Positions 1 through 64,000 of a DNA stretch of 64,000 nucleotides are shown here, piece after piece. Location: assembly GCA_023662725.1 (NCBI GenBank), contig JAMPIL010000007.1, forward strand, positions 25,474 through 89,473. The letters are read 5' to 3'. The notes below the pieces were generated by a model, which was not told the origin of the DNA, did no database searches, and saw nothing but the letters and a program-made list of their open reading frames with translations. Numbering within the stretch: position 1 is the stretch's first letter; each line of letters starts with the position of its first letter. Both the position numbers and the translations under genes were made by a program. This DNA comes from Ruminococcus flavefaciens (GTDB taxonomy: Bacteria; Bacillota; Clostridia; Oscillospirales; Ruminococcaceae).

Positions 1-204
1 AAAATGGCTATGGTCATAGATCCTAAGTTCAGTGGCTGGAAAGAGGCAGTAGAAGAATGCTTCCTTGAAAACATCAAGAAAAATCAGCTTATAAACACCA
101 ATTGGAAATTTGAATGGACAGACTTGATTTGTCCTGAAGCTGAAACAGGTAAATATAGATTTTTCAAAAATGAGATAGTGACAAATAATGAAAAAGCGGA
201 TTGA
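1..204 (+). CDS. 3' end of an unknown gene (partial)
   Basis: This is an open frame that enters from the left edge of the window, so the true start is not visible. The last 67 codons give a soluble, charged tail with no motif I recognise. Its stop overlaps the start of the ABC transporter by 17 bases, so the two are probably co-transcribed and translationally coupled. By position it is the first visible member of the peptide-maturation operon. Its function is unknown. Confidence 0.5.
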   Translation, partial: KMAMVIDPKFSGWKEAVEECFLENIKKNQLINTNWKFEWTDLICPEAETGKYRFFKNEIVTNNEKAD

Positions 205-1993
205 AGATTTAAAAAGTTTTTTCAATATAATTGGCTTTAGTATGAAAATCAGCTTTAAAACTTCTAAGCTATATTTCATCTTAAATATTATAATATGCTG
301 CTGTATTGCAGCTACTCCGTTTGCGTCAATTTACCTGGCCAGCAAGACCATAGGCTTTGTTACAGAGGGCCTTATGGGTGGTAAAACTAAGGATGAGATG
401 ATAAAAGGCTATGCTTTGCTTATCATTTTAACTCTGCTTTTGAATGTGGCAGAAAACGTATTACAATCTATCTCAATATATATTAGAAAGATGTACACCG
501 AACTTATTAATTCAAAATTAAAAGTTGACATAATGAAAAAAGCTGCTTTTCTGGAAATGAAACATTTCGACTCTCCGGATTTTTTTGATACGCTCAATGA
601 TGTCAATTACAATAGCTTTATGATTTCGGATATGGTTTTTGTTATTTTTGAGTTTTTTAGGTCGTTCGTACAGATGATAGTGGCATTTGTGAATATAGCA
701 CTGTGGAAGTGGTTTGCACCGTTAATTGTTCTTATTACGTCTGTACCAACGATGCTTGTTAAGCGAAAACAACTAGATTCTGAATATGTTTTTCAGAAGA
801 GTAATATGAAATATGACCGTCAGATGTTTTATGTCACGAACATAGCTGTTGATAGAGAGTATTCCTCAGATGTTAAAATGTACGGTTTGTTTCCTGAACT
901 TAAACACAAATATTCTGTCATCTGGAAAGAAATGTTTAACAAAAGGAGAAAGCTGATCAGAAAATACACAATACTTGCAATGCTGTTTGACTGTTTGCCG
1001 CATATTGTAATGACTATTTTTTTGATAATACTTGGTATCAGCGTACTAAACGGCAATATGACTGTACAGAATTACAGCTATATAAATGGTCTTTTATCTC
1101 AGCTTAGTCCTTTAATACTTAATGTTATTATTTGTTATGGCGTTATTTTCGACAGTAAGATACGTCTAAAAAACTATATGAGTTTTATGAATATGTCTAC
1201 TGAAGATGATGATGTGGTCTGTGAAGAATTTAATTGCAATGATTTTGAAATTGAATTCAGAAATGTTTATTTCAGATATAATGATAAAAGTGATTATGTA
1301 TTAAAAGGGATCAGCTTTAAAATAAGAAGCGATAAAACCTATGCGTTGGTTGGTATGAACGGATGCGGAAAAACTTCGATAATCAAGTTAATACTCAGGT
1401 TTTATGAACCGACGGACGGTGAGATACTTATTAACGGAAAAAATGTAAAATGTTATTCAGTAGATAGTATAAGAAAGCTGTTCAGTCCTATGTTTCAGAA
1501 ATACAATAATTATGCATTTACCGTTAAGGAAGATATTTATCTCTCGGATATTGATAATAAAGCCGATGATAAGAGAACTATTTCGTCAGCGTTGCAGAGC
1601 GGTGCAGACGAATTTGTCAAGGATTTTGATGAAAAATATGATACATACCTCACAAGGCAGTTTGAGGATGGCGTTGATCTTTCAGGCGGACAGTGGCAGA
1701 AGATAGCGCTTTCAAGGACTATTTTCAGAGATTCTGTTATGTATATACTTGATGAACCTTCATCTGCGCTTGATGCTGAGTCTGAAGATGAACTCTTCAT
1801 GAGTTTCGATAAGTTATTTGAAAATTCCGGAGCTATCCTGGTTTCTCACAGGTTATCTAACGTAAAAAAATGTGACAGTATAATTGTTATTGATGACGGC
1901 AAAGTGTTAGAAGAGGGAACACATGAGTATCTGATGGAGCATCCAAATAAATATGCACATATGTTTCAGATTCAGGCGAATAAGTATCAGTAA
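188..1993 (+). CDS. ABC transporter with fused permease and ATPase, peptide exporter type
   Basis: The 601-residue protein has an N-terminal hydrophobic half with about six membrane spans (residues 15-340) and a C-terminal ABC ATPase. The ATPase shows a Walker A (GMNGCGKTS, near residue 388), signature LSGGQ (near 497), Walker B ending ILDEP (near 520) and an H-loop histidine in VSHRLS. No C39 peptidase domain precedes the permease, so leader removal must fall to another protein, probably the subtilisin-like protease encoded next. As a half-transporter it should act as a homodimer in the membrane. It lies 14 bases before the protease gene and in line with the maturase genes, so export of the matured peptide is the most likely role. 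A lipid or drug exporter of the same fold cannot be excluded by sequence alone. Confidence 0.85.
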   Translation: MKKRIEDLKSFFNIIGFSMKISFKTSKLYFILNIIICCCIAATPFASIYLASKTIGFVTEGLMGGKTKDEMIKGYALLIILTLLLNVAENVLQSISIYIRKMYTELINSKLKVDIMKKAAFLEMKHFDSPDFFDTLNDVNYNSFMISDMVFVIFEFFRSFVQMIVAFVNIALWKWFAPLIVLITSVPTMLVKRKQLDSEYVFQKSNMKYDRQMFYVTNIAVDREYSSDVKMYGLFPELKHKYSVIWKEMFNKRRKLIRKYTILAMLFDCLPHIVMTIFLIILGISVLNGNMTVQNYSYINGLLSQLSPLILNVIICYGVIFDSKIRLKNYMSFMNMSTEDDDVVCEEFNCNDFEIEFRNVYFRYNDKSDYVLKGISFKIRSDKTYALVGMNGCGKTSIIKLILRFYEPTDGEILINGKNVKCYSVDSIRKLFSPMFQKYNNYAFTVKEDIYLSDIDNKADDKRTISSALQSGADEFVKDFDEKYDTYLTRQFEDGVDLSGGQWQKIALSRTIFRDSVMYILDEPSSALDAESEDELFMSFDKLFENSGAILVSHRLSNVKKCDSIIVIDDGKVLEEGTHEYLMEHPNKYAHMFQIQANKYQ

Positions 1994-2007
1994 CAGAGGG
2001 TGAAAAA

Positions 2008-3123
2008 GTGAGTAGTTTGAAAGCGGCTATTATCGATGACGGAGCTGCAGATATACTGTTTGAAAAAGTAAAAAATATTACTGTAAGCGAAGATTTACAG
2101 CTGAATGAAGATGCAAGTTTTACAAACGAACTTAGTCATTCGTCCATTTGTATGAGTATCATAAAGAAGTATTCAGATATAAGTGATGTTGAATGGCTGA
2201 ATATAGATATTATGAATTCGCATCATAGAAGCGGTGTCAACAGCTTTATAAAAGCGCTTGAATATTGCCGCAGAAATAATATTAAGCTGATACATCTTAG
2301 TATAGGAAGCCGAAACTTTAATGATTTTGAAAAGATAAGAGCTGAAATAGAACTACTGCTTCAAAAAAACACAGTGATAATTGCAGCTCTGTCAAATGAA
2401 AATGTATTTACTGTTCCAGCTTGCATTGACGGAGTTATCGGAGTGAAGTTTTCAATTGATCTAAAGGATAATGAGTTGTATTATCTTGATAATGCTCCTG
2501 AAAAGATAAACTTTCTTGCGTCGTCAAGGCATATTCTAAGACTTGAAGGAAAGCTTGACATCTCTTCAATATCGAATAGTTATGCAACGCCTGTTGTTAC
2601 AGCTGCGGCAATAAATGTGTTAAAAACAGAACCATTTTTGAATGCTGATGGTGTAATTGAGAGAATAAAAAACAAATCAAAGAAAGATTTCTTAGTTTTT
2701 GAAAAAACAGAACCATTCATTGATGGAAATGCAGATATGCTTACTATTCCGGTAGTTCTTGTTAAACTCAATAACAGTTCGCTTCAAAGCAAGCTTGTAA
2801 AAGAGCTTAAAGAATTGTTCATACAAAATGGATATAATGCATTTTGCGCTTATAGTACTACCGATGGTGAGAACTTGCTGCCTGAGAAAAGACTGCTGAA
2901 TTATCTTCTGTATATTCAGAAATTTTACAATAGTGATATTATTATCCTTGGATATTCAGATGAAAAGCTGTTTTCAGATTTTCAAAGCTATGATGTTATA
3001 GTTTCTGATGATAATGATCAAAAAGATACTTCCGTTGCCTTAGTGCATTATTCAAAAATTAGTGATCGTAATAATGTATTTAATAAGATATTGCAAATAT
3101 TTTATGAAGGAGAATATCAATGA
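2008..3123 (+). CDS. subtilisin-like (S8) protease of the peptide cluster
   Basis: Translation starts at a GTG with a good AGAGGGTG Shine-Dalgarno. The protein has no signal peptide and should be cytoplasmic. Three short segments match the S8 triad: an Asp in AAIIDDG (residue 10), a His in LSHSS (residue 44) and a Ser in SNSYATP (residue 191), which corresponds to the family GTSMATP. The spacing between motifs is much shorter than in secreted subtilisins, and residues 230-371 form an unrecognised C-terminal domain. Its 3' end overlaps the radical SAM gene by 4 bases. Known CcpM-type clusters include an S8-like protein, and leader cleavage of the precursor is the inferred job. The motifs are divergent, so activity needs testing. 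Confidence 0.7.
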   Translation: MSSLKAAIIDDGAADILFEKVKNITVSEDLQLNEDASFTNELSHSSICMSIIKKYSDISDVEWLNIDIMNSHHRSGVNSFIKALEYCRRNNIKLIHLSIGSRNFNDFEKIRAEIELLLQKNTVIIAALSNENVFTVPACIDGVIGVKFSIDLKDNELYYLDNAPEKINFLASSRHILRLEGKLDISSISNSYATPVVTAAAINVLKTEPFLNADGVIERIKNKSKKDFLVFEKTEPFIDGNADMLTIPVVLVKLNNSSLQSKLVKELKELFIQNGYNAFCAYSTTDGENLLPEKRLLNYLLYIQKFYNSDIIILGYSDEKLFSDFQSYDVIVSDDNDQKDTSVALVHYSKISDRNNVFNKILQIFYEGEYQ

Positions 3124-4550
3124 ATAATACCCCGTATATAAAACTTTTGAAAACACCGTTGGGTAAGTATTTCTACGATGTTAACAAAAACGATATTGTA
3201 AATATCAGTGATGAGCTGTATGTATACTTAGGAGCGAAAGATATGAATGCTGATCTTTCACAGTCCGCTGCTGAGGAGATGGAATTTCTTAAGAGTAACG
3301 GTTATCTTTCAACTCATAGAGTTAAGTTTATAAAGCATTATCTGACTGACAAAATTGAAGATTACCTCGACAGAAAGTGTTCCAAACTCACTCTTCAGCT
3401 TACACAGAACTGTAATTTCAGATGCTCATATTGTCCATATACAACTGCTGAGTTTTATACAAATCGTTCACACAATTCAAAAAGAATGAGTGAGGAAGTT
3501 GCAATTAAAGCGATAGATTTTCTTGCAGATCATTCACGAAGTAAACAGTATGTTTCAATAGCTTTCTATGGCGGCGAGCCTTTGCTTGAATTTCCGCTTC
3601 TCAAGAAGCTGGTTGCTTATGCAGAAGAGGTATTCATAGGCAAGAGAATTGATTTTACGACAACGATTAATGGTTCATTACTTACTGAGGAGAGCATTTC
3701 TTTTTTTGAGAAACATAATTTTGATCTTATGATAAGTATTGACGGCACCAAGAAGGTTCATGACAGAAACAGAAAGTTTGCGGCAACCGGTAAGGGAACT
3801 TTTGATACTATAGTTAATAATCTGGAGGGTGTATACAACTCTCACAGAGAATATTTTAATAATAAAGTAACTATCAATTCGGTTATGGATCCACGTCTTC
3901 CTGCAAAAGAATACTACGAACTTGAGAATAAAAATGAGATGTTTCAAGAAGTCAATATTATGCGTACAGTTGTAGATGACTTTAATAATGTTAACAGACA
4001 TGCATTTGATGATAATTTCGTCATAGACACTTCAATACTTACATTTAAGGCGTTGATGTCATTAATAAACAGATATCCCAAGGATAAGGTCAGCAGTAAT
4101 CTTGTAGTCGCTGAGCTTACTGAAAAGCAGAAATCCGAAAAGTTTATAAGACCTGGTAACCAGCTTGGTGATACAGATGCTCCTTCTGGCCCATGTATTC
4201 CGGGAAGCAAACTGTTAGTTGACGTAAATGGTACAATACATATTTGTGAAAAGGTCAGCGAAACTTCTAAGGCATTTGTCCTTGGAAATGTTTATGATGG
4301 ATTTGATTACGATAATATTAGGAAGTTGCTGAATATAGGAGCGCTTACTGCTGAAAAATGTCAGAATTGTTTTGCATTCAATTTATGCTCTATTTGTCAA
4401 AGAAAATGTAATGTAGGTGACGAACTTTCAGGTGCTGTTAAAAGTGAATCCTGCGAGTGGTCAAAGAATATTGCATTGGATATGATCTATAATAAAATAT
4501 TCTATAGCGAACTGAGCAGTATTCTTAATAGCGAGGTGGGAATAAAGTGA
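3120..4550 (+). CDS. ccpM: radical SAM/SPASM peptide maturase, CcpM-like
   Basis: The 476-residue protein carries the radical SAM cluster motif CNFRCSYC (Cys 98, 102, 105), the glycine-rich GGEP segment near residue 155 and a cysteine-rich C-terminal SPASM region (residues 355-460, including CQNC, CSIC and QRKC). The N-terminal 90 residues look like a peptide-recognition domain. Known members of the CcpM family modify Cys-rich clostridial precursors through auxiliary iron-sulfur clusters, typically forming thioether crosslinks. The small precursor here has three cysteines and lies 1.6 kb downstream. The gene overlaps both neighbours by 4 bases, which places it firmly in the operon. The family name is assigned from gene context and overall pattern; the radical SAM/SPASM call itself is secure. 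Confidence 0.85.
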   Translation: MNNTPYIKLLKTPLGKYFYDVNKNDIVNISDELYVYLGAKDMNADLSQSAAEEMEFLKSNGYLSTHRVKFIKHYLTDKIEDYLDRKCSKLTLQLTQNCNFRCSYCPYTTAEFYTNRSHNSKRMSEEVAIKAIDFLADHSRSKQYVSIAFYGGEPLLEFPLLKKLVAYAEEVFIGKRIDFTTTINGSLLTEESISFFEKHNFDLMISIDGTKKVHDRNRKFAATGKGTFDTIVNNLEGVYNSHREYFNNKVTINSVMDPRLPAKEYYELENKNEMFQEVNIMRTVVDDFNNVNRHAFDDNFVIDTSILTFKALMSLINRYPKDKVSSNLVVAELTEKQKSEKFIRPGNQLGDTDAPSGPCIPGSKLLVDVNGTIHICEKVSETSKAFVLGNVYDGFDYDNIRKLLNIGALTAEKCQNCFAFNLCSICQRKCNVGDELSGAVKSESCEWSKNIALDMIYNKIFYSELSSILNSEVGIK

Positions 4551-5704
4551 GAATAGCAATTTATCCTTTTAATGCGGAATGTATGGCTTTTTCAGAATTC
4601 AAGGACTTACTTGACTCTGAATATTGCTTCAGTGAGGCAGCTTCGCCGAGAAGCTGGGGATTTGCGGGAATGGATATTGAAACGGTGGACGGTCCTGAAA
4701 AGATCAAGAAGTCGCCTAAAGAATTTACAAAGGCAAACGATATGCTTGTTATTCCTGATTTCACAATTGAACCGTCTGCTGCCAAGTCTCTGATAAATGA
4801 GATAGTTAATTATATACCGTCGGTTAAGAATGTATTCTGCTGTGCTTGTTTTGAAGATATACAGCTTAATGAAATTAAAGAAGCGTGTGCAAGATCTAAT
4901 ACAGAGTTTATTAATGTTTTAGATTTTGGTGCAGCTGAAAAAGAATTCGCGTATTACGAAACACCTGAAAAAAGATATGCATTCACAGATAATAAGAGTG
5001 TCTTTAAAGTCTACAAAGAGGTCACAAACTGTGATATTCCTATTTGCGCAGTATCAGGAGAATGGGAAACAACAGGAAAGTTCAATATTGAACTAAAGCT
5101 CCTACGCAATCTTAGAGATCAGGGATACAATGTATCAATGGTTGGTTCTAATTTTTTTTCATCATTCTTTGGTGTAAATCGTTTTCCTGATTTTATGTTT
5201 AGTGGTGCAATTAGCGAAACAGAAAAACCTCATGTTTTCAACAGATATTTGAATCGGATTGTAGTGAATGAAGATCCTGATATTCTGATCGTTGGTGTTC
5301 CCGGTGCTATGGAGCGCTATAACGACTATGAGACAAACAGATTTGGTATTCTTCCATTCATAACTTTTCAGGCTATCAGACCGGATTATTTAATCTTAAC
5401 TACTGTATACAGAGAAAAAAGCAAATCATTACTTGAAGAACTCATAAATAAGTGCAAGTACAGATACGGCGTTAAACCCGATACGATACATTTATCAAAT
5501 GCGTTGCTAGAACCAAGTGAACTCTACACAGAAGGCATGGAAATTGATTATGAAAATATGGATAGAGTTAATTCTGTTATAACAAATGAGTATGCTGATA
5601 CTGACGGATTTGTGGTAAATCTCTTGGCTGACGGCTGTGATAAGATTGTAACTGAGAGATTAATAAGAAAACTCGGCGGTATCAGTGTTGGAGCAAATGA
5701 ATAA
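4547..5704 (+). CDS. peptide maturation system protein, TIGR04066-like
   Basis: Translation begins at a GTG overlapping the stop of the radical SAM gene. The product is a soluble protein of 385 residues. The opening segment (RIAIYPFNAEC) and the mid-protein alternation of strands and glycine-rich turns (for example ICAVSGEWETTGK near residue 165, then VGVPGAMERY near 245) resemble the TIGR04066 family. That family is defined only by its occurrence beside CcpM-type maturases. The segment near residue 165 looks like a nucleotide-binding loop similar to dethiobiotin synthetase/NIP-type P-loops, so nucleotide use is possible, but this is inference. Its biochemical role is not established. Confidence 0.65.
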   Translation: MRIAIYPFNAECMAFSEFKDLLDSEYCFSEAASPRSWGFAGMDIETVDGPEKIKKSPKEFTKANDMLVIPDFTIEPSAAKSLINEIVNYIPSVKNVFCCACFEDIQLNEIKEACARSNTEFINVLDFGAAEKEFAYYETPEKRYAFTDNKSVFKVYKEVTNCDIPICAVSGEWETTGKFNIELKLLRNLRDQGYNVSMVGSNFFSSFFGVNRFPDFMFSGAISETEKPHVFNRYLNRIVVNEDPDILIVGVPGAMERYNDYETNRFGILPFITFQAIRPDYLILTTVYREKSKSLLEELINKCKYRYGVKPDTIHLSNALLEPSELYTEGMEIDYENMDRVNSVITNEYADTDGFVVNLLADGCDKIVTERLIRKLGGISVGANE

Positions 5705-5717
5705 GGGGACTGTAAAA

Positions 5718-5987
5718 ATGAATGATATCAGAGAAAAAGTGAAAAACATACTCATATCTGAGTTTGATGTAAAAAATGACAGAATAAAAGATGGTGAAGA
5801 CATATCATTTTTTCTGGCAAATATAGCTTTTGATCCAAAAAGTTTTATTTATTTTGTTCTTTATATTGAAAAAGCCTTTGGCATAAGATTTTCGGAGAAT
5901 GATTTTGACAACGAGAATTTTTATAATCTCGGTGGATTTTGTGATATTTTATCAGATTATTGCAAAATCAAGGAGAATGCTTGCTAA
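5718..5987 (+). CDS. acyl-carrier-related protein of the peptide cluster
   Basis: I take the ATG at 5718, preceded by AAGGGGAC, rather than earlier alternatives inside the upstream gene. The 89-residue product has the size, acidic charge and helix pattern of an acyl carrier protein, including IEKAFGI, which corresponds to the second helix after the attachment site. Where a carrier protein has Asp-Ser-Leu, this sequence reads FDPKSF, so the phosphopantetheine serine is shifted or lost. This fits the acyl-carrier-related (not true ACP) family known from CcpM clusters. A role as a docking or scaffold subunit is more likely than acyl transfer. An adenylating enzyme is encoded 5 kb downstream. Confidence 0.7.
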   Translation: MNDIREKVKNILISEFDVKNDRIKDGEDISFFLANIAFDPKSFIYFVLYIEKAFGIRFSENDFDNENFYNLGGFCDILSDYCKIKENAC

Positions 5988-6109
5988 GGCAAGCACGCAA
6001 AATAGAGAATACTTATCTTTTGAAGTTTTCATTTTTATACTATGGTTTCACTTTCGTGAGTCGGGCGAGATTGAAATATATTAAAATTGTAACATAAGGA
6101 GTAATAATC

Positions 6110-6292
6110 ATGAAAAAATTAAGAAAAGTAAATATTTCAAATAATACTATTGAGATGTATGGTTGCTATAAGGATAAATTCTGTCAGTGTATGGGCACAT
6201 ACGCTTATTCATCACAATATTCTGGAAGCTCTATATATCATATGGTTACTCAGACAACAACAACACCAGTTAATCCTGGTGGACACAAGTAA
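6110..6292 (+). CDS. Cys-containing RiPP precursor peptide (CLI_3235-type bacteriocin)
   Basis: A 60-residue open frame starts at an ATG with an AAGGAG ribosome site 8 bases upstream. The basic opening MKKLRK and the segment NNTIEMYGC match the leader pattern of the CLI_3235 bacteriocin precursors that accompany CcpM maturases. Cysteines sit at 19, 25 and 27. The C-terminal half is rich in Ser, Thr and Tyr, includes a run of four threonines, and ends in PGGHK. The three cysteines are candidate substrates for the radical SAM enzyme, and the Ser/Thr tail is a candidate glycosylation site given the neighbouring glycosyltransferase. A terminator lies 57 bases after the stop, so the peptide may be made in excess of downstream enzymes. 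Confidence 0.75.
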   Translation: MKKLRKVNISNNTIEMYGCYKDKFCQCMGTYAYSSQYSGSSIYHMVTQTTTTPVNPGGHK

Positions 6293-6348
6293 TTAAGCAT
6301 AAAATAAAACAATAAACTTGATCCGACTTAAGAGTTTAACAGAAAAAA

Positions 6349-6384
6349 TGAGGGCAAACCTGAAAATTTGCTCTCAGTTTTTTC
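6349..6384 (+). terminator. intrinsic terminator after the precursor gene
   Basis: A 10-base-pair stem (TGAGGGCAAA with TTTGCTCTCA, one G-T pair) is followed after one G by six T residues. It separates the maturation operon from the glycosyltransferase gene and probably lets partial read-through set a high ratio of precursor to tailoring enzymes. Confidence 0.85.
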
Positions 6385-6442
6385 TGATAATTGGATAATG
6401 ATTTATTTTAATTGATTTTGACAAATATTAGGAGATCTTAAA

Positions 6443-9007
6443 ATGAAAAGTAAGGGAAAAATGCTCACTGTTGGAGTAATACTGGATAAAAGAGGCGACC
6501 CGCCTTATGTCAGCGTGAACAAACTATGGCGTGAGACCATTGATATAATATCTCAAAAGTATTATACAGTTGTTTTTGAAGTGAATTCCTACTTCGTAGA
6601 GAATAATGATGAATATAAAGAATTTGCCGATAAGATCGATGTGTTGTTTCTTTTATCTCCGTATTATACAGTTGACAGAACTTACAAAGAATTTCCCATT
6701 GTGTTTTATGGGCTTGGTTCTATGCAAAAAGGTGGAGCATGGCTTGCGGATAATCATTATACTTTCAGATGCTATGACAAGGTTATCCTCAATTGTACAA
6801 GCTGTGTGAATATTTTTGATAAGCTCGTAAAGGAGCAGTCATTAAGCAGAGTTATGATCCCTTTTGGTGTAGATACAGATATATTCAGATATGCGGCAAA
6901 TAAAACTCTGCTCAGAAAAAAATACAATATACCTGAAGATGCATTTATTGCAGTATATTCAGGAAGAATAAATCATCAGAAAAACCCGTTTGTACTTCTA
7001 AGCGCTATCCGGGATCTGAGAAAAAAGTATAACAATCTGGTATTTATGTTTCTTGGTTCATTTGATGACTTTTATATACCGGAATTCAATGAAAACAAAG
7101 CTATTGATATTAAAGAAGCATTTATTTCTGAAGTGGAAAACTTTGGAATTGAATCAGGTATCATTCTATTTGATACTCAGGATGATACAAGTAAATATGC
7201 TGAATTATTGGGTCTCGCTGATATAGGGATCAATGCTACAACTCTTATAAGTGAAAATTTTGGATATACACCTGTTGAAATGCAGGCTTGCGGTCTAGCT
7301 GTTGTTGGTACATCATGGGGCGGTCTTAAAGACACTATAATAGATGAAGTAACAGGTTTTAAAATAGAGACAGTTCACAGTAAATTTGGTGCAAGGATCA
7401 ATATGGAACAGTTGAAAGAAAAAATCGAATTCTTGATAACACATGATGACATAAGAAAACAAATGTCACAGAGTGCAAGACTTAATGCAGAAAATAACTA
7501 TTCCTTGAAATTGTTTGCAAGGAATATTAATGATATCATAAATGAAACTTACTATGATTATATTGAGTGTGATCGTAATGACAGTGATTATGCCGTTGAT
7601 GATAGAATATTTGATATGTCAGAAAAGATACATAACAAATATAGAAGTCAGGAGCGCCATGTAAGTTGGGAACATCTTCATCCTGATCTTGATTACGAAT
7701 TATATGAAATGGTAGCTTCTGAATGTGCTGATAAAAAGGCTGAAGATACAGTATGGTTCGGTGATAGTATAATATCGAAGGGGTTTGACTGGGAATACAG
7801 TAATGGAACTCTGGTTTCACATGATCCAAGGTGGAATAATAATTTTGAACTTTCGAGTTGTAAGATAAACAGTGAAGAAATGCGTGTTATGGAAAATATT
7901 ATTTCCGGCGAAACAGTATTGTCACTTGAAAACAGAATGAATATAACTCATAATGAGCTTATAGAATTACTGTACCGCCTTACTGATAAAGGCTTTATTA
8001 TTCCATGGAACAAAACCAATACAGTTCAAACGTCTGTGGCTGCTGTTGTTATTCCACATTACAGTACCGGAACGGAAATAGAACTGTGTTGGCTTAAGAA
8101 TGCTTTAAAAAGCGTTGAAGTGCAGACTGACAAAGAATGGAAGATTATCATTGTTGATGATGCTTCTCCCGAAAGCCATGTGAAAGAATATTTGAGAACA
8201 ATATCAGAAGAAAGTCATAACAGGATAGAAACAGTTTTCCTGAGAAAAAACAAGGGGCCTGGAAATGCAAGAAATGTAGGTGTATTGAGAGCTTCTATGC
8301 TTGGATGTCCATTTATTCTTTACCTTGACTCAGATGATATAGCATCGCCAGAAAGAATTGAAAGGACAAGAAATGCTTTTATGACGCATCCGTCTGTTGG
8401 AGTTGTTTACAGTTCTTTTGATGTTATAGACGAAAACGGAAAGAATGTTGAGAATATAAATATTCTGCCGTCCATTCGCGAAATACAGGAACAATTAAGA
8501 TCAGATCCGCCGCAAGGAAAAGGCGTTTGGCGTAAAATGGGCATTGAAACAGGATACATAAACCTAACTTCTTCAACTTCCGTAAGGACTTGTGTAGCGC
8601 TTAAATATCCTTTCCCTCAGGAAAGAGTTTCAGAGGATTATTATACATGGCTTGTTTATTCGGCAAGTGGATGGGAATATATGTATCTTGATTCACTCTG
8701 TACAAAATACAGGATTCCACAAAATAAAGATGGCTCAAGAACTCGCAGCCTTGTGGGCGGTAATCATATGTTTAATTTGAAAAAGAGCCTGATTGATGTA
8801 AAGGGATTTCAAAAGGCTCTTGAACTTGCCTGCAATAACGGTGAGATCAACAATGATGATAAAAACATGCTGATGATAGCTTTCCTTAAGAAAAAGGCAG
8901 AGTCAATGAAAAAAGACGGCGAAGATGAGATAGCAAGAAACTATATCCAAAAGGCTGATAGGATCAAACAGAGTATAACCAGTCTCTCCTCAGCTTACAA
9001 TCATTAA
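6443..9007 (+). CDS. two-domain glycosyltransferase (GT4-like plus GT2-like)
   Basis: The 854-residue protein joins two transferase folds. Residues 1-375 resemble a GT-B, family 4 enzyme, with a SGRINHQKNP donor-loop segment and the ENFGYTPVEMQACG motif near residue 270. Residues 380-530 form a linker with a small winged-helix-like part. Residues 535-800 resemble a GT-A, family 2 enzyme, with VVIPHYS at its start, IIVDDAS and the metal-binding LDSDD near residue 630. It has no signal peptide or clear membrane span and should be cytoplasmic. It follows the precursor gene directly, so sugar transfer to the Ser/Thr-rich peptide or to another cluster product is a reasonable inference. The fusion of two families suggests sequential addition of two sugars. 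Confidence 0.8.
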   Translation: MKSKGKMLTVGVILDKRGDPPYVSVNKLWRETIDIISQKYYTVVFEVNSYFVENNDEYKEFADKIDVLFLLSPYYTVDRTYKEFPIVFYGLGSMQKGGAWLADNHYTFRCYDKVILNCTSCVNIFDKLVKEQSLSRVMIPFGVDTDIFRYAANKTLLRKKYNIPEDAFIAVYSGRINHQKNPFVLLSAIRDLRKKYNNLVFMFLGSFDDFYIPEFNENKAIDIKEAFISEVENFGIESGIILFDTQDDTSKYAELLGLADIGINATTLISENFGYTPVEMQACGLAVVGTSWGGLKDTIIDEVTGFKIETVHSKFGARINMEQLKEKIEFLITHDDIRKQMSQSARLNAENNYSLKLFARNINDIINETYYDYIECDRNDSDYAVDDRIFDMSEKIHNKYRSQERHVSWEHLHPDLDYELYEMVASECADKKAEDTVWFGDSIISKGFDWEYSNGTLVSHDPRWNNNFELSSCKINSEEMRVMENIISGETVLSLENRMNITHNELIELLYRLTDKGFIIPWNKTNTVQTSVAAVVIPHYSTGTEIELCWLKNALKSVEVQTDKEWKIIIVDDASPESHVKEYLRTISEESHNRIETVFLRKNKGPGNARNVGVLRASMLGCPFILYLDSDDIASPERIERTRNAFMTHPSVGVVYSSFDVIDENGKNVENINILPSIREIQEQLRSDPPQGKGVWRKMGIETGYINLTSSTSVRTCVALKYPFPQERVSEDYYTWLVYSASGWEYMYLDSLCTKYRIPQNKDGSRTRSLVGGNHMFNLKKSLIDVKGFQKALELACNNGEINNDDKNMLMIAFLKKKAESMKKDGEDEIARNYIQKADRIKQSITSLSSAYNH

Positions 9008-9114
9008 GCGGAATATTGGCAAAAGTACAAAAAATAATAAAAACATTGCATTCAGAGAATGTCATGTATTGGTCATTAAGGAGAGGCTGAACAGAGCAGA
9101 ATAGGAGAATATAT

Positions 9115-10059
9115 ATGGCTTTTTTACTTACAAATTCAGTTGCAGTTGCCGGTCACGAAAAAACTATAAAACTATTGAATGAAGGTAGATCTTCTTTAGA
9201 TGCGGTAGAAAGCGGAATACGACTTGTAGAATCTGATCCGGAAGTCAGGTGGGTTGGTTTCGGAGGTCTTCCCAATATGCTGGGGAAAGTACAGCTTGAT
9301 GCAGGAATAATCGATGGTTCAAATTTCCATGCTGGTGCTGTCGGTGCTATTTCCGGATACGCTCATCCTATTTCTGTTGCGAGAAAACTGATGGATGAGC
9401 TTCCTCATGTTCTTCTCGTTGGAGAAGGTGCAGAGAGATTTGCTCATGACATAAATGCTGAAAGATCTGATAATCTTACAGATATTTCTGTTGCTGAATG
9501 GAAAGCATGGCTTGATGAGCATCTTAATGAAAGTGAAAAGAAGAATTGGCCGAATATATCTCTGATAAGGCCTTCGCAGCTTACTGCCACAAATAAAACT
9601 GCCAAGGGAACGACTGTTTTTCTTGCGATAGATAATAATGGAAATATTAGCGCAGGTTCAAGCACGAGCGGATGGAGTTTTAAATATCCCGGCAGGCTCG
9701 GAGATTCTCCTGCTATTGGCTCAGGCATTTATGCTGATAACAGATATGGAGCAGCAGCTTGCACAGGAATGGGAGAGCTTACTATACGTTCAAATACTGC
9801 ACATTCCGTTATTCTGTATCTTAAAATGAAAATGAGTTTGAAAGAAGCCTGTCTTGAAGCGCTTAATGATCTCAGAAATATTCATACTGATTTCAGAGGC
9901 GGAGTTACCATCTATGCTATGGATAAAAATGGTGAACACTGTGCCGTTTCTGCAAGAGCTGAACAGGATGGTCTCCCTGAATGTGATCCGTATTTTTGGT
10001 ATTGGAACGGTGTTGAGCCATCTGTTCAGAAGATCAATGCAGATATGTATGAATGGTAA
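9115..10059 (+). CDS. glycosylasparaginase/isoaspartyl peptidase-like Ntn hydrolase
   Basis: The 314-residue protein matches the N-terminal-nucleophile asparaginase fold. It opens with the early segments SLDAVESG and VGFGGLPN. The precursor processing site lies before Thr166 in KGTTVFLAID, followed by SAGSSTSGW, GRLGDSPAIGSG and TGMGE, which line the substrate pocket in this family. Self-cleavage before Thr166 would give alpha and beta chains. Known members remove GlcNAc-Asn linkages or isoaspartyl and N-terminal Asp residues. Beside a glycosyltransferase and a RiPP cluster it could trim a glycosylated or isoaspartyl peptide, but this pairing is inference. It has no signal peptide. A TAGGAGA ribosome site sits 6 bases before the ATG. 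Confidence 0.8.
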   Translation: MAFLLTNSVAVAGHEKTIKLLNEGRSSLDAVESGIRLVESDPEVRWVGFGGLPNMLGKVQLDAGIIDGSNFHAGAVGAISGYAHPISVARKLMDELPHVLLVGEGAERFAHDINAERSDNLTDISVAEWKAWLDEHLNESEKKNWPNISLIRPSQLTATNKTAKGTTVFLAIDNNGNISAGSSTSGWSFKYPGRLGDSPAIGSGIYADNRYGAAACTGMGELTIRSNTAHSVILYLKMKMSLKEACLEALNDLRNIHTDFRGGVTIYAMDKNGEHCAVSARAEQDGLPECDPYFWYWNGVEPSVQKINADMYEW

Positions 10060-10080
10060 ACAGCTTTTGTGAGGTTTGAT

Positions 10081-11139
10081 ATGTTTAAGGATTGGTTGAA
10101 TGCGAATTATTTTAGGAATAGCTCCGGCGGAATAGACACTACAGTAGACTCACTCTCTGATTGTCTGTCACAAACGTCTTATGTTATCGGTAAATTGAAA
10201 TTCGGAATTCCTGATTTTTACAGAGCTTACCTGAACGAGAGTACATTGAAGCTGGAAATTAAGAATGATGAAATATTATACTTCGGTACGATTGATAATG
10301 TATGGATAAAAGGTATGATAGGCATACTTCAGTATAATGAGGGAATTACTCCTTCTGACAGGATCTCAGGAGTTTTGAAGGACGGTGAACCTGCGATAAT
10401 TCATCCGATAGTTGAAAGACTTTCGTTTCAGGAGTTTTATGATCCGGATTATAATGACAGCAAGCCTAAGTCGGATCACTATTTTTCGGTTATAGGTGAA
10501 GATAAGAATAACTTGTTTTTTGTCGATAATCCTGCCGTTATCAATATGAATAAGTTTACTCCGTATAAAGCGAACAGCGAAGTTGGCATTATCAGCAAAA
10601 AAGAATTTGATGAGGCTTTGACAGATTTTTGTGAGGTCGGTGCATTTGTATTTGACCTTGACAGAATGAAAGAGGTATCAAAACAATGCGAAGAAGTTTT
10701 TAGGCTTTCTTATAATAATTACGATAAAAAATCATTATTCAATGATGATGTATATACATTTTATGGTGCAGAGGCAATAGAAAAACTATCGGAACTGTTT
10801 GAAAAAGGTGATATGTATTTTTCACAGGAAGCTCCGTCGCATGACAGAGATATCATGAAGTATTTTATTTGGAGGATCTGGCACATAAAAGGAAGAAGAA
10901 AACTTCAGGTGCAGTATCTTAGAGAGGCTTACGGAAATGACAACAGAGCGGCTTCTGATCTTGTTGATGCACTTATGGATTCAGTTAAATTCTGGGATCT
11001 TTTAAACAACAACCTGTACAAGGATTTTCTGAAAGGCAAAGAACGTATAGACTCGAAATATGTTCAGATAACGGACGAAATATTAACTGCTGAGAACAAA
11101 ATGAATCAGGCATACCGCAGCTTTATAGAAACCATCTGA
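10081..11139 (+). CDS. BtrH-like (papain-fold) tailoring protein, tentative
   Basis: I prefer the ATG at 10081, which has a GTGAGG site 6 bases upstream; a GTG at 10069 is also possible. The 352-residue soluble protein contains DHYFSVIGEDKNNLFFVDNP near residue 140. This resembles the conserved His-containing segment of butirosin BtrH N-terminal domains, an acyl or aminoacyl transferase family with a papain-like fold. A matching catalytic Cys is not obvious; CLSQTSYVIG near residue 28 is the best candidate for that position. The C-terminal half is helical and unrecognised. BtrH-type enzymes take acyl groups from carrier proteins, which would suit a cluster with a carrier-like protein and an adenylating enzyme. 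The assignment is low confidence. Confidence 0.45.
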   Translation: MFKDWLNANYFRNSSGGIDTTVDSLSDCLSQTSYVIGKLKFGIPDFYRAYLNESTLKLEIKNDEILYFGTIDNVWIKGMIGILQYNEGITPSDRISGVLKDGEPAIIHPIVERLSFQEFYDPDYNDSKPKSDHYFSVIGEDKNNLFFVDNPAVINMNKFTPYKANSEVGIISKKEFDEALTDFCEVGAFVFDLDRMKEVSKQCEEVFRLSYNNYDKKSLFNDDVYTFYGAEAIEKLSELFEKGDMYFSQEAPSHDRDIMKYFIWRIWHIKGRRKLQVQYLREAYGNDNRAASDLVDALMDSVKFWDLLNNNLYKDFLKGKERIDSKYVQITDEILTAENKMNQAYRSFIETI

Positions 11140-11208
11140 GCGATAATAACGTAATCTATAAAATGTTAATGATCAGAATATAAGATAAAAAGAATAGAGT
11201 GATATAAT

Positions 11209-12705
11209 ATGAATAATGTTCTTGATATGATCGAAAAATCCGCAGCTCTTTATGCTGACCGAATAGCATTTTCTGATCATAAAAAAGAGATCACATACAA
11301 AGAGCTTATTGCAAAGGCTAAATCTGTTGGACAGTATATTCTTGATATTAATCCTCAGCACAAACCTGTTATCATAATTACACAGCAAGATATAGAGTCA
11401 GTTATAATGATTCTTGGTGTTCTTTACAGCGGAAATGTTTATATTCCTATGGACAGCAGCTATTCTGATGAAAAAATACTATCCGTTCTTGATAAAGTTT
11501 ACAGTAACATAGTTTTGTGCCGAAAAAGTGATGTGCGTGTTTTCAAAACTAAGGCTGATATACATTTCTGCACTTATGAAGAAGCAAAGGACTGTAAGGC
11601 GGATAGTGATATGATCCGAAAGATAAGAGAAAGCATTGCTGATACAGATCTGCTGTGCTGTTTTCTTACGTCGGGTACAACAGGAGAACCCAAATGCGTA
11701 ATGAAATCTCATCACAATATTGTTAGTATGGTGAGGGCGTTTACAGAACAGTTTGATTTTTCCAGCAATGATGTTTTTGGCTGTCAGACTGCTTTTGATT
11801 TTGATGTTTCAAATAAATCGGTCTTTATTTCACTATATCTTGGCGCTCAAGTATATATAATCCCGAAAGAATTGTTTATTTTTCCGGGTAAACTTGTTAC
11901 GGATTTCAACAGGAGAAAAGTATCCGTTCTGATTTGGTCCGTATCGGCGCTGACGCTGCTTGCAAGAGTAAGAATAATGAAAAACGCAAAGTTCCTTTAT
12001 GTGAATAAGATCATGTTTTCAGGCGAGTCAATAGCTTATGATACGATCAGGTACTGGAAAGAAAATCTTGAAGAGACTTTATTTGTAAACCTTTATGGAC
12101 CGACAGAAATGACCGGTAATGCTCTCTATTATGAAGTCAAGTCGATAGATGAAAACAAGATCATACCGCTCGGAAGTCCTATGCCAGATACAAAAGTATA
12201 TTTGCTTGACGAAAACAGAAGGCTTATTACTCAGAATAACGTAAAAGGTGAAATATATATAGGCGGTAACTGCCTTGCAATGGGCTATTATAACGATAAT
12301 GAAAAAACAAAAAAGGCATTTATTAAAAATCCTTTTAGTAAAAGCTATTCTGATATCATATATAGAACCGGTGATATTGGATATAAAAACGATGATGGTG
12401 ATTATGTATTTTCTGACCGGAGAGATTTACAGGTGAAACGAAACGGATATAGAATAGAACTGTCGGAAATAGAGGCAATAGTTATGAGGTCCGGTCTTAT
12501 TTCTGTATGCTGTTGTGTATTCAGAAGATCAAAAAACGAAATATGCCTTTATTATCAGTCTGAAAGTGAATGTTACAATCAGCTTTATAGTCTGATGAAG
12601 AGAGAACTTTCTTGGTATATGATTCCTAACAAAATTGAAAGAATAGATCATATACCGTTAAATTCACATGATAAACCTGATAGGGAAAAACTTATAGAAA
12701 TGTAA
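11209..12705 (+). CDS. AMP-forming adenylating enzyme (ANL family)
   Basis: The 498-residue protein has the ANL core motifs: LTSGTTGEPK (A3, residue 156), NLYGPTEMT (A5, near residue 298), YRTGDIG (A7/A8, near residue 385) and RDLQVKRNGYRIELSEIE (A8 hinge, near residue 405). The C-terminal DKPDREKL (A10) supplies the catalytic lysine. Length and order fit stand-alone amino-acid or aryl-acid adenylation enzymes such as DltA. The substrate cannot be read from sequence. It would load an acyl group on a carrier or small molecule, yet the only carrier-like protein in the cluster lacks the usual serine. It is the last intact gene before decayed DNA. Confidence 0.85.
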   Translation: MNNVLDMIEKSAALYADRIAFSDHKKEITYKELIAKAKSVGQYILDINPQHKPVIIITQQDIESVIMILGVLYSGNVYIPMDSSYSDEKILSVLDKVYSNIVLCRKSDVRVFKTKADIHFCTYEEAKDCKADSDMIRKIRESIADTDLLCCFLTSGTTGEPKCVMKSHHNIVSMVRAFTEQFDFSSNDVFGCQTAFDFDVSNKSVFISLYLGAQVYIIPKELFIFPGKLVTDFNRRKVSVLIWSVSALTLLARVRIMKNAKFLYVNKIMFSGESIAYDTIRYWKENLEETLFVNLYGPTEMTGNALYYEVKSIDENKIIPLGSPMPDTKVYLLDENRRLITQNNVKGEIYIGGNCLAMGYYNDNEKTKKAFIKNPFSKSYSDIIYRTGDIGYKNDDGDYVFSDRRDLQVKRNGYRIELSEIEAIVMRSGLISVCCCVFRRSKNEICLYYQSESECYNQLYSLMKRELSWYMIPNKIERIDHIPLNSHDKPDREKLIEM

Positions 12706-12726
12706 GAGGGGTTAGATATATAATAA

Positions 12727-13238
12727 ACCAAAGCATTTGAAGAATTTATACCTGATGTTATGAACGGTAGTATGAAATCTTTCAAGCAGGAAAAATATCA
12801 AGTATTAAATTTCACTATAAAAAAGATAAGTCAAATAATGGCATTCTTGACCTTAGTTGGGACCTTTCAAAAATAAGTGCGTTTTTGAGAGCCTATGATT
12901 ACTTTGTACTCTCTCCATTCGGGAAACCTATGGTAAAGTACGATAGTGAAATGTATATTTGGAAAAAGTATAAAATAATGACATATAACTCAACTTCAAA
13001 GAGCATCTGTATTGATGAACGCAACCTTAAAGTAAAGGGAAATGGTTTAAAAATAATTCTGATTGGAATTGAGAAGTATATTACTGATAGTGAGTCTTTG
13101 TATGACAGCTGTTCATTTGTAAGCTTTAAAAGAACTTCTGTATCAAATTTAAAAGAAAAATGTACAGACGTAATTTGTCACACATCGGCAACACAGACGG
13201 CGACTTGCTCCTTGCCTTTATCAAAGATATGCTCGTAG
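12727..13238 (+). pseudogene. formyltransferase remnant
   Basis: Two overlapping frames read as one broken protein. The first opens with KAFEEFIPDVMNGS and QEKYQVLN. After a shift near 12810 the second reads FHYKKDKSNNG, LDLSWDLSKISAFLRAYD and PFGKPMVKY. This matches the part of methionyl-tRNA-type formyltransferases containing the GxIDWS...IxxFIRA...PGA block. The N-terminal catalytic region (Asn-His-Asp and the folate-binding SLLP loop) is absent, and stop codons lie just upstream. A sugar or amino-acid N-formyltransferase would suit the tailoring cluster, so this may be a lost cluster enzyme. Its 3' end runs into DNA bordering the recombinase remnant. Confidence 0.65.
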
Positions 13239-13308
13239 ATGTTCATGGTAGTCCCCTCGCCAAATGGTAACACACTGTCGTATAAGTAATAAATAACGTA
13301 AAATTGCC

Positions 13309-14665
13309 TTAAAACAGGCTTCTTCTGTCAGGCAGAGGTTCATCGAGCAGCTTGTAGTTGATGTAGATTTCCCTGGGTTTGCCCTCGACATAGGCATCAA
13401 GGGTGATGTACTCTATAAGCTCCAGACACATCTCACGAGTAAGCTCCTGAACATCGGTGTACTTCTTCAAACGAGCGATAAAAAGCTCTACATCTTCCTC
13501 CTCCTGCTTGATTGCAGAGAGCTTCGCTTCAAGTTCTAATACTTCTACGGACAGATCTTTCTGCTCGGCTTCATATTTCGCCATGAGCTTCATTGATACA
13601 TCCTCAGATACCTTTCCGAGAACCTTGTCCTCATAGATTGAGTGGATCAGCGTATCAAGCTCCTGCAAGCGGAATTTGCCCTCTGTCAGCTTCTTGGTAA
13701 CGGCATACTGCTGCTCGTTGTGCTTTATTTTGTGTGCAAGGAATTTCGCTCTTGCAGCGTTCTCGTTCTCTACAACAAGGCTTGCCATACTGCGGATATC
13801 TTCAAGAACAACCGCATCAATATCGCCCATTTTGATGTAGTGGCTCGGACAGTATCGCTTACCGAACTTTATTGCCACAATCCTGACAGTAAATCAGACC
13901 GCTTAAATTTGCCACATATTCGCTGCTGTTGCGCTTGCTCTGTGATACGAACTGCTCCATTTCTCTCACTCTGTCACACAGCTCCTGAGAAATAATAGGC
14001 TCATGCATATTCTTCACAACGCTCATATCTTCTTCATCACGTTTTATCGTCTTGTGGTTTTTGTAAGAAACCGTAGTCGTGCGGAGCTGAACGAGATGTC
14101 CGAGGTAGATGTAATTGTGAAGAATCCGTCTTACCGATTCGGGATTCCACAAATGTCTTGTACGGCGCACAAGTCGCACGATACTTTCCTGCCTTAGCAT
14201 TAGCTTCGATAACAGCCTTGATCTTTTTTGATGTTGAAGCGGCGTGCCATTCGTTGAACAAATTCACAATTGACATCATGTCAAGCGCCGAGGAATCTTT
14301 GCTTGCGGTATCCACGTTATCGTTCAGTGCGATGAAACGAATATTGTAACTCGGAAAAAAATATAATATACATATCTGCCGACCTCGATGTAATTACGAC
14401 CAAAGCGGCTGAGGTCTTTGCAGATTATCAGATTTATCTTTCCTGACTGAGCATCGGACAGTAATCTCTGTACCGCAGGTCTGTCAAAGTCCGTACCACT
14501 CCAGCCATCGTCCACATAGGTATCAACTAGATTCCAGCCCTGCTCTTTTACATATTTGGTGAGAATAAGTTTTTGATTTTCTATTGGCAGGGATTCGCCG
14601 GCACTCATATCCTCTTATGAGAGACGAACGTAAATTCCTGCATTATAAATGGTCTGCTTTGCCAT
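13309..14665 (-). pseudogene. large serine recombinase, disrupted
   Basis: Reading on the minus strand from the ATG at 14665 (AAAGGAG upstream), the first residues give GIYVRLS and then an in-frame TAA at 14617-14615. Reading resumes with the resolvase catalytic domain: ENQKLILTKYV, DDGWSGTDFDRP, ICKDLSRFGRNYIE. Two or more shifts follow near 14350 and 14190, with a deletion before the recombinase domain (NPESVRRILHN, YIYLGHLV). A further frame change near 13870 splits the zinc-ribbon segment (YCQDCG) from the long coiled coil and C-terminus. Recombinases of this type integrate and excise clostridial transposons and ICEs. This copy cannot make an intact protein and marks a dead mobile element. 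Confidence 0.85.
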
Positions 14666-15071
14666 AATAGCTCCTTTCAAATCAAAGCAGTACCATACCG
14701 GCATTTTTAGTATAACGCAAAATGTCGGTATAGTCAATGCCTTGCCGACAAATTACGCCAGTAATGTTTCTTTCAAGGCTCGCTCAAATGCGAGTCTGCC
14801 GATCACTTCGTCAATATTTTTATCTCCGTCGAAGCGGCTGTGAACGACATATGTCTTTCCAACAATCACATACTCTGAAACCCTCTCGGGGTAGTTTTTG
14901 AACTTTGTATTGAGTTCAACCTCTTTCCTGCCTTCTCTTTCTCTACGGCAGTAGTCTTGTTGTCCAGTTTATATTATTCCTTTCCGCAGCTCGATCCATT
15001 TCAACTTACTGCTACTTATAAATGTCACTCCCCATGATTATGGGAAAAATCCTCACGGATAAATAGTCCCT
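14666..15071 (-). pseudogene. spacer with a small recombinase-linked ORF remnant
   Basis: The stretch contains a minus-strand frame ending at a TAA at 14753. It can be read back to about 14980 as GRKEVELNTKFKNYPERVSE, then YVIVGKTYVVHSRFDGDKN and GRLAFERALKE. It resembles the small proteins often encoded beside serine recombinases in clostridial transposons (TnpW-like), but I cannot find a convincing start. The remainder, near 14990-15071, shows no gene. Low confidence. Confidence 0.35.
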
Positions 15072-15416
15072 TTAATCTTCGTCACTAGCTAATCTGTCAT
15101 AGAACGAAATATCATCGTCCTCATTTTTGTTATCAGACGAATGATCACTGTCAGCATTTTCACCACCGACTAATTCAAGCAGCTCGGCATCGGACAAACA
15201 GCACGATCTCAGCTTCTGCAAAAGCTGATGTTCAGCAGAATTGATCACGTCAAACTCTCTCGGCTTACAATTGTTCTCCTCATCCATAGCAAGACGAGAA
15301 GCTTCTTTCATCTTGTCCTCCGCCGTTTTCTTTTTAGCAGTATCGCTTGCAATGCGAGCTTCCAAACTCTTGATTTTCTCGATGAGCTGTTCTCTCTTTT
15401 CTGTGTAAATGCCCAT
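15072..15416 (-). CDS. small coiled-coil protein, mobile-element associated
   Basis: This 114-residue protein has an N-terminal coiled coil (residues 3-45, rich in Lys and Glu, with EKIKSLEARIASD) and an acidic C-terminal tail. The arrangement resembles DUF3847-type proteins encoded next to mobilization genes in clostridial elements, but no diagnostic motif is visible. It lies between the recombinase remnant and an IS3 element on the same strand and probably belonged to the same transposon. An IS3 terminal sequence begins about a dozen bases upstream of its start, so its promoter may have been lost. Confidence 0.45.
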   Translation of the reverse strand: MGIYTEKREQLIEKIKSLEARIASDTAKKKTAEDKMKEASRLAMDEENNCKPREFDVINSAEHQLLQKLRSCCLSDAELLELVGGENADSDHSSDNKNEDDDISFYDRLASDED

Positions 15417-15427
15417 TCAAAAATTAC

Positions 15428-16262
15428 TGTGTATTGTCAACCCAAAATAGGACGGAAATTATTTAGCCGAGTGAGAAGATTTAAACGGAAGCGGAGAAAG
15501 ATAACCAAGAGAGCCGTGAATGCGAGAATTATTGAACCAATTAACGGAATCAGCGAGTTCTGACTGTAGCTGATCAAGAGAATCAAAAGTTTTATTCATA
15601 ACAAATTCCGTTTTAAAAATCTTGTATGTAACCTCGGCAACAGCGTTATCTTAGGGCAACCCTTATGACTAAGAGAACGGGTAATTTTAAAAGCATGAAT
15701 AAGCTCATCAATTATCTTATTTTTAAATTCATTTCCTCTGTCGGTATGAAAAATCTTCACCTTAGAAAGATTAACGCTGCTGCTTAGAAAAGCGTCATAC
15801 ACAAGTTGAGCGTCTCTGTGAGTGCCTGCTGAATATCCTATTATCTCACGATAAAACAAGTCGATCAGAATGCAGATATAGCACCACTTATCACGGACTC
15901 TCAAGTATGTAAGATCGCTTATTACTACTTCCAGCTGCTCTCTGTCGTTGAATTTTCTATCGACTTTATTCTCGATTTTTTCTTCATTGTACGACGTTTT
16001 ATGAACCTTGAACTGCTTGATCGTATAATTTGATACCAGCCTATATTTGCCAATAATACGTCGAATTCTACGTTTCGAGGCGATGATATTTCTCTTCGCA
16101 AGTTCAATTTTTATCTTCCTTGAACCGTAATTATTTCGTCTTTTTCTTGTAATAGACAAGACTCCTCGGAATACCGAGTTTTCTGCACATTGCGATGATA
16201 CTGTACTTATGTCGGTTCGCAAGGATTATGATTTTGTCAATAATCCTTGACACAAATTTAAG
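15428..16262 (-). mobile_element. IS3-family element remnant (copy A)
   Basis: A minus-strand transposase with an rve/DDE core lies between a probable terminal repeat at 15428 (TGTGTATTGTCAACCCAAAA) and a truncated 5' end near 16255. Visible parts are the HTH/OrfB opening (HKYSIIAMCRKLGIPRS), SDLTYLRVRDKWCYICILID with the first Asp, and FHTDRGNEFKN with the second. A frameshift near 16135 separates the first two parts. Another near 15655 separates the second Asp from the region of the last Glu and the C-terminus (DSVNWFNNSRIHGSLGYLSP). The coding remnant spans 15459-16330. Group resemblance is to IS150-like members. OrfA is missing, so the element is dead. Confidence 0.8.
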
Positions 16263-16263
16263 G

Positions 16264-16824
16264 AAATCACGCAGCAAGAGAAGAGTTAATCTCAACATGA
16301 TAAAAAAGATATCTTTTAAAAGCAGGAGGAAGTCCACCGTTGGCAGAACAGATGCGACGATTATTCCAGTAGCTTATAAAATAACGCCAGACTTTTGTTT
16401 TCAGTTCCTCGACTGTATAATTTTCAGATTTATCATTTCTGGAATAAAACAATTCCACTTTCATTCTTGCCCACATGCTTTCACAACGTGCGTTGTCATG
16501 ACATCTTCCGCCTGCGCTGTTCATGCTCTGTTGCAAACCACTTTTGGCAATTTTTCTTCTGTAATCATCGCTGGTATATTGTCCGCCTCTGTCAGAGTGG
16601 ATGATCACTCCTTTGAGTTTCGAATGCGCTTTTACAGCATTGTCAATTGTTTTTACGCAAAGACCTGCTTTCATATTTGTATCCATTGCAAGACCGGCAG
16701 CCAGCAGATCGTAACAGTCAAAAATTGCCGATACATAGATCTTTCCATCGCTTGCTTTCAGTTCAGTAATATATGGGTGAGTATAATGTTGCAGATTCAG
16801 AAATACATGACCACATGGACGCAA
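16264..16824 (-). pseudogene. second IS3-family transposase fragment (copy B)
   Basis: A separate DDE integrase core on the minus strand reads ITELKASDGKIYVSAIFDCY, then IIHSDRGGQYTS (second Asp) and a Glu-containing NARCESMWARMKVEL, ending in SYWNNRRICSANGGLPPAF. The three catalytic positions are present, but the N-terminal half and the other IS end are missing: the frame runs into unrelated sequence near 16800. It belongs to a different IS3 subgroup than copy A, whose 5' end it abuts. One element therefore inserted into or deleted part of the other. Confidence 0.75.
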
Positions 16825-16965
16825 ATGAAAAATATCCTATGGTTATGCTGCTACAATTTGCTAACAGATTATCTATTATATAGTCCAATCACTTTTAACC
16901 TTATATATAGATAAGATGCTATTATGGCATACAACTTAATGAAAATTTGATAGAGGTATATTAAA

Positions 16966-17302
16966 ATGGATGTAACAACTACAAATCTTGCTGATTTTGG
17001 TGCAAGAGAACGTCATGAACTTATTGAGATTCTTCAGGCATGGGAAAGCAGCGGACTTCCGGATGACTTTTATGATGATGAAGTTGTTCTCATGTTCAAT
17101 CGTGACAGCGGATACGTGTTCCTTACCAATTCTGAATATCAGGTGTGTATGGTAGCAGATGGAAATTGGAATCTTGGTACACCACTCCTTATACTGGCTA
17201 TGAAGGATTTCTTGATGATCTTGTTCAGGCATATATGGATGATATCTATGATTGGGATGAAGAGGATATAGAATATCTACGTGATCTCGGCGCTGATGTA
17301 TA
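16966..17302 (+). pseudogene. small acidic phage-like protein with a frameshift
   Basis: The frame opens MDVTTTNLADFGARERHEL and continues to VCMVADGN near 17165. There the reading frame must shift by one base to continue as LESWYTTPYTGYEGFLDDLV and end IEYLRDLGADV at 17302. The continuation is strongly acidic and matches the composition of the first part, so I read it as one gene of about 112 residues with a lost base in an A-run. It has a weak ATAGAGG site before the ATG. The family is not recognised. It starts a series of small genes in the same orientation typical of phage accessory DNA. Confidence 0.6.
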
Positions 17303-17317
17303 AGGAGATTGATGATT

Positions 17318-17482
17318 ATGAAGAAATTTATTACAAAGAAAAACATCAGAACCGTATCTGCTAAGACCTCTGCAAGAGGAAGAAAGATTATGGCTTCTAC
17401 AGATATGTCAGCAGATGAAATGTGGGATATTCTCTATGCTATTACAGACTACCGTGATTTTGATCAGTTTGAGGAGGAATAA
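17318..17482 (+). CDS. small unknown protein, 54 residues
   Basis: An ATG with AAGGAG 12 bases upstream opens a frame reading MKKFITKKNIRTVS and ending in an acidic tail (YRDFDQFEEE). The basic N-terminal half followed by an acidic C-terminal half, and the IRTVSAKTSARGRKIMAST segment, recall the openings of the two following genes (MKIYIRSS and MKLMRNGK). It has no recognised domain. It starts 15 bases after the preceding gene's corrected stop. Confidence 0.6.
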   Translation: MKKFITKKNIRTVSAKTSARGRKIMASTDMSADEMWDILYAITDYRDFDQFEEE

Positions 17483-17486
17483 AATT

Positions 17487-17792
17487 ATGAAAATATACAT
17501 AAGAAGTTCTTCTTTCGTAATGGCTTCTAAATGGAAAGCTCCAAACGGTAAGCAGACAAAGAGATTTCCCGGTAAGTACCTGTTTACTCGTAAGGAACTT
17601 AAAGAACTTATTGAGTATGGTATTGCAGAGAATATGGCAGGTACATTTGATCCTGCATCCATGAATTATGAGGTTATCGGTATTTGTTGGAATGAAACTA
17701 ACGGTTACAGAACAGGCATACTCATTGAAGATTTGGATACCGGCGAACTGTATGTAGGAAATACGGCAGATGCGAATCTGGCTAAGTATTAA
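17487..17792 (+). CDS. small unknown protein, phage-like
   Basis: I place the start at the ATG at 17487, preceded by GAGGAGG, instead of an earlier in-frame codon inside the previous gene. The product has 101 residues, MKIYIRSSSFVMASKWKAPN at the start and a basic N-terminal half with a predicted alpha/beta pattern later (VIGICWNETNGYRTG, LIEDLDTGELYVG). No family is recognised. It shares the short opening MK-I/L-YIR with the broken gene at 18990, so these may be paralogues of one small-protein family. Its position 4 bases after the previous stop implies translational coupling. Confidence 0.6.
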   Translation: MKIYIRSSSFVMASKWKAPNGKQTKRFPGKYLFTRKELKELIEYGIAENMAGTFDPASMNYEVIGICWNETNGYRTGILIEDLDTGELYVGNTADANLAKY

Positions 17793-17809
17793 GTTTAGGC
17801 GGTGATCAA

Positions 17810-18069
17810 ATGAAACTTATGAGAAATGGAAAGCCCGCCATGGCAGCAACACGCATTGTTGCTGCTGACGAGGAACTTGATACAAATGATTATGACATCG
17901 AAGAAACAATAGATGATCTTGCAGATGATGTTGAGGACATCCAGGATACGATTGATGATGTACAAAGCTTGTGGAATCTGATCAGGAAGTGGAAAAGATT
18001 TCCGGTACCTGTCCTCTTTGTGATAAAGAAACAGACCAATATCTGAAATGGATTATCAAAGATATTTGA
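17810..18069 (+). pseudogene. acidic zinc-ribbon-like small protein, frameshifted
   Basis: The frame starts MKLMRNGKPAMAATRIVAAD and runs through a strongly acidic coiled segment (DDLADDVEDIQDTIDDVQS) to about 17975. A one-base shift there restores SDQEVEKISGTCPLCDKET and DQYLKWIIKDI, ending at 18069. The CPLC pair could be half of a metal-binding knuckle. The corrected protein is about 86 residues. Both halves look like one protein because charge and codon use match. Function unknown; a capsid- or scaffold-like role cannot be told from sequence. Confidence 0.55.
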
Positions 18070-18084
18070 ATCCGGAGGTAGTAA

Positions 18085-18537
18085 ATGAAGTATGAAGTTT
18101 TAATTGCTGTACTTCCGGTTATATCTGCTGTTCTTGTTGCCGTGCTGAATAATTGGGAAAAACTGAATACCGGAAAATGATATATCAAAGATGTTTTAAA
18201 ACTGGTACAGGAAATGGAGAGATCTTCTCAGGAAACCAAGGAAGAAGTTAAGATGCTGACTGAACAGATGCACAGACTTCAATCGACACAGCGTACCGGA
18301 TTACAGACACAGATTCTTGAAAAAAGCAGGCGAATTCAATTGGCAATAAATAAAGGTGATGTTGATTATGAAGAAGAACTCAAACAACTCATTATCTTGT
18401 ATCGTGAATATTATGTATGTGGATTCAACCGCCAAGGAAAGCTTTACTTCAATGATACAATAGCAAAAGCTTCTGAGGATAATAACACTTTGGTGCGAGG
18501 TCTTATGAACACATATTTCTCTGAATATGAACCGTAA
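18085..18537 (+). pseudogene. membrane-anchored coiled-coil protein with an in-frame TGA
   Basis: An ATG at 18085 with a CGGAGG site opens a single membrane span (residues 4-21, LIAVLPVISAVLVAVLN). After residue 31 an in-frame TGA at 18178 interrupts the frame. The same frame then continues without interruption to 18537 with a long coiled coil (MERSSQETKEEVKMLTEQMH) and a soluble tail. Without the stop it would be a 150-residue protein with one N-terminal membrane anchor, encoded just before an LLH-type holin. It may belong to the same lysis or membrane module. The stop may be a mutation or an assembly error. Confidence 0.6.
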
Positions 18538-18554
18538 AAATGGAGGTAGGTAAT

Positions 18555-18938
18555 ATGACAGCTACAATAGTGAATGGAGTAATTTGCCTTGTATTTTCAA
18601 TCATAGCGGCATTTGTAAGTCCTATACTTGTACCTGCACTTTCTGCTTGGCTAAAATCTAAGACAGAAAATGAGAAATTACAGGTAGTAATATCAGATAT
18701 TATAACAACTGTACAGACATCTGTGAACAAATATGAGCAGACTGTTGTTGCGAGACTGAAAGCAACAGGTGAGTGGAATGCAAAATCTCAACGTGATGTA
18801 CTTGAATGTGCAATAGATGAAGTAGTTGCGAATTTAATTGATACTACTAAGGAATCCTTTATCAATAATGGTATTGATGTTTCTGATGTTGTGGAACGAT
18901 ATGTTGAATCATATATTCAGTCAAAGAAATCAGTTTAA
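18555..18938 (+). CDS. LLH-type phage holin
   Basis: The ATG at 18555 has an ideal GGAGG ribosome site 8 bases upstream; an upstream ATG at 18540 contains that site and is unlikely to be used. The 127-residue protein has one N-terminal membrane segment (residues 5-28, with FSIIAAFVSPILVPALSAWL) and a helical C-terminal half containing ISDIITTVQTSVNKYEQTVV and GEWNAKSQRD. This architecture matches the Holin_LLH family. Known holins form membrane lesions that release endolysin; LLH members are also found on plasmids and in cryptic prophages. No endolysin gene is seen nearby. This is the clearest phage marker in the window. Confidence 0.75.
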   Translation: MTATIVNGVICLVFSIIAAFVSPILVPALSAWLKSKTENEKLQVVISDIITTVQTSVNKYEQTVVARLKATGEWNAKSQRDVLECAIDEVVANLIDTTKESFINNGIDVSDVVERYVESYIQSKKSV

Positions 18939-18950
18939 TTTAAGTGGTGA

Positions 18951-18967
18951 AATCGTTATAATCTATG
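18951..18967 (+). promoter_or_regulatory. recurrent intergenic AATCGTTATAAT motif, copy 1
   Basis: AATCGTTATAATCTATG lies about 25 bases before the small gene at 18990. Close variants occur at 19269, 29223 and 35649, each in a gene-free gap ahead of a gene. A shared promoter or processing element of the phage-like block is the simplest reading. Confidence 0.45.
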
Positions 18968-18989
18968 TCAGTGAAAGGCGGTAAATAAT

Positions 18990-19243
18990 ATGAAACTTTA
19001 TATTAGACCTGTCAAGGCTGCACAAGTGGCAAACAAAACAATTTCTAGATGCGGTGAATATGAATTGGCAAAGACAGCAAAGGGGAGCTCTATGTTTACT
19101 ATCCTGGCGGCTTTGTGAAGTTTACAGGTAGCGGACACCCTAATATTCCAGAGGACGTGTGAGAGAAATTTGCTCCATATACAATGCTTGGAAGAAGGTT
19201 GCTTGAAAATGGCGAAAATCCGTATGATGAAATCTATGACTAA
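18990..19243 (+). pseudogene. small protein gene broken by frameshift and stop
   Basis: The frame opens MKLYIRPVKAAQVANKT and then reads CGEYELAKTAKG. A one-base shift near 19083 continues as ELYVYYPGGFVKFTGSGHPN and IPEDV. An in-frame TGA follows, and the same frame resumes as EKFAPYTMLGRRLLENGENP to 19243. The intact product would be about 84 residues. The opening resembles that of the gene at 17487. The combination of a shift and a stop makes it unlikely to be functional as written. Confidence 0.55.
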
Positions 19244-19275
19244 GTACTGATACAAGTGTTTTAATAAGAATCGTT

Positions 19276-19314
19276 AATAGTCTATGTAGTAGTAATACTG
19301 CATAGACTATTTTT
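19276..19314 (+). terminator. intrinsic terminator
   Basis: ATAGTCTATG pairs with CATAGACTAT across a 14-base loop that can itself form AGTA/TACT, and a T-run follows. Its left arm overlaps a copy of the recurrent AATCGTTAATAG motif starting at 19269. Confidence 0.7.
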
Positions 19315-19334
19315 CATTTTCGGAGGATAAAGTA

Positions 19335-20700
19335 ATGCTGAATACAGCGCAAAAACAAGCAGTCAATTGTGATGCTAAGAAGATATTATGCCTTGCTGGA
19401 GCAGGCACGGGAAAGACACATTCCGTGATTTCCAGAATTTCAAGATTGATTAATGATGGTGCAGATGTTTCAAGTATTCTTATACTGACATTTACAAACG
19501 CCGCTGCTTGTGAGATGCGAGAGAGATATCGCAGGATACATAAAAATCAAACTTCCCCAATGTTCTGTACATTCCATAGCTATTGCTATTCTCTCATATC
19601 AAGGAATAGCGCTGTAGCGAGAAGTCTCGGCTATTATAAAGGAACTCCAAATATTGCAAATGATGTGACTATCCGAAAGATTCATACAAGGTGCAGCCAA
19701 CAATGCGGTACAAAAATATCTGATGATAAACTTAATGGCAAAACTCCTTTAAAGTCAAATGAAAGATTCCAGTATGACGTATTCTGGAAACAGTATGACA
19801 AACTGCTTCATGAAGAAAACTACATAACTTTTGACATTATGTGTTACGGAGTCAGCAAACTATTTGCAGATAACGATCCAATTGTGGATTCAGAAAAACT
19901 AAAGTTTAAATATGTATTTGTCGATGAATTTCAGGATACGGATCCAAAGCAATGGGATTTTGTTTCTTCTTTTACAGATTCAAACTTATTTGTATGCGGC
20001 GACGCTAAACAGGCAATTTATGGCTTTCGGGGCGCAAATAGTTCTATTATAAAATCTCTTGCTGAAAATCCTGATTGGGTAACCATCAAGCTTTCAGAAA
20101 ATTATCGTTCAACAATGGAAATATGCGATTATTCCAATAAGATACATAAAAGCTGGAAAGGAAGCACCTACAATCTTGATATTGTGAGCAGTAAACATGG
20201 AATCCAAGTCGTAGAACAAGCTGAACTGAATCTCGAATCCAATAAAGATATAATGAATATTGTCAGTGATTCTGCTGACGGAAAATCTGTAGCTATTCTT
20301 TGCAGAAGCAGCAGAAGTAAAGAAAAAACTTGAACAACTCAATATCCCATTCAATAGTAAGAAAACCAATACAGATGTCAGTGGCATTCTGAAAAGTGCC
20401 GTTGACAGCAGTTTCTGTGTTGATTGGCTTTCAAATAAACTTCGAGCAAATGATTACAATGAATACATAAAATATTGTGCTATAGACAGCAGATACAGCA
20501 CAGAACCCGGATTTATTAAATTGTATCAACATTTGCTTGAACGATACATAAAAATCATTATGCAGGTGCGTGAGATACTTTGTAATGAACAATTTGCTTA
20601 TGGTAAAATTACAGCTATCAGTGAACTTCTGAACATTCCGCATGGTATCATAAAGCTTGCATCAGATGATAACGATGGTGTTATTGAATATCTCATAGAG
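19335..20700 (+). pseudogene. UvrD/Rep-like superfamily I helicase, truncated and frameshifted
   Basis: The protein starts MLNTAQKQAVNCDAKKILCL with motif I AGAGTGKT near residue 24. It has motif Ia (ILTFTNAAACEM), Walker B VFVDEFQDTDPKQW near residue 195 and motif III/IV elements CGDAKQAIYGFRGA and KLSENYRS. An extra base near 20300 breaks the frame; corrected, it continues AEAAEVKKKLEQLNIPFNSK and on to about 20700. Motifs V and VI, needed for helicase activity, are absent because the sequence then passes into an SMC-like ATPase. Intact relatives unwind DNA using ATP, often in phage replication. GGAGG lies 8 bases before the ATG. Confidence 0.75.
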
Positions 20701-21806
20701 CTTGCCGATTCTCTTTCAGAAGAAACTGGAATCTATGCAATCTTCAAGCACTCTGACGGTCGAGCAATGAGCGTTGAGCTGACAGTTGATGATGACAGCA
20801 AGCCAATCACAATCACAAGGACATGGGAGAAGAAAGGCAAGGACATTGTTGCAAACAGCAGTATATCCCCTGCTGTATATGATACCAAGGGGATTGTCGG
20901 AAGTTTGGAACTCCCTGTGTTCAACTTCAATGAATTTGTCGGTATGACCGCCAATAAGCTTAAGGAATGGTTTATGAATTTTCTGCCGGCTGTTGATGCA
21001 GAAATTGATTGGGATTATGAACTCAGCAACTTAATGACCTCACTGCTCAGATGACAGAGCTTGACCGTGAGATTCGTGATATGAATAACACAATCAACTC
21101 TGAGCGTGTTCAAATGGCAGAGGTTGAAAAGGCATACTCTCAGTATGATTTTGTTAGCTGCCAAATAAGTATTGATGTTAAAGGTAGCACGGTTGAGGAA
21201 TTGACATTAACAATCAAGGAACTTGAAACCGAAATCAACAATCGCCGAGATATTATCATCAAGCTGAAAGCAAACAAGAAGTACGAGGAACTGACTGATA
21301 AGCTTACCAATGAGAAATACACTATTGAGCAGGATATTGAGATCCTCAAGGTATGGTGCAAACTCACAGATGTAAATGGTTTACAATCCAAACTTATGAA
21401 AGCACCTTTTGATAACCTTGCTAATAAGATGTCCGAGTACATCTGCAAATTCTTTGAGGGTACCGGAAAATTCAAGTCTGCTGCATTCATGCTCACAGAG
21501 AAAGCAAACAGCTTCAGTTTTGGTGTAACAGATTCTACCGGTACATATATCGAGTTTGACCTCCTTTCAAGCGGTGAGAAATGTTTGTACACACTTGCTA
21601 TGCTGCTCTGTATCGTTGAGGTGTCAGACTCACCACTGAAACTTGTGATGATATATGACCTTCTGGCCCACCTTGACACAGCAATAATTAAGGATTGCTT
21701 TTCAACCTTATATTCTATTAGTACCGTTCACGTACTACTTGCCGGAGTGCAGGACTGCCTGCATTCTAATGCAGATGAATTTGTTGTTGAAGTAGTATCA
21801 GATTGA
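20701..21806 (+). pseudogene. SMC/RecF-like ATPase fragment lacking Walker A
   Basis: After the helicase remnant the frame reads as an ABC-type ATPase lobe (SVELTVDDDSKPITITRTWE). A shift near 21035 rejoins LNDLTAQ to MTELDREIRDMNN, and a coiled coil then spans 21060-21400. The closing lobe carries the signature LLSSGEKCLYTL and a Walker B-like LKLVMIYDLLAHLD, followed by a His-containing switch segment. No Walker A is found, so the N-terminal lobe was lost when this gene fused to the helicase. Relatives are DNA-repair or phage recombination ATPases of the SbcC/RecN type. A standalone 251-residue C-terminal product from the ATG at 21051 is possible but could not hydrolyse ATP alone. Confidence 0.65.
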
Positions 21807-21835
21807 TCATCAACTGTTAATTGGAGGAATCAATA

Positions 21836-22273
21836 ATGCAAAGACCAGATGGTTTTCTTGATGAAGGTAAGGATTATACTGTGACTGTAACAAAAATACT
21901 TTCTAAAGGTATAACTGTTAGAATTAAAGATACAGAATATACAGACTTTATTCACATCTCAAAAATATCAACAGAATTTGTATCAAATATCAATGAATAT
22001 GTAAAGTTGAGAGACATACTGTCTGCACATGCAATTAAAAGAGGTGACAAAATCAGTGAACCTGAACTGTCCTTACAACATTTACATCTCAAATCGTTAT
22101 ATCATGCAGAGAGAAGTACGTATGATACTGAAGTTGTTACCAAAGTTTCTTCTGAAAGAAATCCGGAAGATATGATAGCTGCTGCAAATTTATCACTCAA
22201 AGATAAGATGCAGACAATCCATTCCAGAACAGAAAGAAAGCGTAAAAATCCAAAACGCAAATCAAAATTTTAA
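21836..22273 (+). CDS. S1-domain RNA-binding protein
   Basis: Translation should start at the ATG at 21836, preceded by TTGGAGG. Residues 8-75 form an S1/OB fold: GKDYTVTVTKILSKGITVRI, then FIHISKIS and GDKISEP. The rest is a basic tail ending RTERKRKNPKRKSKF, well suited to nucleic-acid binding. The protein is cytoplasmic, 145 residues long. S1 proteins bind single-stranded RNA and occur in ribosomal and RNA-decay factors; here, near tRNA genes in phage-like DNA, it may modulate translation of element genes. That role is inferred. Confidence 0.65.
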   Translation: MQRPDGFLDEGKDYTVTVTKILSKGITVRIKDTEYTDFIHISKISTEFVSNINEYVKLRDILSAHAIKRGDKISEPELSLQHLHLKSLYHAERSTYDTEVVTKVSSERNPEDMIAAANLSLKDKMQTIHSRTERKRKNPKRKSKF

Positions 22274-22289
22274 TATTCAGGAGGATTAC

Positions 22290-22688
22290 ATGATCAAAGA
22301 AAAAATTATTTTTGAGTCTACTCTTACCGGCAAAATCTATGATTCATTAACAGACGCTCTTGAAGCTGAAAAGTCGGAACAAACTGATTCAAGTATGCCG
22401 ATCAACAAGTTCCGTGAGGTAGCACGTGAGTTCAGAGAAAAACTCAATAACATTAATTTGCGTTATACTGAGCTTAAACATGAAACAATTGAATTACACC
22501 GAAAGTATGATCCGATTCTGAATTCTATGGCAAAAGCTCTAAATTCTATGAGTGTGGATGTTTCAAAGATTGACAATACAGACAGTGAAAAGTATGATAC
22601 AGTAATTCATGAATCTCATCCGAAAGCAAGAATAGTCAAAGTTCATACAAGCTCATTCAGAAAATCTGATTTTTCACAGCAGCTTTGA
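22290..22688 (+). CDS. unknown helical protein of the phage-like block
   Basis: AGGAGG precedes the ATG by 6 bases. The 132-residue protein opens with a short beta segment typical of phage accessory proteins (IIFESTLTGKIYDSLTDALE). It is then mostly alpha-helical with a probable coiled coil at residues 45-80 (REVAREFREKLNNINLRYTE). No family is recognised. It is the last protein gene before a roughly 1-kb noncoding stretch with structured RNA and tRNA genes. Confidence 0.55.
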   Translation: MIKEKIIFESTLTGKIYDSLTDALEAEKSEQTDSSMPINKFREVAREFREKLNNINLRYTELKHETIELHRKYDPILNSMAKALNSMSVDVSKIDNTDSEKYDTVIHESHPKARIVKVHTSSFRKSDFSQQL

Positions 22689-22729
22689 AAAATCAAAAAC
22701 TTGAACAGAGCAAATCTTTAATATAAGTG

Positions 22730-22839
22730 GTCGGGAAATTATCCCCGACAGGGAATCTGCAATGAGCAGAGTACTGTCCGTCTGGTGGGTTGGCGGCAGA
22801 CAAGTTGAAATGTGAGTGCAAATCTCACTTTCAGTGCCA
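22730..22839 (+). ncRNA. structured RNA candidate with four successive hairpins
   Basis: Four short perfect stems follow each other: GTCGGG/CCCGAC (22730-22749), TCTGC/GCAGA (22756-22770), GTCTG/CAGAC (22780-22801) and GTGAG/CTCAC (22812-22828). The last has a 7-base loop TGCAAAT like a tRNA T-loop, and the piece ends in CCA at 22839. The 3' part resembles a tRNA lacking its anticodon arm, with ACTG (22773) pairing CAGT. I cannot name the RNA. A decayed tRNA or a phage noncoding RNA are both possible. Confidence 0.4.
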
Positions 22840-22902
22840 ATAGTTTCAATTTTATACTCCTTCATTTTTGCAGGCGTATGATAAAATCACTGCCTGCAAT
22901 AT

Positions 22903-22979
22903 GGGCTATTAGCTCAGTCGGTCAGAGCTTCCGCCTCATAAGCAGATGATCCTTGGTTCAAGTCCAAGATAGCCCACCA
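22903..22979 (+). tRNA. tRNA-Met(CAT)
   Basis: A 77-base cloverleaf has a perfect acceptor stem GGGCTAT/ATAGCCC, D-stem GCTC/GAGC, anticodon loop CTCATAA (anticodon CAT), T-arm CTTGG-TTCAAGT-CCAAG and an encoded CCA end. One C-A mismatch sits in the middle of the anticodon stem. Met elongator is the first reading; an isoleucine tRNA modified at C34 shares this anticodon. It lies in the phage-like block, not in a chromosomal tRNA cluster. Confidence 0.85.
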
Positions 22980-23075
22980 GCCCTTGAAAAAGGGCATGTC
23001 CTCTTTCTTTTGTTCTACACATTTTATAATTTCCTTTTGTCCTGAATATTGGATAATAACTCAGGACACATTTAT

Positions 23076-23150
23076 GCATCATTCGTCTAATGGTTAAGAC
23101 ATCAGATCCCCATTCTGAAAATGAGAGTTTGATTCTCTTATGATGCTCCA
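23076..23150 (+). tRNA. tRNA-Gly(CCC)-like, with C at position 33
   Basis: A 75-base cloverleaf has acceptor GCATCAT/ATGATGC, D-stem GTCT/AGAC, anticodon stem TCAGA/TCTGA, T-arm GAGAG-TTTGATT-CTCTT, discriminator T (usual for glycine) and encoded CCA. The anticodon loop reads TCCCCAT, giving anticodon CCC but C instead of the near-universal T at position 33. That may weaken decoding or mark a specialised or decaying phage tRNA. Confidence 0.75.
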
Positions 23151-23160
23151 CTGTTCCAAT

Positions 23161-23186
23161 GCCTAACAACGTACTCGCTGTTAGGC
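23161..23186 (+). other. perfect 8-bp inverted repeat after the tRNA-Gly gene
   Basis: GCCTAACA and TGTTAGGC flank a 10-base loop, starting 11 bases after the tRNA CCA end. No T-run follows, so it is not an ordinary terminator. It could be a tRNA 3'-processing or termination structure, or an att-like recombination site. From 23187 to 23394 I see nothing further. Confidence 0.45.
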
Positions 23187-23394
23187 AGAGATGTCCTAAT
23201 ACGTCGAAGGGACTTTTGACGACGTTAAATATGAAAATAGGTCTTCGTGGGAAGCTACAAAAGTTGGACATAGCAGGGGATGTAGCAAATGTTGAATTGG
23301 TTATTCAATACAATTATTAAGAATATGAGGTAATGACTTATATTCTTGATCAATATACAAGGATGCTGGAACGGTAGGCAAACAGTCATATTAA

Positions 23395-23418
23395 AGCTCG
23401 CATCTGCGGGCTTTTTTT
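23395..23418 (+). terminator. intrinsic terminator
   Basis: AGCTCG and CGGGCT arms (one G-T pair) around CATCTG close just before seven T residues. It ends transcription of the tRNA region ahead of the metallopeptidase promoter. Confidence 0.7.
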
Positions 23419-23450
23419 GATGTTTCAGAGCAGAAATTTCTTGTATAATG

Positions 23451-23519
23451 TGCATTTCATGCCAAAATTCTGCATTTCATGCCACAAATATTGACAACCG
23501 AAACGTAAATTGTTACAAT
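23451..23519 (+). promoter_or_regulatory. promoter with tandem TGCATTTCATGCCA boxes
   Basis: TTGACA (23491-23496) and TACAAT (23514-23519) are 17 bases apart, a strong sigma-A type promoter. Immediately upstream are two direct copies of TGCATTTCATGCCA at 23451 and 23471, exactly 20 bases (two helical turns) apart. The second copy, its CACARRTA extension and the -35 recur at 37475-37500. This is a likely regulator-binding array controlling the two secreted metallopeptidases. A leader of about 150 bases separates it from the start codon. Confidence 0.7.
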
Positions 23520-23680
23520 TAATTATAAACAAACACTCATAATTTTGTGTTAAATGTGCAAGTGTTTTAAAAAGTGCTTGGATTTTATAATTTTTTTGGG
23601 GGAGTTGATTAAAATGGTGCTTTGAAATCAAATGCAGAGGAAGTGCTTTAATTATATTAAATTTAAGAAGGAGTGTTTAT

Positions 23681-26266
23681 ATGAAAAGAATAGTAAGTAT
23701 TTTAGTGTTAATGACAATAGCAGTATCATGTATACGATTTAGTCCATGTAACTTGAAAACTGTAGCAGCAAATGACAATAATTCTCCATGGCTTGTTTCT
23801 TCTCAAAATGATGAAAATATTTTGTTTTATCCTGATTCTAATACTAAAGCGCCAAAGTCTTATGAAGAAAATGGTGTTTCATATTCATTGGCAATCAGAA
23901 ATCTATCCGGCAGTCGTACTGCGTATTATGAGAAAACATTTTATGTGCAGAAAAACACAGATTATGTTATAAATGCTTTTGTAAAAAGTACTTTTACAAA
24001 AACAGCGTCTAAAACTGGTTTTAATACTAAACAGGTTATGCCAACGAAAATCGTTGTAATCGATGGAAGCAAAACTATTGAAAGTTATACTTCAATTGGT
24101 CAGGATAATGAATGGCAAGAGACAAGTGTCGGATTTAAAACCGATACAAATACAATTATAAAGATCAGATTATATGTTGATTTTAATCAGCCAGGCACAG
24201 TCTGGTTTGATAACATACGATTGGACAAGCCTGAAAAAACAAAAGTATTAATGTTAGCATATGACGAAATTGATGCCGTGTATGATAATGTCAGCTACTA
24301 TTCTGAAAGAAAATCTGAAGTTACAAATGAGGTTGTTATTGAAACAATGAAAATGTTTGATGATGAAATGAAAGAATTGTCTAATTCTAAAATCATTACA
24401 GATACAACAGTAATATTTCCGGGTACATTGTCAAACTTGCATTTTGCAGGCGACCGTATGTATGCAAACTACAGCGACATCAAAGAAGTAGTGGAAAGTC
24501 AGCCACAAAATTATGATTTTGTATTTGTTTTAATGCCGGCAAATGCTGAAAAATATATAAACGGCAAAACCCCATATATGGGTGTTTGTTATTCAGCAGA
24601 AGGTGTTGCGAATATAGATCAGGGGTTGGCAGCCGGAAGTCTCCCAACTGAATATAACGCTCCTGTGGATGGAATATGTCATGAGTTTATACACTATATA
24701 GAATATTTAAGCAAATCAAAATTAAATTCTGAAGCTCCGTTTTTGGATCATTATGAAACGGGGTTTGATTATGATTCGGACGGAGATAAAAGAATAAAAA
24801 TAAACGGAATATGGTATAATTCTTATTATGATTATTATACGTCGAATATAAATACAAGTAATAATAAAAATTATGTTGAAAAAGTTGATATTCAGACTCC
24901 GCCGATTTACCAGCATTTAAATGTAAAATATCAATGGTATTATGATGTTTTAAATGGTCAGGTTCAGCATTACGATTCAGGATTCTGGGGACATAGGAGT
25001 ATAAGCATTCTAAAAGACGGAACTGTTTCAGAATATCATATGAATACAGAAATGATACCAAGCGGCATTTATAACCTTAAAAATAATTACTATACTTCTA
25101 ATCCCTATTTAAAAGAAGATAATACGGTTTTAAGCCATGTATCAGAAAAGGGCAGCATTAATGAATATTGGAACATAAACTGTGTTGACGGTTATTATGA
25201 ATTAACTCCGCTGAATAACCCCTCATTAAGACTTACCGTTGATAATTTAAGTTTATCTTCACAGCCTGACAAAGGCACAATAAAGTTGGTTGCGGCAAAT
25301 AACAGCAATCACCAGAAATGGCTTATAAAAAAGGTTAGCACAAATCAATATAAAATAGTACCCAAACTGGACAGTGCCAGATGTTTTGAATATGCATACG
25401 GTGGAGTTGTCAATGAAGCTCAGATGTGGATTTATGTAGGCGGAAATAATCAAAAATGGTCTTTTGAGAATGTCGATACTTTTACAAATGGTACATATAA
25501 CATAAGAAATAATTATTATAATCAATATATTAAGTTTAATGGTGATTCTTCATTATCTCTTTCAGTCAGCAACAGTACATTGGCAGATAATTGGGTATTT
25601 GAGAAAGTGGGAGATTATTTTAAAATAAGACCTGCATTAAGTTACAATACCCCCCTTAGTGTGAAAGAAATTAGTCTTTCTGAAAATTCAGCTAAAGGAC
25701 AAATAGAATTTAAAGAAAATACTTATGATTATTCTCAGTTATGGATCGTAGTAAAACTCAATGATAGTTCATATCGAATAACTTCTGCTATGAATCCAAA
25801 TAAATGCTTTGAATATGCTTATGGCGGAGTTATCAATGAAGCTCAAATGTGGAATTTTGTGGGTGGAACAAATCAGAAGTGGACCTTGGAAAAAGATAAT
25901 ATTACCATAAGTAAAACTATGAAAAATCCTTATTATAATAATTATTTATCAGGCAATTTATCAATGTCAGGCAGCAGTTATAACTGGACTATAAAACCAT
26001 ATGAAAATTATTATATTATTTATAATTCAAACGGAAGATTAACATTAAGCGGTGTTTCAAACGGGAGCAAAGTTTATTTAAGCAATAATTCTGAAATAAC
26101 TGATGATCAAAAATGGACGATTAATATATTGGATAATGGTAATTATGTAATTTCTTCTATGTTAAATAATCAAAAATGTTTAGAGTATAGTTATGGAGGT
26201 ATTACTAATCAACTTCAAGTGTGGGAATATGGAAATGGTAATAATCAACAGTGGATACTAAATTAA
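23681..26266 (+). CDS. secreted HEXXH metallopeptidase with ricin-type lectin repeats
   Basis: AAGGAG precedes the ATG. The 861-residue protein begins with a signal peptide (about residues 1-30, with a hydrophobic VSILVLMTIAVSC core). Residues 35-185 look like a beta-sandwich carbohydrate-binding-type domain. A peptidase domain follows, with HEFIH (His334, Glu335, His338) as the zinc-binding helix. From about residue 465 onward, repeated modules carry QKW motifs (for example NHQKWLI, NNQKWSF, TNQKWTLE) and CFEYAYGG segments typical of ricin B beta-trefoils. It is probably released and attacks glycoproteins or wall-associated protein. There is no sortase signal or membrane anchor. It pairs with the similar gene downstream. 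Confidence 0.8.
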   Translation: MKRIVSILVLMTIAVSCIRFSPCNLKTVAANDNNSPWLVSSQNDENILFYPDSNTKAPKSYEENGVSYSLAIRNLSGSRTAYYEKTFYVQKNTDYVINAFVKSTFTKTASKTGFNTKQVMPTKIVVIDGSKTIESYTSIGQDNEWQETSVGFKTDTNTIIKIRLYVDFNQPGTVWFDNIRLDKPEKTKVLMLAYDEIDAVYDNVSYYSERKSEVTNEVVIETMKMFDDEMKELSNSKIITDTTVIFPGTLSNLHFAGDRMYANYSDIKEVVESQPQNYDFVFVLMPANAEKYINGKTPYMGVCYSAEGVANIDQGLAAGSLPTEYNAPVDGICHEFIHYIEYLSKSKLNSEAPFLDHYETGFDYDSDGDKRIKINGIWYNSYYDYYTSNINTSNNKNYVEKVDIQTPPIYQHLNVKYQWYYDVLNGQVQHYDSGFWGHRSISILKDGTVSEYHMNTEMIPSGIYNLKNNYYTSNPYLKEDNTVLSHVSEKGSINEYWNINCVDGYYELTPLNNPSLRLTVDNLSLSSQPDKGTIKLVAANNSNHQKWLIKKVSTNQYKIVPKLDSARCFEYAYGGVVNEAQMWIYVGGNNQKWSFENVDTFTNGTYNIRNNYYNQYIKFNGDSSLSLSVSNSTLADNWVFEKVGDYFKIRPALSYNTPLSVKEISLSENSAKGQIEFKENTYDYSQLWIVVKLNDSSYRITSAMNPNKCFEYAYGGVINEAQMWNFVGGTNQKWTLEKDNITISKTMKNPYYNNYLSGNLSMSGSSYNWTIKPYENYYIIYNSNGRLTLSGVSNGSKVYLSNNSEITDDQKWTINILDNGNYVISSMLNNQKCLEYSYGGITNQLQVWEYGNGNNQQWILN

Positions 26267-26379
26267 TAATTTCATTAATAGTACTGTTTGTTCAAGACAA
26301 AGAATTTTTCCAAGAGTTAAAATTTGAATGTTTAATTTAGGTCGATAGATATTCGAAAATAAAAATTAAGGAGGAAAAT

Positions 26380-28920
26380 ATGAAGATCAAAAAAATTGTT
26401 TCTGTTTTTACAATGTTTATGGTTCTCTTAACGATAGTCACATCGTTAAGACCAAATAACGGCAGTGCAGCTGCTATTGACTCTTTAAGTAATAATGTTG
26501 CAAATAATCAAATGCTTATCAATGAAGCAAAAGAACAAGTTGTAAATCAAGATCATACGTCGTTAGTAATGCCAGGAAAGTTTAATATTCTGTATCTTGT
26601 GTTTAGAAATGTTAATGTTAAAAACAACGATAATACTACTACGGCATGGAAAATGAATTCTACTACTGATAAAGCATATATGGATACATGTATTGCAAGT
26701 TTTAAAGAAAACGTTGAAAGGCTTTCAAAATATAATGTAAAATTAAATATAACCACCATTTATATTGATGAATTAATAAATCTGAATGCAAATGTATCCA
26801 TGGATCCTGTAACTGATTACATTAAAGCCAATTATATAGATCAGATGGAATCTATAGATTCTGTTATTGCTTGCTATAAAGGTGAAAATAGTGGCGGTTA
26901 TACAACAAGCGGAATATTTCCTTCATATGGATATTCATGTTACAGAACTGCACTAAATTCATGGGATGCTTCTTTTGCACCTGAAGGTCCAGATATTTCA
27001 ATATATGATATAGGTGTGCCGATTCATGAATGGCTGCACCAGCTTGAGGGATACCGTTCATATCTTGGAATTGATTTTCCAAAGACCCATGGACACTTAA
27101 GTACACTTTATGGCGGAAGTGAACAGTATACCGGATATCAGGATTATGGTGCTAATGGAAGTAGCCGATGCACAGCTTACTATTTGGATTTCTTAGGAGG
27201 AACTGTTTTATACAATAATGATAGCCTTATTGGTATGTATCCAAAAATGTGGAATGTTACACCAACGTCCATGGAGGTCGGCAGATACTATATCAAAAAT
27301 GTTGCTACTGGTAATTATCTTGATTATGATTCATCAGTGCCTATTACTCAGGAGACTGTTGCAATACAAACCTCTTTTGTCACAGGTAAAAAATCACAGC
27401 AATGGATACTTACAACTTCATCAAATAACGGATATGTCAAAATTCAGCCGGTTTCCAATAAGTCAAGATATGTAACTGAATGGGGCAATAACGTAAAAAT
27501 GTGGGGATATTATAATAATGACGTTCATGACTGGAAATTTACTATGAATTCTGACGGAACGTATAAAATTAGTCCGAAGAGTAATTCTAATTTGGCATTG
27601 TGTCTGAACAATAGTACAGCAACTGCAACGCTTGCAGCTACATCGACAAACTCAAATCAAAAATGGGAGCTTGTTGAAATTCCCAAAATTGAAAGCGGCG
27701 TTTCTTATACTATAAAAAATGCAGCTACAGGAAAATATTTTGACTATACTCCTTCAGAACAAGCGGTACCGTTAAAACAGCGAGATACCTTTAACACAAA
27801 ATCTGCGCAGCAATGGAAGATTAATTATACAGGAAATGGTTTATATAAAATCAATCCTGCAACAGATTCTCAAAAGTATATAAGTGCAATAAATAATGAT
27901 GTAGAAATGTGGGGATGGTACGCCACAGAATATCATGACTGGGAAATTTCTTTAAATAGCGATGGTACTTTTAAAATCAGTCCTTACAAAAGATCATCAT
28001 TAGCAATGACTGTAACCAGTTCTACAGAAAATGTAACGCTAGCAACATATTCATCTTCGGACAGCAAACAAAAATGGATATTAGAAGAGGTTCCTAAAGT
28101 AAGAAGCAGTACTTATCGTTTTAAGAATTTAACAAGTGGCAAATATCTTGATTATGATTCTACGATTCCAATTTCGCAGGAAACATCTGTGGTACAAAAT
28201 ACGCTTTCCTCTTCAAAAACATCTCAGCAATGGAATGTTACTGAATTGGAAAATGGTTTTTACAGAATTAAACCAGTATCTGATTCGGCACGTTATCTAA
28301 GCGCATGGTATAATCCTGTAATGTGGGGATATTATTCTTATTCTCCTGAACAGCATGACTGGCTGTTCATTCCGAATTATGACGGAACATATAGCCTTTC
28401 GCCTGCAATGTATTCGTCCAAAGTTATAAGCATAGCTAATACTACTGGCTCAACTGCAACTTTGGAAACATATTCAGCTTCGAATAAAAATCAAAAATGG
28501 ATATTGGAGGAAGTTAGTCCCACTATTAAAGAAGGCGTTTATTATTTTAAAAATTTATCATCCAATAAGTATCTGAAAAATTATAATAATACATTAAATC
28601 AATCCTACCTTGAGTTAACCCAAAAAGAGTATAATTATAAGCTAGCCGAAAATCAGCAGTGGAGAATTAGTTCGATTGGAAATGGAAATTTTAAAATTTG
28701 CCCTGTAAATGATTCGACAAAGTTTTGGATTGTAAGTGGCAACAGTATTATAATAGGAAGTTCATCAAATTCGTGGAAATTTGTTTTAAACAATGATGGA
28801 ACATTTAAAATTCAAAATTCGAGCAAATATCTTGAGAGTACTCTTTCAGGTGCGTTATCTTTAAAGGCGTATTCAGATTCGGATAATCAGAAATGGACGC
28901 TTGTTTATCTTCATGAATAA
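26380..28920 (+). CDS. second secreted HEXXH metallopeptidase with ricin-type lectin repeats
   Basis: AGGAGG lies 8 bases before the ATG, and a signal peptide covers residues 1-32. The peptidase domain has HEWLH (His216, Glu217, His220), preceded by YDIGVPI and followed by QLEGYRSYLG. From about residue 305 to 846 four to five ricin-type repeats carry QQWILTT, QKWELVE, QQWKINY, QKWILEE and QQWNVTE, with a recurring GKYLDYDS element. The peptidase domain has little in common with that of the upstream gene apart from the motif, so the pair look like different peptidases given the same lectin tail. It sits 113 bases downstream with no evident terminator between, so it probably shares the upstream promoter. 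Confidence 0.8.
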   Translation: MKIKKIVSVFTMFMVLLTIVTSLRPNNGSAAAIDSLSNNVANNQMLINEAKEQVVNQDHTSLVMPGKFNILYLVFRNVNVKNNDNTTTAWKMNSTTDKAYMDTCIASFKENVERLSKYNVKLNITTIYIDELINLNANVSMDPVTDYIKANYIDQMESIDSVIACYKGENSGGYTTSGIFPSYGYSCYRTALNSWDASFAPEGPDISIYDIGVPIHEWLHQLEGYRSYLGIDFPKTHGHLSTLYGGSEQYTGYQDYGANGSSRCTAYYLDFLGGTVLYNNDSLIGMYPKMWNVTPTSMEVGRYYIKNVATGNYLDYDSSVPITQETVAIQTSFVTGKKSQQWILTTSSNNGYVKIQPVSNKSRYVTEWGNNVKMWGYYNNDVHDWKFTMNSDGTYKISPKSNSNLALCLNNSTATATLAATSTNSNQKWELVEIPKIESGVSYTIKNAATGKYFDYTPSEQAVPLKQRDTFNTKSAQQWKINYTGNGLYKINPATDSQKYISAINNDVEMWGWYATEYHDWEISLNSDGTFKISPYKRSSLAMTVTSSTENVTLATYSSSDSKQKWILEEVPKVRSSTYRFKNLTSGKYLDYDSTIPISQETSVVQNTLSSSKTSQQWNVTELENGFYRIKPVSDSARYLSAWYNPVMWGYYSYSPEQHDWLFIPNYDGTYSLSPAMYSSKVISIANTTGSTATLETYSASNKNQKWILEEVSPTIKEGVYYFKNLSSNKYLKNYNNTLNQSYLELTQKEYNYKLAENQQWRISSIGNGNFKICPVNDSTKFWIVSGNSIIIGSSSNSWKFVLNNDGTFKIQNSSKYLESTLSGALSLKAYSDSDNQKWTLVYLHE

Positions 28921-29042
28921 AGCTATTGATTAGATATTATATAAGAAAGTTAATTGAACTGAAAAGTAAACGTTTAACCAAATAATTACTAATAATTGAG
29001 TAAAAATACACATCTACTAAAATTTTTAAAGATGATAAACTT

Positions 29043-29084
29043 AACACCATCTGAACTTCAAAGTTTAGATGGTGTTATTTATTT
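29043..29084 (+). terminator. intrinsic terminator after the metallopeptidases
   Basis: AACACCATCT pairs with AGATGGTGTT; the 14-base loop can add ACTT/AAGT. A T-rich stretch follows, and the hairpin could work in either direction. Confidence 0.75.
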
Positions 29085-29180
29085 GTCAGCATTTGTTTTT
29101 ACTACTCGTTAATTTATAATCATATAACAAGAGTATACAGCCTGATATTACTACATACTTTCAGTTTTTATTATTCAAAC

Positions 29181-29215
29181 CAGTCGATACATAAAAGTGT
29201 ATCGGCTGATTTTTG
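29181..29215 (+). terminator. hairpin with T-run
   Basis: AGTCGATAC pairs with GTATCGGCT (one G-T pair) over a short loop and is followed by GATTTTTG. It directly precedes the AAATCGTT promoter-like motif, the same arrangement seen at 35604-35671. Confidence 0.65.
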
Positions 29216-29222
29216 CTATATA

Positions 29223-29246
29223 GAAATCGTTATTATTTATATATAG
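29223..29246 (+). promoter_or_regulatory. recurrent AAATCGTTATTAT motif, copy 3
   Basis: AAATCGTTATTATTTATATA lies about 40 bases before the next start codon and just after a terminator hairpin. It matches copies at 18951, 19269 and 35649, which supports a common promoter type for the phage-like block. Confidence 0.45.
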
Positions 29247-29262
29247 TGATTTGAAAAGGAGC

Positions 29263-29619
29263 ATGATGGTTGTGGATACAAAATAACAGATATTGAAAAG
29301 ATATTTTTCAAAAGAGTTTATCTCTAAAATGCAAAATGCTATGGTTATGTCACATTATAAGTACGACTGGTGTTCTCAAACATATCCTGAATTAGCACAG
29401 GCCTATAAAAGCATTGAGGAACGTTTGGATCTGTATAAGAAAACACATAATACAGAATATCTTATAGATATTGCTAATTTTGCAATGATTGAATTCAAAC
29501 ATCCCTCATTTAAAGATGCTAAGTATATAGCTAATGACAGTAATGCATCACCTGGCTTAAAATATGGGATTTCATATAAGGAAATGATGGAGAAATTTAA
29601 AAATGGAAATCATTTTTAA
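29263..29619 (+). pseudogene. small phage-like protein with an early in-frame stop
   Basis: AAAAGGAGC precedes an ATG at 29263 that gives MMVVDTK and then a TAA at 29284. The same frame continues openly for 111 more codons (ILKRYFSKEFISKMQNAMV, HYKYDWCSQTYPELAQAY) to 29619. No good start site exists after the stop except a TTG at 29293 without a ribosome site, so I read this as one gene with a nonsense change. The helical protein is not recognised. It overlaps the methyltransferase gene by 17 bases. Confidence 0.55.
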
Positions 29620-30778
29620 TAATGAGAAGGGTAAAATAATTCACGGTGATAATATTGCAGTACTTGGTGAATTAAATGAAGCATCTGTAGACAGTTGTAT
29701 ATCTGATTTTCCGTATGCAATTGAATTTATGGGAAAGAATTGGGATTCAGCCAAATGCTGGAATCAGAGCAAGGGTATACACGGTCAGTTTCCCGGAACC
29801 GGATATTCAGGTAAGAAGAGACCAGCATTTTATGCTAATTCACATGAGGATAAACTTATATTCTATGATTGGTACCTTAAGCGTGCAGAATTGTTGTTTA
29901 AGGTTCTAAAGCCTGGTGGATATGCGGCAATATTTGGTCATCCTAAGCCCAATCACAGACTGAAATGTGCTTTTGAGGATGCAGGATTTAAGATTGTTGA
30001 GGAGATAGATTGGATTTATTCTACAGGTATGCCTAAGAATCAGGACATTGGAAAACTGTTTGAGCAATCAGGAAACACCACAATGACTGAACAATATGCA
30101 GGATATAAAACAGCAGGATTGAAGTCTGCACATGAATCAATCACGATCTTTCAGAACCCTCTTGAAGGTACATATATTCAGAATATAGAAAAATATGGAT
30201 GCGGAGCAATGAATATTGACACTTGCCGAGTACCGTTTAAAAATGAGCAGGATATTCAAACAGCAAAAGCCAAAACCCATTTTACAGAAGCATCTGATCA
30301 CAGTCGTGGGTTCGGCAATGGTACCGATATTTACGGAGATGCTAATACTCCATTGGAGCAGTCACACGGAGCTTATCAGGATAAGACTAATGCGGATTAT
30401 ATGAATGATTCGCTTGGTGGATATGGTGATATAGGTTGTGTAAGCAGATACTTCCCAATCATAAAATATTGTCCTAAAGTTGCACCTCATGAACGTCAAC
30501 TTCCAAATAGAGAAAGAAATCCTCATGTTACAGTAAAACCTGTAGAATTAATTAAGTGGCTAATCAAGCTGCTAACACCGATTGACGGAACAACTATTGA
30601 TGTAATAGCAGGGAGTTGTACTCATGCAGTTGCTTGTGAAGAGCTGAACAGAGAGTGCAGATATAATCTGAGATGTGTAGACATTGAATTGATGAATACA
30701 GAATCAGATCCGTACTGCGATATTGGCAAACAACGTGTAGAAGCTGTAAACTGCGGTAAACCGAAGAAGTTGTTTTAA
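29603..30778 (+). CDS. beta-class DNA methyltransferase (N4/N6 type), motif-divergent
   Basis: The 391-residue protein has the permuted beta-class order: the catalytic motif comes first (SDFPYAIEFMGKNWD, near residue 35) and the AdoMet-binding motif last (TTIDVIAGSCTHAVACEEL, near residue 335). LKPGGYAAIFGHPK near residue 103 is motif V-VI. The usual DPPY reads DFPY here and the glycine-rich FxGxG reads AGSC, both departures at key positions, so activity is uncertain. Between the motifs is a long target-recognition-like segment. Phage enzymes of this family methylate adenine or cytosine in host-like sites. It is translated from an ATG inside the preceding gene. Confidence 0.75.
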   Translation: MEIIFNNEKGKIIHGDNIAVLGELNEASVDSCISDFPYAIEFMGKNWDSAKCWNQSKGIHGQFPGTGYSGKKRPAFYANSHEDKLIFYDWYLKRAELLFKVLKPGGYAAIFGHPKPNHRLKCAFEDAGFKIVEEIDWIYSTGMPKNQDIGKLFEQSGNTTMTEQYAGYKTAGLKSAHESITIFQNPLEGTYIQNIEKYGCGAMNIDTCRVPFKNEQDIQTAKAKTHFTEASDHSRGFGNGTDIYGDANTPLEQSHGAYQDKTNADYMNDSLGGYGDIGCVSRYFPIIKYCPKVAPHERQLPNRERNPHVTVKPVELIKWLIKLLTPIDGTTIDVIAGSCTHAVACEELNRECRYNLRCVDIELMNTESDPYCDIGKQRVEAVNCGKPKKLF

Positions 30779-30792
30779 AGGAGCATAAAATT

Positions 30793-30960
30793 ATGTGCGT
30801 TAAATCCTGTGATTGTAATAATTGTCTTAAAACAAAGACCTGCACTGACTGTGAATATAGTCAGTATGTAGAAAAATTCATTAATATCAAGTGTAATAGT
30901 AATGGTGTACAGGGGTGCCCTTTTAAATTAACACTCAAAAATCAGTTATCAAGGAGCTGA
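30793..30960 (+). CDS. small Cys-rich protein, 55 residues
   Basis: AAAGGAG lies 10 bases before the ATG. The protein has nine cysteines, in patterns such as CDCNNC, CTDC and NGVQGCPF, suggesting two small metal-binding knuckles. It ends 3 bases before the radical SAM gene and its last codons contain that gene's AAGGAG ribosome site, so the two are translationally coupled. It could be a zinc protein or a partner of the radical SAM enzyme. No family is recognised. Confidence 0.6.
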   Translation: MCVKSCDCNNCLKTKTCTDCEYSQYVEKFINIKCNSNGVQGCPFKLTLKNQLSRS

Positions 30961-30963
30961 CTG

Positions 30964-32136
30964 ATGAAAGTAGCAATAATTGATGCAGATCTTATCTGCA
31001 GAAAGAATCATAGATTTCCAAATCTTGCTTGTATGAAGATATCATCATATTGGAAACAGCAAGGTGCAGATGTAGAATTGAAACTTGATTACCAAAATCT
31101 CAACACATATGACCTTGTTAGTATTTCAAAGGTATTTTTAGATACCGTTATACCTGGTGAACCACCCTTCAGATTTATGAAAAATGAAAAGCAGATACAT
31201 GAGTTCTATAAAAACAATCGGATTTTGAATCTACCCAATGTCCAATACGGCGGTACTGGATTCTACTACGATAAAGCACCAAAACTTCCAGATGAGATTG
31301 AACATATAATGCCTGATTATCATTTATATGATTCTTGGGTGCATCAACAACTTGATTCTGGTATTAATCGAAACGCACTCACCTATTACCTTGATTGGTC
31401 AATCGGCTTTACAACAAGGGGATGTATCAGAAAATGTCAGTTCTGTGTGAACCGCAATTACAGCAAATGTTCTGCTCATAGCCGCCTTAAAGAGTTTGTG
31501 GATCAGGATAGGCCTTATATTTGCCTTTTAGATGATAATGTATTTTCCTGCTCGGAATGGAAAGCTATATTTGATTCCCTCAATCAAAGTGGAAAACGGT
31601 ATCAGTTTAAGCAGGGTCTTGATGAACGTCTGCTCACTGATGAAAAGTGTGACTACCTGTTCAGCAAATCAAACTGGATCGGTGATAGAATCTTCGCCTT
31701 TGACAACATTGAAGATAAGGACGTTATCATAGACAAGCTACAAATGATACGCAGACATACTGATGCAATCGTTAAGTTCTATGTATTCTGCGGATTTAAT
31801 CACGATAATCCCGGAAAGTATGATATAGATTTCTATCACAAAGACATTCATGACCTTATGGAAAGAATCAGAATCCTCATGACATATAACTGTCTGCCAT
31901 ATATTATGCGGTATAAGGATTATCAGAAAAGTCCATACAAAGGATTTTATAACGCTACAAGTTGGTGGTGCAATCAGCCTGCATTCTTTAAGAAAACAAG
32001 CTTTCGTGAGTTCTGTGAAAGCAATCAAAAGAGAGTTAAGGGAGAGTGTGTAGCGGTGCAGTATCTCAATAAGGTAGAAAGTGACTTTCCAGACATTGCA
32101 GAACAGTACTTCGATTTGAAATGGAGTGATGTATAA
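30964..32136 (+). CDS. radical SAM protein of phage type
   Basis: The 390-residue protein opens with a B12-domain-like Rossmann start (VAIIDADLICRKNHRFPNLA, YDLVSISKVF) without a clear cobalamin His. It carries a radical SAM cluster motif CIRKCQFC (near residue 155) followed by NRNYSKC, and downstream LLDDNVF and LDERLLT strands of the barrel. Such enzymes appear in large clostridial phages and plasmids, but their substrate is unknown. The next gene, a PP-loop protein, overlaps its stop by one base, so the two probably act together, perhaps in nucleic-acid base modification. The role is inferred from context only. Confidence 0.75.
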   Translation: MKVAIIDADLICRKNHRFPNLACMKISSYWKQQGADVELKLDYQNLNTYDLVSISKVFLDTVIPGEPPFRFMKNEKQIHEFYKNNRILNLPNVQYGGTGFYYDKAPKLPDEIEHIMPDYHLYDSWVHQQLDSGINRNALTYYLDWSIGFTTRGCIRKCQFCVNRNYSKCSAHSRLKEFVDQDRPYICLLDDNVFSCSEWKAIFDSLNQSGKRYQFKQGLDERLLTDEKCDYLFSKSNWIGDRIFAFDNIEDKDVIIDKLQMIRRHTDAIVKFYVFCGFNHDNPGKYDIDFYHKDIHDLMERIRILMTYNCLPYIMRYKDYQKSPYKGFYNATSWWCNQPAFFKKTSFREFCESNQKRVKGECVAVQYLNKVESDFPDIAEQYFDLKWSDV

Positions 32137-33192
32137 TGAAACATTATATAAGTGATTTACATCAGATGCAATCATTACTCCTCAGTGCCAAAATAAGCAT
32201 GACACAGAGACGTATTATAGATTGGTATAATCATTTTTGTGGGGACGTATATTTGAGTTTTAGTGGCGGCAAGGACAGCACTGTACTCAATCACATTATT
32301 CAGAGTATGGGGTATGATATTCCGGCAATGTTTATTGATACTGGCTTAGAATATCCGGAAATAAGGGAGTTTGTCAAGCAATGCAAGGAAAATGGTGAGA
32401 ACATCGAAATCATCAGACCTACTTTGACTTTCCGTCAGGTTATTGAGAAATATGGATACCCTGTGATTTCAAAAGAGGTCAGCCGTAGGTTGCAGTATGC
32501 TAAGAAAGCTATTGCAGAGGGCAGAGAATCTACTCACGGTGACTGTCAGAAACTGTGTGGTCTTGCAGTAGATAAAAACGGAAATAGAAGTCAATTCAAC
32601 TGTGAAAAAATGGAAATTTCTGCTTGATGCACCATTCAAGTGTTCATCAGAATGTTGTACAGTGATGAAAAAGCACCCTGCAAAGAAATATGAAAGAGAA
32701 ACCGAAAGAAATCCGATTTTAGCTACGATGGCTGATGAATCAAGACTAAGGTTAGAAAATTGGATAAAATATGGTTGTAATGCCTTTGAAGGAGGTCGGC
32801 CGATCTCTCAGCCTATGTCATTTTGGACTGAACAAGATGTGTTGCAGTATTTGGTTGAATATAATGTTCCATATGCTTCTGTCTACGGTAAAATCTATCA
32901 GGAGCGGAACGGTACATATAAGATGACAGGTTGTAATCGGACAGGCTGTGTGTTCTGTATGTTTGGCTGCCATCTTGAAAATGACGAGAGCCGTTTTCAG
33001 AAACTCAGTAGAACTCATCCTAAGCTGTACAATTATTGTATGAATGGTGGTGAGGAGGTTGAAGGTGTATGGCATCCAGATAATAACGGTCTTGGACTCG
33101 CAAAGGTTCTTGATTACATAGGGGTTGACTATACACCACATAAGCAGTGGAAATCTAAAAAGCTGTTTAATATTGAACCAAAATCTGATTGA
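32136..33192 (+). pseudogene. PAPS-reductase/PP-loop family protein with a frameshift
   Basis: The frame starts at an ATG overlapping the preceding stop and shows the PP-loop SFSGGKDST near residue 44 and FIDTGLEYPE. One extra A in a six-A run near 32607 breaks the frame. Corrected, it continues KWKFLLDAPFKCSSECCTVM, then a Cys pair in CNRTGCVFCMFGC near residue 268, to 33192. Total corrected length is about 352 residues. Known members activate sulfate or load thiols (PAPS reductase, DndC-type); the cysteines suggest an Fe-S or thiol relay. The single homopolymer change could be a sequencing error, in which case the protein is intact. Confidence 0.7.
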
Positions 33193-33218
33193 CAAAATAG
33201 GTGGAAGTGCGATATAAT
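33189..33218 (+). promoter_or_regulatory. promoter before the metallophosphatase
   Basis: TTGACA and TATAAT are 18 bases apart, overlapping the stop of the PP-loop gene. The -10 lies about 55 bases upstream of the next start codon, which is preceded by GAAAGGA. Confidence 0.65.
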
Positions 33219-33271
33219 TTATATATGTAAGAGGTAATCGGTATATAAATAGCAATAGAAAGGATTAAATT

Positions 33272-33964
33272 ATGGTATATATAACAGGAGATATCCACGG
33301 CAGTATGTATCCGATCTATGAGCTGTGCAATGCACTAAGTCCAACATTTGAAGATGTGGTTGTGATTCTCGGAGATGTAGCTGCAAATTATGATTTGAAC
33401 AGTAGAGATCGACAGTTCAAGCGACAGATGTCAAGATTTCAGCCGACTTTCTTCTGCATTCACGGAAATCATGAGTGCCGACCACAGAACATTGCATCAT
33501 ATAAAGAAAAGCAGTGGAATGGCGGAACTGTAATGTACGAAGAAGAATTTCCGAATATTTTGTTTCCGGTAGATGGTGAGATATTCATGCTTGCAGAAAT
33601 GAAGTGTTTGGTCATCGGCGGTGCATACAGCGTTGACAAGTACTTTAGATTACAAAGAGGTTTAAATTGGTGGGCAGATGAACAGCCCTCAGAGGAGATA
33701 AAAATACGTATAGAAGATCAAATATATAATAATCATATCGATGTTGTATTTTCTCATACTTGTCCATATAAGCACACTCCAATAGAATGCTTTCTGCCTG
33801 GAATTGATCAAAGTACGGTTGACAATAGTACGGAACATTGGCTTGACACAATTGAGGAATCTATTGATTACAAGGCTTGGTATTGCGGTCATTGGCACAT
33901 CAACAAAAGAATTGATAGAATGCATTTCTTATATCATAATGTAGAAAATATGGTTACTTTGTAA
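33272..33964 (+). CDS. calcineurin-like metallophosphoesterase
   Basis: The 230-residue protein shows the full phosphoesterase signature: GDIHG (residue 6), GDVAANYD, GNHECR, later FSHTCP, and a GHWHI close to the end. These Asp, His and Asn residues bind two metal ions. It has no signal peptide and should be cytoplasmic. Phage relatives hydrolyse phosphodiesters or phosphoproteins, and the exact substrate is not predictable. It is transcribed from its own promoter. Confidence 0.85.
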   Translation: MVYITGDIHGSMYPIYELCNALSPTFEDVVVILGDVAANYDLNSRDRQFKRQMSRFQPTFFCIHGNHECRPQNIASYKEKQWNGGTVMYEEEFPNILFPVDGEIFMLAEMKCLVIGGAYSVDKYFRLQRGLNWWADEQPSEEIKIRIEDQIYNNHIDVVFSHTCPYKHTPIECFLPGIDQSTVDNSTEHWLDTIEESIDYKAWYCGHWHINKRIDRMHFLYHNVENMVTL

Positions 33965-33976
33965 ATGGAGGTATAT

Positions 33977-34220
33977 ATGTCAGTATCTGAATCAAAGAAA
34001 CGAGCAAATAAAAAGTATGACAGCAAGGCATATGATCAGATGATGGTTCGTGTTAGAAAGGGGGGATAAGGCAATTATTGCTGCTCATGCTGATAAGTAT
34101 GGTGAAAGTATAAATGCCTTTTTGAAGCGAGCTCTTTATAATCAAATGGAGCTTGAAGCACTGGAATTTCACAACGGATTGAACAAAAATCTGCTCGTAT
34201 GGGGATGTACATGGATATGA
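33977..34220 (+). pseudogene. ribbon-helix-helix-like small protein with a G-run frameshift
   Basis: ATGGAGG precedes the start. The frame reads MSVSESKKRANKKYDSKAYD, then QMMVRVRKG. A run of six G (near 34063) throws the frame off. With one G removed it continues DKAIIAAHADKYGESINAFL and LKRALYNQMELEAL to 34220. The pattern of a short strand (MMVRV) and two helices with ESINAFLKRAL is that of Arc/CopG-type DNA-binding or antitoxin proteins. No toxin gene is visible beside it. Confidence 0.6.
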
Positions 34221-34335
34221 GATATTTCATCAATAGTTTATAGCATAAATTCTATACTTAGTGAGGTGATTAATGAAAATCCATATTTGTAAAAATATTT
34301 TAACGCACGAATTTTTAAGTATACTTCAAAAACTA

Positions 34336-34365
34336 TTGACTTTTACCTGATTTTTGTGGTATACT
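34336..34365 (+). promoter_or_regulatory. promoter before the DUF4143 ATPase
   Basis: TTGACT and TATACT are separated by 18 bases, and the start codon follows 17 bases later with GAGGTGA in between. The compact promoter suggests the ATPase gene is an independent unit. Confidence 0.6.
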
Positions 34366-34382
34366 AAAACAGAGGTGATAGC

Positions 34383-35564
34383 ATGGTTGAGCGTAAGTAT
34401 TATATGGATAAAATCAAGAAATTACAAAATCATCAGATCATCAAAGTGGTGACAGGCGTCAGGAGATGCGGCAAGTCCACATTGCTGAAACAGTTTCAGG
34501 AGTATCTTTTGAAATCCGGTGTGAATTCCGAACAGATTATTGCAATTAACTTTGAAGATGTTGCGAACGAACATCTTCTCGATTATCATGCTTTACATGA
34601 CTATGTAATTGAACATTTGCAGGCTGGTAAGATGACCTATATCTTCCTTGATGAAATACAGGCTGTTCCAGATTTCCAGAAGGCTGTGGATTCATTGTTT
34701 ATCCGTGAGCAAACGGACATCTATATAACTGGTTCCAATGCGCATATGCTGTCCGGTGAACTTGCAACGCTGCTTTCCGGCAGATGTATTGAAATTCCGA
34801 TGCTGCCATTATCATTTGCAGAATATCTTGAATTATCCAGCCTTGATAAACGCACGGCGTGGCAAAACTATTTTCAATACGGCGGTTTCCCCTATGCTGT
34901 TCAGATAACGGATGCTGAAATCAGAGCTGATTATCTTCTTGGCATTTATCACACGGTATTGCTTAAGGATGTAGCAGAAAGAAAGCGTATCAATGACATA
35001 AGGTTGCTGGAAAGTGTTGTAAAATTTCTGTTTGACAACATCGGTAATATTGTTTCTTCCAAGAAGATTGCAGACAGCCTGACTTCATTTGGCAGAAAAA
35101 CAACCCCTATAACGGCAGAAAACTATGTCACTGCACTGACAGATGCTTTTATTCTGTACAAGGCAGAACGGTATGATGTGCAGGGTAAACAACATTTAAA
35201 ATCACTTGAAAAATATTACGCTGTGGATATGGGGCTTCGTTGTTTGCTGCTTGGCAACCGCAGACAGGACATCGGTCATATCCTTGAAAACATCGTCTAT
35301 CTGGAACTGATACGCCGTGGCTATAAGGTGAGCATCGGCAAGGTTGGTGACTTAGAAATTGATTTTGTTGCAGAGCACAACGGCGAAAAGATATATTATC
35401 AAGTATCTGCAACCGTAATCAATGAGGAAACCTTTGAACGAGAAATCACACCGCTGAAACGTGTGCATGATAACTACCCCAAATACATCATCACAATGGA
35501 CGAACTTCCCATGGATGAAGAAGGTATCAAGATTATCAATGTAATTGATTTCTTATTGCAATAA
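34383..35564 (+). CDS. AAA-family ATPase with DUF4143 domain
   Basis: The 393-residue protein has a Walker A GVRRCGKST near residue 26, Walker B-like IFLDEIQ near residue 89 and a sensor segment YITGSNAHML. The LSGRCIEIPMLPLSFAEYLE block that follows is typical of the AAA_14/DUF4143 family. The C-terminal half carries a restriction-endonuclease-like fold signature (LEIDFVAEHNGEKIYYQVSA), whose Asp and Glu-Gln-Lys-like residues suggest nuclease ancestry. It is cytoplasmic. Such ATPases are very common in gut bacteria and their role is not settled. Unlike its neighbours it has its own promoter and terminator and no coding lesions, so it may be a later insertion. Confidence 0.85.
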   Translation: MVERKYYMDKIKKLQNHQIIKVVTGVRRCGKSTLLKQFQEYLLKSGVNSEQIIAINFEDVANEHLLDYHALHDYVIEHLQAGKMTYIFLDEIQAVPDFQKAVDSLFIREQTDIYITGSNAHMLSGELATLLSGRCIEIPMLPLSFAEYLELSSLDKRTAWQNYFQYGGFPYAVQITDAEIRADYLLGIYHTVLLKDVAERKRINDIRLLESVVKFLFDNIGNIVSSKKIADSLTSFGRKTTPITAENYVTALTDAFILYKAERYDVQGKQHLKSLEKYYAVDMGLRCLLLGNRRQDIGHILENIVYLELIRRGYKVSIGKVGDLEIDFVAEHNGEKIYYQVSATVINEETFEREITPLKRVHDNYPKYIITMDELPMDEEGIKIINVIDFLLQ

Positions 35565-35603
35565 TCTGGTATATCTGATTTTAGACAATTGAATAATTTT
35601 TAT

Positions 35604-35641
35604 AAGCCGTACCGATGCCCAGTCATTGGTACGGCTTTCTT
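35604..35641 (+). terminator. intrinsic terminator after the ATPase gene
   Basis: AAGCCGTACC pairs perfectly with GGTACGGCTT over a 14-base loop, followed by TCTT. The recurrent AAATCGTT motif starts 12 bases later. Confidence 0.75.
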
Positions 35642-35648
35642 ATTACCC

Positions 35649-35671
35649 AAATCGTTGTTATAGTATATGAG
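35649..35671 (+). promoter_or_regulatory. recurrent AAATCGTTGTTAT motif, copy 4
   Basis: AAATCGTTGTTATAGTATAT follows a terminator and precedes the MT-A70 gene by about 40 bases, the same layout as at 29181-29263. Confidence 0.45.
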
Positions 35672-35710
35672 TAGGTTTATGCAAATACAGCAGAACCTTA
35701 ATTATTTTCA

Positions 35711-36325
35711 GTGGGTGATAAACTTTTGAATTACATACCATTTCCAAATAAGAAGTATAAGACAATTCTTGCTGATCCGCCATGGAAAGAAAGTGGTGGA
35801 GGAAAAATCAAACGTGGAGCTGATAGGCATTATCCGCTTATGGCAACAAAAGAAATATATGAACTTCCAGTGCAACAGATAGCAGATGAAAACTGCCATC
35901 TTTACCTATGGACAACCAATAATTTTCTTCAAGACGCTTTCAAAGTAATGGAATCCTGGGGGTTTGAGTATATCACCTGTATCAAGTGGATGAAAGACAG
36001 CCAAGGGTTAGGTCAGTATTATAGAGGACTGACAGAGCACTGTTTGTTCGGCAGAAAAGGTATGGTGCCATATAAGACAATTGATGAGAAAAGACAGCAG
36101 GGGGTAACCGGATTTTATGCACCAAAGGAAGAACACAGCAAAAAGCCTGACACTATGCGTCAGATGATTGAAAAGGTATCATATATGCCTGCTATTGAAC
36201 TATTCGCACGTCAAAAACATCCGGGTTGGGACTGCTGGGGTAATGAGGTGTGTATATGCGATGATTCATCTGCTCCGTTAAGAACTTCTGTCAAAAGCAA
36301 AAGCCTATTCACCATAAAGGATTGA
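35711..36325 (+). CDS. MT-A70 family adenine methyltransferase
   Basis: The 204-residue protein carries the catalytic ADPPW motif (near residue 20), HYPLMATKEIYELPV, HLYLWTTNNFL and a late ELFARQKHPGWDCWGNEV. These elements define the MT-A70 family of N6-adenine methyltransferases. In phages these enzymes methylate DNA adenine, possibly to evade restriction. The frame starts at GTG 35711; a TTG at 35726 has a better GGTGA ribosome site 7 bases upstream and would shorten the protein by five residues. Its stop overlaps the next gene by 4 bases. Confidence 0.85.
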   Translation: MGDKLLNYIPFPNKKYKTILADPPWKESGGGKIKRGADRHYPLMATKEIYELPVQQIADENCHLYLWTTNNFLQDAFKVMESWGFEYITCIKWMKDSQGLGQYYRGLTEHCLFGRKGMVPYKTIDEKRQQGVTGFYAPKEEHSKKPDTMRQMIEKVSYMPAIELFARQKHPGWDCWGNEVCICDDSSAPLRTSVKSKSLFTIKD

Positions 36326-36985
36326 TGCTTATGAAGTCAATAAAGCTATTTGAAACCAATTCAAAGTCTACTATGAAATCAGACAGAACAATCATAAGTC
36401 CGATTCCATATATGGGAAATAAAAAGAGGTTGATTAACAAGGGTCTGATTAGTATGTTTCCAAAGAGAATACATACTTTTGTAGATCTTTTCTCCGGAAG
36501 TGGTATCGTTTCAATGAATACAAGAGCAGACAAAATCATTATGAATGACATAGACACTCATCTGATTGAGCTATATGAACTGTTCAAATCGCATACTGCT
36601 GAGTGTATCATACAGCATATTGAAAGCCGCATTCAGGAGTTTGGTCTTCCAAAAGAAACAACAAGACGCTGTGTATTCAAGGATGCTGAAAAGATAAATC
36701 AGTATAAAGCGGCATACATCAAGCTCAGAAACAAGTATAATCAGGAAAAATCTACATTGGATCTTTGCACTTTGATGTATTTCTCCTTTTCTCAGCAATT
36801 CAGATTCAATGCTAACGGAGATTTTAATATGCCTTGCGGTAACGATTATTTCTCTGACTATCAAAAAGCAGGTATCTTAAGCGGATGTGATTTCTTTCAT
36901 AACAACAGTTAACTATCACTAATCTTGATTTTAAGCTATTTGATCTAAACACTCTCACTACATATGATTTTGTCTACAATCTTAT
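36322..36985 (+). pseudogene. D12-class adenine methylase, frameshifted and truncated
   Basis: The N-terminal part is a clear Dam-type methylase: PIPYMGNKKRLINKG, FVDLFSGSGIVSMN (AdoMet motif) and MNDIDTHLIELY, up to FFHNNS at 36909. A one-base shift then continues LTITNLDFKLFDLNTLTTYD and FVY, the sequence that should lead straight into the catalytic DPPY. It breaks off there near 36980. DNA from another gene follows, so the catalytic site and C-terminus are lost. This is a deletion junction, not only a point lesion. Confidence 0.75.
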
Positions 36986-37087
36986 TTACAGACAGCTCTT
37001 GAAAATTCGATTTATCACGAGCAGTTTGTTGAGGGGGAATTTGATGAAGATTTCGATTTTGACGATGATATTCAGTTGGAGTTATAG
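36986..37087 (+). pseudogene. 3' end of another gene joined at a deletion point
   Basis: From about 36989 a frame reads QTALENSIYHEQFVEGEFDE, then DFDFDDDIQLEL, and stops at 37087, 12 bases before the next start. The acidic tail belongs to a gene whose 5' part is missing. It marks the right side of a deletion that removed the methylase catalytic domain. Confidence 0.5.
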
Positions 37088-37099
37088 GAGGGATAAGAT

Positions 37100-37381
37100 A
37101 TGAAATATAAAAGATTTTTTGTAAAAATTACTCCCAATACTGATCTGTCGAGAGAAGATAAGAACGGCGAAATTGTTGTCAGCGATGGGTTCACTATTGA
37201 AGTTTTTTCGGATGAATCTGAAAAGCTTGAAGTTGATGTTTTTTCGGCGGCAGTTGATTTTGAGCTACTGAAAAACAGTCTTGAAGAAGCGGTTCAGTTC
37301 GCTAAGGATTATATCGACAGTGAGGAAAAAGAATACTGCAGAATGATTGATGAGTATGGTCGTGAATTCGAAAAGGATTAA
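37100..37381 (+). CDS. unknown acidic protein, 93 residues
   Basis: TAGGAGG lies 8 bases before the ATG. The protein reads KYKRFFVKITPNTDLSREDK and then GFTIEVFSDESEKLE, with a likely beta-rich N-terminal half and a helical end (LEEAVQFAKDYIDSEEKEYC). No family is recognised. It appears to be the last gene of the phage-like block and is in step with the truncated gene before it. A weak inverted repeat (TGCAGT/ACTGCA, 37390-37421) follows but without a clean T-run. Confidence 0.5.
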   Translation: MKYKRFFVKITPNTDLSREDKNGEIVVSDGFTIEVFSDESEKLEVDVFSAAVDFELLKNSLEEAVQFAKDYIDSEEKEYCRMIDEYGREFEKD

Positions 37382-37474
37382 TGAGCAGATGTGCAGTTCG
37401 GATAGAAATGTTCGGACTGCATAACATTTTTGAACTGGTAAAAGCTCATTTCATGTTAAAATAAAATAAAAATG

Positions 37475-37523
37475 TGCATTTCATGCCACAGGTATTGACA
37501 TTTAAAATTTATAAGGTTAAAAT
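37475..37523 (+). promoter_or_regulatory. promoter with TGCATTTCATGCCA box, second locus
   Basis: TGCATTTCATGCCA at 37475 is followed by CACAGGTA-type sequence into TTGACA (37495-37500) and, 17 bases on, TAAAAT (37518-37523). A weaker box (TCATTTCATGTTA) lies near 37446. The box, -35 and spacing match the array at 23451-23519, and similarity extends past the -10 (GAATTATA-ACAA). The two loci therefore appear to share a regulator. Confidence 0.65.
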
Positions 37524-37888
37524 GAATTATAGACAATTATTTGGTTTTTCATCAAAATTTGCTGAAGAATGACTGAAAGTTAAAGATGTATTCAACAAAA
37601 TAAATTTGAAGTTGTTTTTTGTCATATTTTGACAGAAAATAAGTGCTCAAATTAGTATGTTGTTGCAGAATGTACAAGCGCCATTTGTGTTTTTTTGCAA
37701 TCATACAAATATTTTGAAGTTTGCTCGAATTTTGTAACTTTTTGGCGGCGAAAATGATTATATATATTAGAGACGTTCAAAATCTTGATTTTGGACAAGC
37801 GGTCTCAACAGAAGATAATTGTATATTATCAAATATCAATATATTATTGGTAATAATAAGTTTTTATATATTTAGTGGAGCAAAAGGA
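37524..37888 (+). other. long AT-rich leader
   Basis: About 370 bases separate the promoter from the best start codon. I see no convincing gene, hairpin or riboswitch; an in-frame open extension back to 37721 lacks a ribosome site. T-rich runs near 37690 and 37740 could slow transcription. Confidence 0.4.
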
Positions 37889-37900
37889 ATGAGTGTAATT

Positions 37901-39226
37901 ATGGTATATTATAATCGTCTGTTAGGGAATTATAACACAAATTTTTTTAGTATTCATTTATTTGATGATGATATTTCTACATACTTTCATGAATATGTAC
38001 ATCATATTCAAAATATTACAACATCATATGGTTTAACATACTATGCTTCGAGATTAGTGTACTTTATGCATGAATTCGTAAAAAATCCAAATTCGGGCTT
38101 GTATGATTCTATTAATAATTTATGGGAAAAGGATAAAAAAATAATATTAAAAACCATAGAACAAGTAGGAAAGGTAATGAATATAGAGTATAGTGGTGAA
38201 AAGGTGGAAGATATTGTTTTCAAATTTAATAAAAATATTTTGTCTGGATATGAAATTAAAATAATAGAATCAGTAGAGATAAAATTGAAAATTCAAAATG
38301 AGACTGTTTCTGTCCCATTTACAGTGAGAATGATAAAAGAAAATATGGCACGATTGATTTAGGATAGATGCTTTCCTAAAAGTTATATGACTAAAAATAT
38401 AACTTACTATTTAGTAGAAGAAATTATAGAATGGTATGCGCCAAATTTTCCGATAAATGCACAAACAGTTGTCGCACTTTGTGATCTTTCATTAATAGCT
38501 GACAATCCTATACATGGATTTTTTGCTTTTCTTGAGTATTTTAGAAAATTTGACAGTAATAAAGTAAATGCAAGGTTTATGTATGAATGCCTTGAAAATA
38601 ATAATATATACACTATGGGAGGAGCTTTTCATGTTTCAGAAATATTAGATCGCCAACTTAACATATGTTATAACGCAATTGATTCTTTTTACATAAGTTT
38701 TGATTCTAAGGCTAAAATTGGTGAATGGATAAAGAAACTTTGTAATACTGGTATAGAATATAGAAAAAAGAAATTTTCTTGTCTATGTGATGTTATGGAC
38801 GATAGTATTTCAGTTAATGATGCACAAGATGTATTTTTGGGTATTATTAAGGAGATAGGATTAGCAATAGAATTAAATTCAGGAAATAATTTTAAAATTC
38901 CCAAATCCCTTCGAGCAGAAGATTTTTTCCAATTAATAGCGCTTGAGGAATATACAACTGAAAAAATTGACGAAGCAAATGGAAAGTTTCATCCGTGTAA
39001 TTTGAAGAGATTTTGTGAAACCTTTGTCAGAAATGATACTATTTCAGTTGGATATGGTACGCGTTCACTTAGATGTGTACAGCCGAAAAACTTAAAGAAA
39101 ATTGATTTAGTTACTCGTTCAGTTGTAAATGACACATGTAATAGACCGTTACAGAGGGATAGATATAACAATTTATTTCCATTCACATATGTCTGTAGAA
39201 ATATTGATGCTATTAATAAATGTTAG
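37901..39226 (+). pseudogene. HEXXH-containing protein interrupted by an in-frame TAG
   Basis: The ATG at 37901 has AAAGGA about 12 bases upstream (another ATG at 37889 is too close to it). The protein opens YYNRLLGNYNTNFFSIHL and carries FHEYVHHIQN with His30, Glu31 and His34, a zinc-peptidase-like helix. At 38360 an in-frame TAG follows MARLI. The same frame then continues DRCFPKSY, YLVEEIIEWYAPNFPINAQT and CDLSLIADNPIHGFF to 39226. Read through, it is about 441 residues. I believe similar uninterrupted proteins occur in Firmicutes, but their role is unknown. As written only the 153-residue N-terminal piece with the motif would be made. Confidence 0.6.
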
Positions 39227-39238
39227 GAGAAATAAAAA

Positions 39239-39814
39239 ATGAATTTAATCTTTTCAGGAAATAGAAGGGATTTAGAAAATAAGATTTCTGAATTTGTTGA
39301 AAAAAGCGACATTAATAAGTTTATTAATGGACTTACGATGCTATCTTCATGTTTTGATGTTGATAATGAACACATAATTATCACAACTAGTATCCCAGAA
39401 TCAAATCCTGATGTAATGGAATTATTAATTCCAGAAATGAATTATAATATCAGAATAACAGCATTTACAATTATTATTTTAGCAATGATATTAGATGTTA
39501 ATCTCACTAAGGGAGTAGTGGCATATGGACTTAATGCTATTGGATTTAATAGTAATGCTTTAGTTAGGATTGAAGAAAAAAATGGTGAGAAGTGTGTGCT
39601 TTTAGAAATATTGAGAATAAAATCACATACAATAACTGAATCTGTTTTACCACCTCCTAATAAAGAATGTTTTAATAATAATCTTTGTTGTAAATATAGA
39701 AGTGAGGGACAATGTGAAATTAAAAAAGAAGATGTACATAATATTATTTTAGATTTATGTAAGAAAAATGTTATAAAAGAATATGAGAATGGGGAATATA
39801 AATATAATGTTTAA
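39239..39814 (+). CDS. unknown partner of the HEXXH gene
   Basis: TTAGGAGA precedes the ATG, which lies 12 bases after the upstream stop, so the two genes form one unit. The 191-residue protein has a central hydrophobic stretch (ITAFTIIILAMILDVNLTKG) that may be a membrane segment or buried helix, and three or four cysteines (NNNLCCKY, GQCEIKK). Its AT content is high, like the preceding gene and unlike the conjugative element after it. No family is recognised. A specific partner or inhibitor of the HEXXH protein is possible by position. Confidence 0.55.
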   Translation: MNLIFSGNRRDLENKISEFVEKSDINKFINGLTMLSSCFDVDNEHIIITTSIPESNPDVMELLIPEMNYNIRITAFTIIILAMILDVNLTKGVVAYGLNAIGFNSNALVRIEEKNGEKCVLLEILRIKSHTITESVLPPPNKECFNNNLCCKYRSEGQCEIKKEDVHNIILDLCKKNVIKEYENGEYKYNV

Positions 39815-39981
39815 AATGTGCGATTTATTAAACTGCATTGCTCATTTGCTTGAATGAAATCCAAAATTTTGGCAATAACTCCATTTGAATCACCAAGTCC
39901 AAGTCGTAAAGTAGACACTTTTCCCATTCATCTATTTTATAGTAGCAAGACATATTGGTGATACTAAATAGCTGTACACCG

Positions 39982-40009
39982 AAAAAAGCCCGAATAATCG
40001 GGCTTTTTT
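39982..40009 (+). terminator. bidirectional intrinsic terminator
   Basis: AAAAAAGCCCGA and TCGGGCTTTTTT pair perfectly around ATAA. Runs of A before and T after allow termination on both strands. Confidence 0.85.
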
Positions 40010-40069
40010 GCTACTCTGAAGCCGAAAATTTTTAGTGTAAAACCATGGCTGTTTTTTGCCCGTTTTTAC

Positions 40070-40092
40070 GAGGGTACAGGATTTGAACCCTC
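40070..40092. repeat. GAGGGT/ACCCTC inverted repeat, possible attachment-site remnant
   Basis: GAGGGT and ACCCTC flank ACAGGATTTGA. On the minus strand the sequence reads GAGGGTTCAAATCCTGTACC, which resembles the T-arm and 3' end of a tRNA, a common integration site. No full cloverleaf can be built, so this is only a hint of an attL site. Confidence 0.3.
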
Positions 40093-40269
40093 ACAGATAA
40101 AAAATATGGGAAAAACAGAAGCAGGTCAGAGGGAAAAAATCAAAAAATACCTGCCTTTATACAATAGAATAATAGCAAATTTTGAAAGACCGTTTTGTCA
40201 GTTATCACGAATTTTAAGTGATTACGAACAGGACGGTCTTTTTTTATTTTCCGAAGAAGGTATTGATAT

Positions 40270-40534
40270 GATGTATAGCAAGGAAAAAGTTAACATATTA
40301 AAACAAAGATATCCTGAAGGCACAAGAATCTGCCTTGACCGTATGGGCGACGACCCTCGCCCGATTCCGCCGGGAACGAACGGGACTGTTCGGTTTGTTG
40401 ACGACTGCGGAACGATTCACTGCTCGTTTGACAATGGCAGAATGTTTGGGGTAATTCCCGAGGAGGACAGCTTTCATATTATTCAGCAGGAAGAGGTTCA
40501 GGAAGAAGAAAACGAGATGAATATGACGATGTAA
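40270..40534 (+). CDS. DUF4314 protein of the conjugative element
   Basis: I choose the ATG at 40270 (AAGAAGG upstream) although the frame is open farther left. The product has about 87 residues and reads KVNILKQRYPEGTRICLDRM, then PRPIPPGTNGTVRFVDDCGT and GVIPEEDSFHII, matching the DUF4314 family found almost only in clostridial conjugative elements. It forms a small beta barrel of unknown function. The tail is acidic and ends ENEMNMTM, similar to the tails of several other proteins of this element. It is the first clear gene of the element. Confidence 0.75.
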
Positions 40535-40591
40535 GTGGCTGATTTCTGCGGAAATTCAGCCTTTTTTACTGTACGAAAGGACAGACGACAG

Positions 40592-41729
40592 ATGATAAGA
40601 TATTTTGAAGCGTTCGCAGGAATCAGCGCATTCCGCTCGGCATTTGAAAAAGTGGGAGGCTTTGAGTGCATCGGGTGGTGCGAAATCGACAAATTTGCCC
40701 AGAAGGCTTACCGAGCCTTGTACGATACGGGAGGTGAAAAGTTTTATGAGGACATCACGAAAATCGATTACGGAAGTATGCCGGATTTTGATATGCTCGT
40801 TGGCGGACCGTGCTGCCAGTCGTTCAGTGTTGCGGGGCGCAGACTCGCTTTTGAGGATGACCGAGGAAACCTGTTTTTCGACTATATCAGAATCCTTGAA
40901 AACAAGCGACCCCGCTACTTTATTGCTGAAAACGTACCCAATCTGCTGGGAATATCGCAGGGGGAGTGCTGGAAAATCATCCTTGAAAAGATTTCAGAAC
41001 TGGGGTACAGTATGTGCTGGCGTGTGCTTAACTCTGCCGGCTTCGGAGTACCGCAGTCCCGACGTAGGCTGTTTCTTGTCGGATATCTTGGAGAGAGATG
41101 TCCCGCCGAAATACTTTCTTTCGGACGAGGCAATGCGGAAAATGGCGGAAAAAGAAAACCTGAACAGTTAATCGGCGGAAGTCAGGGTTCGAGGGTGTAT
41201 TCCACGAGCGGTATAGCGGTCACGCAGTGCAGTGGAAGTGGTGGACGAGGCGGAAAAACAGGGCTTTACCTGATTGACTACAACGAAAATCCCAAAATCA
41301 CCGACACTGCAAGGTGTATTACGGCACGTCAGAACAGCGGAATGTCACATCACAAGGGCGAACATTCCGCTGTTTTTTTGCGAATATACGGCGGATTCAG
41401 AGATTCCGAGAGCAATTCTGAATCCATTCAAAGAAACCACCCGACAGAACGGCAGACGAGTAAAAAATCCCGATGAACCGATGTTCACGATAACCGTCAC
41501 GGACAGGCACGGAATTGTTCACAGAGGGCGAATCCGCCGTCTTATGCCCGTTGAGTGCTGGCGTTTGCAGGGCTTTGAGAAGTCCCAGTTTGAAAAAGTT
41601 GCAGCCACGGGAATGTCCGACGCACAGCTCTACAAACAGGCGGGAAATTCAATCACGGTGGCAGTTGTGGAGGCTATCGCAAAAAATTTACTGAAATTCG
41701 ATAAGGAGATTGTTAATTATGAAAATTAA
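40592..41729 (+). pseudogene. DNA cytosine-5 methyltransferase with a T-run frameshift
   Basis: The ATG at 40592 (GAAAGGA upstream) opens IRYFEAFAGISAFRSAFEKV. Motif IV is GGPCCQSFS with the catalytic Cys, followed by IAENVPNL (motif VI) and GVPQSRRRLFLVG (motif VIII). After SGMSHHKGEHSAVF the frame is lost in a seven-T run near 41375. The +1-related frame continues RAILNPFKETTRQNGRR, DEPMFTITV and YKQAGNSITVAVVEAIAKNL (motifs IX and X) to 41729. The two halves make one full-length enzyme. Conjugative elements use such enzymes to protect transferred DNA from restriction. A single missing or extra T may be a mutation, an assembly error or programmed slippage. Confidence 0.8.
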
Positions 41730-42474
41730 AATTTTTGAAAACAAGGAGTTTGGTTCTATGAGAACCTTGGAGGAAGGCAATAAGGTTTTCTTTTGTGGCA
41801 AAGACGCAGCAACAGCTTTGGGATACAGAGATACTGTGAATGCGTTGAAAACACACTGCAAGGAAGATGGGGTGGTAATTCACCACCTCATCGATTCTAT
41901 GGGCAGAAAACAGGCTGCAAAGTTTATTTCAGAGGGAAATCTGTACAGATTAATCTCACACTCAAGATTACCATCGGCAGAAAAATTTGAAAGCTGGATT
42001 TTTGACAATGTCCTCCCGACAATCCGTAAAACAGGCGGTTACGTCGCCGACGAGGATATGTTCATCGAAAATTACCTCCCGTTTCTCGACGAACCGTACC
42101 GAAATCTTTTCCGCCTGCAGATGATGGCGATAAATCAGCTCAACGAGCGTATCCGCCACGACCAGCCTCTTGTGGAGTTCGCAAATCAGGTGTCAAATAC
42201 CGAAAATCTCATCGATATGAACGCTATGGCGAAACTTGCGGTGCAGAAAAATATCCCAATCGGCAGAAACAGGCTGTTCCGCTGGCTTCGTGAAAATGGT
42301 ATTCTGATGTCGGACAATCTGCCGTATCAGAAATTCATCGACCGTGGCTATTTTGCGGTGAAAGAGTCGGTTTTTGAAACAGATTCCTTTTCCAAAATCT
42401 ATCAGCAGACGTTCGTCACGGGAAAAGGTCAGCGATTTATTGTCGGGCTGCTGAAAAAATATTACAATGAGTAA
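41719..42474 (+). CDS. phage-type antirepressor (BRO-N domain)
   Basis: AAGGAG lies 9 bases before the ATG at 41719, which overlaps the preceding stop. Residues 1-105 form a BRO-N domain (FENKEFGSMRTL, DAATALGYRD, HSRLPSAEKFESWIFDNVLP). Residues 145-250 resemble the KilA-C/ANT antirepressor part (IGRNRLFRWLRENGILM, YQKFIDRGYF). Such proteins interact with repressors or DNA in phages and ICEs. Its place early in the element suggests a regulatory role, though no repressor gene is visible nearby. Confidence 0.85.
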   Translation: MKIKIFENKEFGSMRTLEEGNKVFFCGKDAATALGYRDTVNALKTHCKEDGVVIHHLIDSMGRKQAAKFISEGNLYRLISHSRLPSAEKFESWIFDNVLPTIRKTGGYVADEDMFIENYLPFLDEPYRNLFRLQMMAINQLNERIRHDQPLVEFANQVSNTENLIDMNAMAKLAVQKNIPIGRNRLFRWLRENGILMSDNLPYQKFIDRGYFAVKESVFETDSFSKIYQQTFVTGKGQRFIVGLLKKYYNE

Positions 42475-42503
42475 AATTTTGTTGCAGAAATGGAGATGAT
42501 GCA

Positions 42504-42872
42504 ATGAGTATAACTTCGATTAACACGGAACAGCTTCGCCGAATGGACGGCAGTGAAGGTCTCGTAATTCAGGGCTGCGGCGGAGATTTGCAGGAGTGGC
42601 TGGACGGCATAAATGATATGCTGACAGAAAGCGGAATATTACAGAATGGAAAACGGTTTGAAACGGCGTACACCTTTAAAAATGAGGGGCTGACCTGCCT
42701 GCTGTTTCCGTTTGATGACGTTCAGCCTGATGTCGGTAAACTTGCGGTGTGGCGGCTTGAAACAAGGGAAACTTTCGGCAGCACGTGGCTGACCGACTAT
42801 GTTGAGAATAATCTCGGAGGCTTTGTTCCGGAACAAGCCGAAGATGAAAATTTGGGAATGGAGATGAGCTGA
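42504..42872 (+). CDS. conserved ICE protein, unknown
   Basis: A GGAGATG site precedes the ATG. The 122-residue protein reads RMDGSEGLVIQGCGGDLQEW and ETAYTFKNEGLTCLLFPFDD, with a probable alpha/beta fold. It ends with an acidic tail DENLGMEMS that resembles the tails at 40534, 43747, 44000 and 61121. Its last base is the first base of the next gene, and the GGAGATG encoding part of the tail serves as that gene's ribosome site. I recognise no family; the setting is the accessory module of a clostridial conjugative element. Confidence 0.6.
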   Translation: MSITSINTEQLRRMDGSEGLVIQGCGGDLQEWLDGINDMLTESGILQNGKRFETAYTFKNEGLTCLLFPFDDVQPDVGKLAVWRLETRETFGSTWLTDYVENNLGGFVPEQAEDENLGMEMS

Positions 42873-43747
42873 TGCCAAATCATATTACGAATATTGTCTA
42901 TTTTTCGGGCGATGAGAGGCGTATACAGTCAATGCTGAACGAAATTCAGAACGATGAATACGGCGTGGGTTCGGTCGATTTCAACAAAATAATCCCTATG
43001 CCCGAAGAAAATTATGGATTTACTGCCAAAAGGACGAAAAATGTGGTCTGCTACGAAAATAACCAGCGAGATTGGGCAGTTGCGAACTGGGGTACGAAGT
43101 GGAATTCCTACGGATATACCTCGGATATGGAATTTAAGGACGGAAAACTGGCGTTTCTTACAGCGTGGACAGCTCCGCACCCGATACTGCAAAGGCTATC
43201 GGAAATATACCCTGAAATCGAAATCACCCACGAATGGGCAGACGAGGATATTGGAATGAACTGCGGAAAACACGTCTATTTTGACGGCGAAATAGTCGGG
43301 GAATACTTCCCCGCAAGCAGCAGGGAGCGGATTGAATTCGCCGCCCGTGTGATGGACAGCGACCCTGCGGATTGGGGGTTGTTTCTGAATGCGAGCGGCA
43401 CGGATTATGTGAATTTTTCCGACGAGGAATTTGAAATCGTCGAAATAGAGGGAAAAACGGCGCTGTTTACAAACAAAAGAATGACCGACGCTGACATCCC
43501 GAAAGGTCTGCACTGCTATCATCTCAAGCATAGCGATGATGGTAATTTCTGTACGCTCGAAAAAAGCGCTGCCGTGAATCACGCAGGCTCGGTAATCGTA
43601 AAAGAGCCGATAGAACTCGGCGAAAATGGCTGTATATCGCTGAATAGTGGAAATGCTCCGAATTTCACAGGCGAAACAACGCTTATGGAAAATTTTTTTA
43701 CAAATGAGGAGGAACAGTCCGAATTTATGGGAATGGAGGTGACTTGA
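42872..43747 (+). CDS. YubB-like (DUF1281) protein with LPD28 domain
   Basis: The 291-residue protein opens MPNHITNIVYFSGDERRIQS, characteristic of the Api92/YubB ferredoxin-like domain (residues 1-165, including RDWAVANWGTKWNSYG and AWTAPHPILQRLSEIYPE). Residues 185-240 (KTALFTNKRMTDADIPKGLH) match the LPD28 large-polyvalent-protein-associated domain. Both occur in anti-defence and conjugation proteins of plasmids and ICEs. Function is unknown; a role early after DNA entry is often proposed for this class. The tail reads SEFMGMEVT, part of the recurrent C-terminal motif, and encodes the GGAGGTG ribosome site of the next gene. Confidence 0.7.
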   Translation: MPNHITNIVYFSGDERRIQSMLNEIQNDEYGVGSVDFNKIIPMPEENYGFTAKRTKNVVCYENNQRDWAVANWGTKWNSYGYTSDMEFKDGKLAFLTAWTAPHPILQRLSEIYPEIEITHEWADEDIGMNCGKHVYFDGEIVGEYFPASSRERIEFAARVMDSDPADWGLFLNASGTDYVNFSDEEFEIVEIEGKTALFTNKRMTDADIPKGLHCYHLKHSDDGNFCTLEKSAAVNHAGSVIVKEPIELGENGCISLNSGNAPNFTGETTLMENFFTNEEEQSEFMGMEVT

Positions 43748-43748
43748 A

Positions 43749-44000
43749 ATGCAGGAAAACAAACGTCCGAAATGCCCGATAATTGGGGCTGATGGCAACA
43801 TTTTCAACATCATGGGAATAGCTTCAAAAACGCTGAAACACAGTGATATGGCGGAAAAATCCAAGGAAATGTGCAGCCGTGTGACTTCGTCGGGCAGTTA
43901 CGATGAGGCTCTCGGAATCATTATGGAGTACGTCGAGCCTTGCTCGGAGGCGGAAATGGATGATGAATCCGAGGATTTTGGAATGGAGATGCCGTGGTGA
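43749..44000 (+). CDS. small conserved ICE protein, 83 residues
   Basis: Its start codon follows the preceding stop by one base. The protein reads RPKCPIIGADGNIFNIMGIA and YDEALGIIMEYVEPC, and ends in an acidic DDESEDFGMEMPW. The N-terminal half resembles small proteins repeatedly found with LPD28 and DUF4314 genes in clostridial elements; no function is known. Unlike the tails before it, its GGAATGGAGATG is not placed to start a following gene, because the next start lies 50 bases on with its own site. Confidence 0.6.
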   Translation: MQENKRPKCPIIGADGNIFNIMGIASKTLKHSDMAEKSKEMCSRVTSSGSYDEALGIIMEYVEPCSEAEMDDESEDFGMEMPW

Positions 44001-44049
44001 CGCATTTGTTAAATGAAACACTTTTTTGTCGTCGGCGGAAAGGAGAAAA

Positions 44050-44883
44050 ATGAACAGTTTTATGTCTTGGGTAGGCGGCAAGAAGTCCCTGAGGGATGCG
44101 GTTCTTGCACGTCTGCCGCCCTATTATGAGCGATATATCGAGGTTTTTGGCGGTGCGGGGTGGGTGCTATTCCACAAGCCGCCCGGCGACTTTGAGGTAT
44201 TCAATGATTTCAACAGCAATCTCACGAACCTGTACCGCTGTGTGCGTGACAAGCCCGGAAAACTGAAGAAAAAGCTGCGGTATGTGCTTAATTCCCGTGA
44301 GGATTTCGACTGGATTTCGGGACTGCACAAACGCCGTCTTTTCCCGAAATTTCGGGATATTGACCGTGCCGCGAAGTTCTATCAGCTGATACGGTACAGC
44401 TACGCAAGCGGACTTGACAGCTTTGCCAGTCAGCCGCACTCGATGTGGAGCGATTTTCCGCAGATTGATATGGCAGCAAAACGTTTACAGAGAGTAATAA
44501 TTGAGAATAAGGATTTTGAAAAGCTCATCAGGCAGTACGACCGTCCGGTGAGCTTTTTTTACTGCGACCCGCCGTATTTTGCGACTGAAAATTATTACAA
44601 GGACGTTGGATTTACGAAAAAAGACCACATAAGACTTCGTGACGCACTGCTGAAATGTTCGGGAAAATTTTTGGTATCTTACAACGATTGCCCTGAAATT
44701 CGGGAAATATGGGACAATCCCAATATCTACATCGAGGAAATCAGCAGGTTGAATAATCTTGCACAGCGGTACGAGGGCGGATGTCAGTATGCCGAACTTT
44801 TCATATCAAATTACGACACTTCGGAGCGTTCGAATATGAACAGACAGCTTTCGTTTTTAGATGATAATATACAGGAGGTATAA
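44050..44883 (+). CDS. D12-class DNA adenine methylase
   Basis: The ATG at 44050 has AAAGGAG 8 bases upstream. The 277-residue protein shows FMSWVGGKKSLRDAVLARLP, FGGAGWVLF (AdoMet site), FNDFNSNLTNLYRCV and the catalytic FFYCDPPYF near residue 178, all as in Dam-type N6-adenine methylases. The enzyme is complete, in contrast to the frameshifted cytosine methylase upstream and the truncated D12 enzyme at 36.3 kb. It probably modifies element DNA against restriction. Confidence 0.9.
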   Translation: MNSFMSWVGGKKSLRDAVLARLPPYYERYIEVFGGAGWVLFHKPPGDFEVFNDFNSNLTNLYRCVRDKPGKLKKKLRYVLNSREDFDWISGLHKRRLFPKFRDIDRAAKFYQLIRYSYASGLDSFASQPHSMWSDFPQIDMAAKRLQRVIIENKDFEKLIRQYDRPVSFFYCDPPYFATENYYKDVGFTKKDHIRLRDALLKCSGKFLVSYNDCPEIREIWDNPNIYIEEISRLNNLAQRYEGGCQYAELFISNYDTSERSNMNRQLSFLDDNIQEV

Positions 44884-44884
44884 T

Positions 44885-45157
44885 ATGAAGAAGAATACAG
44901 TTTACACAAGGGGCTTTGTCAACGACGACGGGTGCATTGAAGTGCCGGGCATTTTCCTTGAGGACGGTGCGGAGGTGGAGCTTGCTATCGAGGTGCAGTC
45001 AGGCAGATTTGAAGTCGCCGTGATGCCGTCGGAGAAGCCGAAAATGCCGAAAGACTGCGGAATTTCAGACGAAGAAATCATGAACTGCTGTAATCAGCAC
45101 GAGGACTGCGGAGACTGCCCGCTGAACGATTACTGCGAGGACGAATTTGCGAATTAA
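44885..45157 (+). CDS. small Cys-rich ICE protein
   Basis: The ATG at 44885 has AGGAGG 8 bases upstream; 90 residues. An N-terminal AbrB-like or beta-strand part (TRGFVNDDGCIEVPGIFLED, EVELAIEVQSG) is followed by a cysteine-rich end with NCCNQHEDCGDCPLNDYC, a possible metal site. Its role may be regulatory, given the SpoVT/AbrB-like opening, but the match is weak. Its final codons overlap an ATG at 45157 that is probably not used. Confidence 0.5.
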   Translation: MKKNTVYTRGFVNDDGCIEVPGIFLEDGAEVELAIEVQSGRFEVAVMPSEKPKMPKDCGISDEEIMNCCNQHEDCGDCPLNDYCEDEFAN

Positions 45158-45171
45158 TGGAGGTGAAAGGC

Positions 45172-45252
45172 GTGAAAATTCTTGTGGTTGAACCCGAAAA
45201 AAAGCCGTATGCAAGGGAAATTTCGGACGAAGTGCCGGAAATGTCAATGTGA
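45172..45252 (+). pseudogene. truncated DUF3846-like peptide, 26 residues
   Basis: A GTG start with GGAGGTGA upstream gives VKILVVEPEKKPYAREI, the opening of DUF3846 proteins of conjugative elements, then SDEVPEMSM and a stop. Full DUF3846 domains are about 100 residues, so most of it is missing. The tail again ends in a Met-rich EMSM. Confidence 0.5.
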
Positions 45253-45275
45253 AATAATTTCAGAAGGAGAAAATT

Positions 45276-48200
45276 ATGTTAAAAAATAAAATTATGAAGA
45301 AAATCGGCGCAGGGTTTATGGCTGGACTCTGTGCTTTTTCAATGCTCGGAACAACCGTAAACGGCGGTATATCGGCAAAAGCAGAGAACGTCTCTGTTGC
45401 GGAAAACGAGGTTTTTCCGTCTGCCGATGAGGTCATCGCAACGGCGGCGACGCTGCTCGGAGCGCCCTACGGCTTTGGTTTTAAGGGATATACGGGCGTT
45501 TACTATCAGGGCGGCTACAGTCCGCTGACCGAGGAGTATATCAGGCAGCAGGGACTTGACTGTTCCGGTCTGATTTACTACACGATGACGCAGCTTGGCT
45601 ACAAAACAGGCGGTTTTTCGTGGAATAATCCCGTTCCCGTGGATACGATGCACTGGCTGTCCGTGAACGATAACTGTACGATTTCATACGGCGGTGTGAC
45701 CTCGAAAATCGACGTTGAAAAGGCTGATGTCAAGACCGCAGACCATCCGTATTGGGAATGTCCCGACGGTTCGACAATCACGCCCGGCTCAGTGGTTATC
45801 GCCGATAATCTCAGCGGCGAGGACCACTCGTGGATATATATGGGCGAGTTTGAAAATCGTGACGAAGTTGTCAATTATCTGCGAAATATCGGCGTAAACG
45901 AGTCATATATCAACTCGTCAACCGTTGGCAGCGGAAACGGTGACGGCGGCACTCACTGGCGAATCGAGTCCAACGGCTCGCAGGGCGTTGTAATCAATAA
46001 TAATACAGACGGTAAAAAAGCGACCGCAATGAATATGTCGGCGTTCAGAATCACCAAAACAGAGGCGGAATTTACGATTACAAAGGTCTTGAATGCCGAT
46101 AATTCGGTGAAGATCAGCGGTACAAGTCCGATTGACGGCACTCAGGCAATATACGGAGTGTATACTGATTCCGACTGCACTCAGAAAGTCGGCGAAATCA
46201 AAATCGGCGACGACGGAACGGGTTCGATTACGCTGCCCGATAAGCAGTATTACGTCAGGGAAATTTCAGCTCCGACGGGTTATGATTTGTCGGCAGATGT
46301 TGTGGCTCTGAAAGCTGATTCCAACGTCAACGTCGGCGAAAATATTACAAGCGGTATAATTAAAATCAACAAGACTGCCGAGGACGGCGTGGTTTCAGAC
46401 CGTGAATTTGTGGTTTCGTGGACGGAAAACGGCGTGGAATACAGCAAAAATGCGGTTACGAATGCCGACGGAATCGCCGAAATTGACGGTCTTCACGTAT
46501 ACGATTTCGGCAGTAAAAGTGCAATTTCGTACAATATTTCGGAGATAAATCCCGATACGAGATACGAAACTCCGAAGGCTCAGGACGTGACTCTGACGGG
46601 CGGAAATGCCGATTTGACGGTCGCTGTGGACTTTGAAAACGTGCTGAAAAAGGGCAGTATCCGCATAAACAAGCAGTCCGAGGACGGTCAGAACGGCGAC
46701 AGAACTTTCACAATTTCGGGCGGCGGTCAGACTTACACGCTCGTTACAGGTGCGGACGGAACGGCGATTCTTGCCGATATTCCTGTGTTTGACGGCAGCA
46801 ACGAGCCGATTGTGTATACCGTCAGCGAGAACGATGTGCCTGTCAGATACGTCGTTCCGGCAGACCAGTCGGCAACGCTCGAAGCGAATGCTGTGGTTGA
46901 TGTGACTTTTGAAAACAAGCTGAAAAAGTTCACAGCCGAGGTTGTCAAGAGGGACTCCGAAAACGGCGGTTCACAGGGAAATGCGACGCTTGCTGGTGCA
47001 GTTTACGGACTGTATAATAACGGCGAACGTGTGGCAACTTACACGACTGACGAAAACGGTAGCTTCATAACCGACGAGTTTGTGTGCGGAAATTACACGC
47101 TTCAGGAGCTGTCGCCGTCCGAGGGTTATCTGCTCAATGACGAAATTTATACTCTCGGTACAGAGCCTGAAAATTATGTGATTGAGATGAATCCTGTTTC
47201 GCTCGATGTCACAGAGGACGTGAAAAAAGGCTGTATTTCGATAATAAAGCACTCTGACGACGATGAAAATGTCATTGAAAATCTCGAAACGGGCGCTGAA
47301 TTTGAGATTTTCCTCAAGTCCGCCGGCAGTTACGAAAATGCCAAGAATTACGAAAAAGACTATCTCATAACCGACGAAAACGGCTTTGCGGAGTCAAAAT
47401 TTATGCCCTACGGCGTGTATATTGTCCGTCAGACAAAGACAGTAAATGATGCGGAATTCGTTCCAGATTTCGATGTTTTCATTTCAGAAAACGAAAAAAC
47501 TTACGAATATATCCTCAACGACGCTCCGTTCAAATCGTATATCCACATCACGAAAATCGACGCAGAATCGGGAAAAACTATCGCTTATGAGGGTGCGGGA
47601 TTTCAGATTTTTGACTCCGAAAACAACCTCGTGAATATGGGCGTGGACACGTTCTACACCAACTCCGAGGGCTTCCTGATTACTCCCGAAATGCTTCCTT
47701 ACGGCGACTACATGCTCGTTGAAGTACAGGCTCCTTTTGGCTATATTCTGGACAAAACTCCCGTTCCGTTCAGCGTGACGGCGGCGAATTCGGAGGAGGA
47801 AAATGCCGTGAATATCGTCAGAGTGACCAAGTCGGACACCGCTCAGAAAGGCAGAATTTCCGTGCAGAAAACGGGTGAAATTTTTAGTTCCGTGAGCAAA
47901 AATGGCGAAAAATATACTCCGATTTTTGAGGAAAAATGGCTTGAAAACGCCGTATTTCAGGTGATTGCAACCGATGACATCATTACGGCGGACGGCACTG
48001 TCAGAGCAAATTCGGGCGACGTTGTGGCGGAGCTTGTGACCGATGAAAACGGCTGGGCGGAAACCGATTTGCTCTACCTCGGAAAGTACGAAATTACAGA
48101 GGTTTCCGCACCTTACGGATACGTCAGAAACCCCGAAATACAGGCAATTGAGCTGACTTACGCAGGTCAGGAGGTCACGGTGAGAGACACAATGAATACG

Positions 48201-49322
48201 TCGTTTGTCAACGATTATCAGGGCATCGAAATCAGCCTTGAAAAGTTTATGGAAAGCGATGAAAAGTACGGAATATCGGCGGAAAACAGCTATATGAACG
48301 TTCGTTTCGGACTGTTCGCCGCTGAGAAAATTACTGCTGCCGACGGAACAACAATTCCAGAAAACGGACTGATTGCGGAGGTTTCACTCGGCGAGGATAT
48401 GAAAGCCGTATTTGCCGAAAAACTGCCGTTTTCACGCTATTACGTTCAGGAAATCGCCACCGATGAACACTACGTTCTGAACGGCGAAAAGTACCTTGTG
48501 AATTTTGAATATATGGGTCAGGAAATGACTACAGTGTACGTGAATTGCGGACAGTTTACAAATCTCCTCAAGCGAGGAACGGTCAAGGGAATCAAGGTGA
48601 ACGAGTCTGAAGAACCGCTTGAAAATGCACTTTTCGGACTGTTTAATACTGACTGTACAGAATTCACGGCGGACAATGCGATTGTGACCGCAAAGTCCGA
48701 TAAACAGGGAAAATTTGAGTTTGAGGAAGTAGTTTACGGAGAGTATATTGTCCGTGAAATCGAGGCTCCCGACGGATATATTCTGAGCGACAAAAAATAT
48801 CCCGTTACAATTTCTGAAAACGGCGAAATCGTCGAAATTACGGCAAAAAACAAGCCTGTGACCGTCGAAATCAGCAAGCGTGACGTTCACGGAAACGAGC
48901 TTGAAGGTGCTGAAATGGAGCTTGTCAACAGTGACGAAGAAGTTGTTGAAAAATGGACTTCAGACGGTAAAAACCACGTAGTATCGGGACTTTCCGCAGG
49001 CGAGTACGTGCTGAAGGAAGTTGCTGCTCCGGACGGTTATGTGATTGCGACTGACATCAGATTCACTGTTTATACAGACGGTACAATAAAGGTTGAAAAC
49101 GTCGATTCTACGGCAATTTCGGCGGACGGTAATCCGATGATTGTGATGATTGACGAGGCGGAAAAGGTTCCCGAAAAAACTCCTGAAATCCCAAAAATTC
49201 CCGAAACACCGAGTGTTCCGACAGGCGATGCAGGCAGAAATCCGCTGGCTTATGTTATGATTGCGGCAGGATTAATCGGACTTATCTGTACTTTTATCAC
49301 AAAAAGAAAGGAGAGAAATTAG
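45276..49322 (+). CDS. NlpC/P60-like plus SpaA-repeat surface adhesin with sortase signal
   Basis: The 1348-residue protein starts with a signal peptide (residues 1-36, KKIGAGFMAGLCAFSMLG). Residues 45-240 resemble an NlpC/P60 hydrolase, with GLDCSGLIYY (Cys96), EDHSWIYMG (His184) and a later GGTHWRIES. About ten SpaA/Cna-B-type beta domains follow (repeated YxVxE-xxAPxGYxL segments such as YYVREISAPTGYDL and YIVREIEAPDGYIL). These often form isopeptide bonds. The C-terminus has a proline-rich stretch, the sorting motif VPTGD (an LPXTG variant), a hydrophobic span and a KRKERN tail. It is probably wall-anchored by the sortase encoded next, and could both open the wall and hold mating cells together. 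Confidence 0.85.
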   Translation: MLKNKIMKKIGAGFMAGLCAFSMLGTTVNGGISAKAENVSVAENEVFPSADEVIATAATLLGAPYGFGFKGYTGVYYQGGYSPLTEEYIRQQGLDCSGLIYYTMTQLGYKTGGFSWNNPVPVDTMHWLSVNDNCTISYGGVTSKIDVEKADVKTADHPYWECPDGSTITPGSVVIADNLSGEDHSWIYMGEFENRDEVVNYLRNIGVNESYINSSTVGSGNGDGGTHWRIESNGSQGVVINNNTDGKKATAMNMSAFRITKTEAEFTITKVLNADNSVKISGTSPIDGTQAIYGVYTDSDCTQKVGEIKIGDDGTGSITLPDKQYYVREISAPTGYDLSADVVALKADSNVNVGENITSGIIKINKTAEDGVVSDREFVVSWTENGVEYSKNAVTNADGIAEIDGLHVYDFGSKSAISYNISEINPDTRYETPKAQDVTLTGGNADLTVAVDFENVLKKGSIRINKQSEDGQNGDRTFTISGGGQTYTLVTGADGTAILADIPVFDGSNEPIVYTVSENDVPVRYVVPADQSATLEANAVVDVTFENKLKKFTAEVVKRDSENGGSQGNATLAGAVYGLYNNGERVATYTTDENGSFITDEFVCGNYTLQELSPSEGYLLNDEIYTLGTEPENYVIEMNPVSLDVTEDVKKGCISIIKHSDDDENVIENLETGAEFEIFLKSAGSYENAKNYEKDYLITDENGFAESKFMPYGVYIVRQTKTVNDAEFVPDFDVFISENEKTYEYILNDAPFKSYIHITKIDAESGKTIAYEGAGFQIFDSENNLVNMGVDTFYTNSEGFLITPEMLPYGDYMLVEVQAPFGYILDKTPVPFSVTAANSEEENAVNIVRVTKSDTAQKGRISVQKTGEIFSSVSKNGEKYTPIFEEKWLENAVFQVIATDDIITADGTVRANSGDVVAELVTDENGWAETDLLYLGKYEITEVSAPYGYVRNPEIQAIELTYAGQEVTVRDTMNTSFVNDYQGIEISLEKFMESDEKYGISAENSYMNVRFGLFAAEKITAADGTTIPENGLIAEVSLGEDMKAVFAEKLPFSRYYVQEIATDEHYVLNGEKYLVNFEYMGQEMTTVYVNCGQFTNLLKRGTVKGIKVNESEEPLENALFGLFNTDCTEFTADNAIVTAKSDKQGKFEFEEVVYGEYIVREIEAPDGYILSDKKYPVTISENGEIVEITAKNKPVTVEISKRDVHGNELEGAEMELVNSDEEVVEKWTSDGKNHVVSGLSAGEYVLKEVAAPDGYVIATDIRFTVYTDGTIKVENVDSTAISADGNPMIVMIDEAEKVPEKTPEIPKIPETPSVPTGDAGRNPLAYVMIAAGLIGLICTFITKRKERN

Positions 49323-50173
49323 TGAAGATTAACAAAAAAATTATTGCGGCGGTTCTTGCAGCCGCCCTCCTCTCCGGAGGAGCTGTGATGCTCACAAAGG
49401 ACGATATTTCGCAGAAAATCAAGGAAAAAGAGCTGATTCCGTACACGCCTGCACCGATTATACTTGCCGAACTTGATGACGCTGTTCCGGAAGTTCCGAC
49501 GAAAGATATTCCTGCTGAAACGGAGTATGTCAAGCCTGAAAATATTCAGGATTTTCCCGATATTACGCCGGAAACTCCTATTTCGGCAGCACCGTCTGAA
49601 AATGTTCAGAACGAACTCAGGGAAAGTGTCAAAAATATACAGGCTGTATATACTGATGTGGTCGGATGGCTGTATATCCCCGATACTTCGGTAAATTATC
49701 CGGTTATGCAGGGCGAGGACAACGACTTTTACCTGCACCACTCCTGCGACGGAAGCCGGCTGCTGTCAGGGTCGGTTTTCCTCGATTTCCGCTGTGAGAG
49801 CCGTTTTATGAACAATCTGAACGTTCTGTACGGTCACAATATGAACAACGGTTCGATGTTTGCGGACGTGTGCAAATTCAAGGAATATGGCTATTTTCAG
49901 GCACATAAGTACGGCTGGCTGGCTACTGCGGACGATGTTTACAGGATTGACTTTTTTTCTGCGGCGGTGACTGACTGCGATGATGAAATTTACAGCGGAT
50001 TTGAAAATACCGCCGACCGAATCAGCCATATTTACGATATATCGCAGATTTACGAGCCTACGGAAATCAGTGAGCAGGACCGTCTGGTGCTGCTCTCGAC
50101 CTGTTCGTATGAGTTCGAAAATGCGAGAACGGTGCTGACGGGAAAGCTCGTGAGAATGGAGGATGGTATATGA
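49322..50173 (+). CDS. class B-type sortase
   Basis: Translation starts at a GTG overlapping the adhesin stop, with AAAGGAGA upstream. The 283-residue protein has an N-terminal membrane anchor (residues 4-25), a linker and a sortase domain. VVGWLYIPDTSVNYPVMQ fits class B, with catalytic His in LYGHNM, Cys in LLSTCSYEF and Arg in NARTVLTG. It should cut the VPTGD motif of the adjacent adhesin and attach it to the wall. Sortase-adhesin pairs are usual inside clostridial conjugation modules. Confidence 0.9.
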   Translation: MKINKKIIAAVLAAALLSGGAVMLTKDDISQKIKEKELIPYTPAPIILAELDDAVPEVPTKDIPAETEYVKPENIQDFPDITPETPISAAPSENVQNELRESVKNIQAVYTDVVGWLYIPDTSVNYPVMQGEDNDFYLHHSCDGSRLLSGSVFLDFRCESRFMNNLNVLYGHNMNNGSMFADVCKFKEYGYFQAHKYGWLATADDVYRIDFFSAAVTDCDDEIYSGFENTADRISHIYDISQIYEPTEISEQDRLVLLSTCSYEFENARTVLTGKLVRMEDGI

Positions 50174-50508
50174 AAAATCTCGGAAAAAAGGCGATTTCAA
50201 CGCTTTTCGGAGCGCTTTCGGTCGCCAATATGATGACCATAACCGCCTTTGCGGAGGGCGACGTTGCCGGAGCGGTCGAAAATACGTGGAATTCCGCAAA
50301 AAGTCAAATTAAAAGTATTACCAATAACGTCATATTCCCCATAATCGACGTAGTTCTGGTAATTCTGCTGTTCGTCAAGATAGGGACAATATACTTGGAG
50401 TATAAAAAACACGGTCAGCTTGAATGGACTCCGGCGGCGATTCTGTTCGGAGGACTTCTCTTCTCGCTGACCGCTCCGCTGTACATCTGGAGCGTGGTGA
50501 ATATCTGA
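50170..50508 (+). CDS. DUF3852 membrane protein (VirB2/pilin-like)
   Basis: The start overlaps the sortase stop by 4 bases. The 112-residue protein has a cleavable signal-like N-terminus (SVANMMTITAFAEG), a short soluble segment (AVENTWNSAKSQIKSITNN) and two membrane spans (residues 55-75 and 88-110). This matches the DUF3852 family of conjugation modules. By size and topology it resembles VirB2/TrbC pilin-like subunits; that equivalence is inferred. Confidence 0.75.
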   Translation: MKNLGKKAISTLFGALSVANMMTITAFAEGDVAGAVENTWNSAKSQIKSITNNVIFPIIDVVLVILLFVKIGTIYLEYKKHGQLEWTPAAILFGGLLFSLTAPLYIWSVVNI

Positions 50509-50543
50509 CTGACGAATTTTTTGTTGAATCGAGGTGAAAAAAA

Positions 50544-51956
50544 GTGCCGTATATTCCATTTACAGAAGAACAGAAAATGACCGCAAACGGCGTAGAACTG
50601 GCAGATTTTCTGCGTATGCGTGGCGAAAGACTTGAACGTGCGGGGCGTGAGTATAAGCTGATTTACAGCGACAGTTCGGGCAGTCACGACAGCATCACAA
50701 TATCGGGTTCAAGGTGGTTTGACCACAAAAATCAGGTCGGCGACGGTGCGATAAAATTTATGCAGTATTTTTACAATATGGACTTCCCGACGGCTGTTCA
50801 GGCACTGCTGGGATATTCGGTTGAACCGCTGGAGCGAAGTCCTCCGAAAGCGGCTGTACAGGCGGAAAAACCGAGGATTTTCAGACTTCCCGAAGCCAAC
50901 GATAATATACGCAGAGTATATGCTTATTTGATTAAACAGCGGTTTATAAATCCCGAAATTATCGGATATTTTGCGAAAAACCGCACTCTTTACGAGGACA
51001 AGGAGCATCATAATGCTGTGTTCGTTGGACTTGACGAAAACGGAGTTCCAAGACAGGCACACAAGCGTTCAACGTCAACTTTCGGGAAATCTTTTCGGCA
51101 GACCGTCGAGGGTTCGGACACAAAATACAGCTTTGCCCACTTTGGAAATTCAGATAAACTGTTCATATTTGAAGCTCCGATAGATATGCTGAGCTATCTT
51201 ACTCTGAATCCCGAAAACTGGCAGAAACACAGCTATATCGCCATGAACGGCGTGTATGAAAGTGCTGTTCTGACGGCTTTGAAGGGTCACCCAAATCTGT
51301 CCGAAATCCTGATTTGCACCGACAACGACGAAGGCGGAATCGACGCTGCGGACAGGCTGAAAGATATACTGTCCGACAGCGGATATGCCGATATCAAGCG
51401 GATTCTGCCGCATAACAAAGATTTTAATGAGGATTTGAAACAGCTTAACGGTGCTGAATTTTTGCCTGCTGTGCCTCACCGACGGCTTGAAAAATATCGT
51501 GAAACCGCAGTCGGTCTTCAGTACCTCAGATGCCGTCCGGAACGCCTGATATCGCAGATTTCCTCCGCTTTCAGAAACGGACAATACCAATATCTTGCCG
51601 AGTATGCACTTGCAGGCTCGGCATTTTTTATCGGTGCAAAAAATGAAAATGCGATGTTCGAAAAGCTGAAATCCAAGCTTGTAAACGAGTACCGTGCGTA
51701 CAGCGATAAGGGCAGAATATCGGCGAAAATTGATAACCTGAAGTCTGCGTATTCGGCTGTATATCGGGATTTTCAGCAGCCTGCACGCACCCGTGAGCAG
51801 TCGGTTCAGACGGCAAAAAATCTGTTTATTCTGGCGGACTGTGCCGTGAAAATCTGCACTGAAGAAAAGCTGTGTGAGGTGCAGGAAAATGATGAAACGG
51901 AGTCCGAGACTTCTGAGATGTCATCGGGGGTGCGTCATGAAGTCATCGGATATTAA
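50544..51956 (+). CDS. DUF3991/Toprim primase-like protein
   Basis: A GTG start with GAGGTGA upstream; 470 residues. The N-terminal part has the CHC2-like RGERLERAGREYKLIYSDSS and RWFDHKNQVGDGAIKFMQYF (DUF3991). A Toprim domain follows, with LFIFEAPIDMLSYL (Glu), the Met-Asn-Gly turn YIAMNGVYESA and ICTDNDEGGIDAA (Asp-x-Asp). The C-terminal 140 residues are helical and unrecognised. Such proteins are probably primases or nickases priming replication of the incoming transferred strand. Confidence 0.85.
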   Translation: MPYIPFTEEQKMTANGVELADFLRMRGERLERAGREYKLIYSDSSGSHDSITISGSRWFDHKNQVGDGAIKFMQYFYNMDFPTAVQALLGYSVEPLERSPPKAAVQAEKPRIFRLPEANDNIRRVYAYLIKQRFINPEIIGYFAKNRTLYEDKEHHNAVFVGLDENGVPRQAHKRSTSTFGKSFRQTVEGSDTKYSFAHFGNSDKLFIFEAPIDMLSYLTLNPENWQKHSYIAMNGVYESAVLTALKGHPNLSEILICTDNDEGGIDAADRLKDILSDSGYADIKRILPHNKDFNEDLKQLNGAEFLPAVPHRRLEKYRETAVGLQYLRCRPERLISQISSAFRNGQYQYLAEYALAGSAFFIGAKNENAMFEKLKSKLVNEYRAYSDKGRISAKIDNLKSAYSAVYRDFQQPARTREQSVQTAKNLFILADCAVKICTEEKLCEVQENDETESETSEMSSGVRHEVIGY

Positions 51957-52014
51957 TATATCAACTTAAATTTACAGTATATAGCAGAAAGAAGAATATA
52001 TGAGGTGATGTTTA

Positions 52015-53763
52015 TTGGATGAAAAACAGACAGCAATTATAGTTATACTGATTGTATTTTTTATTATTTTTCTTGTGATTGTAAACCTGCTTGACAACAG
52101 GAGTATTAATGGCATAAAGGCGAAAACTGTGGGCGACGGGCAGCACGGTACAGCTCGCTGGGCAACGAAACCGGAGATAAAAAATACTTTTGTTTCCGTG
52201 CCGTTTGAGCCTGAAAAATGGCGTAACAGCGAGGACTTGCCGACGGTTCAGGGTACTGTGGTGGGGTGCAGAGGACGGCGGAAAACGGTCGCACTGGTGG
52301 ACACGGGCGACGTTCACACGCTGATGATTGGCGCTGCGGGTGTGGGAAAGACGGCGTTTTTTCTGTACCCGAATATTGAGTTTGCCTGTGCTTCGGGAAT
52401 GTCGTTTCTGCAAACAGATACGAAGGGCGACGTTGCCCGAAATTACGGAAATATAGCCAAAAACTGCTACGGTTACAATGTTTCGGTGCTTGATTTGCGT
52501 AACCCGACAAGAAGCGACGAAAACAACATTATACATTCTGTAAATAAATATATGGACGAATATCTTGCCGATAAAAGCAATCTGTCCGCAAAGGCAAAAG
52601 CCGAGAAATACGCCAAAATCACGGCAAAAACGATTATAAATATCGGCGGCGGCGACGGAAATTACGGGCAGAATGCGTTCTTTTACGACGCTGCGGAGGG
52701 ACTTCTTGCTTCTGTGATTCTGCTTCTGGCGGAGTTCGGCGACAAAAATGAAAGGCACATTGTGTCGGTTTTCAAGCTGATTCAGGACTTGATTTCCAAG
52801 CCCGACGGCAAGGGGCAGAAGATGTACTTCACGACGCTCATGGAAAAACTGCCGTCGGAACACAAGGCAAAGTGGCTTGCAGGAGCGGCTCTGAACTCCG
52901 CTGACCAGGCGATGATGTCGGTAATGTCAACGGCTTTGTCGAGGCTGAACAGCTTTCTGGACTCCGAAATGGAGCAGATTCTGTGTTTCGGCACGGCTAT
53001 AGACGCTGAACGGTTTTGTGCCGAAAAATCGGCGATTTTCATTATTTTACCCGAAGAAGATAACAGCAAATATTTTATGGTCAGCCTGCTGATTCAGCAG
53101 TTATACCGTGAAATTCTGGTCATCGCCGACGAGAATGGCGGTACGCTGAAAAACAGGGTCATGTTCTACTGTGATGAGTTCGGAACTTTCCCGAAAATTG
53201 ACGGTGCGGAAGCGATGTTTTCCGCAGGACGTAGCCGAAAACTCAGCATTGTGGCAATAATTCAGTCGTTCGCACAGCTTGAACAGAACTACGGAAAACA
53301 GGGCATGGAAATCATCACAGACAACACGCAGTTGACGATATTCGGTGGTTTTGCGCCTAATTCGCAGTCTGCGGAGGTGTTGTCCAAAGCTCTCGGCGAG
53401 CAGACTGTGCAGTCGGGGTCGGTGTCGCTCGGCAAGGAAAAATCGCAGTCACTGCAAATGATTGGCAGACCGCTTATGACTGTTGACGAGCTGAAATCAA
53501 TGCCGAAAGGTCAGTTTATTGTTATGAAAACAGGCTCTCACCCGATGATTTCAAAGCTGAAACTGTACTTCAAATGGGGCATAAAATTCGGTGAGCCGTT
53601 TCAAATCGAGGACAGGGGTGCAAGGGCGGTCAGCTATATGGAGCGTGACGAGCTTATCCGTGAAGTGGATCTGAAATATCCGCAGAAAAATCCTCTGCCG
53701 GAAGAAGAATATGACGAAAAATCGCCGAAATTAAGGCGGTTGCTGAAAACAGGAGGGATGTAA
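52015..53763 (+). CDS. VirD4/TraG-type coupling protein
   Basis: A TTG start has GAGGTGATG upstream. The 582-residue protein opens with one membrane span (residues 5-27), shorter than the usual two. Walker A is IGAAGVGKTAF near residue 106, followed by LQTDTKGDVARNY. A second conserved block FYCDEFGTFPKIDGAE (Walker B, near residue 385) follows, then IQSFAQLEQNYGKQG and DNTQLTIFGG. It is the coupling ATPase that delivers the relaxase-DNA complex to the secretion channel. It ends 3 bases before the next start. Confidence 0.9.
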   Translation: MDEKQTAIIVILIVFFIIFLVIVNLLDNRSINGIKAKTVGDGQHGTARWATKPEIKNTFVSVPFEPEKWRNSEDLPTVQGTVVGCRGRRKTVALVDTGDVHTLMIGAAGVGKTAFFLYPNIEFACASGMSFLQTDTKGDVARNYGNIAKNCYGYNVSVLDLRNPTRSDENNIIHSVNKYMDEYLADKSNLSAKAKAEKYAKITAKTIINIGGGDGNYGQNAFFYDAAEGLLASVILLLAEFGDKNERHIVSVFKLIQDLISKPDGKGQKMYFTTLMEKLPSEHKAKWLAGAALNSADQAMMSVMSTALSRLNSFLDSEMEQILCFGTAIDAERFCAEKSAIFIILPEEDNSKYFMVSLLIQQLYREILVIADENGGTLKNRVMFYCDEFGTFPKIDGAEAMFSAGRSRKLSIVAIIQSFAQLEQNYGKQGMEIITDNTQLTIFGGFAPNSQSAEVLSKALGEQTVQSGSVSLGKEKSQSLQMIGRPLMTVDELKSMPKGQFIVMKTGSHPMISKLKLYFKWGIKFGEPFQIEDRGARAVSYMERDELIREVDLKYPQKNPLPEEEYDEKSPKLRRLLKTGGM

Positions 53764-53766
53764 AAA

Positions 53767-54024
53767 TTGATTGTTTCCGAACGAATTTACGACGAAAATC
53801 TGCCTCACAGAGCCGTCAGCGTGTACTGCTACCTATGCGGACGTGCGGATAAAAAAGGCGAATGTTTTCCGTCGGTCAGGACTGTTGCGGAGGACTTGCA
53901 TATCAGTAAAAGGACGGTATTTCGGGCAATTTCCGACCTTGAACGTGCGGGACTCCTTACAAGAACGGCTCGCAGGCGTGTTCACGGCGGACGGAGTTCT
54001 TCGCTGTACAAAATTAAAATTTGA
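53767..54024 (+). CDS. winged-helix DNA-binding protein
   Basis: Translation from a TTG with AGGAGG upstream; 85 residues. FPSVRTVAEDLHISKRTVFR, then AISDLERAGLLTRTARRR, is a classical helix-turn-helix plus wing of the HTH_36 type found in replication initiators and regulators of mobile elements. It probably controls the transfer operon or acts as a fragment of a replication protein. The stop precedes a start for the next gene by 14 bases. Confidence 0.75.
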   Translation: MIVSERIYDENLPHRAVSVYCYLCGRADKKGECFPSVRTVAEDLHISKRTVFRAISDLERAGLLTRTARRRVHGGRSSSLYKIKI

Positions 54025-54038
54025 GGAGGAGGTGTGCC

Positions 54039-54962
54039 ATGTTTGACTGGATTGGCGACGCTATGGAATGGATTGGCGACGGAATTTCGTCGATGTGGGA
54101 CAAAACGGTGGGCTCGGCAGTCGACACCGTCACGGACAAGATATGGGATGTCATGTTCGAGTGGGTGTTCAACCTGATTTACGGCGGTATTTCGGACTTA
54201 TTCGAGTTTATCAACGCAACGACAAGCGATATTTTTGCACTTTCGTGGGTGCAGACGTTCATCACGCTGTTTCACCATCTGGCTTGGATGCTGTTTGTCT
54301 GCGGATTTATTGTGGCGGTGTTCGATACGGCAATCGCCTGTGAATCGGGGCAAAATAACATAAAAACGACCTGTCTGAACGTTCTGAAGGGCTTTTTTGC
54401 GGTGAATCTGGTGACGATAGTTCCGCAGAGGCTGTACAGCTTCTGCACGTCGCTTCAGGGGACGTTTACCCGCGATTTACTGGGAAATTTCATTGGTTCA
54501 ACGACTGATACGGTCGCAGGTTCAGCACTGAGCGTGATAGTCGCACTGGCGGAAGATATATCGCTGTTCAGCCTGTTTTTTATCGTACTTTTTGGCTATT
54601 GTACGATAAAAGTCGTATTTGCGAACATCAAAAGGGGCGGAATTTTGCTGTGTCAGATAGCGGTGGGAAGCCTGTATATGTTCGGAGTTCCGAGGGGCTA
54701 TACTGACGGATTTTTTGGCTGGTGCAGGCAGGTAATTGCAACGTGCCTGACCGCTTTTTTGCAGACCACAATCCTGTATCTCGGACTTCTGACCTACACT
54801 CAGCACGCCTTGCTGGCGGTCGGAATATGCTTGTCGGCGAACGAAGTACCGAGAATAGCACAAATGTTCGGGCTTGATACAAGTACAAAAATCAATATGA
54901 TGAGCGTGAGCCACACTGTTTCTATGGGTTCAAAGGCTGTGAAAATGATGACGAAAAAGTGA
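54039..54962 (+). CDS. VirB6/TrbL-like membrane protein
   Basis: The ATG at 54039 has GAGGAGG 8 bases upstream. The 307-residue protein begins with an amphipathic WIGDAMEWIGDGISSMWDK and has six to seven membrane segments between residues 90 and 265, ending in a short basic tail. Length, topology and position between the coupling protein and VirB3 fit the TrbL/VirB6-type inner-membrane channel component of Gram-positive type IV secretion. No catalytic motif is expected. Confidence 0.75.
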   Translation: MFDWIGDAMEWIGDGISSMWDKTVGSAVDTVTDKIWDVMFEWVFNLIYGGISDLFEFINATTSDIFALSWVQTFITLFHHLAWMLFVCGFIVAVFDTAIACESGQNNIKTTCLNVLKGFFAVNLVTIVPQRLYSFCTSLQGTFTRDLLGNFIGSTTDTVAGSALSVIVALAEDISLFSLFFIVLFGYCTIKVVFANIKRGGILLCQIAVGSLYMFGVPRGYTDGFFGWCRQVIATCLTAFLQTTILYLGLLTYTQHALLAVGICLSANEVPRIAQMFGLDTSTKINMMSVSHTVSMGSKAVKMMTKK

Positions 54963-54973
54963 GGTGACCGAGA

Positions 54974-55249
54974 GTGAAAACCTATATTTATCCCGAAAAT
55001 CTGCGGGCTACGGTCAAGCTGTGGTTCTGGAATGCGAGGGACTTTCTGATAATCTGCGGCGGAATAATTCTGTCGGTGGCGCTGCTTGCGAAGCTGTGGA
55101 CGGTAATTCCGCTGGCAGTCACGGTCTGCTACGCATTTCTGAGTCTGCGGGCGGACGACAGCTCGATTATGGACTATATCGCCAACGCTGTGAAGTTTTT
55201 CGTGACCTCACAGCAGATTTTTTTGTGGGAGGAAGGCTATGAAAAGTAG
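54974..55249 (+). CDS. PrgI/VirB3-like membrane protein
   Basis: A GTG start with GAGGTGA upstream; 91 residues. It reads MKTYIYPENLRATVKLWFWN and has two membrane spans (residues 25-45 and 49-62), then a cytoplasmic tail. This is the usual PrgI family layout, the VirB3 counterpart in Gram-positive conjugation, encoded just before VirB4. It overlaps the next gene by 11 bases. Confidence 0.85.
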   Translation: MKTYIYPENLRATVKLWFWNARDFLIICGGIILSVALLAKLWTVIPLAVTVCYAFLSLRADDSSIMDYIANAVKFFVTSQQIFLWEEGYEK

Positions 55250-55823
55250 GAAAAACAGCGTTCAGAGGCTCATCGGATTTGAATGTTTTACGAAGTATGG
55301 TGTGCGGACGGACAGGTGTGAATTTGCGTTTTTCGGCGTAGAACCGACAAATATCTCGGTGCTTTCGGCGGCGAATATCGAGACAAAAATTCATCATCTC
55401 ACAATGCTGCTGAGTATGATTCCCGACCTTGAGCTGATCGCTCTGGACAGCGCCGAGTGTTTTGACGCCAACAAATCGTATATTCGTAAAAGACTTAACA
55501 AAGAAAATAACGAATCCGTCCGCCGATTATTGCAGGCGGATTTTGATTTTTTGGACGAAATACAGACGGAAATGTCGTCGGCAAGGCAGTTTGTGTTCTG
55601 CGTGAGATTCCGCAGGGAGAACGATGAGCAGATTTTCAAGTCCGTGAACCGAATTGAAAAATTCATCGCCGAGTACGGATTTATTGTTAAAAGAATGACA
55701 AAATCCGACATCAAGCGTATGCTCGCTCTGTACTTCGGGACGAGTATTTCAGGCGACGAAATCCCCGATATTGAGGGCGAAAACGAGTTTGTTTCGGAGG
55801 TTGAATCAGATGAAAATGAATAA
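55239..55823 (+). CDS. conserved transfer protein between VirB3 and VirB4
   Basis: GGAGGAAGG precedes the ATG. The 194-residue protein has an N-terminal part (RLIGFECFTKYGVRTDRCEF, FFGVEPTNISVLS) resembling the N-terminal lobe of VirB4-like ATPases. It ends with helices and an acidic tail. Lacking any Walker motif, it may be a split-off N-terminal domain of VirB4 or a partner of it. The 3' end overlaps the VirB4 start by 14 bases. Confidence 0.7.
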   Translation: MKSRKNSVQRLIGFECFTKYGVRTDRCEFAFFGVEPTNISVLSAANIETKIHHLTMLLSMIPDLELIALDSAECFDANKSYIRKRLNKENNESVRRLLQADFDFLDEIQTEMSSARQFVFCVRFRRENDEQIFKSVNRIEKFIAEYGFIVKRMTKSDIKRMLALYFGTSISGDEIPDIEGENEFVSEVESDENE

Positions 55824-57645
55824 ACAAAAGAGAAAAAAGCTGTCCGCGGAACAGCTGGAAATCGGCGAAATCAAGGGATTTTTTGACCGTATCGTGCCGG
55901 GAATCATCAGATTTTACACTGACCACTACGTCTGCGGAAATTTTTACAAGTCGGTCTGGGCGGTTACGGAGTACCCTCCGACCACCGAAGAAACTGCTAT
56001 TTTAGCGCATCTTGCGGACAAAAACGGCGTAACACTGCGGATTTACAACCGTCTTGTGACCTCTCAGGAACAGCGGAAAATCGTACAGCAGGCAATGCGG
56101 AAGAACCATATGATGACCACCGCCAACGACGTGAACGAGAGCATCAGGGCGCAGGACAACATCAATGACGTTGTGGAACTGTTGTCGGAACTCCGCAGAA
56201 ACAAGGAAAATCTGCTCCACACTGCTGTTTTTATCGAACTGAAGGCGATTTCCGAGGACAAGCTCCGTGAAATTCAGGCGGACGTAACTATGGAGCTGAC
56301 TCGCTCAAAAATCAGCATTGACAGGCTGATTTTACGCCAAAAAGAGGGCTTTTTGTCCGTGCTTCCGACGGGAAATAATATGTTCGGAAATCAGTTTGAG
56401 CGGGTGCTTCCCGCATCGAGTGCGGCGAACCTGTATCCGCTGAATTACAGCGGAAAAACCGATGAAAACGGCTTCTATATCGGTCGTGACAAGTATGGCT
56501 CAAACGTTCTTGTGGACTTCGACAAGCGTACCGAGGACAAGACAAATTCAAATATTTTAATTCTCGGAAACAGCGGTCAGGGCAAGTCGTACCTGATGAA
56601 ACTGCTGCTTTGCAATCAGCGTGAGGCGGGCAAAAGTGTGCTTGTTTTGGACCCCGAACACGAGTACGAAGAGCTGTGCGAAAATCTCGGCGGCACCTAT
56701 ATCGACATGATGTCGGGCGAATTTATGATAAATCCGCTTGAACCAAAAGAGTGGTCTGACGGCGAAAAATCCACGGATGACAGTCCCGAAACGTTCAGAA
56801 AAGTGACCCGTTTAAGTCAGCATATCAGCTATTTAAAGGACTTTTTCAGGGCTTACAAGGACTTCACGGACGGCGAAATTGACACCATCGAAATCATGCT
56901 GATGAAGCTGTACGCACGTTTCGGAATCGATGATTTCACGGATTTCAGTACGCTGAAACCTGCCGATTATCCGACCATCGAGGACTTGTACAGTCTCGTG
57001 GAAAAGGAGTTCATGGCGTTTGACAGTGCGAAAAAGCACCTGTATACCGAGGAAATCTTGCAGAATATCTGTCTCGGACTGCACTCGATGTGCAAAGGTG
57101 CGGAGTCGAAATATTTCAACGGACACACCAATATCCGTGACGGTGAATTCATTTGTTTCGGCGTGAAAGGTCTTATGGACACCAACAAAAGGCTCAAGGA
57201 TACGCTGCTTTTCAACATTTTATCGTATATGTCAAATCAGCTTCTAGGGCGTGGAAACACGGTTGCAGCCATAGATGAACTGTATTTATTTTTAACAAAT
57301 ATGACCGCAATCGAATATATCCGCAACGGAATGAAGCGTGTGCGAAAAAAAGAATCGTCGTTTGTTCTGGCAAGTCAGAACATCGAGGACTTCCTTTTGT
57401 CCGAAATAAAGGAGTTTACCAAGCCTTTGTTCTCAATTCCGAGCCACCATTTTCTGTTCAATCCCGGCAATATTTCGCCTGTGGATTTTATGGACACGCT
57501 TCAGGTTGAGCATTCGGAATACTGCCTGATTCAGTACCCGGAACGTGGAATCTGCCTGTACCGCTGCGGAAATGAACGCTATCTGTTGCAGGTCATTGCT
57601 CCGTCTTACAAGGAAAAACTGTTCGGAAAGGCAGGCGGAAGATAA
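55810..57645 (+). CDS. VirB4-type conjugation ATPase
   Basis: I take the ATG at 55810 (CGGAGG upstream). The 611-residue protein has an N-terminal docking part and an ATPase lobe with Walker A LGNSGQGKSYL near residue 254, VLVLDPEHEYEELC, Walker B VAAIDELYLFL near residue 486 and VLASQNIEDFL. It energises assembly of the conjugation channel. It is the last gene of the core transfer block before a cargo gene with its own promoter. Confidence 0.95.
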   Translation: MKMNKQKRKKLSAEQLEIGEIKGFFDRIVPGIIRFYTDHYVCGNFYKSVWAVTEYPPTTEETAILAHLADKNGVTLRIYNRLVTSQEQRKIVQQAMRKNHMMTTANDVNESIRAQDNINDVVELLSELRRNKENLLHTAVFIELKAISEDKLREIQADVTMELTRSKISIDRLILRQKEGFLSVLPTGNNMFGNQFERVLPASSAANLYPLNYSGKTDENGFYIGRDKYGSNVLVDFDKRTEDKTNSNILILGNSGQGKSYLMKLLLCNQREAGKSVLVLDPEHEYEELCENLGGTYIDMMSGEFMINPLEPKEWSDGEKSTDDSPETFRKVTRLSQHISYLKDFFRAYKDFTDGEIDTIEIMLMKLYARFGIDDFTDFSTLKPADYPTIEDLYSLVEKEFMAFDSAKKHLYTEEILQNICLGLHSMCKGAESKYFNGHTNIRDGEFICFGVKGLMDTNKRLKDTLLFNILSYMSNQLLGRGNTVAAIDELYLFLTNMTAIEYIRNGMKRVRKKESSFVLASQNIEDFLLSEIKEFTKPLFSIPSHHFLFNPGNISPVDFMDTLQVEHSEYCLIQYPERGICLYRCGNERYLLQVIAPSYKEKLFGKAGGR

Positions 57646-57651
57646 AAAACA

Positions 57652-57681
57652 CTTGATTTTCGATCAAGAAAATGGTATAAT
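57652..57681 (+). promoter_or_regulatory. promoter with palindromic operator before the HipA-like gene
   Basis: TTGATT (57653) and TATAAT (57676) are 17 bases apart. CTTGAT and ATCAAG form a 6-bp inverted repeat with a 5-base spacer, overlapping the -35, suitable for a dimeric repressor. The gene therefore seems independently and negatively controlled inside the transfer region. Confidence 0.7.
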
Positions 57682-57714
57682 AATTTAAAATATATGGAGT
57701 AAGCGGGTGAAAGT

Positions 57715-58914
57715 TTGAAATACATTCTTATGCACAAAAACATTTCCGTGGCAGAAATTGAGATAGATGATGCGGTGGGAGTTATCACGGAAATCAGCGA
57801 TATAATGCGAAAAGAACATCTTCCGATTGGTGTTCTTCATTCGCTCAGGCACAAGGAAATCGTTGACCGTGCGGCATTGAATCACTGGTGGAGAGGACGT
57901 TCGATTCCTGCAAGCCGTATGGGAATTGCCGATGTGCTTGATTCTCTCGGACTGTATGAAACGGGTGAACTTCTGACAAAATGCTTCGGACTGAGTCTGT
58001 CGGACCACTACTGGATAAAGCCTGTTGAAAGTGCGCTGACATGGGAAAAAGTGAACTTTTTTGACAATGATTTTTCGGACGATATCGGCGATGTGCTTCT
58101 GGGAACGAGTCGAAAAACTTCTGATTTTGATTTCCTTTCTCCCGATAATACATCAGACGGAAATCTGAAAAAGCGTTGGAAGATAATAAACGGAAAGCGG
58201 TGTCTGCTGAAATCGGGTTCAGAACCGTTCAGACAGCAGCCTTTTAATGAGGTCATAGCTTCAAAAATAATGGAAAGACTTGGAATAAATCATGTTCCTT
58301 ATGATATTTTTTGGAATGAAAACGAGCCTTTCAGCGTGTGCGAGGATTTTGTGATGAGAGATACGGAGCTTATCAGTGCATACCGGATACTTCAGATTCG
58401 TCCGAAGGAAAATCACGAAAACGAGTACCTTCATTATGTGAATATCTGCCGAGAAATCGGGATAAATGACATTGTTCAGGCTCTTGACGCAATGATAATT
58501 ACCGATTATCTGATAGCAAACGAGGACAGGCATTTCAATAATTTTGGGCTGCTCAGGAACGCTGATACGCTCGAATGGATAGGTGCGGCGCCGGTTTTTG
58601 ACAGCGGAACTTCCCTGTGGTACAACGTTACGGAAAAAAATATTCCGTATACAGATGTGAAGTGCAAGCCGTTCAAAAAAACTCACGGCGAGCAGTTAAG
58701 GCTTGTTTCGGATTTTAAAAGGTTCGATTTTTCAAGACTTGACGGCATTGAAGATGAGATAAAAGAGATAATGACAGCCGAAAATTCGGGGAATTTCATT
58801 GAAGAAAGCAGGGCTGAAGTAATAGCGGATTTTGTCAGAAAGCGAATCGACCACATTCAGAATATTGCTCTTGCGGAGGATATTTCAGAGGAATATGAAA
58901 TGAAAATTGAATGA
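57715..58914 (+). CDS. HipA-like protein kinase (cargo)
   Basis: A TTG start lies about 8 bases after GGGTGAAAG; 399 residues. The C-terminal half has the HipA/PI3K-like kinase elements: DYLIANEDRHFNNFGLL near residue 268 (catalytic Asp, Asn) and PVFDSGTSLW near residue 295 (metal-binding Asp). RCLLKSGSEPFRQQPFNEVI near residue 165 gives the nucleotide-binding Lys and Glu. The N-terminal 100 residues (LRHKEIVDRAALNHWWRGRS) replace the usual HipA N-domain. HipA kinases stop growth by phosphorylating translation factors and normally need HipB; no HipB gene is visible. It may serve as stabilisation or defence cargo. Confidence 0.8.
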   Translation: MKYILMHKNISVAEIEIDDAVGVITEISDIMRKEHLPIGVLHSLRHKEIVDRAALNHWWRGRSIPASRMGIADVLDSLGLYETGELLTKCFGLSLSDHYWIKPVESALTWEKVNFFDNDFSDDIGDVLLGTSRKTSDFDFLSPDNTSDGNLKKRWKIINGKRCLLKSGSEPFRQQPFNEVIASKIMERLGINHVPYDIFWNENEPFSVCEDFVMRDTELISAYRILQIRPKENHENEYLHYVNICREIGINDIVQALDAMIITDYLIANEDRHFNNFGLLRNADTLEWIGAAPVFDSGTSLWYNVTEKNIPYTDVKCKPFKKTHGEQLRLVSDFKRFDFSRLDGIEDEIKEIMTAENSGNFIEESRAEVIADFVRKRIDHIQNIALAEDISEEYEMKIE

Positions 58915-58924
58915 AATAATCTTG

Positions 58925-58956
58925 AGAGTCGCAGTAAAATGCGGCTCTTTTTTTAT
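58925..58956 (+). terminator. intrinsic terminator after the HipA-like gene
   Basis: AGAGTCGCA pairs with TGCGGCTCT (one G-T pair) around a short loop and runs into eight T residues. Confidence 0.85.
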
Positions 58957-58973
58957 GGAAGAAAGGTGATGAA

Positions 58974-59972
58974 ATGGCAGAAGCGATAGCCGCTGCCGCA
59001 AAGGTACTGCTGAAAAAACTTGCGGTTGATACCGCACTTGACAAGGAAAAGCGGAATAAATTTCTGCTTATAATCGGCAGCATAGCTGTGGGATTACTTT
59101 TTCTGCTGTTTGCACCGATAGCTGTTCTTTCGAGTATGGGAGAGATTGAAAGTCCCGATATATCGGTGAATTTTGATGAAAATGATTTCTTTGAAAATCT
59201 GGACAGTCAGCAGCAGGAAAAACTTTTGAAGATGGAATCAGACGGTCAGAAAATCGCCGATTCAATGTCTGCAATCAGACTTCAGGAGCAGACTATCAAG
59301 GCACAGCTGATATATTTTTCGTACTTTGAAAGCGGTCAGATTGTTGATTTTTCGGGCTATGCGGAGATATTCAGGAATCAAAATGATGAAGCTCTGATTT
59401 CAGATATCAACAATTTTTACGGACTTGAAATCAGCTATGATGACTTTATGCGGAGCTATGTAATGGTGATGAACGCTACAATAAATGAATATATGTTCAC
59501 GGATTCAGGCATGAAAAATTGTTCTGATTTGGCGGCTTGGGCAAGGAATGCTTACGTTTTAGGCTGGGGATTTCAGGAGAATTGTTACGGTGAAATGGAC
59601 AAAAATCTGCGGTATCGTTGTGCGGATAATGTCGGTCTAGTTATGGGCTATCTGAGGTATAATCCGTCCGAAAAAGCCTTTAATACGGACATCGACACGC
59701 TGATTTATAGCGAAATCGGCGGACTTGATACAATGCCTGATATCGCAGGAATCGGACTTTTCGACGGAAATAATTTCGGAATTTATGTCGGCGACGGCGA
59801 AGCAGTTTTTGCATCTTACGATGCTGGAAAGGTCGTAAAATCGCCTGTTTCAGAAGGAAACTGGATTAGCTGGTGTACCTTTGAGGGCGTGGAATATCCG
59901 CAGGAAGTTGCTGATAAAATCAACGAAATTCAGAATCCGACGGAAGAAAATACAGAAGAAAAAGAGGAGTGA
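58974..59972 (+). CDS. membrane-anchored NlpC/P60-like transfer protein
   Basis: GAAAGGTGATG precedes the ATG; 332 residues. One N-terminal membrane span (residues 30-55) anchors an extracellular domain. It contains a lytic-transglycosylase-poor spacer and then an NlpC-like segment NCSDLAAWARNAYVLGWG (Cys near residue 182) and NNFGIYVGDGEAVFAS near residue 265. The family His in this last motif is replaced by Asn, so hydrolysis may be lost. In conjugation modules such proteins (VirB1-like, CwlT-type) open the wall; here a structural role is possible. Confidence 0.65.
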   Translation: MAEAIAAAAKVLLKKLAVDTALDKEKRNKFLLIIGSIAVGLLFLLFAPIAVLSSMGEIESPDISVNFDENDFFENLDSQQQEKLLKMESDGQKIADSMSAIRLQEQTIKAQLIYFSYFESGQIVDFSGYAEIFRNQNDEALISDINNFYGLEISYDDFMRSYVMVMNATINEYMFTDSGMKNCSDLAAWARNAYVLGWGFQENCYGEMDKNLRYRCADNVGLVMGYLRYNPSEKAFNTDIDTLIYSEIGGLDTMPDIAGIGLFDGNNFGIYVGDGEAVFASYDAGKVVKSPVSEGNWISWCTFEGVEYPQEVADKINEIQNPTEENTEEKEE

Positions 59973-59978
59973 TTTTTT

Positions 59979-61121
59979 ATGAAAATTAATCTGAAAAACG
60001 GCGAATCTACGTCGTTTACAAAGGATTTTCCTATGAATATTCTTGAAATTCAAGACACGCTTGACAGGCTTGGGCAGGACAGTTCCGCTGTGAATTTCAG
60101 GATTTCCGAGTACGAAAATATGTATTTGCCGAAGAGTATTTGCAGGGATTTTTCGGCGGATATTTACAGGCTGAATCTTTTCGTAAACCGCTATGAAGGG
60201 CTTGGTTACGCTGAAAAGGCGGTTTTTAAAAGTCTTGTGGAACGAAATCCTGCCTGTGAAATTGATGATATGATTCTTATGACTTACGGTTTGGAATCCG
60301 TTCCCGTGTGGCAGTGCGACGACATTGACGAACTCGGTGAAACCGTCATAACCGGCAGAATGATTGACGAAATCAGTGATTTTGACGATGAAAAGCTCGA
60401 AATATTGAGCAGAACTATGGTCGGGGCTGTCTATCAGGAAAGAAACGGCGGTGCGATTATTGACGGCTATTATTGTGAACTTTCGGCTTATGAAAAGCCC
60501 GAAATAAATATTGAATTCGGCAGACCTGAAAACTGTTTTTTCCGTCTGCTGATTGCTACGGTAAAGAAGAACGGTGTGCCGGATTATAGCTCTGCACAGT
60601 GGATTTCACTGCCTCTTGATGAGGAAAATCAGAACATTAATTTAAAAAAAATGACCTGTGTGAAAAGCGAATCTTCGCTTCCGAATCTGTTAGAAAATCA
60701 GTTTCAGACAAAAAATATTGGTGAGCTGAATGAACTTGCAAAGTCACTTTCGGAGCTTTCTTACGATGATTTTGTGAAGCTGAAAGCGGTTATGGAACGG
60801 GAAAATATTCATGACATTGCCGAAACCCTTGACTTTATCGGCAGGCTTTCAGAATATCAGTTTGACAGGAATATTGCGGATTCAGGTGAGTTCGGAAAGG
60901 CGTATCTGCTGAAAAATCTGCCTGCGGATTTTGATTCCGCAATACTTGAAAATACGGATTTATGCGATTTCGGTGAAAAGATTCTGGCACAGAAAAACGG
61001 CGTAATTACTTCTTACGGAGCGGTTTCGGGCAGAGGTCAGGAGCTTTATTCCACGCTGACTGTTCAGCCGGAACAGGAGTTTGATGAAGATGAAAATTGT
61101 GGAATGGGGATGAGTTTATGA
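59979..61121 (+). CDS. conserved ICE accessory protein, possibly antirestriction-like
   Basis: The ATG lies 6 bases after the preceding stop, overlapping its site. The 380-residue soluble acidic protein has segments FPMNILEIQDTLDRLGQDSS, RDFSADIYRLNLFVNRYEG and FGKAYLLKNLPADFDSA. These resemble a large family of clostridial ICE proteins sometimes grouped with antirestriction (ArdA-like) proteins, but I see no diagnostic motif. It ends DEDENCGMGMSL, another member of the recurrent tail set, and its final bases encode the ribosome site of the following overlapping gene. Confidence 0.5.
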   Translation: MKINLKNGESTSFTKDFPMNILEIQDTLDRLGQDSSAVNFRISEYENMYLPKSICRDFSADIYRLNLFVNRYEGLGYAEKAVFKSLVERNPACEIDDMILMTYGLESVPVWQCDDIDELGETVITGRMIDEISDFDDEKLEILSRTMVGAVYQERNGGAIIDGYYCELSAYEKPEINIEFGRPENCFFRLLIATVKKNGVPDYSSAQWISLPLDEENQNINLKKMTCVKSESSLPNLLENQFQTKNIGELNELAKSLSELSYDDFVKLKAVMERENIHDIAETLDFIGRLSEYQFDRNIADSGEFGKAYLLKNLPADFDSAILENTDLCDFGEKILAQKNGVITSYGAVSGRGQELYSTLTVQPEQEFDEDENCGMGMSL

Positions 61122-61357
61122 AGAAAAATGTCAGCATTGCAGTAAGCGGTGAAAAGCTGTCGGCGCTGGAAATGTACCTTGTGCAGAAGAATACGACGCT
61201 TGCTGCAGAACTCGAAAAATTCACGGAACAGCTCTATATGAAGCACGTTCCGCAGAATGTCAGGGATTACATCGACCTGATGTCGTCGCAGAAATCCGAC
61301 AGAAAGGAAAACCGCCGCACGAAGTCTGAAATTTCAGTTTCTGAGTCAGACGTATAA
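61118..61357 (+). CDS. DUF6103-like small protein
   Basis: The ATG at 61118 overlaps the preceding stop with TGGGGATG upstream; 79 residues. It opens MKKNVSIAVSGEKLSALEMY and continues LVQKNTTLAAELEKFTEQLY with VPQNVRDYID, matching the DUF6103 pattern common just upstream of relaxosome genes. The ribbon-helix-helix-like opening suggests DNA contact near the transfer origin. It is the last gene before the noncoding oriT-like region. Confidence 0.75.
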   Translation: MKKNVSIAVSGEKLSALEMYLVQKNTTLAAELEKFTEQLYMKHVPQNVRDYIDLMSSQKSDRKENRRTKSEISVSESDV

Positions 61358-61706
61358 CCCCGTCATTCGCCCCACGATGCCACGTGTGGCGTTTTAGCGA
61401 GCGAGGTCGGGAAAGTATACCTCCTGAGAGTATCGGGCGGAATTTGAGCCGTTTTCGGACGGGTCTGAAAGTAATGATTCTGCCCGATTCTGAGGGGAAA
61501 TCGTAATTTTTTTGGTTTGCAAGTTAAAGTATTGGGGTTGTAACCCCGATACAGTTACAGCGGACGGCAAAGCCGACCGCAATTTTACGCTATTTGTGCG
61601 GTTTTCAGAAAAGGGGTTGTAAAATCGGACTTTTGAAAATTTCGGAGTTGTAATCGCAGAAAACAACGTAAATACGGCATTTCTTAAGGAGTTGAAGTAA
61701 AAAAAT
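61358..61706. other. oriT-like noncoding region
   Basis: About 350 gene-free bases directly before the relaxase operon hold several inverted repeats: GCCACGTGTGGC (61379-61390), GTATTGGGGTT/AACCCCGATAC (61529-61552) and GCGGACGGC/GCCGACCGC (61560-61580, one mismatch). Nearby are T- and G-rich tracts. The position and stem-loops are those expected of a transfer origin; the nick site cannot be named from sequence alone. Confidence 0.6.
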
Positions 61707-62111
61707 ATGAGTTTTCAGAACAAGATGAAATTTCCGCTGTGGGCATATCCCGAAACGCTTAAAGATGTGGAAGTTCATTACAAAAATGACAACTGCAAAT
61801 CGCAGAGCGAGTTTATTGAAAAAGCAATAAAATTTTATGTCGGTTATCTCGATGAAGAAAAAAGTGTAAACTATATTTCGCCGATGATAACTGAAACGGT
61901 CAAAGCAGAAATTAAAGGCACAGAACAGCGGATTGCCAGGCTGATTTTTAAAGTTGCGGTCGAACTCGGAAAGTTGTCGCATATGACTGCGGCGATGAAT
62001 GATATTGACGATGAAACGCTGAAAAATCTTCATTCGATGTGTGTTAATGAGGTCCGAAAAATTAATGGAATTATTGATTATGAGGATGCTGTGGAGTATC
62101 AGAAAGAGTGA
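61707..62111 (+). CDS. ribbon-helix-helix relaxosome accessory protein
   Basis: AAGGAG lies about 14 bases before the ATG. The 134-residue protein has FPLWAYPETLKDVEVHYKND and SQSEFIEKAIKFYVGYLDEE, a ribbon-helix-helix pattern, followed by long helices (RIARLIFKVAVELGKLSHMT). It is encoded 4 bases before the relaxase, next to the oriT-like region, as MobC-type accessory proteins are. It probably binds oriT and aids nicking. Confidence 0.75.
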   Translation: MSFQNKMKFPLWAYPETLKDVEVHYKNDNCKSQSEFIEKAIKFYVGYLDEEKSVNYISPMITETVKAEIKGTEQRIARLIFKVAVELGKLSHMTAAMNDIDDETLKNLHSMCVNEVRKINGIIDYEDAVEYQKE

Positions 62112-62115
62112 GTAA

Positions 62116-63945
62116 ATGCCGAAAATTATTATTACGAGCCGCTATTTAAAATGCAGTTCAAAAAAGAATCTGAAAAATTATGTGAAGTATATTGCTACCC
62201 GTGAAGGTGCTGTTCCGACAGTCAGTGAACGTGAAAATTACGTTGGTTATCTTGCGAATCGTCCGGGAGCTGTAAAATTTAATTCACACGGTCTTTTCAA
62301 CGAAAAAGATACTCCGATAAATCTTGAAAAAACTGCAAAAGAAATAGCTGACCATAATGGAAATGTATGGACGCACGTTGTTTCGCTCCGCAGGGACGAT
62401 GCGCAGAAAATGGGCTATGATAATCTGAAAGCCTGGCGTGAGCTGGTTATTCGTCAGATTCCGAATATCGCAAAAAATCAGAAAATAGATTTGAAAAATC
62501 TGCGGTGGTATGCGGCTTTTCACGACAAAAAAACAAATCCTCACGTTCACATTATTGTGTACTCAAAAAATGAGCGTGAAGGATTTCTGACCAATAATGG
62601 TATTGAAAAAATCCGCAGTGGTTTTGCAAATGATATTTATCAGGATGAACTTCATCATCTCTATGAGCAGCAGACTGACTTGCGTAATCTCTTGAAAAAA
62701 GAATCGGCGCAGTTGATGGAACAGCTTGCAAAAAATATTTCTGAAAATAAAAATTCTGATGTGGAACTTATGAATCTTGTTGCAAAACTGCACACTCAGC
62801 TTGCAGAATCAAAAGGTAAAAAAGTGTATGGATATTTGAAATCAGATGTGAAGAAAACTATTGATGAAATCTTTTCAAAACTTGCGGATAATGAATCAAT
62901 AAAAAAGATGTACGAACTCTGGTGCGAAATGGAGCAGCAGAAGCACGATGTTTATTCGTCCGCAAGAATTGATTTTCCGTCGCTTGTTGAAAATAAGGAG
63001 TTCAAGTCAGTCAAGAATATGATAATTCAGACTGTGCTGAAAATGGAATTTCCAATGGCTGATATTGAAATTGAAGTACCTGTACCTGATGCGGATATTC
63101 CTCAGATTATTGAGGAAAACTTGTCTGACAAGTACTGTTTGAAGCGGAGCGATGATTATAAAAAGGCTTGTAAAATTATCAAAGAAAAAAGTTCCGGAAT
63201 ATCTGATTTTCAAACAGCAGAACGGATTTTGTTGTCAGAATCGGATAACGGAAATGTGCTTGCAATGTTTGAACTCGGAAAGCTGTATTCTATGGAAAAA
63301 TCGGGGTTAAACGATAGTGAAAAATCATTTGAATACTATCAAAAATCCTTGCAGGGATTCTTGCAAATTGAACCAAAAGCTAAAAAAATAAAACCATACT
63401 TGCAGTATCAGATTGGTATGATGTACTTCAAGGGTCTTGGTACTCAAATTGATAATCAGAAAGCTGCTGAATACTTTGAAAAGTCCGCAGAACTGGGAAA
63501 TCAGTATGCAAAACGGCTGCTGGCGTTGGAATATATCAGCGGTAAAAATTTTGAACAGAATATCGATAAAGGCATTTCCCTGCTGACCGAATGTGCGGAC
63601 AGCGGAGATGTCTTTTCCTGTTACCAGTTGGGAAAGTTTTATTTTTTCGGTGCTGACGGTTTGAAAAAAGACAAGGAAAAATCTATGAAATATCTGAATT
63701 TGTCCGCAGAACAAGGCAATGAGTATACTCGAAATCTTCTGGATAATCAGGAAAAGTTTGAGAATGAAGTGCTTGCAGATACTGTTTTTAACTTGTTCGT
63801 AAATCTTAGCCGCTGTATCGAAGATGATTACAACCGAAGTCAGAAAAATATGCAGTCTATGGTGGACAGCAGGCTCAGGAGAATGATTCAGAAGAAAAAA
63901 GAAGAACTTGGTATCAAAGAGGAAAACAGTCATCAGCAGGTATAA
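62116..63945 (+). CDS. MobP-type (MobP3-like) relaxase with C-terminal Sel1 repeats
   Basis: The 609-residue protein opens PKIIITSRYLKCSSKKNLKN and has TREGAVPT and ENYVGYLANRPGAVK, typical of MobP3 relaxases. The metal-binding histidines are His136 (AAFHDKK), His143 and His145 (NPHVHI). It should nick oriT and lead DNA into the recipient. Residues 360-560 are unusual: repeats reading YLQYQIGMMYFKGLGTQIDN, KAAEYFEKSAELGNQYAKRL and FSCYQLGKFYFFGADGLKKD are Sel1-like (TPR-type) protein-binding repeats. Most relaxases of this family end in coiled coils or primase parts instead. Confidence 0.9.
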   Translation: MPKIIITSRYLKCSSKKNLKNYVKYIATREGAVPTVSERENYVGYLANRPGAVKFNSHGLFNEKDTPINLEKTAKEIADHNGNVWTHVVSLRRDDAQKMGYDNLKAWRELVIRQIPNIAKNQKIDLKNLRWYAAFHDKKTNPHVHIIVYSKNEREGFLTNNGIEKIRSGFANDIYQDELHHLYEQQTDLRNLLKKESAQLMEQLAKNISENKNSDVELMNLVAKLHTQLAESKGKKVYGYLKSDVKKTIDEIFSKLADNESIKKMYELWCEMEQQKHDVYSSARIDFPSLVENKEFKSVKNMIIQTVLKMEFPMADIEIEVPVPDADIPQIIEENLSDKYCLKRSDDYKKACKIIKEKSSGISDFQTAERILLSESDNGNVLAMFELGKLYSMEKSGLNDSEKSFEYYQKSLQGFLQIEPKAKKIKPYLQYQIGMMYFKGLGTQIDNQKAAEYFEKSAELGNQYAKRLLALEYISGKNFEQNIDKGISLLTECADSGDVFSCYQLGKFYFFGADGLKKDKEKSMKYLNLSAEQGNEYTRNLLDNQEKFENEVLADTVFNLFVNLSRCIEDDYNRSQKNMQSMVDSRLRRMIQKKKEELGIKEENSHQQV

Positions 63946-63950
63946 AATAA

Positions 63951-63984
63951 AAGGCAGATTCGTGGATATGGAATCTGCCTTTTT
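63951..63984 (+). terminator. intrinsic terminator after the relaxase
   Basis: AAGGCAGATTC pairs perfectly with GAATCTGCCTT around a 9-base loop and is followed by TTTT. No gene follows before the window ends. Confidence 0.9.
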
Positions 63985-64000
63985 CGTCAATTCCGCACAT

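Follow-up and report, generated by a model that had tools for sequence, protein, structure and literature searches.

Several described systems share features with the locus considered here. The precursor and maturase of mycofactocin differ from those of CcpM-type systems, while in butirosin biosynthesis BtrH is an acyltransferase which draws on a carrier-bound acyl group, as is proposed below for a protein of this locus, and its acceptor is an aminoglycoside. SacP23 of Paenibacillus polymyxa, a CcpM/CLI_3235-type cluster, comprises CcpM, a TIGR04066 protein, a TIGR04069-like protein, an S8-type protease, an ABC exporter and a short precursor, all of which are found here (PMC10731318). The gene table of that paper contains no canonical ACP, PaaK, GT4/GT2 glycosyltransferase, Ntn hydrolase, BtrH-like protein or (present here in some clusters) ANL enzyme; an earlier note on this DNA placed the glycosyltransferase, Ntn hydrolase, BtrH-like and ANL genes outside the described core. 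The precursor is also poorer in Cys than that of SacP23. Lincosamide synthetase shares with this locus an acid activator (the LmbC/CcbC A domain), a carrier and probably a Cys-protease-like amide synthase (LmbD/CcbD) near sugar genes (PMC4351081, PMC12945683), whereas here the cluster is that of a ribosomal peptide, the constant loader is most likely PaaK-type and the likeness to LmbD/CcbD is confined to residues and to the fold of a low-confidence model, at 6-12% identity. In mycofactocin, too, a radical SAM RiPP is combined with a glycosyltransferase of the GT2 type, MftF, although the relevant sections of that report describe no acyl-carrier step (PMC7491314), and in Bacteroidales radical SAM clusters glycosyltransferase genes adjoin radical SAM genes in RiPP-like areas, as here, while a carrier protein, PaaK, Ntn or BtrH-like gene is not named in the relevant sections (PMC10352776). 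In the open-licence literature searched no description of the present gene set was found, nor any report on RiPPs of Ruminococcus flavefaciens, on BtrH in conjunction with a RiPP or on AziU3.

The window, i.e. the whole stretch of 64,000 nucleotides that was analysed, overlaps a conserved set of twelve genes of a Ruminococcus-type bacterium by which a small peptide would probably be made, crosslinked, glycosylated and then furnished with an acid or amino acid. Ten ORFs were located at the positions given by the earlier note and belong to the families it named, all being encoded on the + strand:

1-204, + strand: 3' end of a PaaK-type adenylate-forming ligase (424 aa; ORF L003:10930-12204, starting upstream of the window; TIGR02155 PaaK, E 3.7e-26, 91.6 bits, cut-off 646)
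188-1993, + strand: ABC exporter (PF00005, E 1.4e-25; PF00664, E 2e-7)
2008-3123, + strand: subtilisin-like protease of family S8 with a GTG start, probably the leader peptidase (QhpE model NF049966, E 2.1e-16, 59.9 bits, below the cut-off of 165)
3120-4550, + strand: CcpM-type radical SAM/SPASM maturase (TIGR04068, 446.8 bits, below the cut-off of 500)
4547-5704, + strand: TIGR04066 peptide maturation system protein (220.3 bits, cut-off 200)
5685-5987, + strand: acyl-carrier-related protein, TIGR04069-like (24.5 bits, below the cut-off of 70), lacking the phosphopantetheine Ser in a column alignment
6046-6076, + strand: possible 5' UTR stem-loop, its sequence kept in three species
6110-6292, + strand: precursor peptide, 60 aa, with a leader common to L025, L026 and L004
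6323-6329, + strand: CCGACTT, a conserved 3' element with complementarity to the loop of 6046-6076
6349-6376, + strand: intrinsic terminator between precursor and glycosyltransferase, its sequence conserved in three species
6443-9007, + strand: glycosyltransferase, GT4, linker and GT2 (PF00534, E 4e-22; PF00535, E 1e-19)
9115-10059, + strand: Ntn hydrolase, glycosylasparaginase/isoaspartyl peptidase family (PF01112, E 3e-65)
10069-11139, + strand: BtrH/CcbD-like protein, probably a cysteine-protease-fold amide synthase, GTG start (C32, H137, D153)
11209-12705, + strand: free-standing ANL enzyme, amino-acid adenylation type (TIGR01733, E 1.5e-87, 294 bits, cut-off 317)

The genes which the note assigned to the cluster are thus present, but its start at position 188 is too late, as two further genes precede it: a canonical ACP gene (91 aa, L003:10683-10958) followed by the PaaK-type gene, with the former and most of the latter lying 5' of the window. 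The region upstream of the ACP gene exhibits little conservation. The gene complement and its arrangement are found again in other species, which excludes chance. The PaaK-type gene is present in all five clusters that contain the glycosyltransferase (GT). The ANL gene, regarded in the note as a tailoring gene, is indeed present in the window but is variable, occurring in two of the five GT clusters in the regions examined; its product is related to LgrA and DltA and carries D199 at the alpha-amino Asp position. Judging by families and gene presence, the constant activating and loading enzyme is most likely PaaK rather than the product of the window's ANL gene. A 206-aa 'ANL' piece beside the core of G377, a genome of another genus, proved to be a distant C-terminal match (24% identity) and was rejected as an orthologue.

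The proposed CcpM-type core was recovered, and the glycosyltransferase, Ntn and BtrH-like genes go with it. The maturase has its CxxxCxxC motif at residue 98, and since its clade-mates in G377, G566, G559 and the second locus of the same genome (C20) pass the TIGR04068 cut-off, we consider it a divergent member of the CcpM clade and not a certified CcpM. The TIGR04066 partner passes its cut-off, whereas the TIGR04069 partner does not, yet it occupies the same position in the cluster. Its supposed function as the carrier was not upheld given the missing Ser; the true ACP is that encoded upstream. The motif positions of the S8 protease presumably represent the catalytic triad. The precursor consists of a leader (MKKLRKVN..NNTIEMY) and a variable core with three Cys residues (two in L025), a Thr-rich tail and a C-terminal Lys. 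It matched no family in a profile scan, and TIGR04065 (CLI_3235 precursor) did not match the precursors of the window, L025, L026 or C20, while the one G377 precursor scanned of three passed (31.5 against 26). The crosslinked, glycosylated and perhaps acylated peptide envisaged by the note is consistent with the families present, although with only three Cys in the core, and the modifications are predictions from sequence.

The loop AGUCGG of the stem-loop pairs in principle with the 3' element; the local hairpin appears in the fold of L058 only, and a search of the genome for the 5' element returned the locus itself only. No Rfam family was matched in positions 1-16500. A terminator scan of 6250-6460 identified two terminators, one per strand, compared to 0.0 in shuffles, while 1-16000 yielded nine versus 7.6 expected. 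Both genus-mates retain the sequence of the terminator at 6349-6376; L057 yields a scan call and L058 does not, despite which the L058 fold displays the terminator stem.

All or part of the second half was observed in five CcpM clusters: the window, C20, two genus-mates and G377. Co-occurrence was borne out in that GT relatives (E 1e-164 or better) were detected in three of 125 genus genomes, all among the five with CcpM matches above 380 bits, and the four GT loci from this search all lie inside CcpM clusters. A GT scan of named genomes gave two loci only, those of genus-mates G035 and G022; G377 would have escaped the two seed peptides used. The CcpM matches G210:C8, G296:C2, G1063:C54, G1063:C239 and G1080:C3 were left out of these counts, as were weaker radical SAM matches other than G001, G080 and G035:C314.

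The glycosyltransferase, a single fused gene in the window as the note described and two genes in the other genus, comprises GT4 (approximately aa 1-385), a linker with a possible winged-helix/RRE-like segment (approximately 440-525) and GT2 (approximately 530-800). The PqqD Pfam did not match the linker, which gave weak matches only, including winged-helix families in L026; its hhalign comparison with the CcpM N-terminus was weak (probability 4%, P 0.01), though the best of seven targets. The predicted structure (pLDDT 37) was too poor for a fold search.

In the BtrH-like protein, C32, H137 and D153 are invariant in five of five members, with the spacing seen in CtaG variants, and the best matches of a low-confidence model were CcbD, CtaG and AziU3, at 6-12% identity in structural alignments. 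The protein seems from this model to be shaped like the enzyme that joins the two halves of celesticetin, and is probably a cysteine-protease-fold amide synthase. CcbD and CtaG are described as carrier-dependent amide-forming enzymes in the sections of the reports drawn upon here (PMC12945683; PMC6772006). The window copy matched no family; Pfam BtrH_N matched one of five members weakly (E 0.091) and not a sixth, and a family profile yielded only noise against PDB sequences (best E 1). Across the taxonomic family, this profile matched one of 247 genomes, its own (G000), G377 seemingly not being among them. The GFDSL-type ACP in all five clusters would be consistent with a carrier-fed reaction.

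Because of the terminator, which had led the note to leave a separate second pathway open, we first weighed whether the GT-Ntn-BtrH-ANL block might serve a separate pathway (e.g. a glycoconjugate or an aminoglycoside-like small molecule) that merely adjoins the RiPP core. Conservation of the terminator, the inconstancy of the ANL gene, the transporter genes between precursors and GT4 in G377 and one BtrH-like gene of G377 with no CcpM within the 9.7 kb examined favour such a separation. It is nevertheless probably not so, and we deem it very unlikely, as the second locus and G377 argue against it: in C20 the GT4 and BtrH genes precede the core and share its strand, as do ACP and PaaK; five of five GT4 loci lie in CcpM clusters, whose maturases form one clade together with two PaaK-only loci (100/98); and the sole canonical ACP seen lies at the distal end of the core. 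In the window, a pattern scan of the + strand also found no sigma-70-like site beyond the terminator; in L058 one weak promoter-like match overlaps the GT start. It is similarly improbable that the GT block provides immunity or decorates the producer's surface, even though none of the cluster genes in the window was recognised as a separate immunity gene and envelope polysaccharide families are among the GT matches, since the best NCBIfam match, TIGR04157 (glyco_rSAM_CFB; E 3e-23, below cut-off), is named for radical SAM clusters. The RiPP glycosyltransferase MftF, as far as its report describes it (PMC7491314), was also matched (E 1.4e-10, below cut-off).

Within a single pathway, the Ntn protein could instead be a plain isoaspartyl peptidase/asparaginase serving to remove the leader or repair Asp, without a role in the sugar step, a reading we find doubtful but worthy of consideration. 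It shares family, catalytic Thr and pocket residues with glycosylasparaginase 1p4k and aspartylglucosaminidase 1apy, and T166, T184, R194, D197, T217 and G218, which we take to be the catalytic Thr and glycosylasparaginase pocket residues, are invariant in four of four, but its gene lies in a RiPP cluster and G165 precedes the catalytic Thr. Glycosylasparaginases have Asp at this place and isoaspartyl peptidases Gly, and the only NCBIfam match is PRK10226 beta-aspartyl-peptidase (E 9e-39, 133 bits, cut-off 567). Against this, the best solved relative is glycosylasparaginase 1p4k (E 8.8e-47 versus 2.3e-35 for the isoaspartyl type), the Ntn protein is the best conserved of the set and far better conserved than the peptide, and its gene directly follows GT2 in all four clusters that have it. 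That the peptide itself (at its N-terminus or a side chain) rather than a sugar receives the acyl or aminoacyl group, with the GT acting independently, appears rather unlikely, though the precursor's terminal Lys would suit it; the aminoglycoside acceptor of BtrH, and the GT4 gene accompanying the BtrH-like gene in all five CcpM clusters that have the latter, speak for a sugar. CtaG, by the account available, transfers hydroxybenzoyl to a carrier-bound beta-alanine chain and not to a sugar (PMC6772006), which favours the peptide, whereas CcbD accepts several amines but has an amino sugar as its natural acceptor (PMC12945683).

On balance we lean towards one RiPP pathway for the whole set, in which the peptide is most likely first glycosylated, after which the upstream carrier would supply an acyl or aminoacyl group. 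The core of the 60-aa precursor would be crosslinked by CcpM together with TIGR04066 and the ACP-like helper, and the GT4 and GT2 domains would add one or two sugars to the peptide, perhaps at its Ser/Thr-rich tail. From families and gene presence, PaaK would activate and load a carboxylic or amino acid onto the canonical ACP, with the ANL enzyme adding or replacing a building block in some species. The BtrH/CcbD-like enzyme may then transfer the acyl group from ACP, via Cys32, to a sugar or peptide amine, a step for which the residues offer support and the modelled fold weak support. At the weakest step of the scheme, the Ntn hydrolase would have as its target a group that stays constant from peptide to peptide, and would most likely cleave an amide of the sugar or of the added acyl unit so that an amine is exposed or deprotected. 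The S8 protease would remove the leader, and the ABC protein would export the product. A bolder reading, which we hold to be less likely than not, is that a lincosamide-synthetase-like module operates on a ribosomal peptide crosslinked by the radical SAM enzyme: an amino or amide-masked sugar, added by the GT4/GT2 pair, would be unmasked by the Ntn hydrolase and its freed amine (amino)acylated from ACP in CcbD-like fashion, giving a peptide-sugar-amino acid conjugate. We know of no parallel for such a conjugate.

If the proposed pathway holds, ribosomal peptide logic and carrier-protein amide synthesis on sugars would be joined in one conserved Ruminococcus-type cluster. This would point to a new peptide glycosyltransferase pair and an Ntn tailoring enzyme, afford the BtrH-like family of Firmicutes a testable role, and name the CcpM-type clade as a place to look for glyco-acyl peptides.

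The ten genes listed in the earlier note are all present, on one strand, and the families named there hold in outline, although the CcpM (radical SAM/SPASM maturase) and TIGR04069-like assignments score below cut-off: the maturase of the window reached 446.8 bits against the CcpM model (cut-off 500 bits) and the TIGR04069-like protein 24.5 (cut-off 70), while a search for a family match to the precursor returned none. A paralogue of the maturase elsewhere in the same genome scored 515.3, above the CcpM cut-off. The core protein previously described as carrier-like lacks the phosphopantetheine Ser; in a column alignment this residue was absent from 41 of 46 ACP-like rows, including all five clusters discussed here. 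The cluster is already under way at the start of the window, and the upstream sequence adds two genes:

5' of the window: acyl carrier protein (ACP), 91 aa, GFDSL motif
start 5' of the window, last codons at window 1-204: PaaK-type ligase, 424 aa

The canonical ACP carries GFDSL in four of the five clusters in the alignment and, by its own sequence, in the fifth (L026, from genus-mate G035).

A screen of 125 genus genomes with the fused GT4-GT2 glycosyltransferase (GT) supports the view that the second half of the cluster accompanies CcpM. At E 0.001 or better, 41 of these genomes gave some kind of glycosyltransferase match, while matches at E 1e-164 or better were confined to four loci in three genomes, the next match being at E 3e-13. 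In the same set of genomes, CcpM matches above 380 bits came from six loci, spread over five genomes, and all four GT loci are among these six, inside the cluster; under random placement by genome, which ignores relatedness, the chance of all three GT genomes falling within the five CcpM genomes is 3e-5. In genus-mate G022 all 12 genes are collinear with the window cluster, and G035 keeps 11, with a solute-binding protein and two permeases at the place expected for the ANL gene. The second, diverged CcpM cluster of the own genome (contig C20; L004 2944-13167), whose precursor has six Cys, carries GT4 and BtrH genes upstream, directly before ACP and PaaK and on one strand, with a 39-residue Ntn remnant containing a stop between the two; GT2 and most of Ntn appear to have been lost. 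The G377 cluster, from a different genus, has its core and three precursors first. Next, with no change of strand, come a solute-binding protein and two permeases, then HlyD-like and MacB-like genes, then GT4 and GT2 as separate genes (525 and 337 aa), and finally Ntn and BtrH. The three precursors of this split-GT cluster are tandem and CxC-rich (L083 6954-7545), and the one scanned passes TIGR04065.

The wider survey covered 63 regions around CcpM matches at genus, family, order and class level, including both own loci; it left out the CcpM matches G210:C8, G296:C2, G1063:C54, G1063:C239 and G1080:C3, and the weaker radical SAM matches of the genus except G001, G080 and G035:C314. These regions contain 61 CcpM ORFs of at least 350 bits by our own iterated profiles, of which 11 have PaaK on the same strand within 9 kb, five GT4, four BtrH, three Ntn and three GT2; with the G377 region extended, BtrH rises to five and Ntn and GT2 to four each. 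PaaK and ACP are present at all five GT4 loci, and an ANL orthologue at two. An IQ-TREE phylogeny built from the 61 CcpM proteins unites the five GT loci with two PaaK-only loci, L107 and L108, in one clade (support 100/98) and places the remaining four PaaK rows (L111, L112 and two in L113) in a separate one (100/100). Within the former the GT loci are not a single clade, and the distribution of the GT block over the 11 PaaK rows takes three changes to explain, a number that 150 of 500 shuffles did not exceed; the block was therefore lost or transferred in the past. Searching the genomes of L107, L108 and L111-L113 elsewhere revealed neither BtrH nor a close GT relative; the L108 contig ends just 3' of the precursor. 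The second PaaK-bearing clade is without GT or BtrH, L111 and L112 having an ANL-type gene besides PaaK and L113 two PaaK-CcpM pairs in tandem.

Of the seven loci in the 100/98 clade, three have solute-binding-protein genes (L083 1162-6691 in G377, L026 593-4479 in G035, L107 13093-19625 in G566). Those of G377 and G035 come with two permeases, and G566 has four in a row; they may serve in sugar uptake or as receptors. HlyD-like and MacB-like genes are also found in L083. A further G377 region (L156 2652-9030) has BtrH-like, amino acid--[ACP] ligase-related, ACP and two ABC transporter genes in a row, with no CcpM in the 9.7 kb covered and a contig end near the start of the region.

Three species share the terminator sequence that lies 3' of the precursor. 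A pattern scan called it in the window and in one genus-mate region (L057) and not in the other (L058), where the fold shows its stem. The scan returned no sigma-70-like site 3' of the terminator on the plus strand of the window, and one weak match, overlapping the GT start, in L058. We read the terminator as a putative attenuator, through which the precursor would be made in larger amounts than the tailoring enzymes. A conserved element 5' of the precursor (window 6046-6076), which occurs once in the own genome, contains AGUCGG, complementary in all three species to a strictly conserved CCGACUU (6323-6329) just before the terminator. Regions with both elements form more stable folds than their shuffled versions (z -4.1, -2.6 and -3.0), and the pairing appears in the centroids of all three species; only in L058 does the minimum-energy fold show the local hairpin at 6046-6076, and the window fold started inside that hairpin. 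It is possible that the two motifs form a long-range RNA pairing enclosing the precursor gene. No Rfam match was obtained across window 1-16500.

Among solved structures the Ntn protein is nearest to glycosylasparaginase, and it keeps the pocket residues of that enzyme, with Gly replacing Asp before the Thr. Since Ntn is the best conserved gene between the window and G022 (95%, versus 47% for the ACP-like protein and 43% for the precursor), it probably acts on a constant group rather than on the variable core of the peptide. The ANL protein resembles amino-acid A domains (LgrA, DltA) and has an Asp (D199) at the amino-group-binding position. The GT has GT4 and GT2 motifs in the expected places and matches TIGR04157 and MftF below cut-off. 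Its GT4-GT2 linker may be an RRE-like winged helix; passages of a 2025 survey describe RREs fused to PF00535 glycosyltransferases (PMC12710340). Pfam gave no PqqD match for the GT, the weak matches including winged-helix families in L026, and hhalign against the CcpM N-terminus reached a probability of 4% (P 0.01, the best of seven targets).

Serine-recombinase pieces lie 3' of both own clusters (window 13309-14608 and 15596-16824, L004 13681-14445, all on the minus strand) and rve-type transposases farther along the window, which suggests that these clusters have mobile flanks.

No description of this gene set was found, by title or passages, in the open-licence literature searched. A glycosyltransferase next to radical SAM RiPP genes is in itself known, from mycofactocin (PMC7491314) and from Bacteroidales areas (PMC10352776). 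We class the cluster as a CcpM-type RiPP system variant with extra modules, in which the acyl step, if the proposed model is right, would work like lincosamide synthetase.
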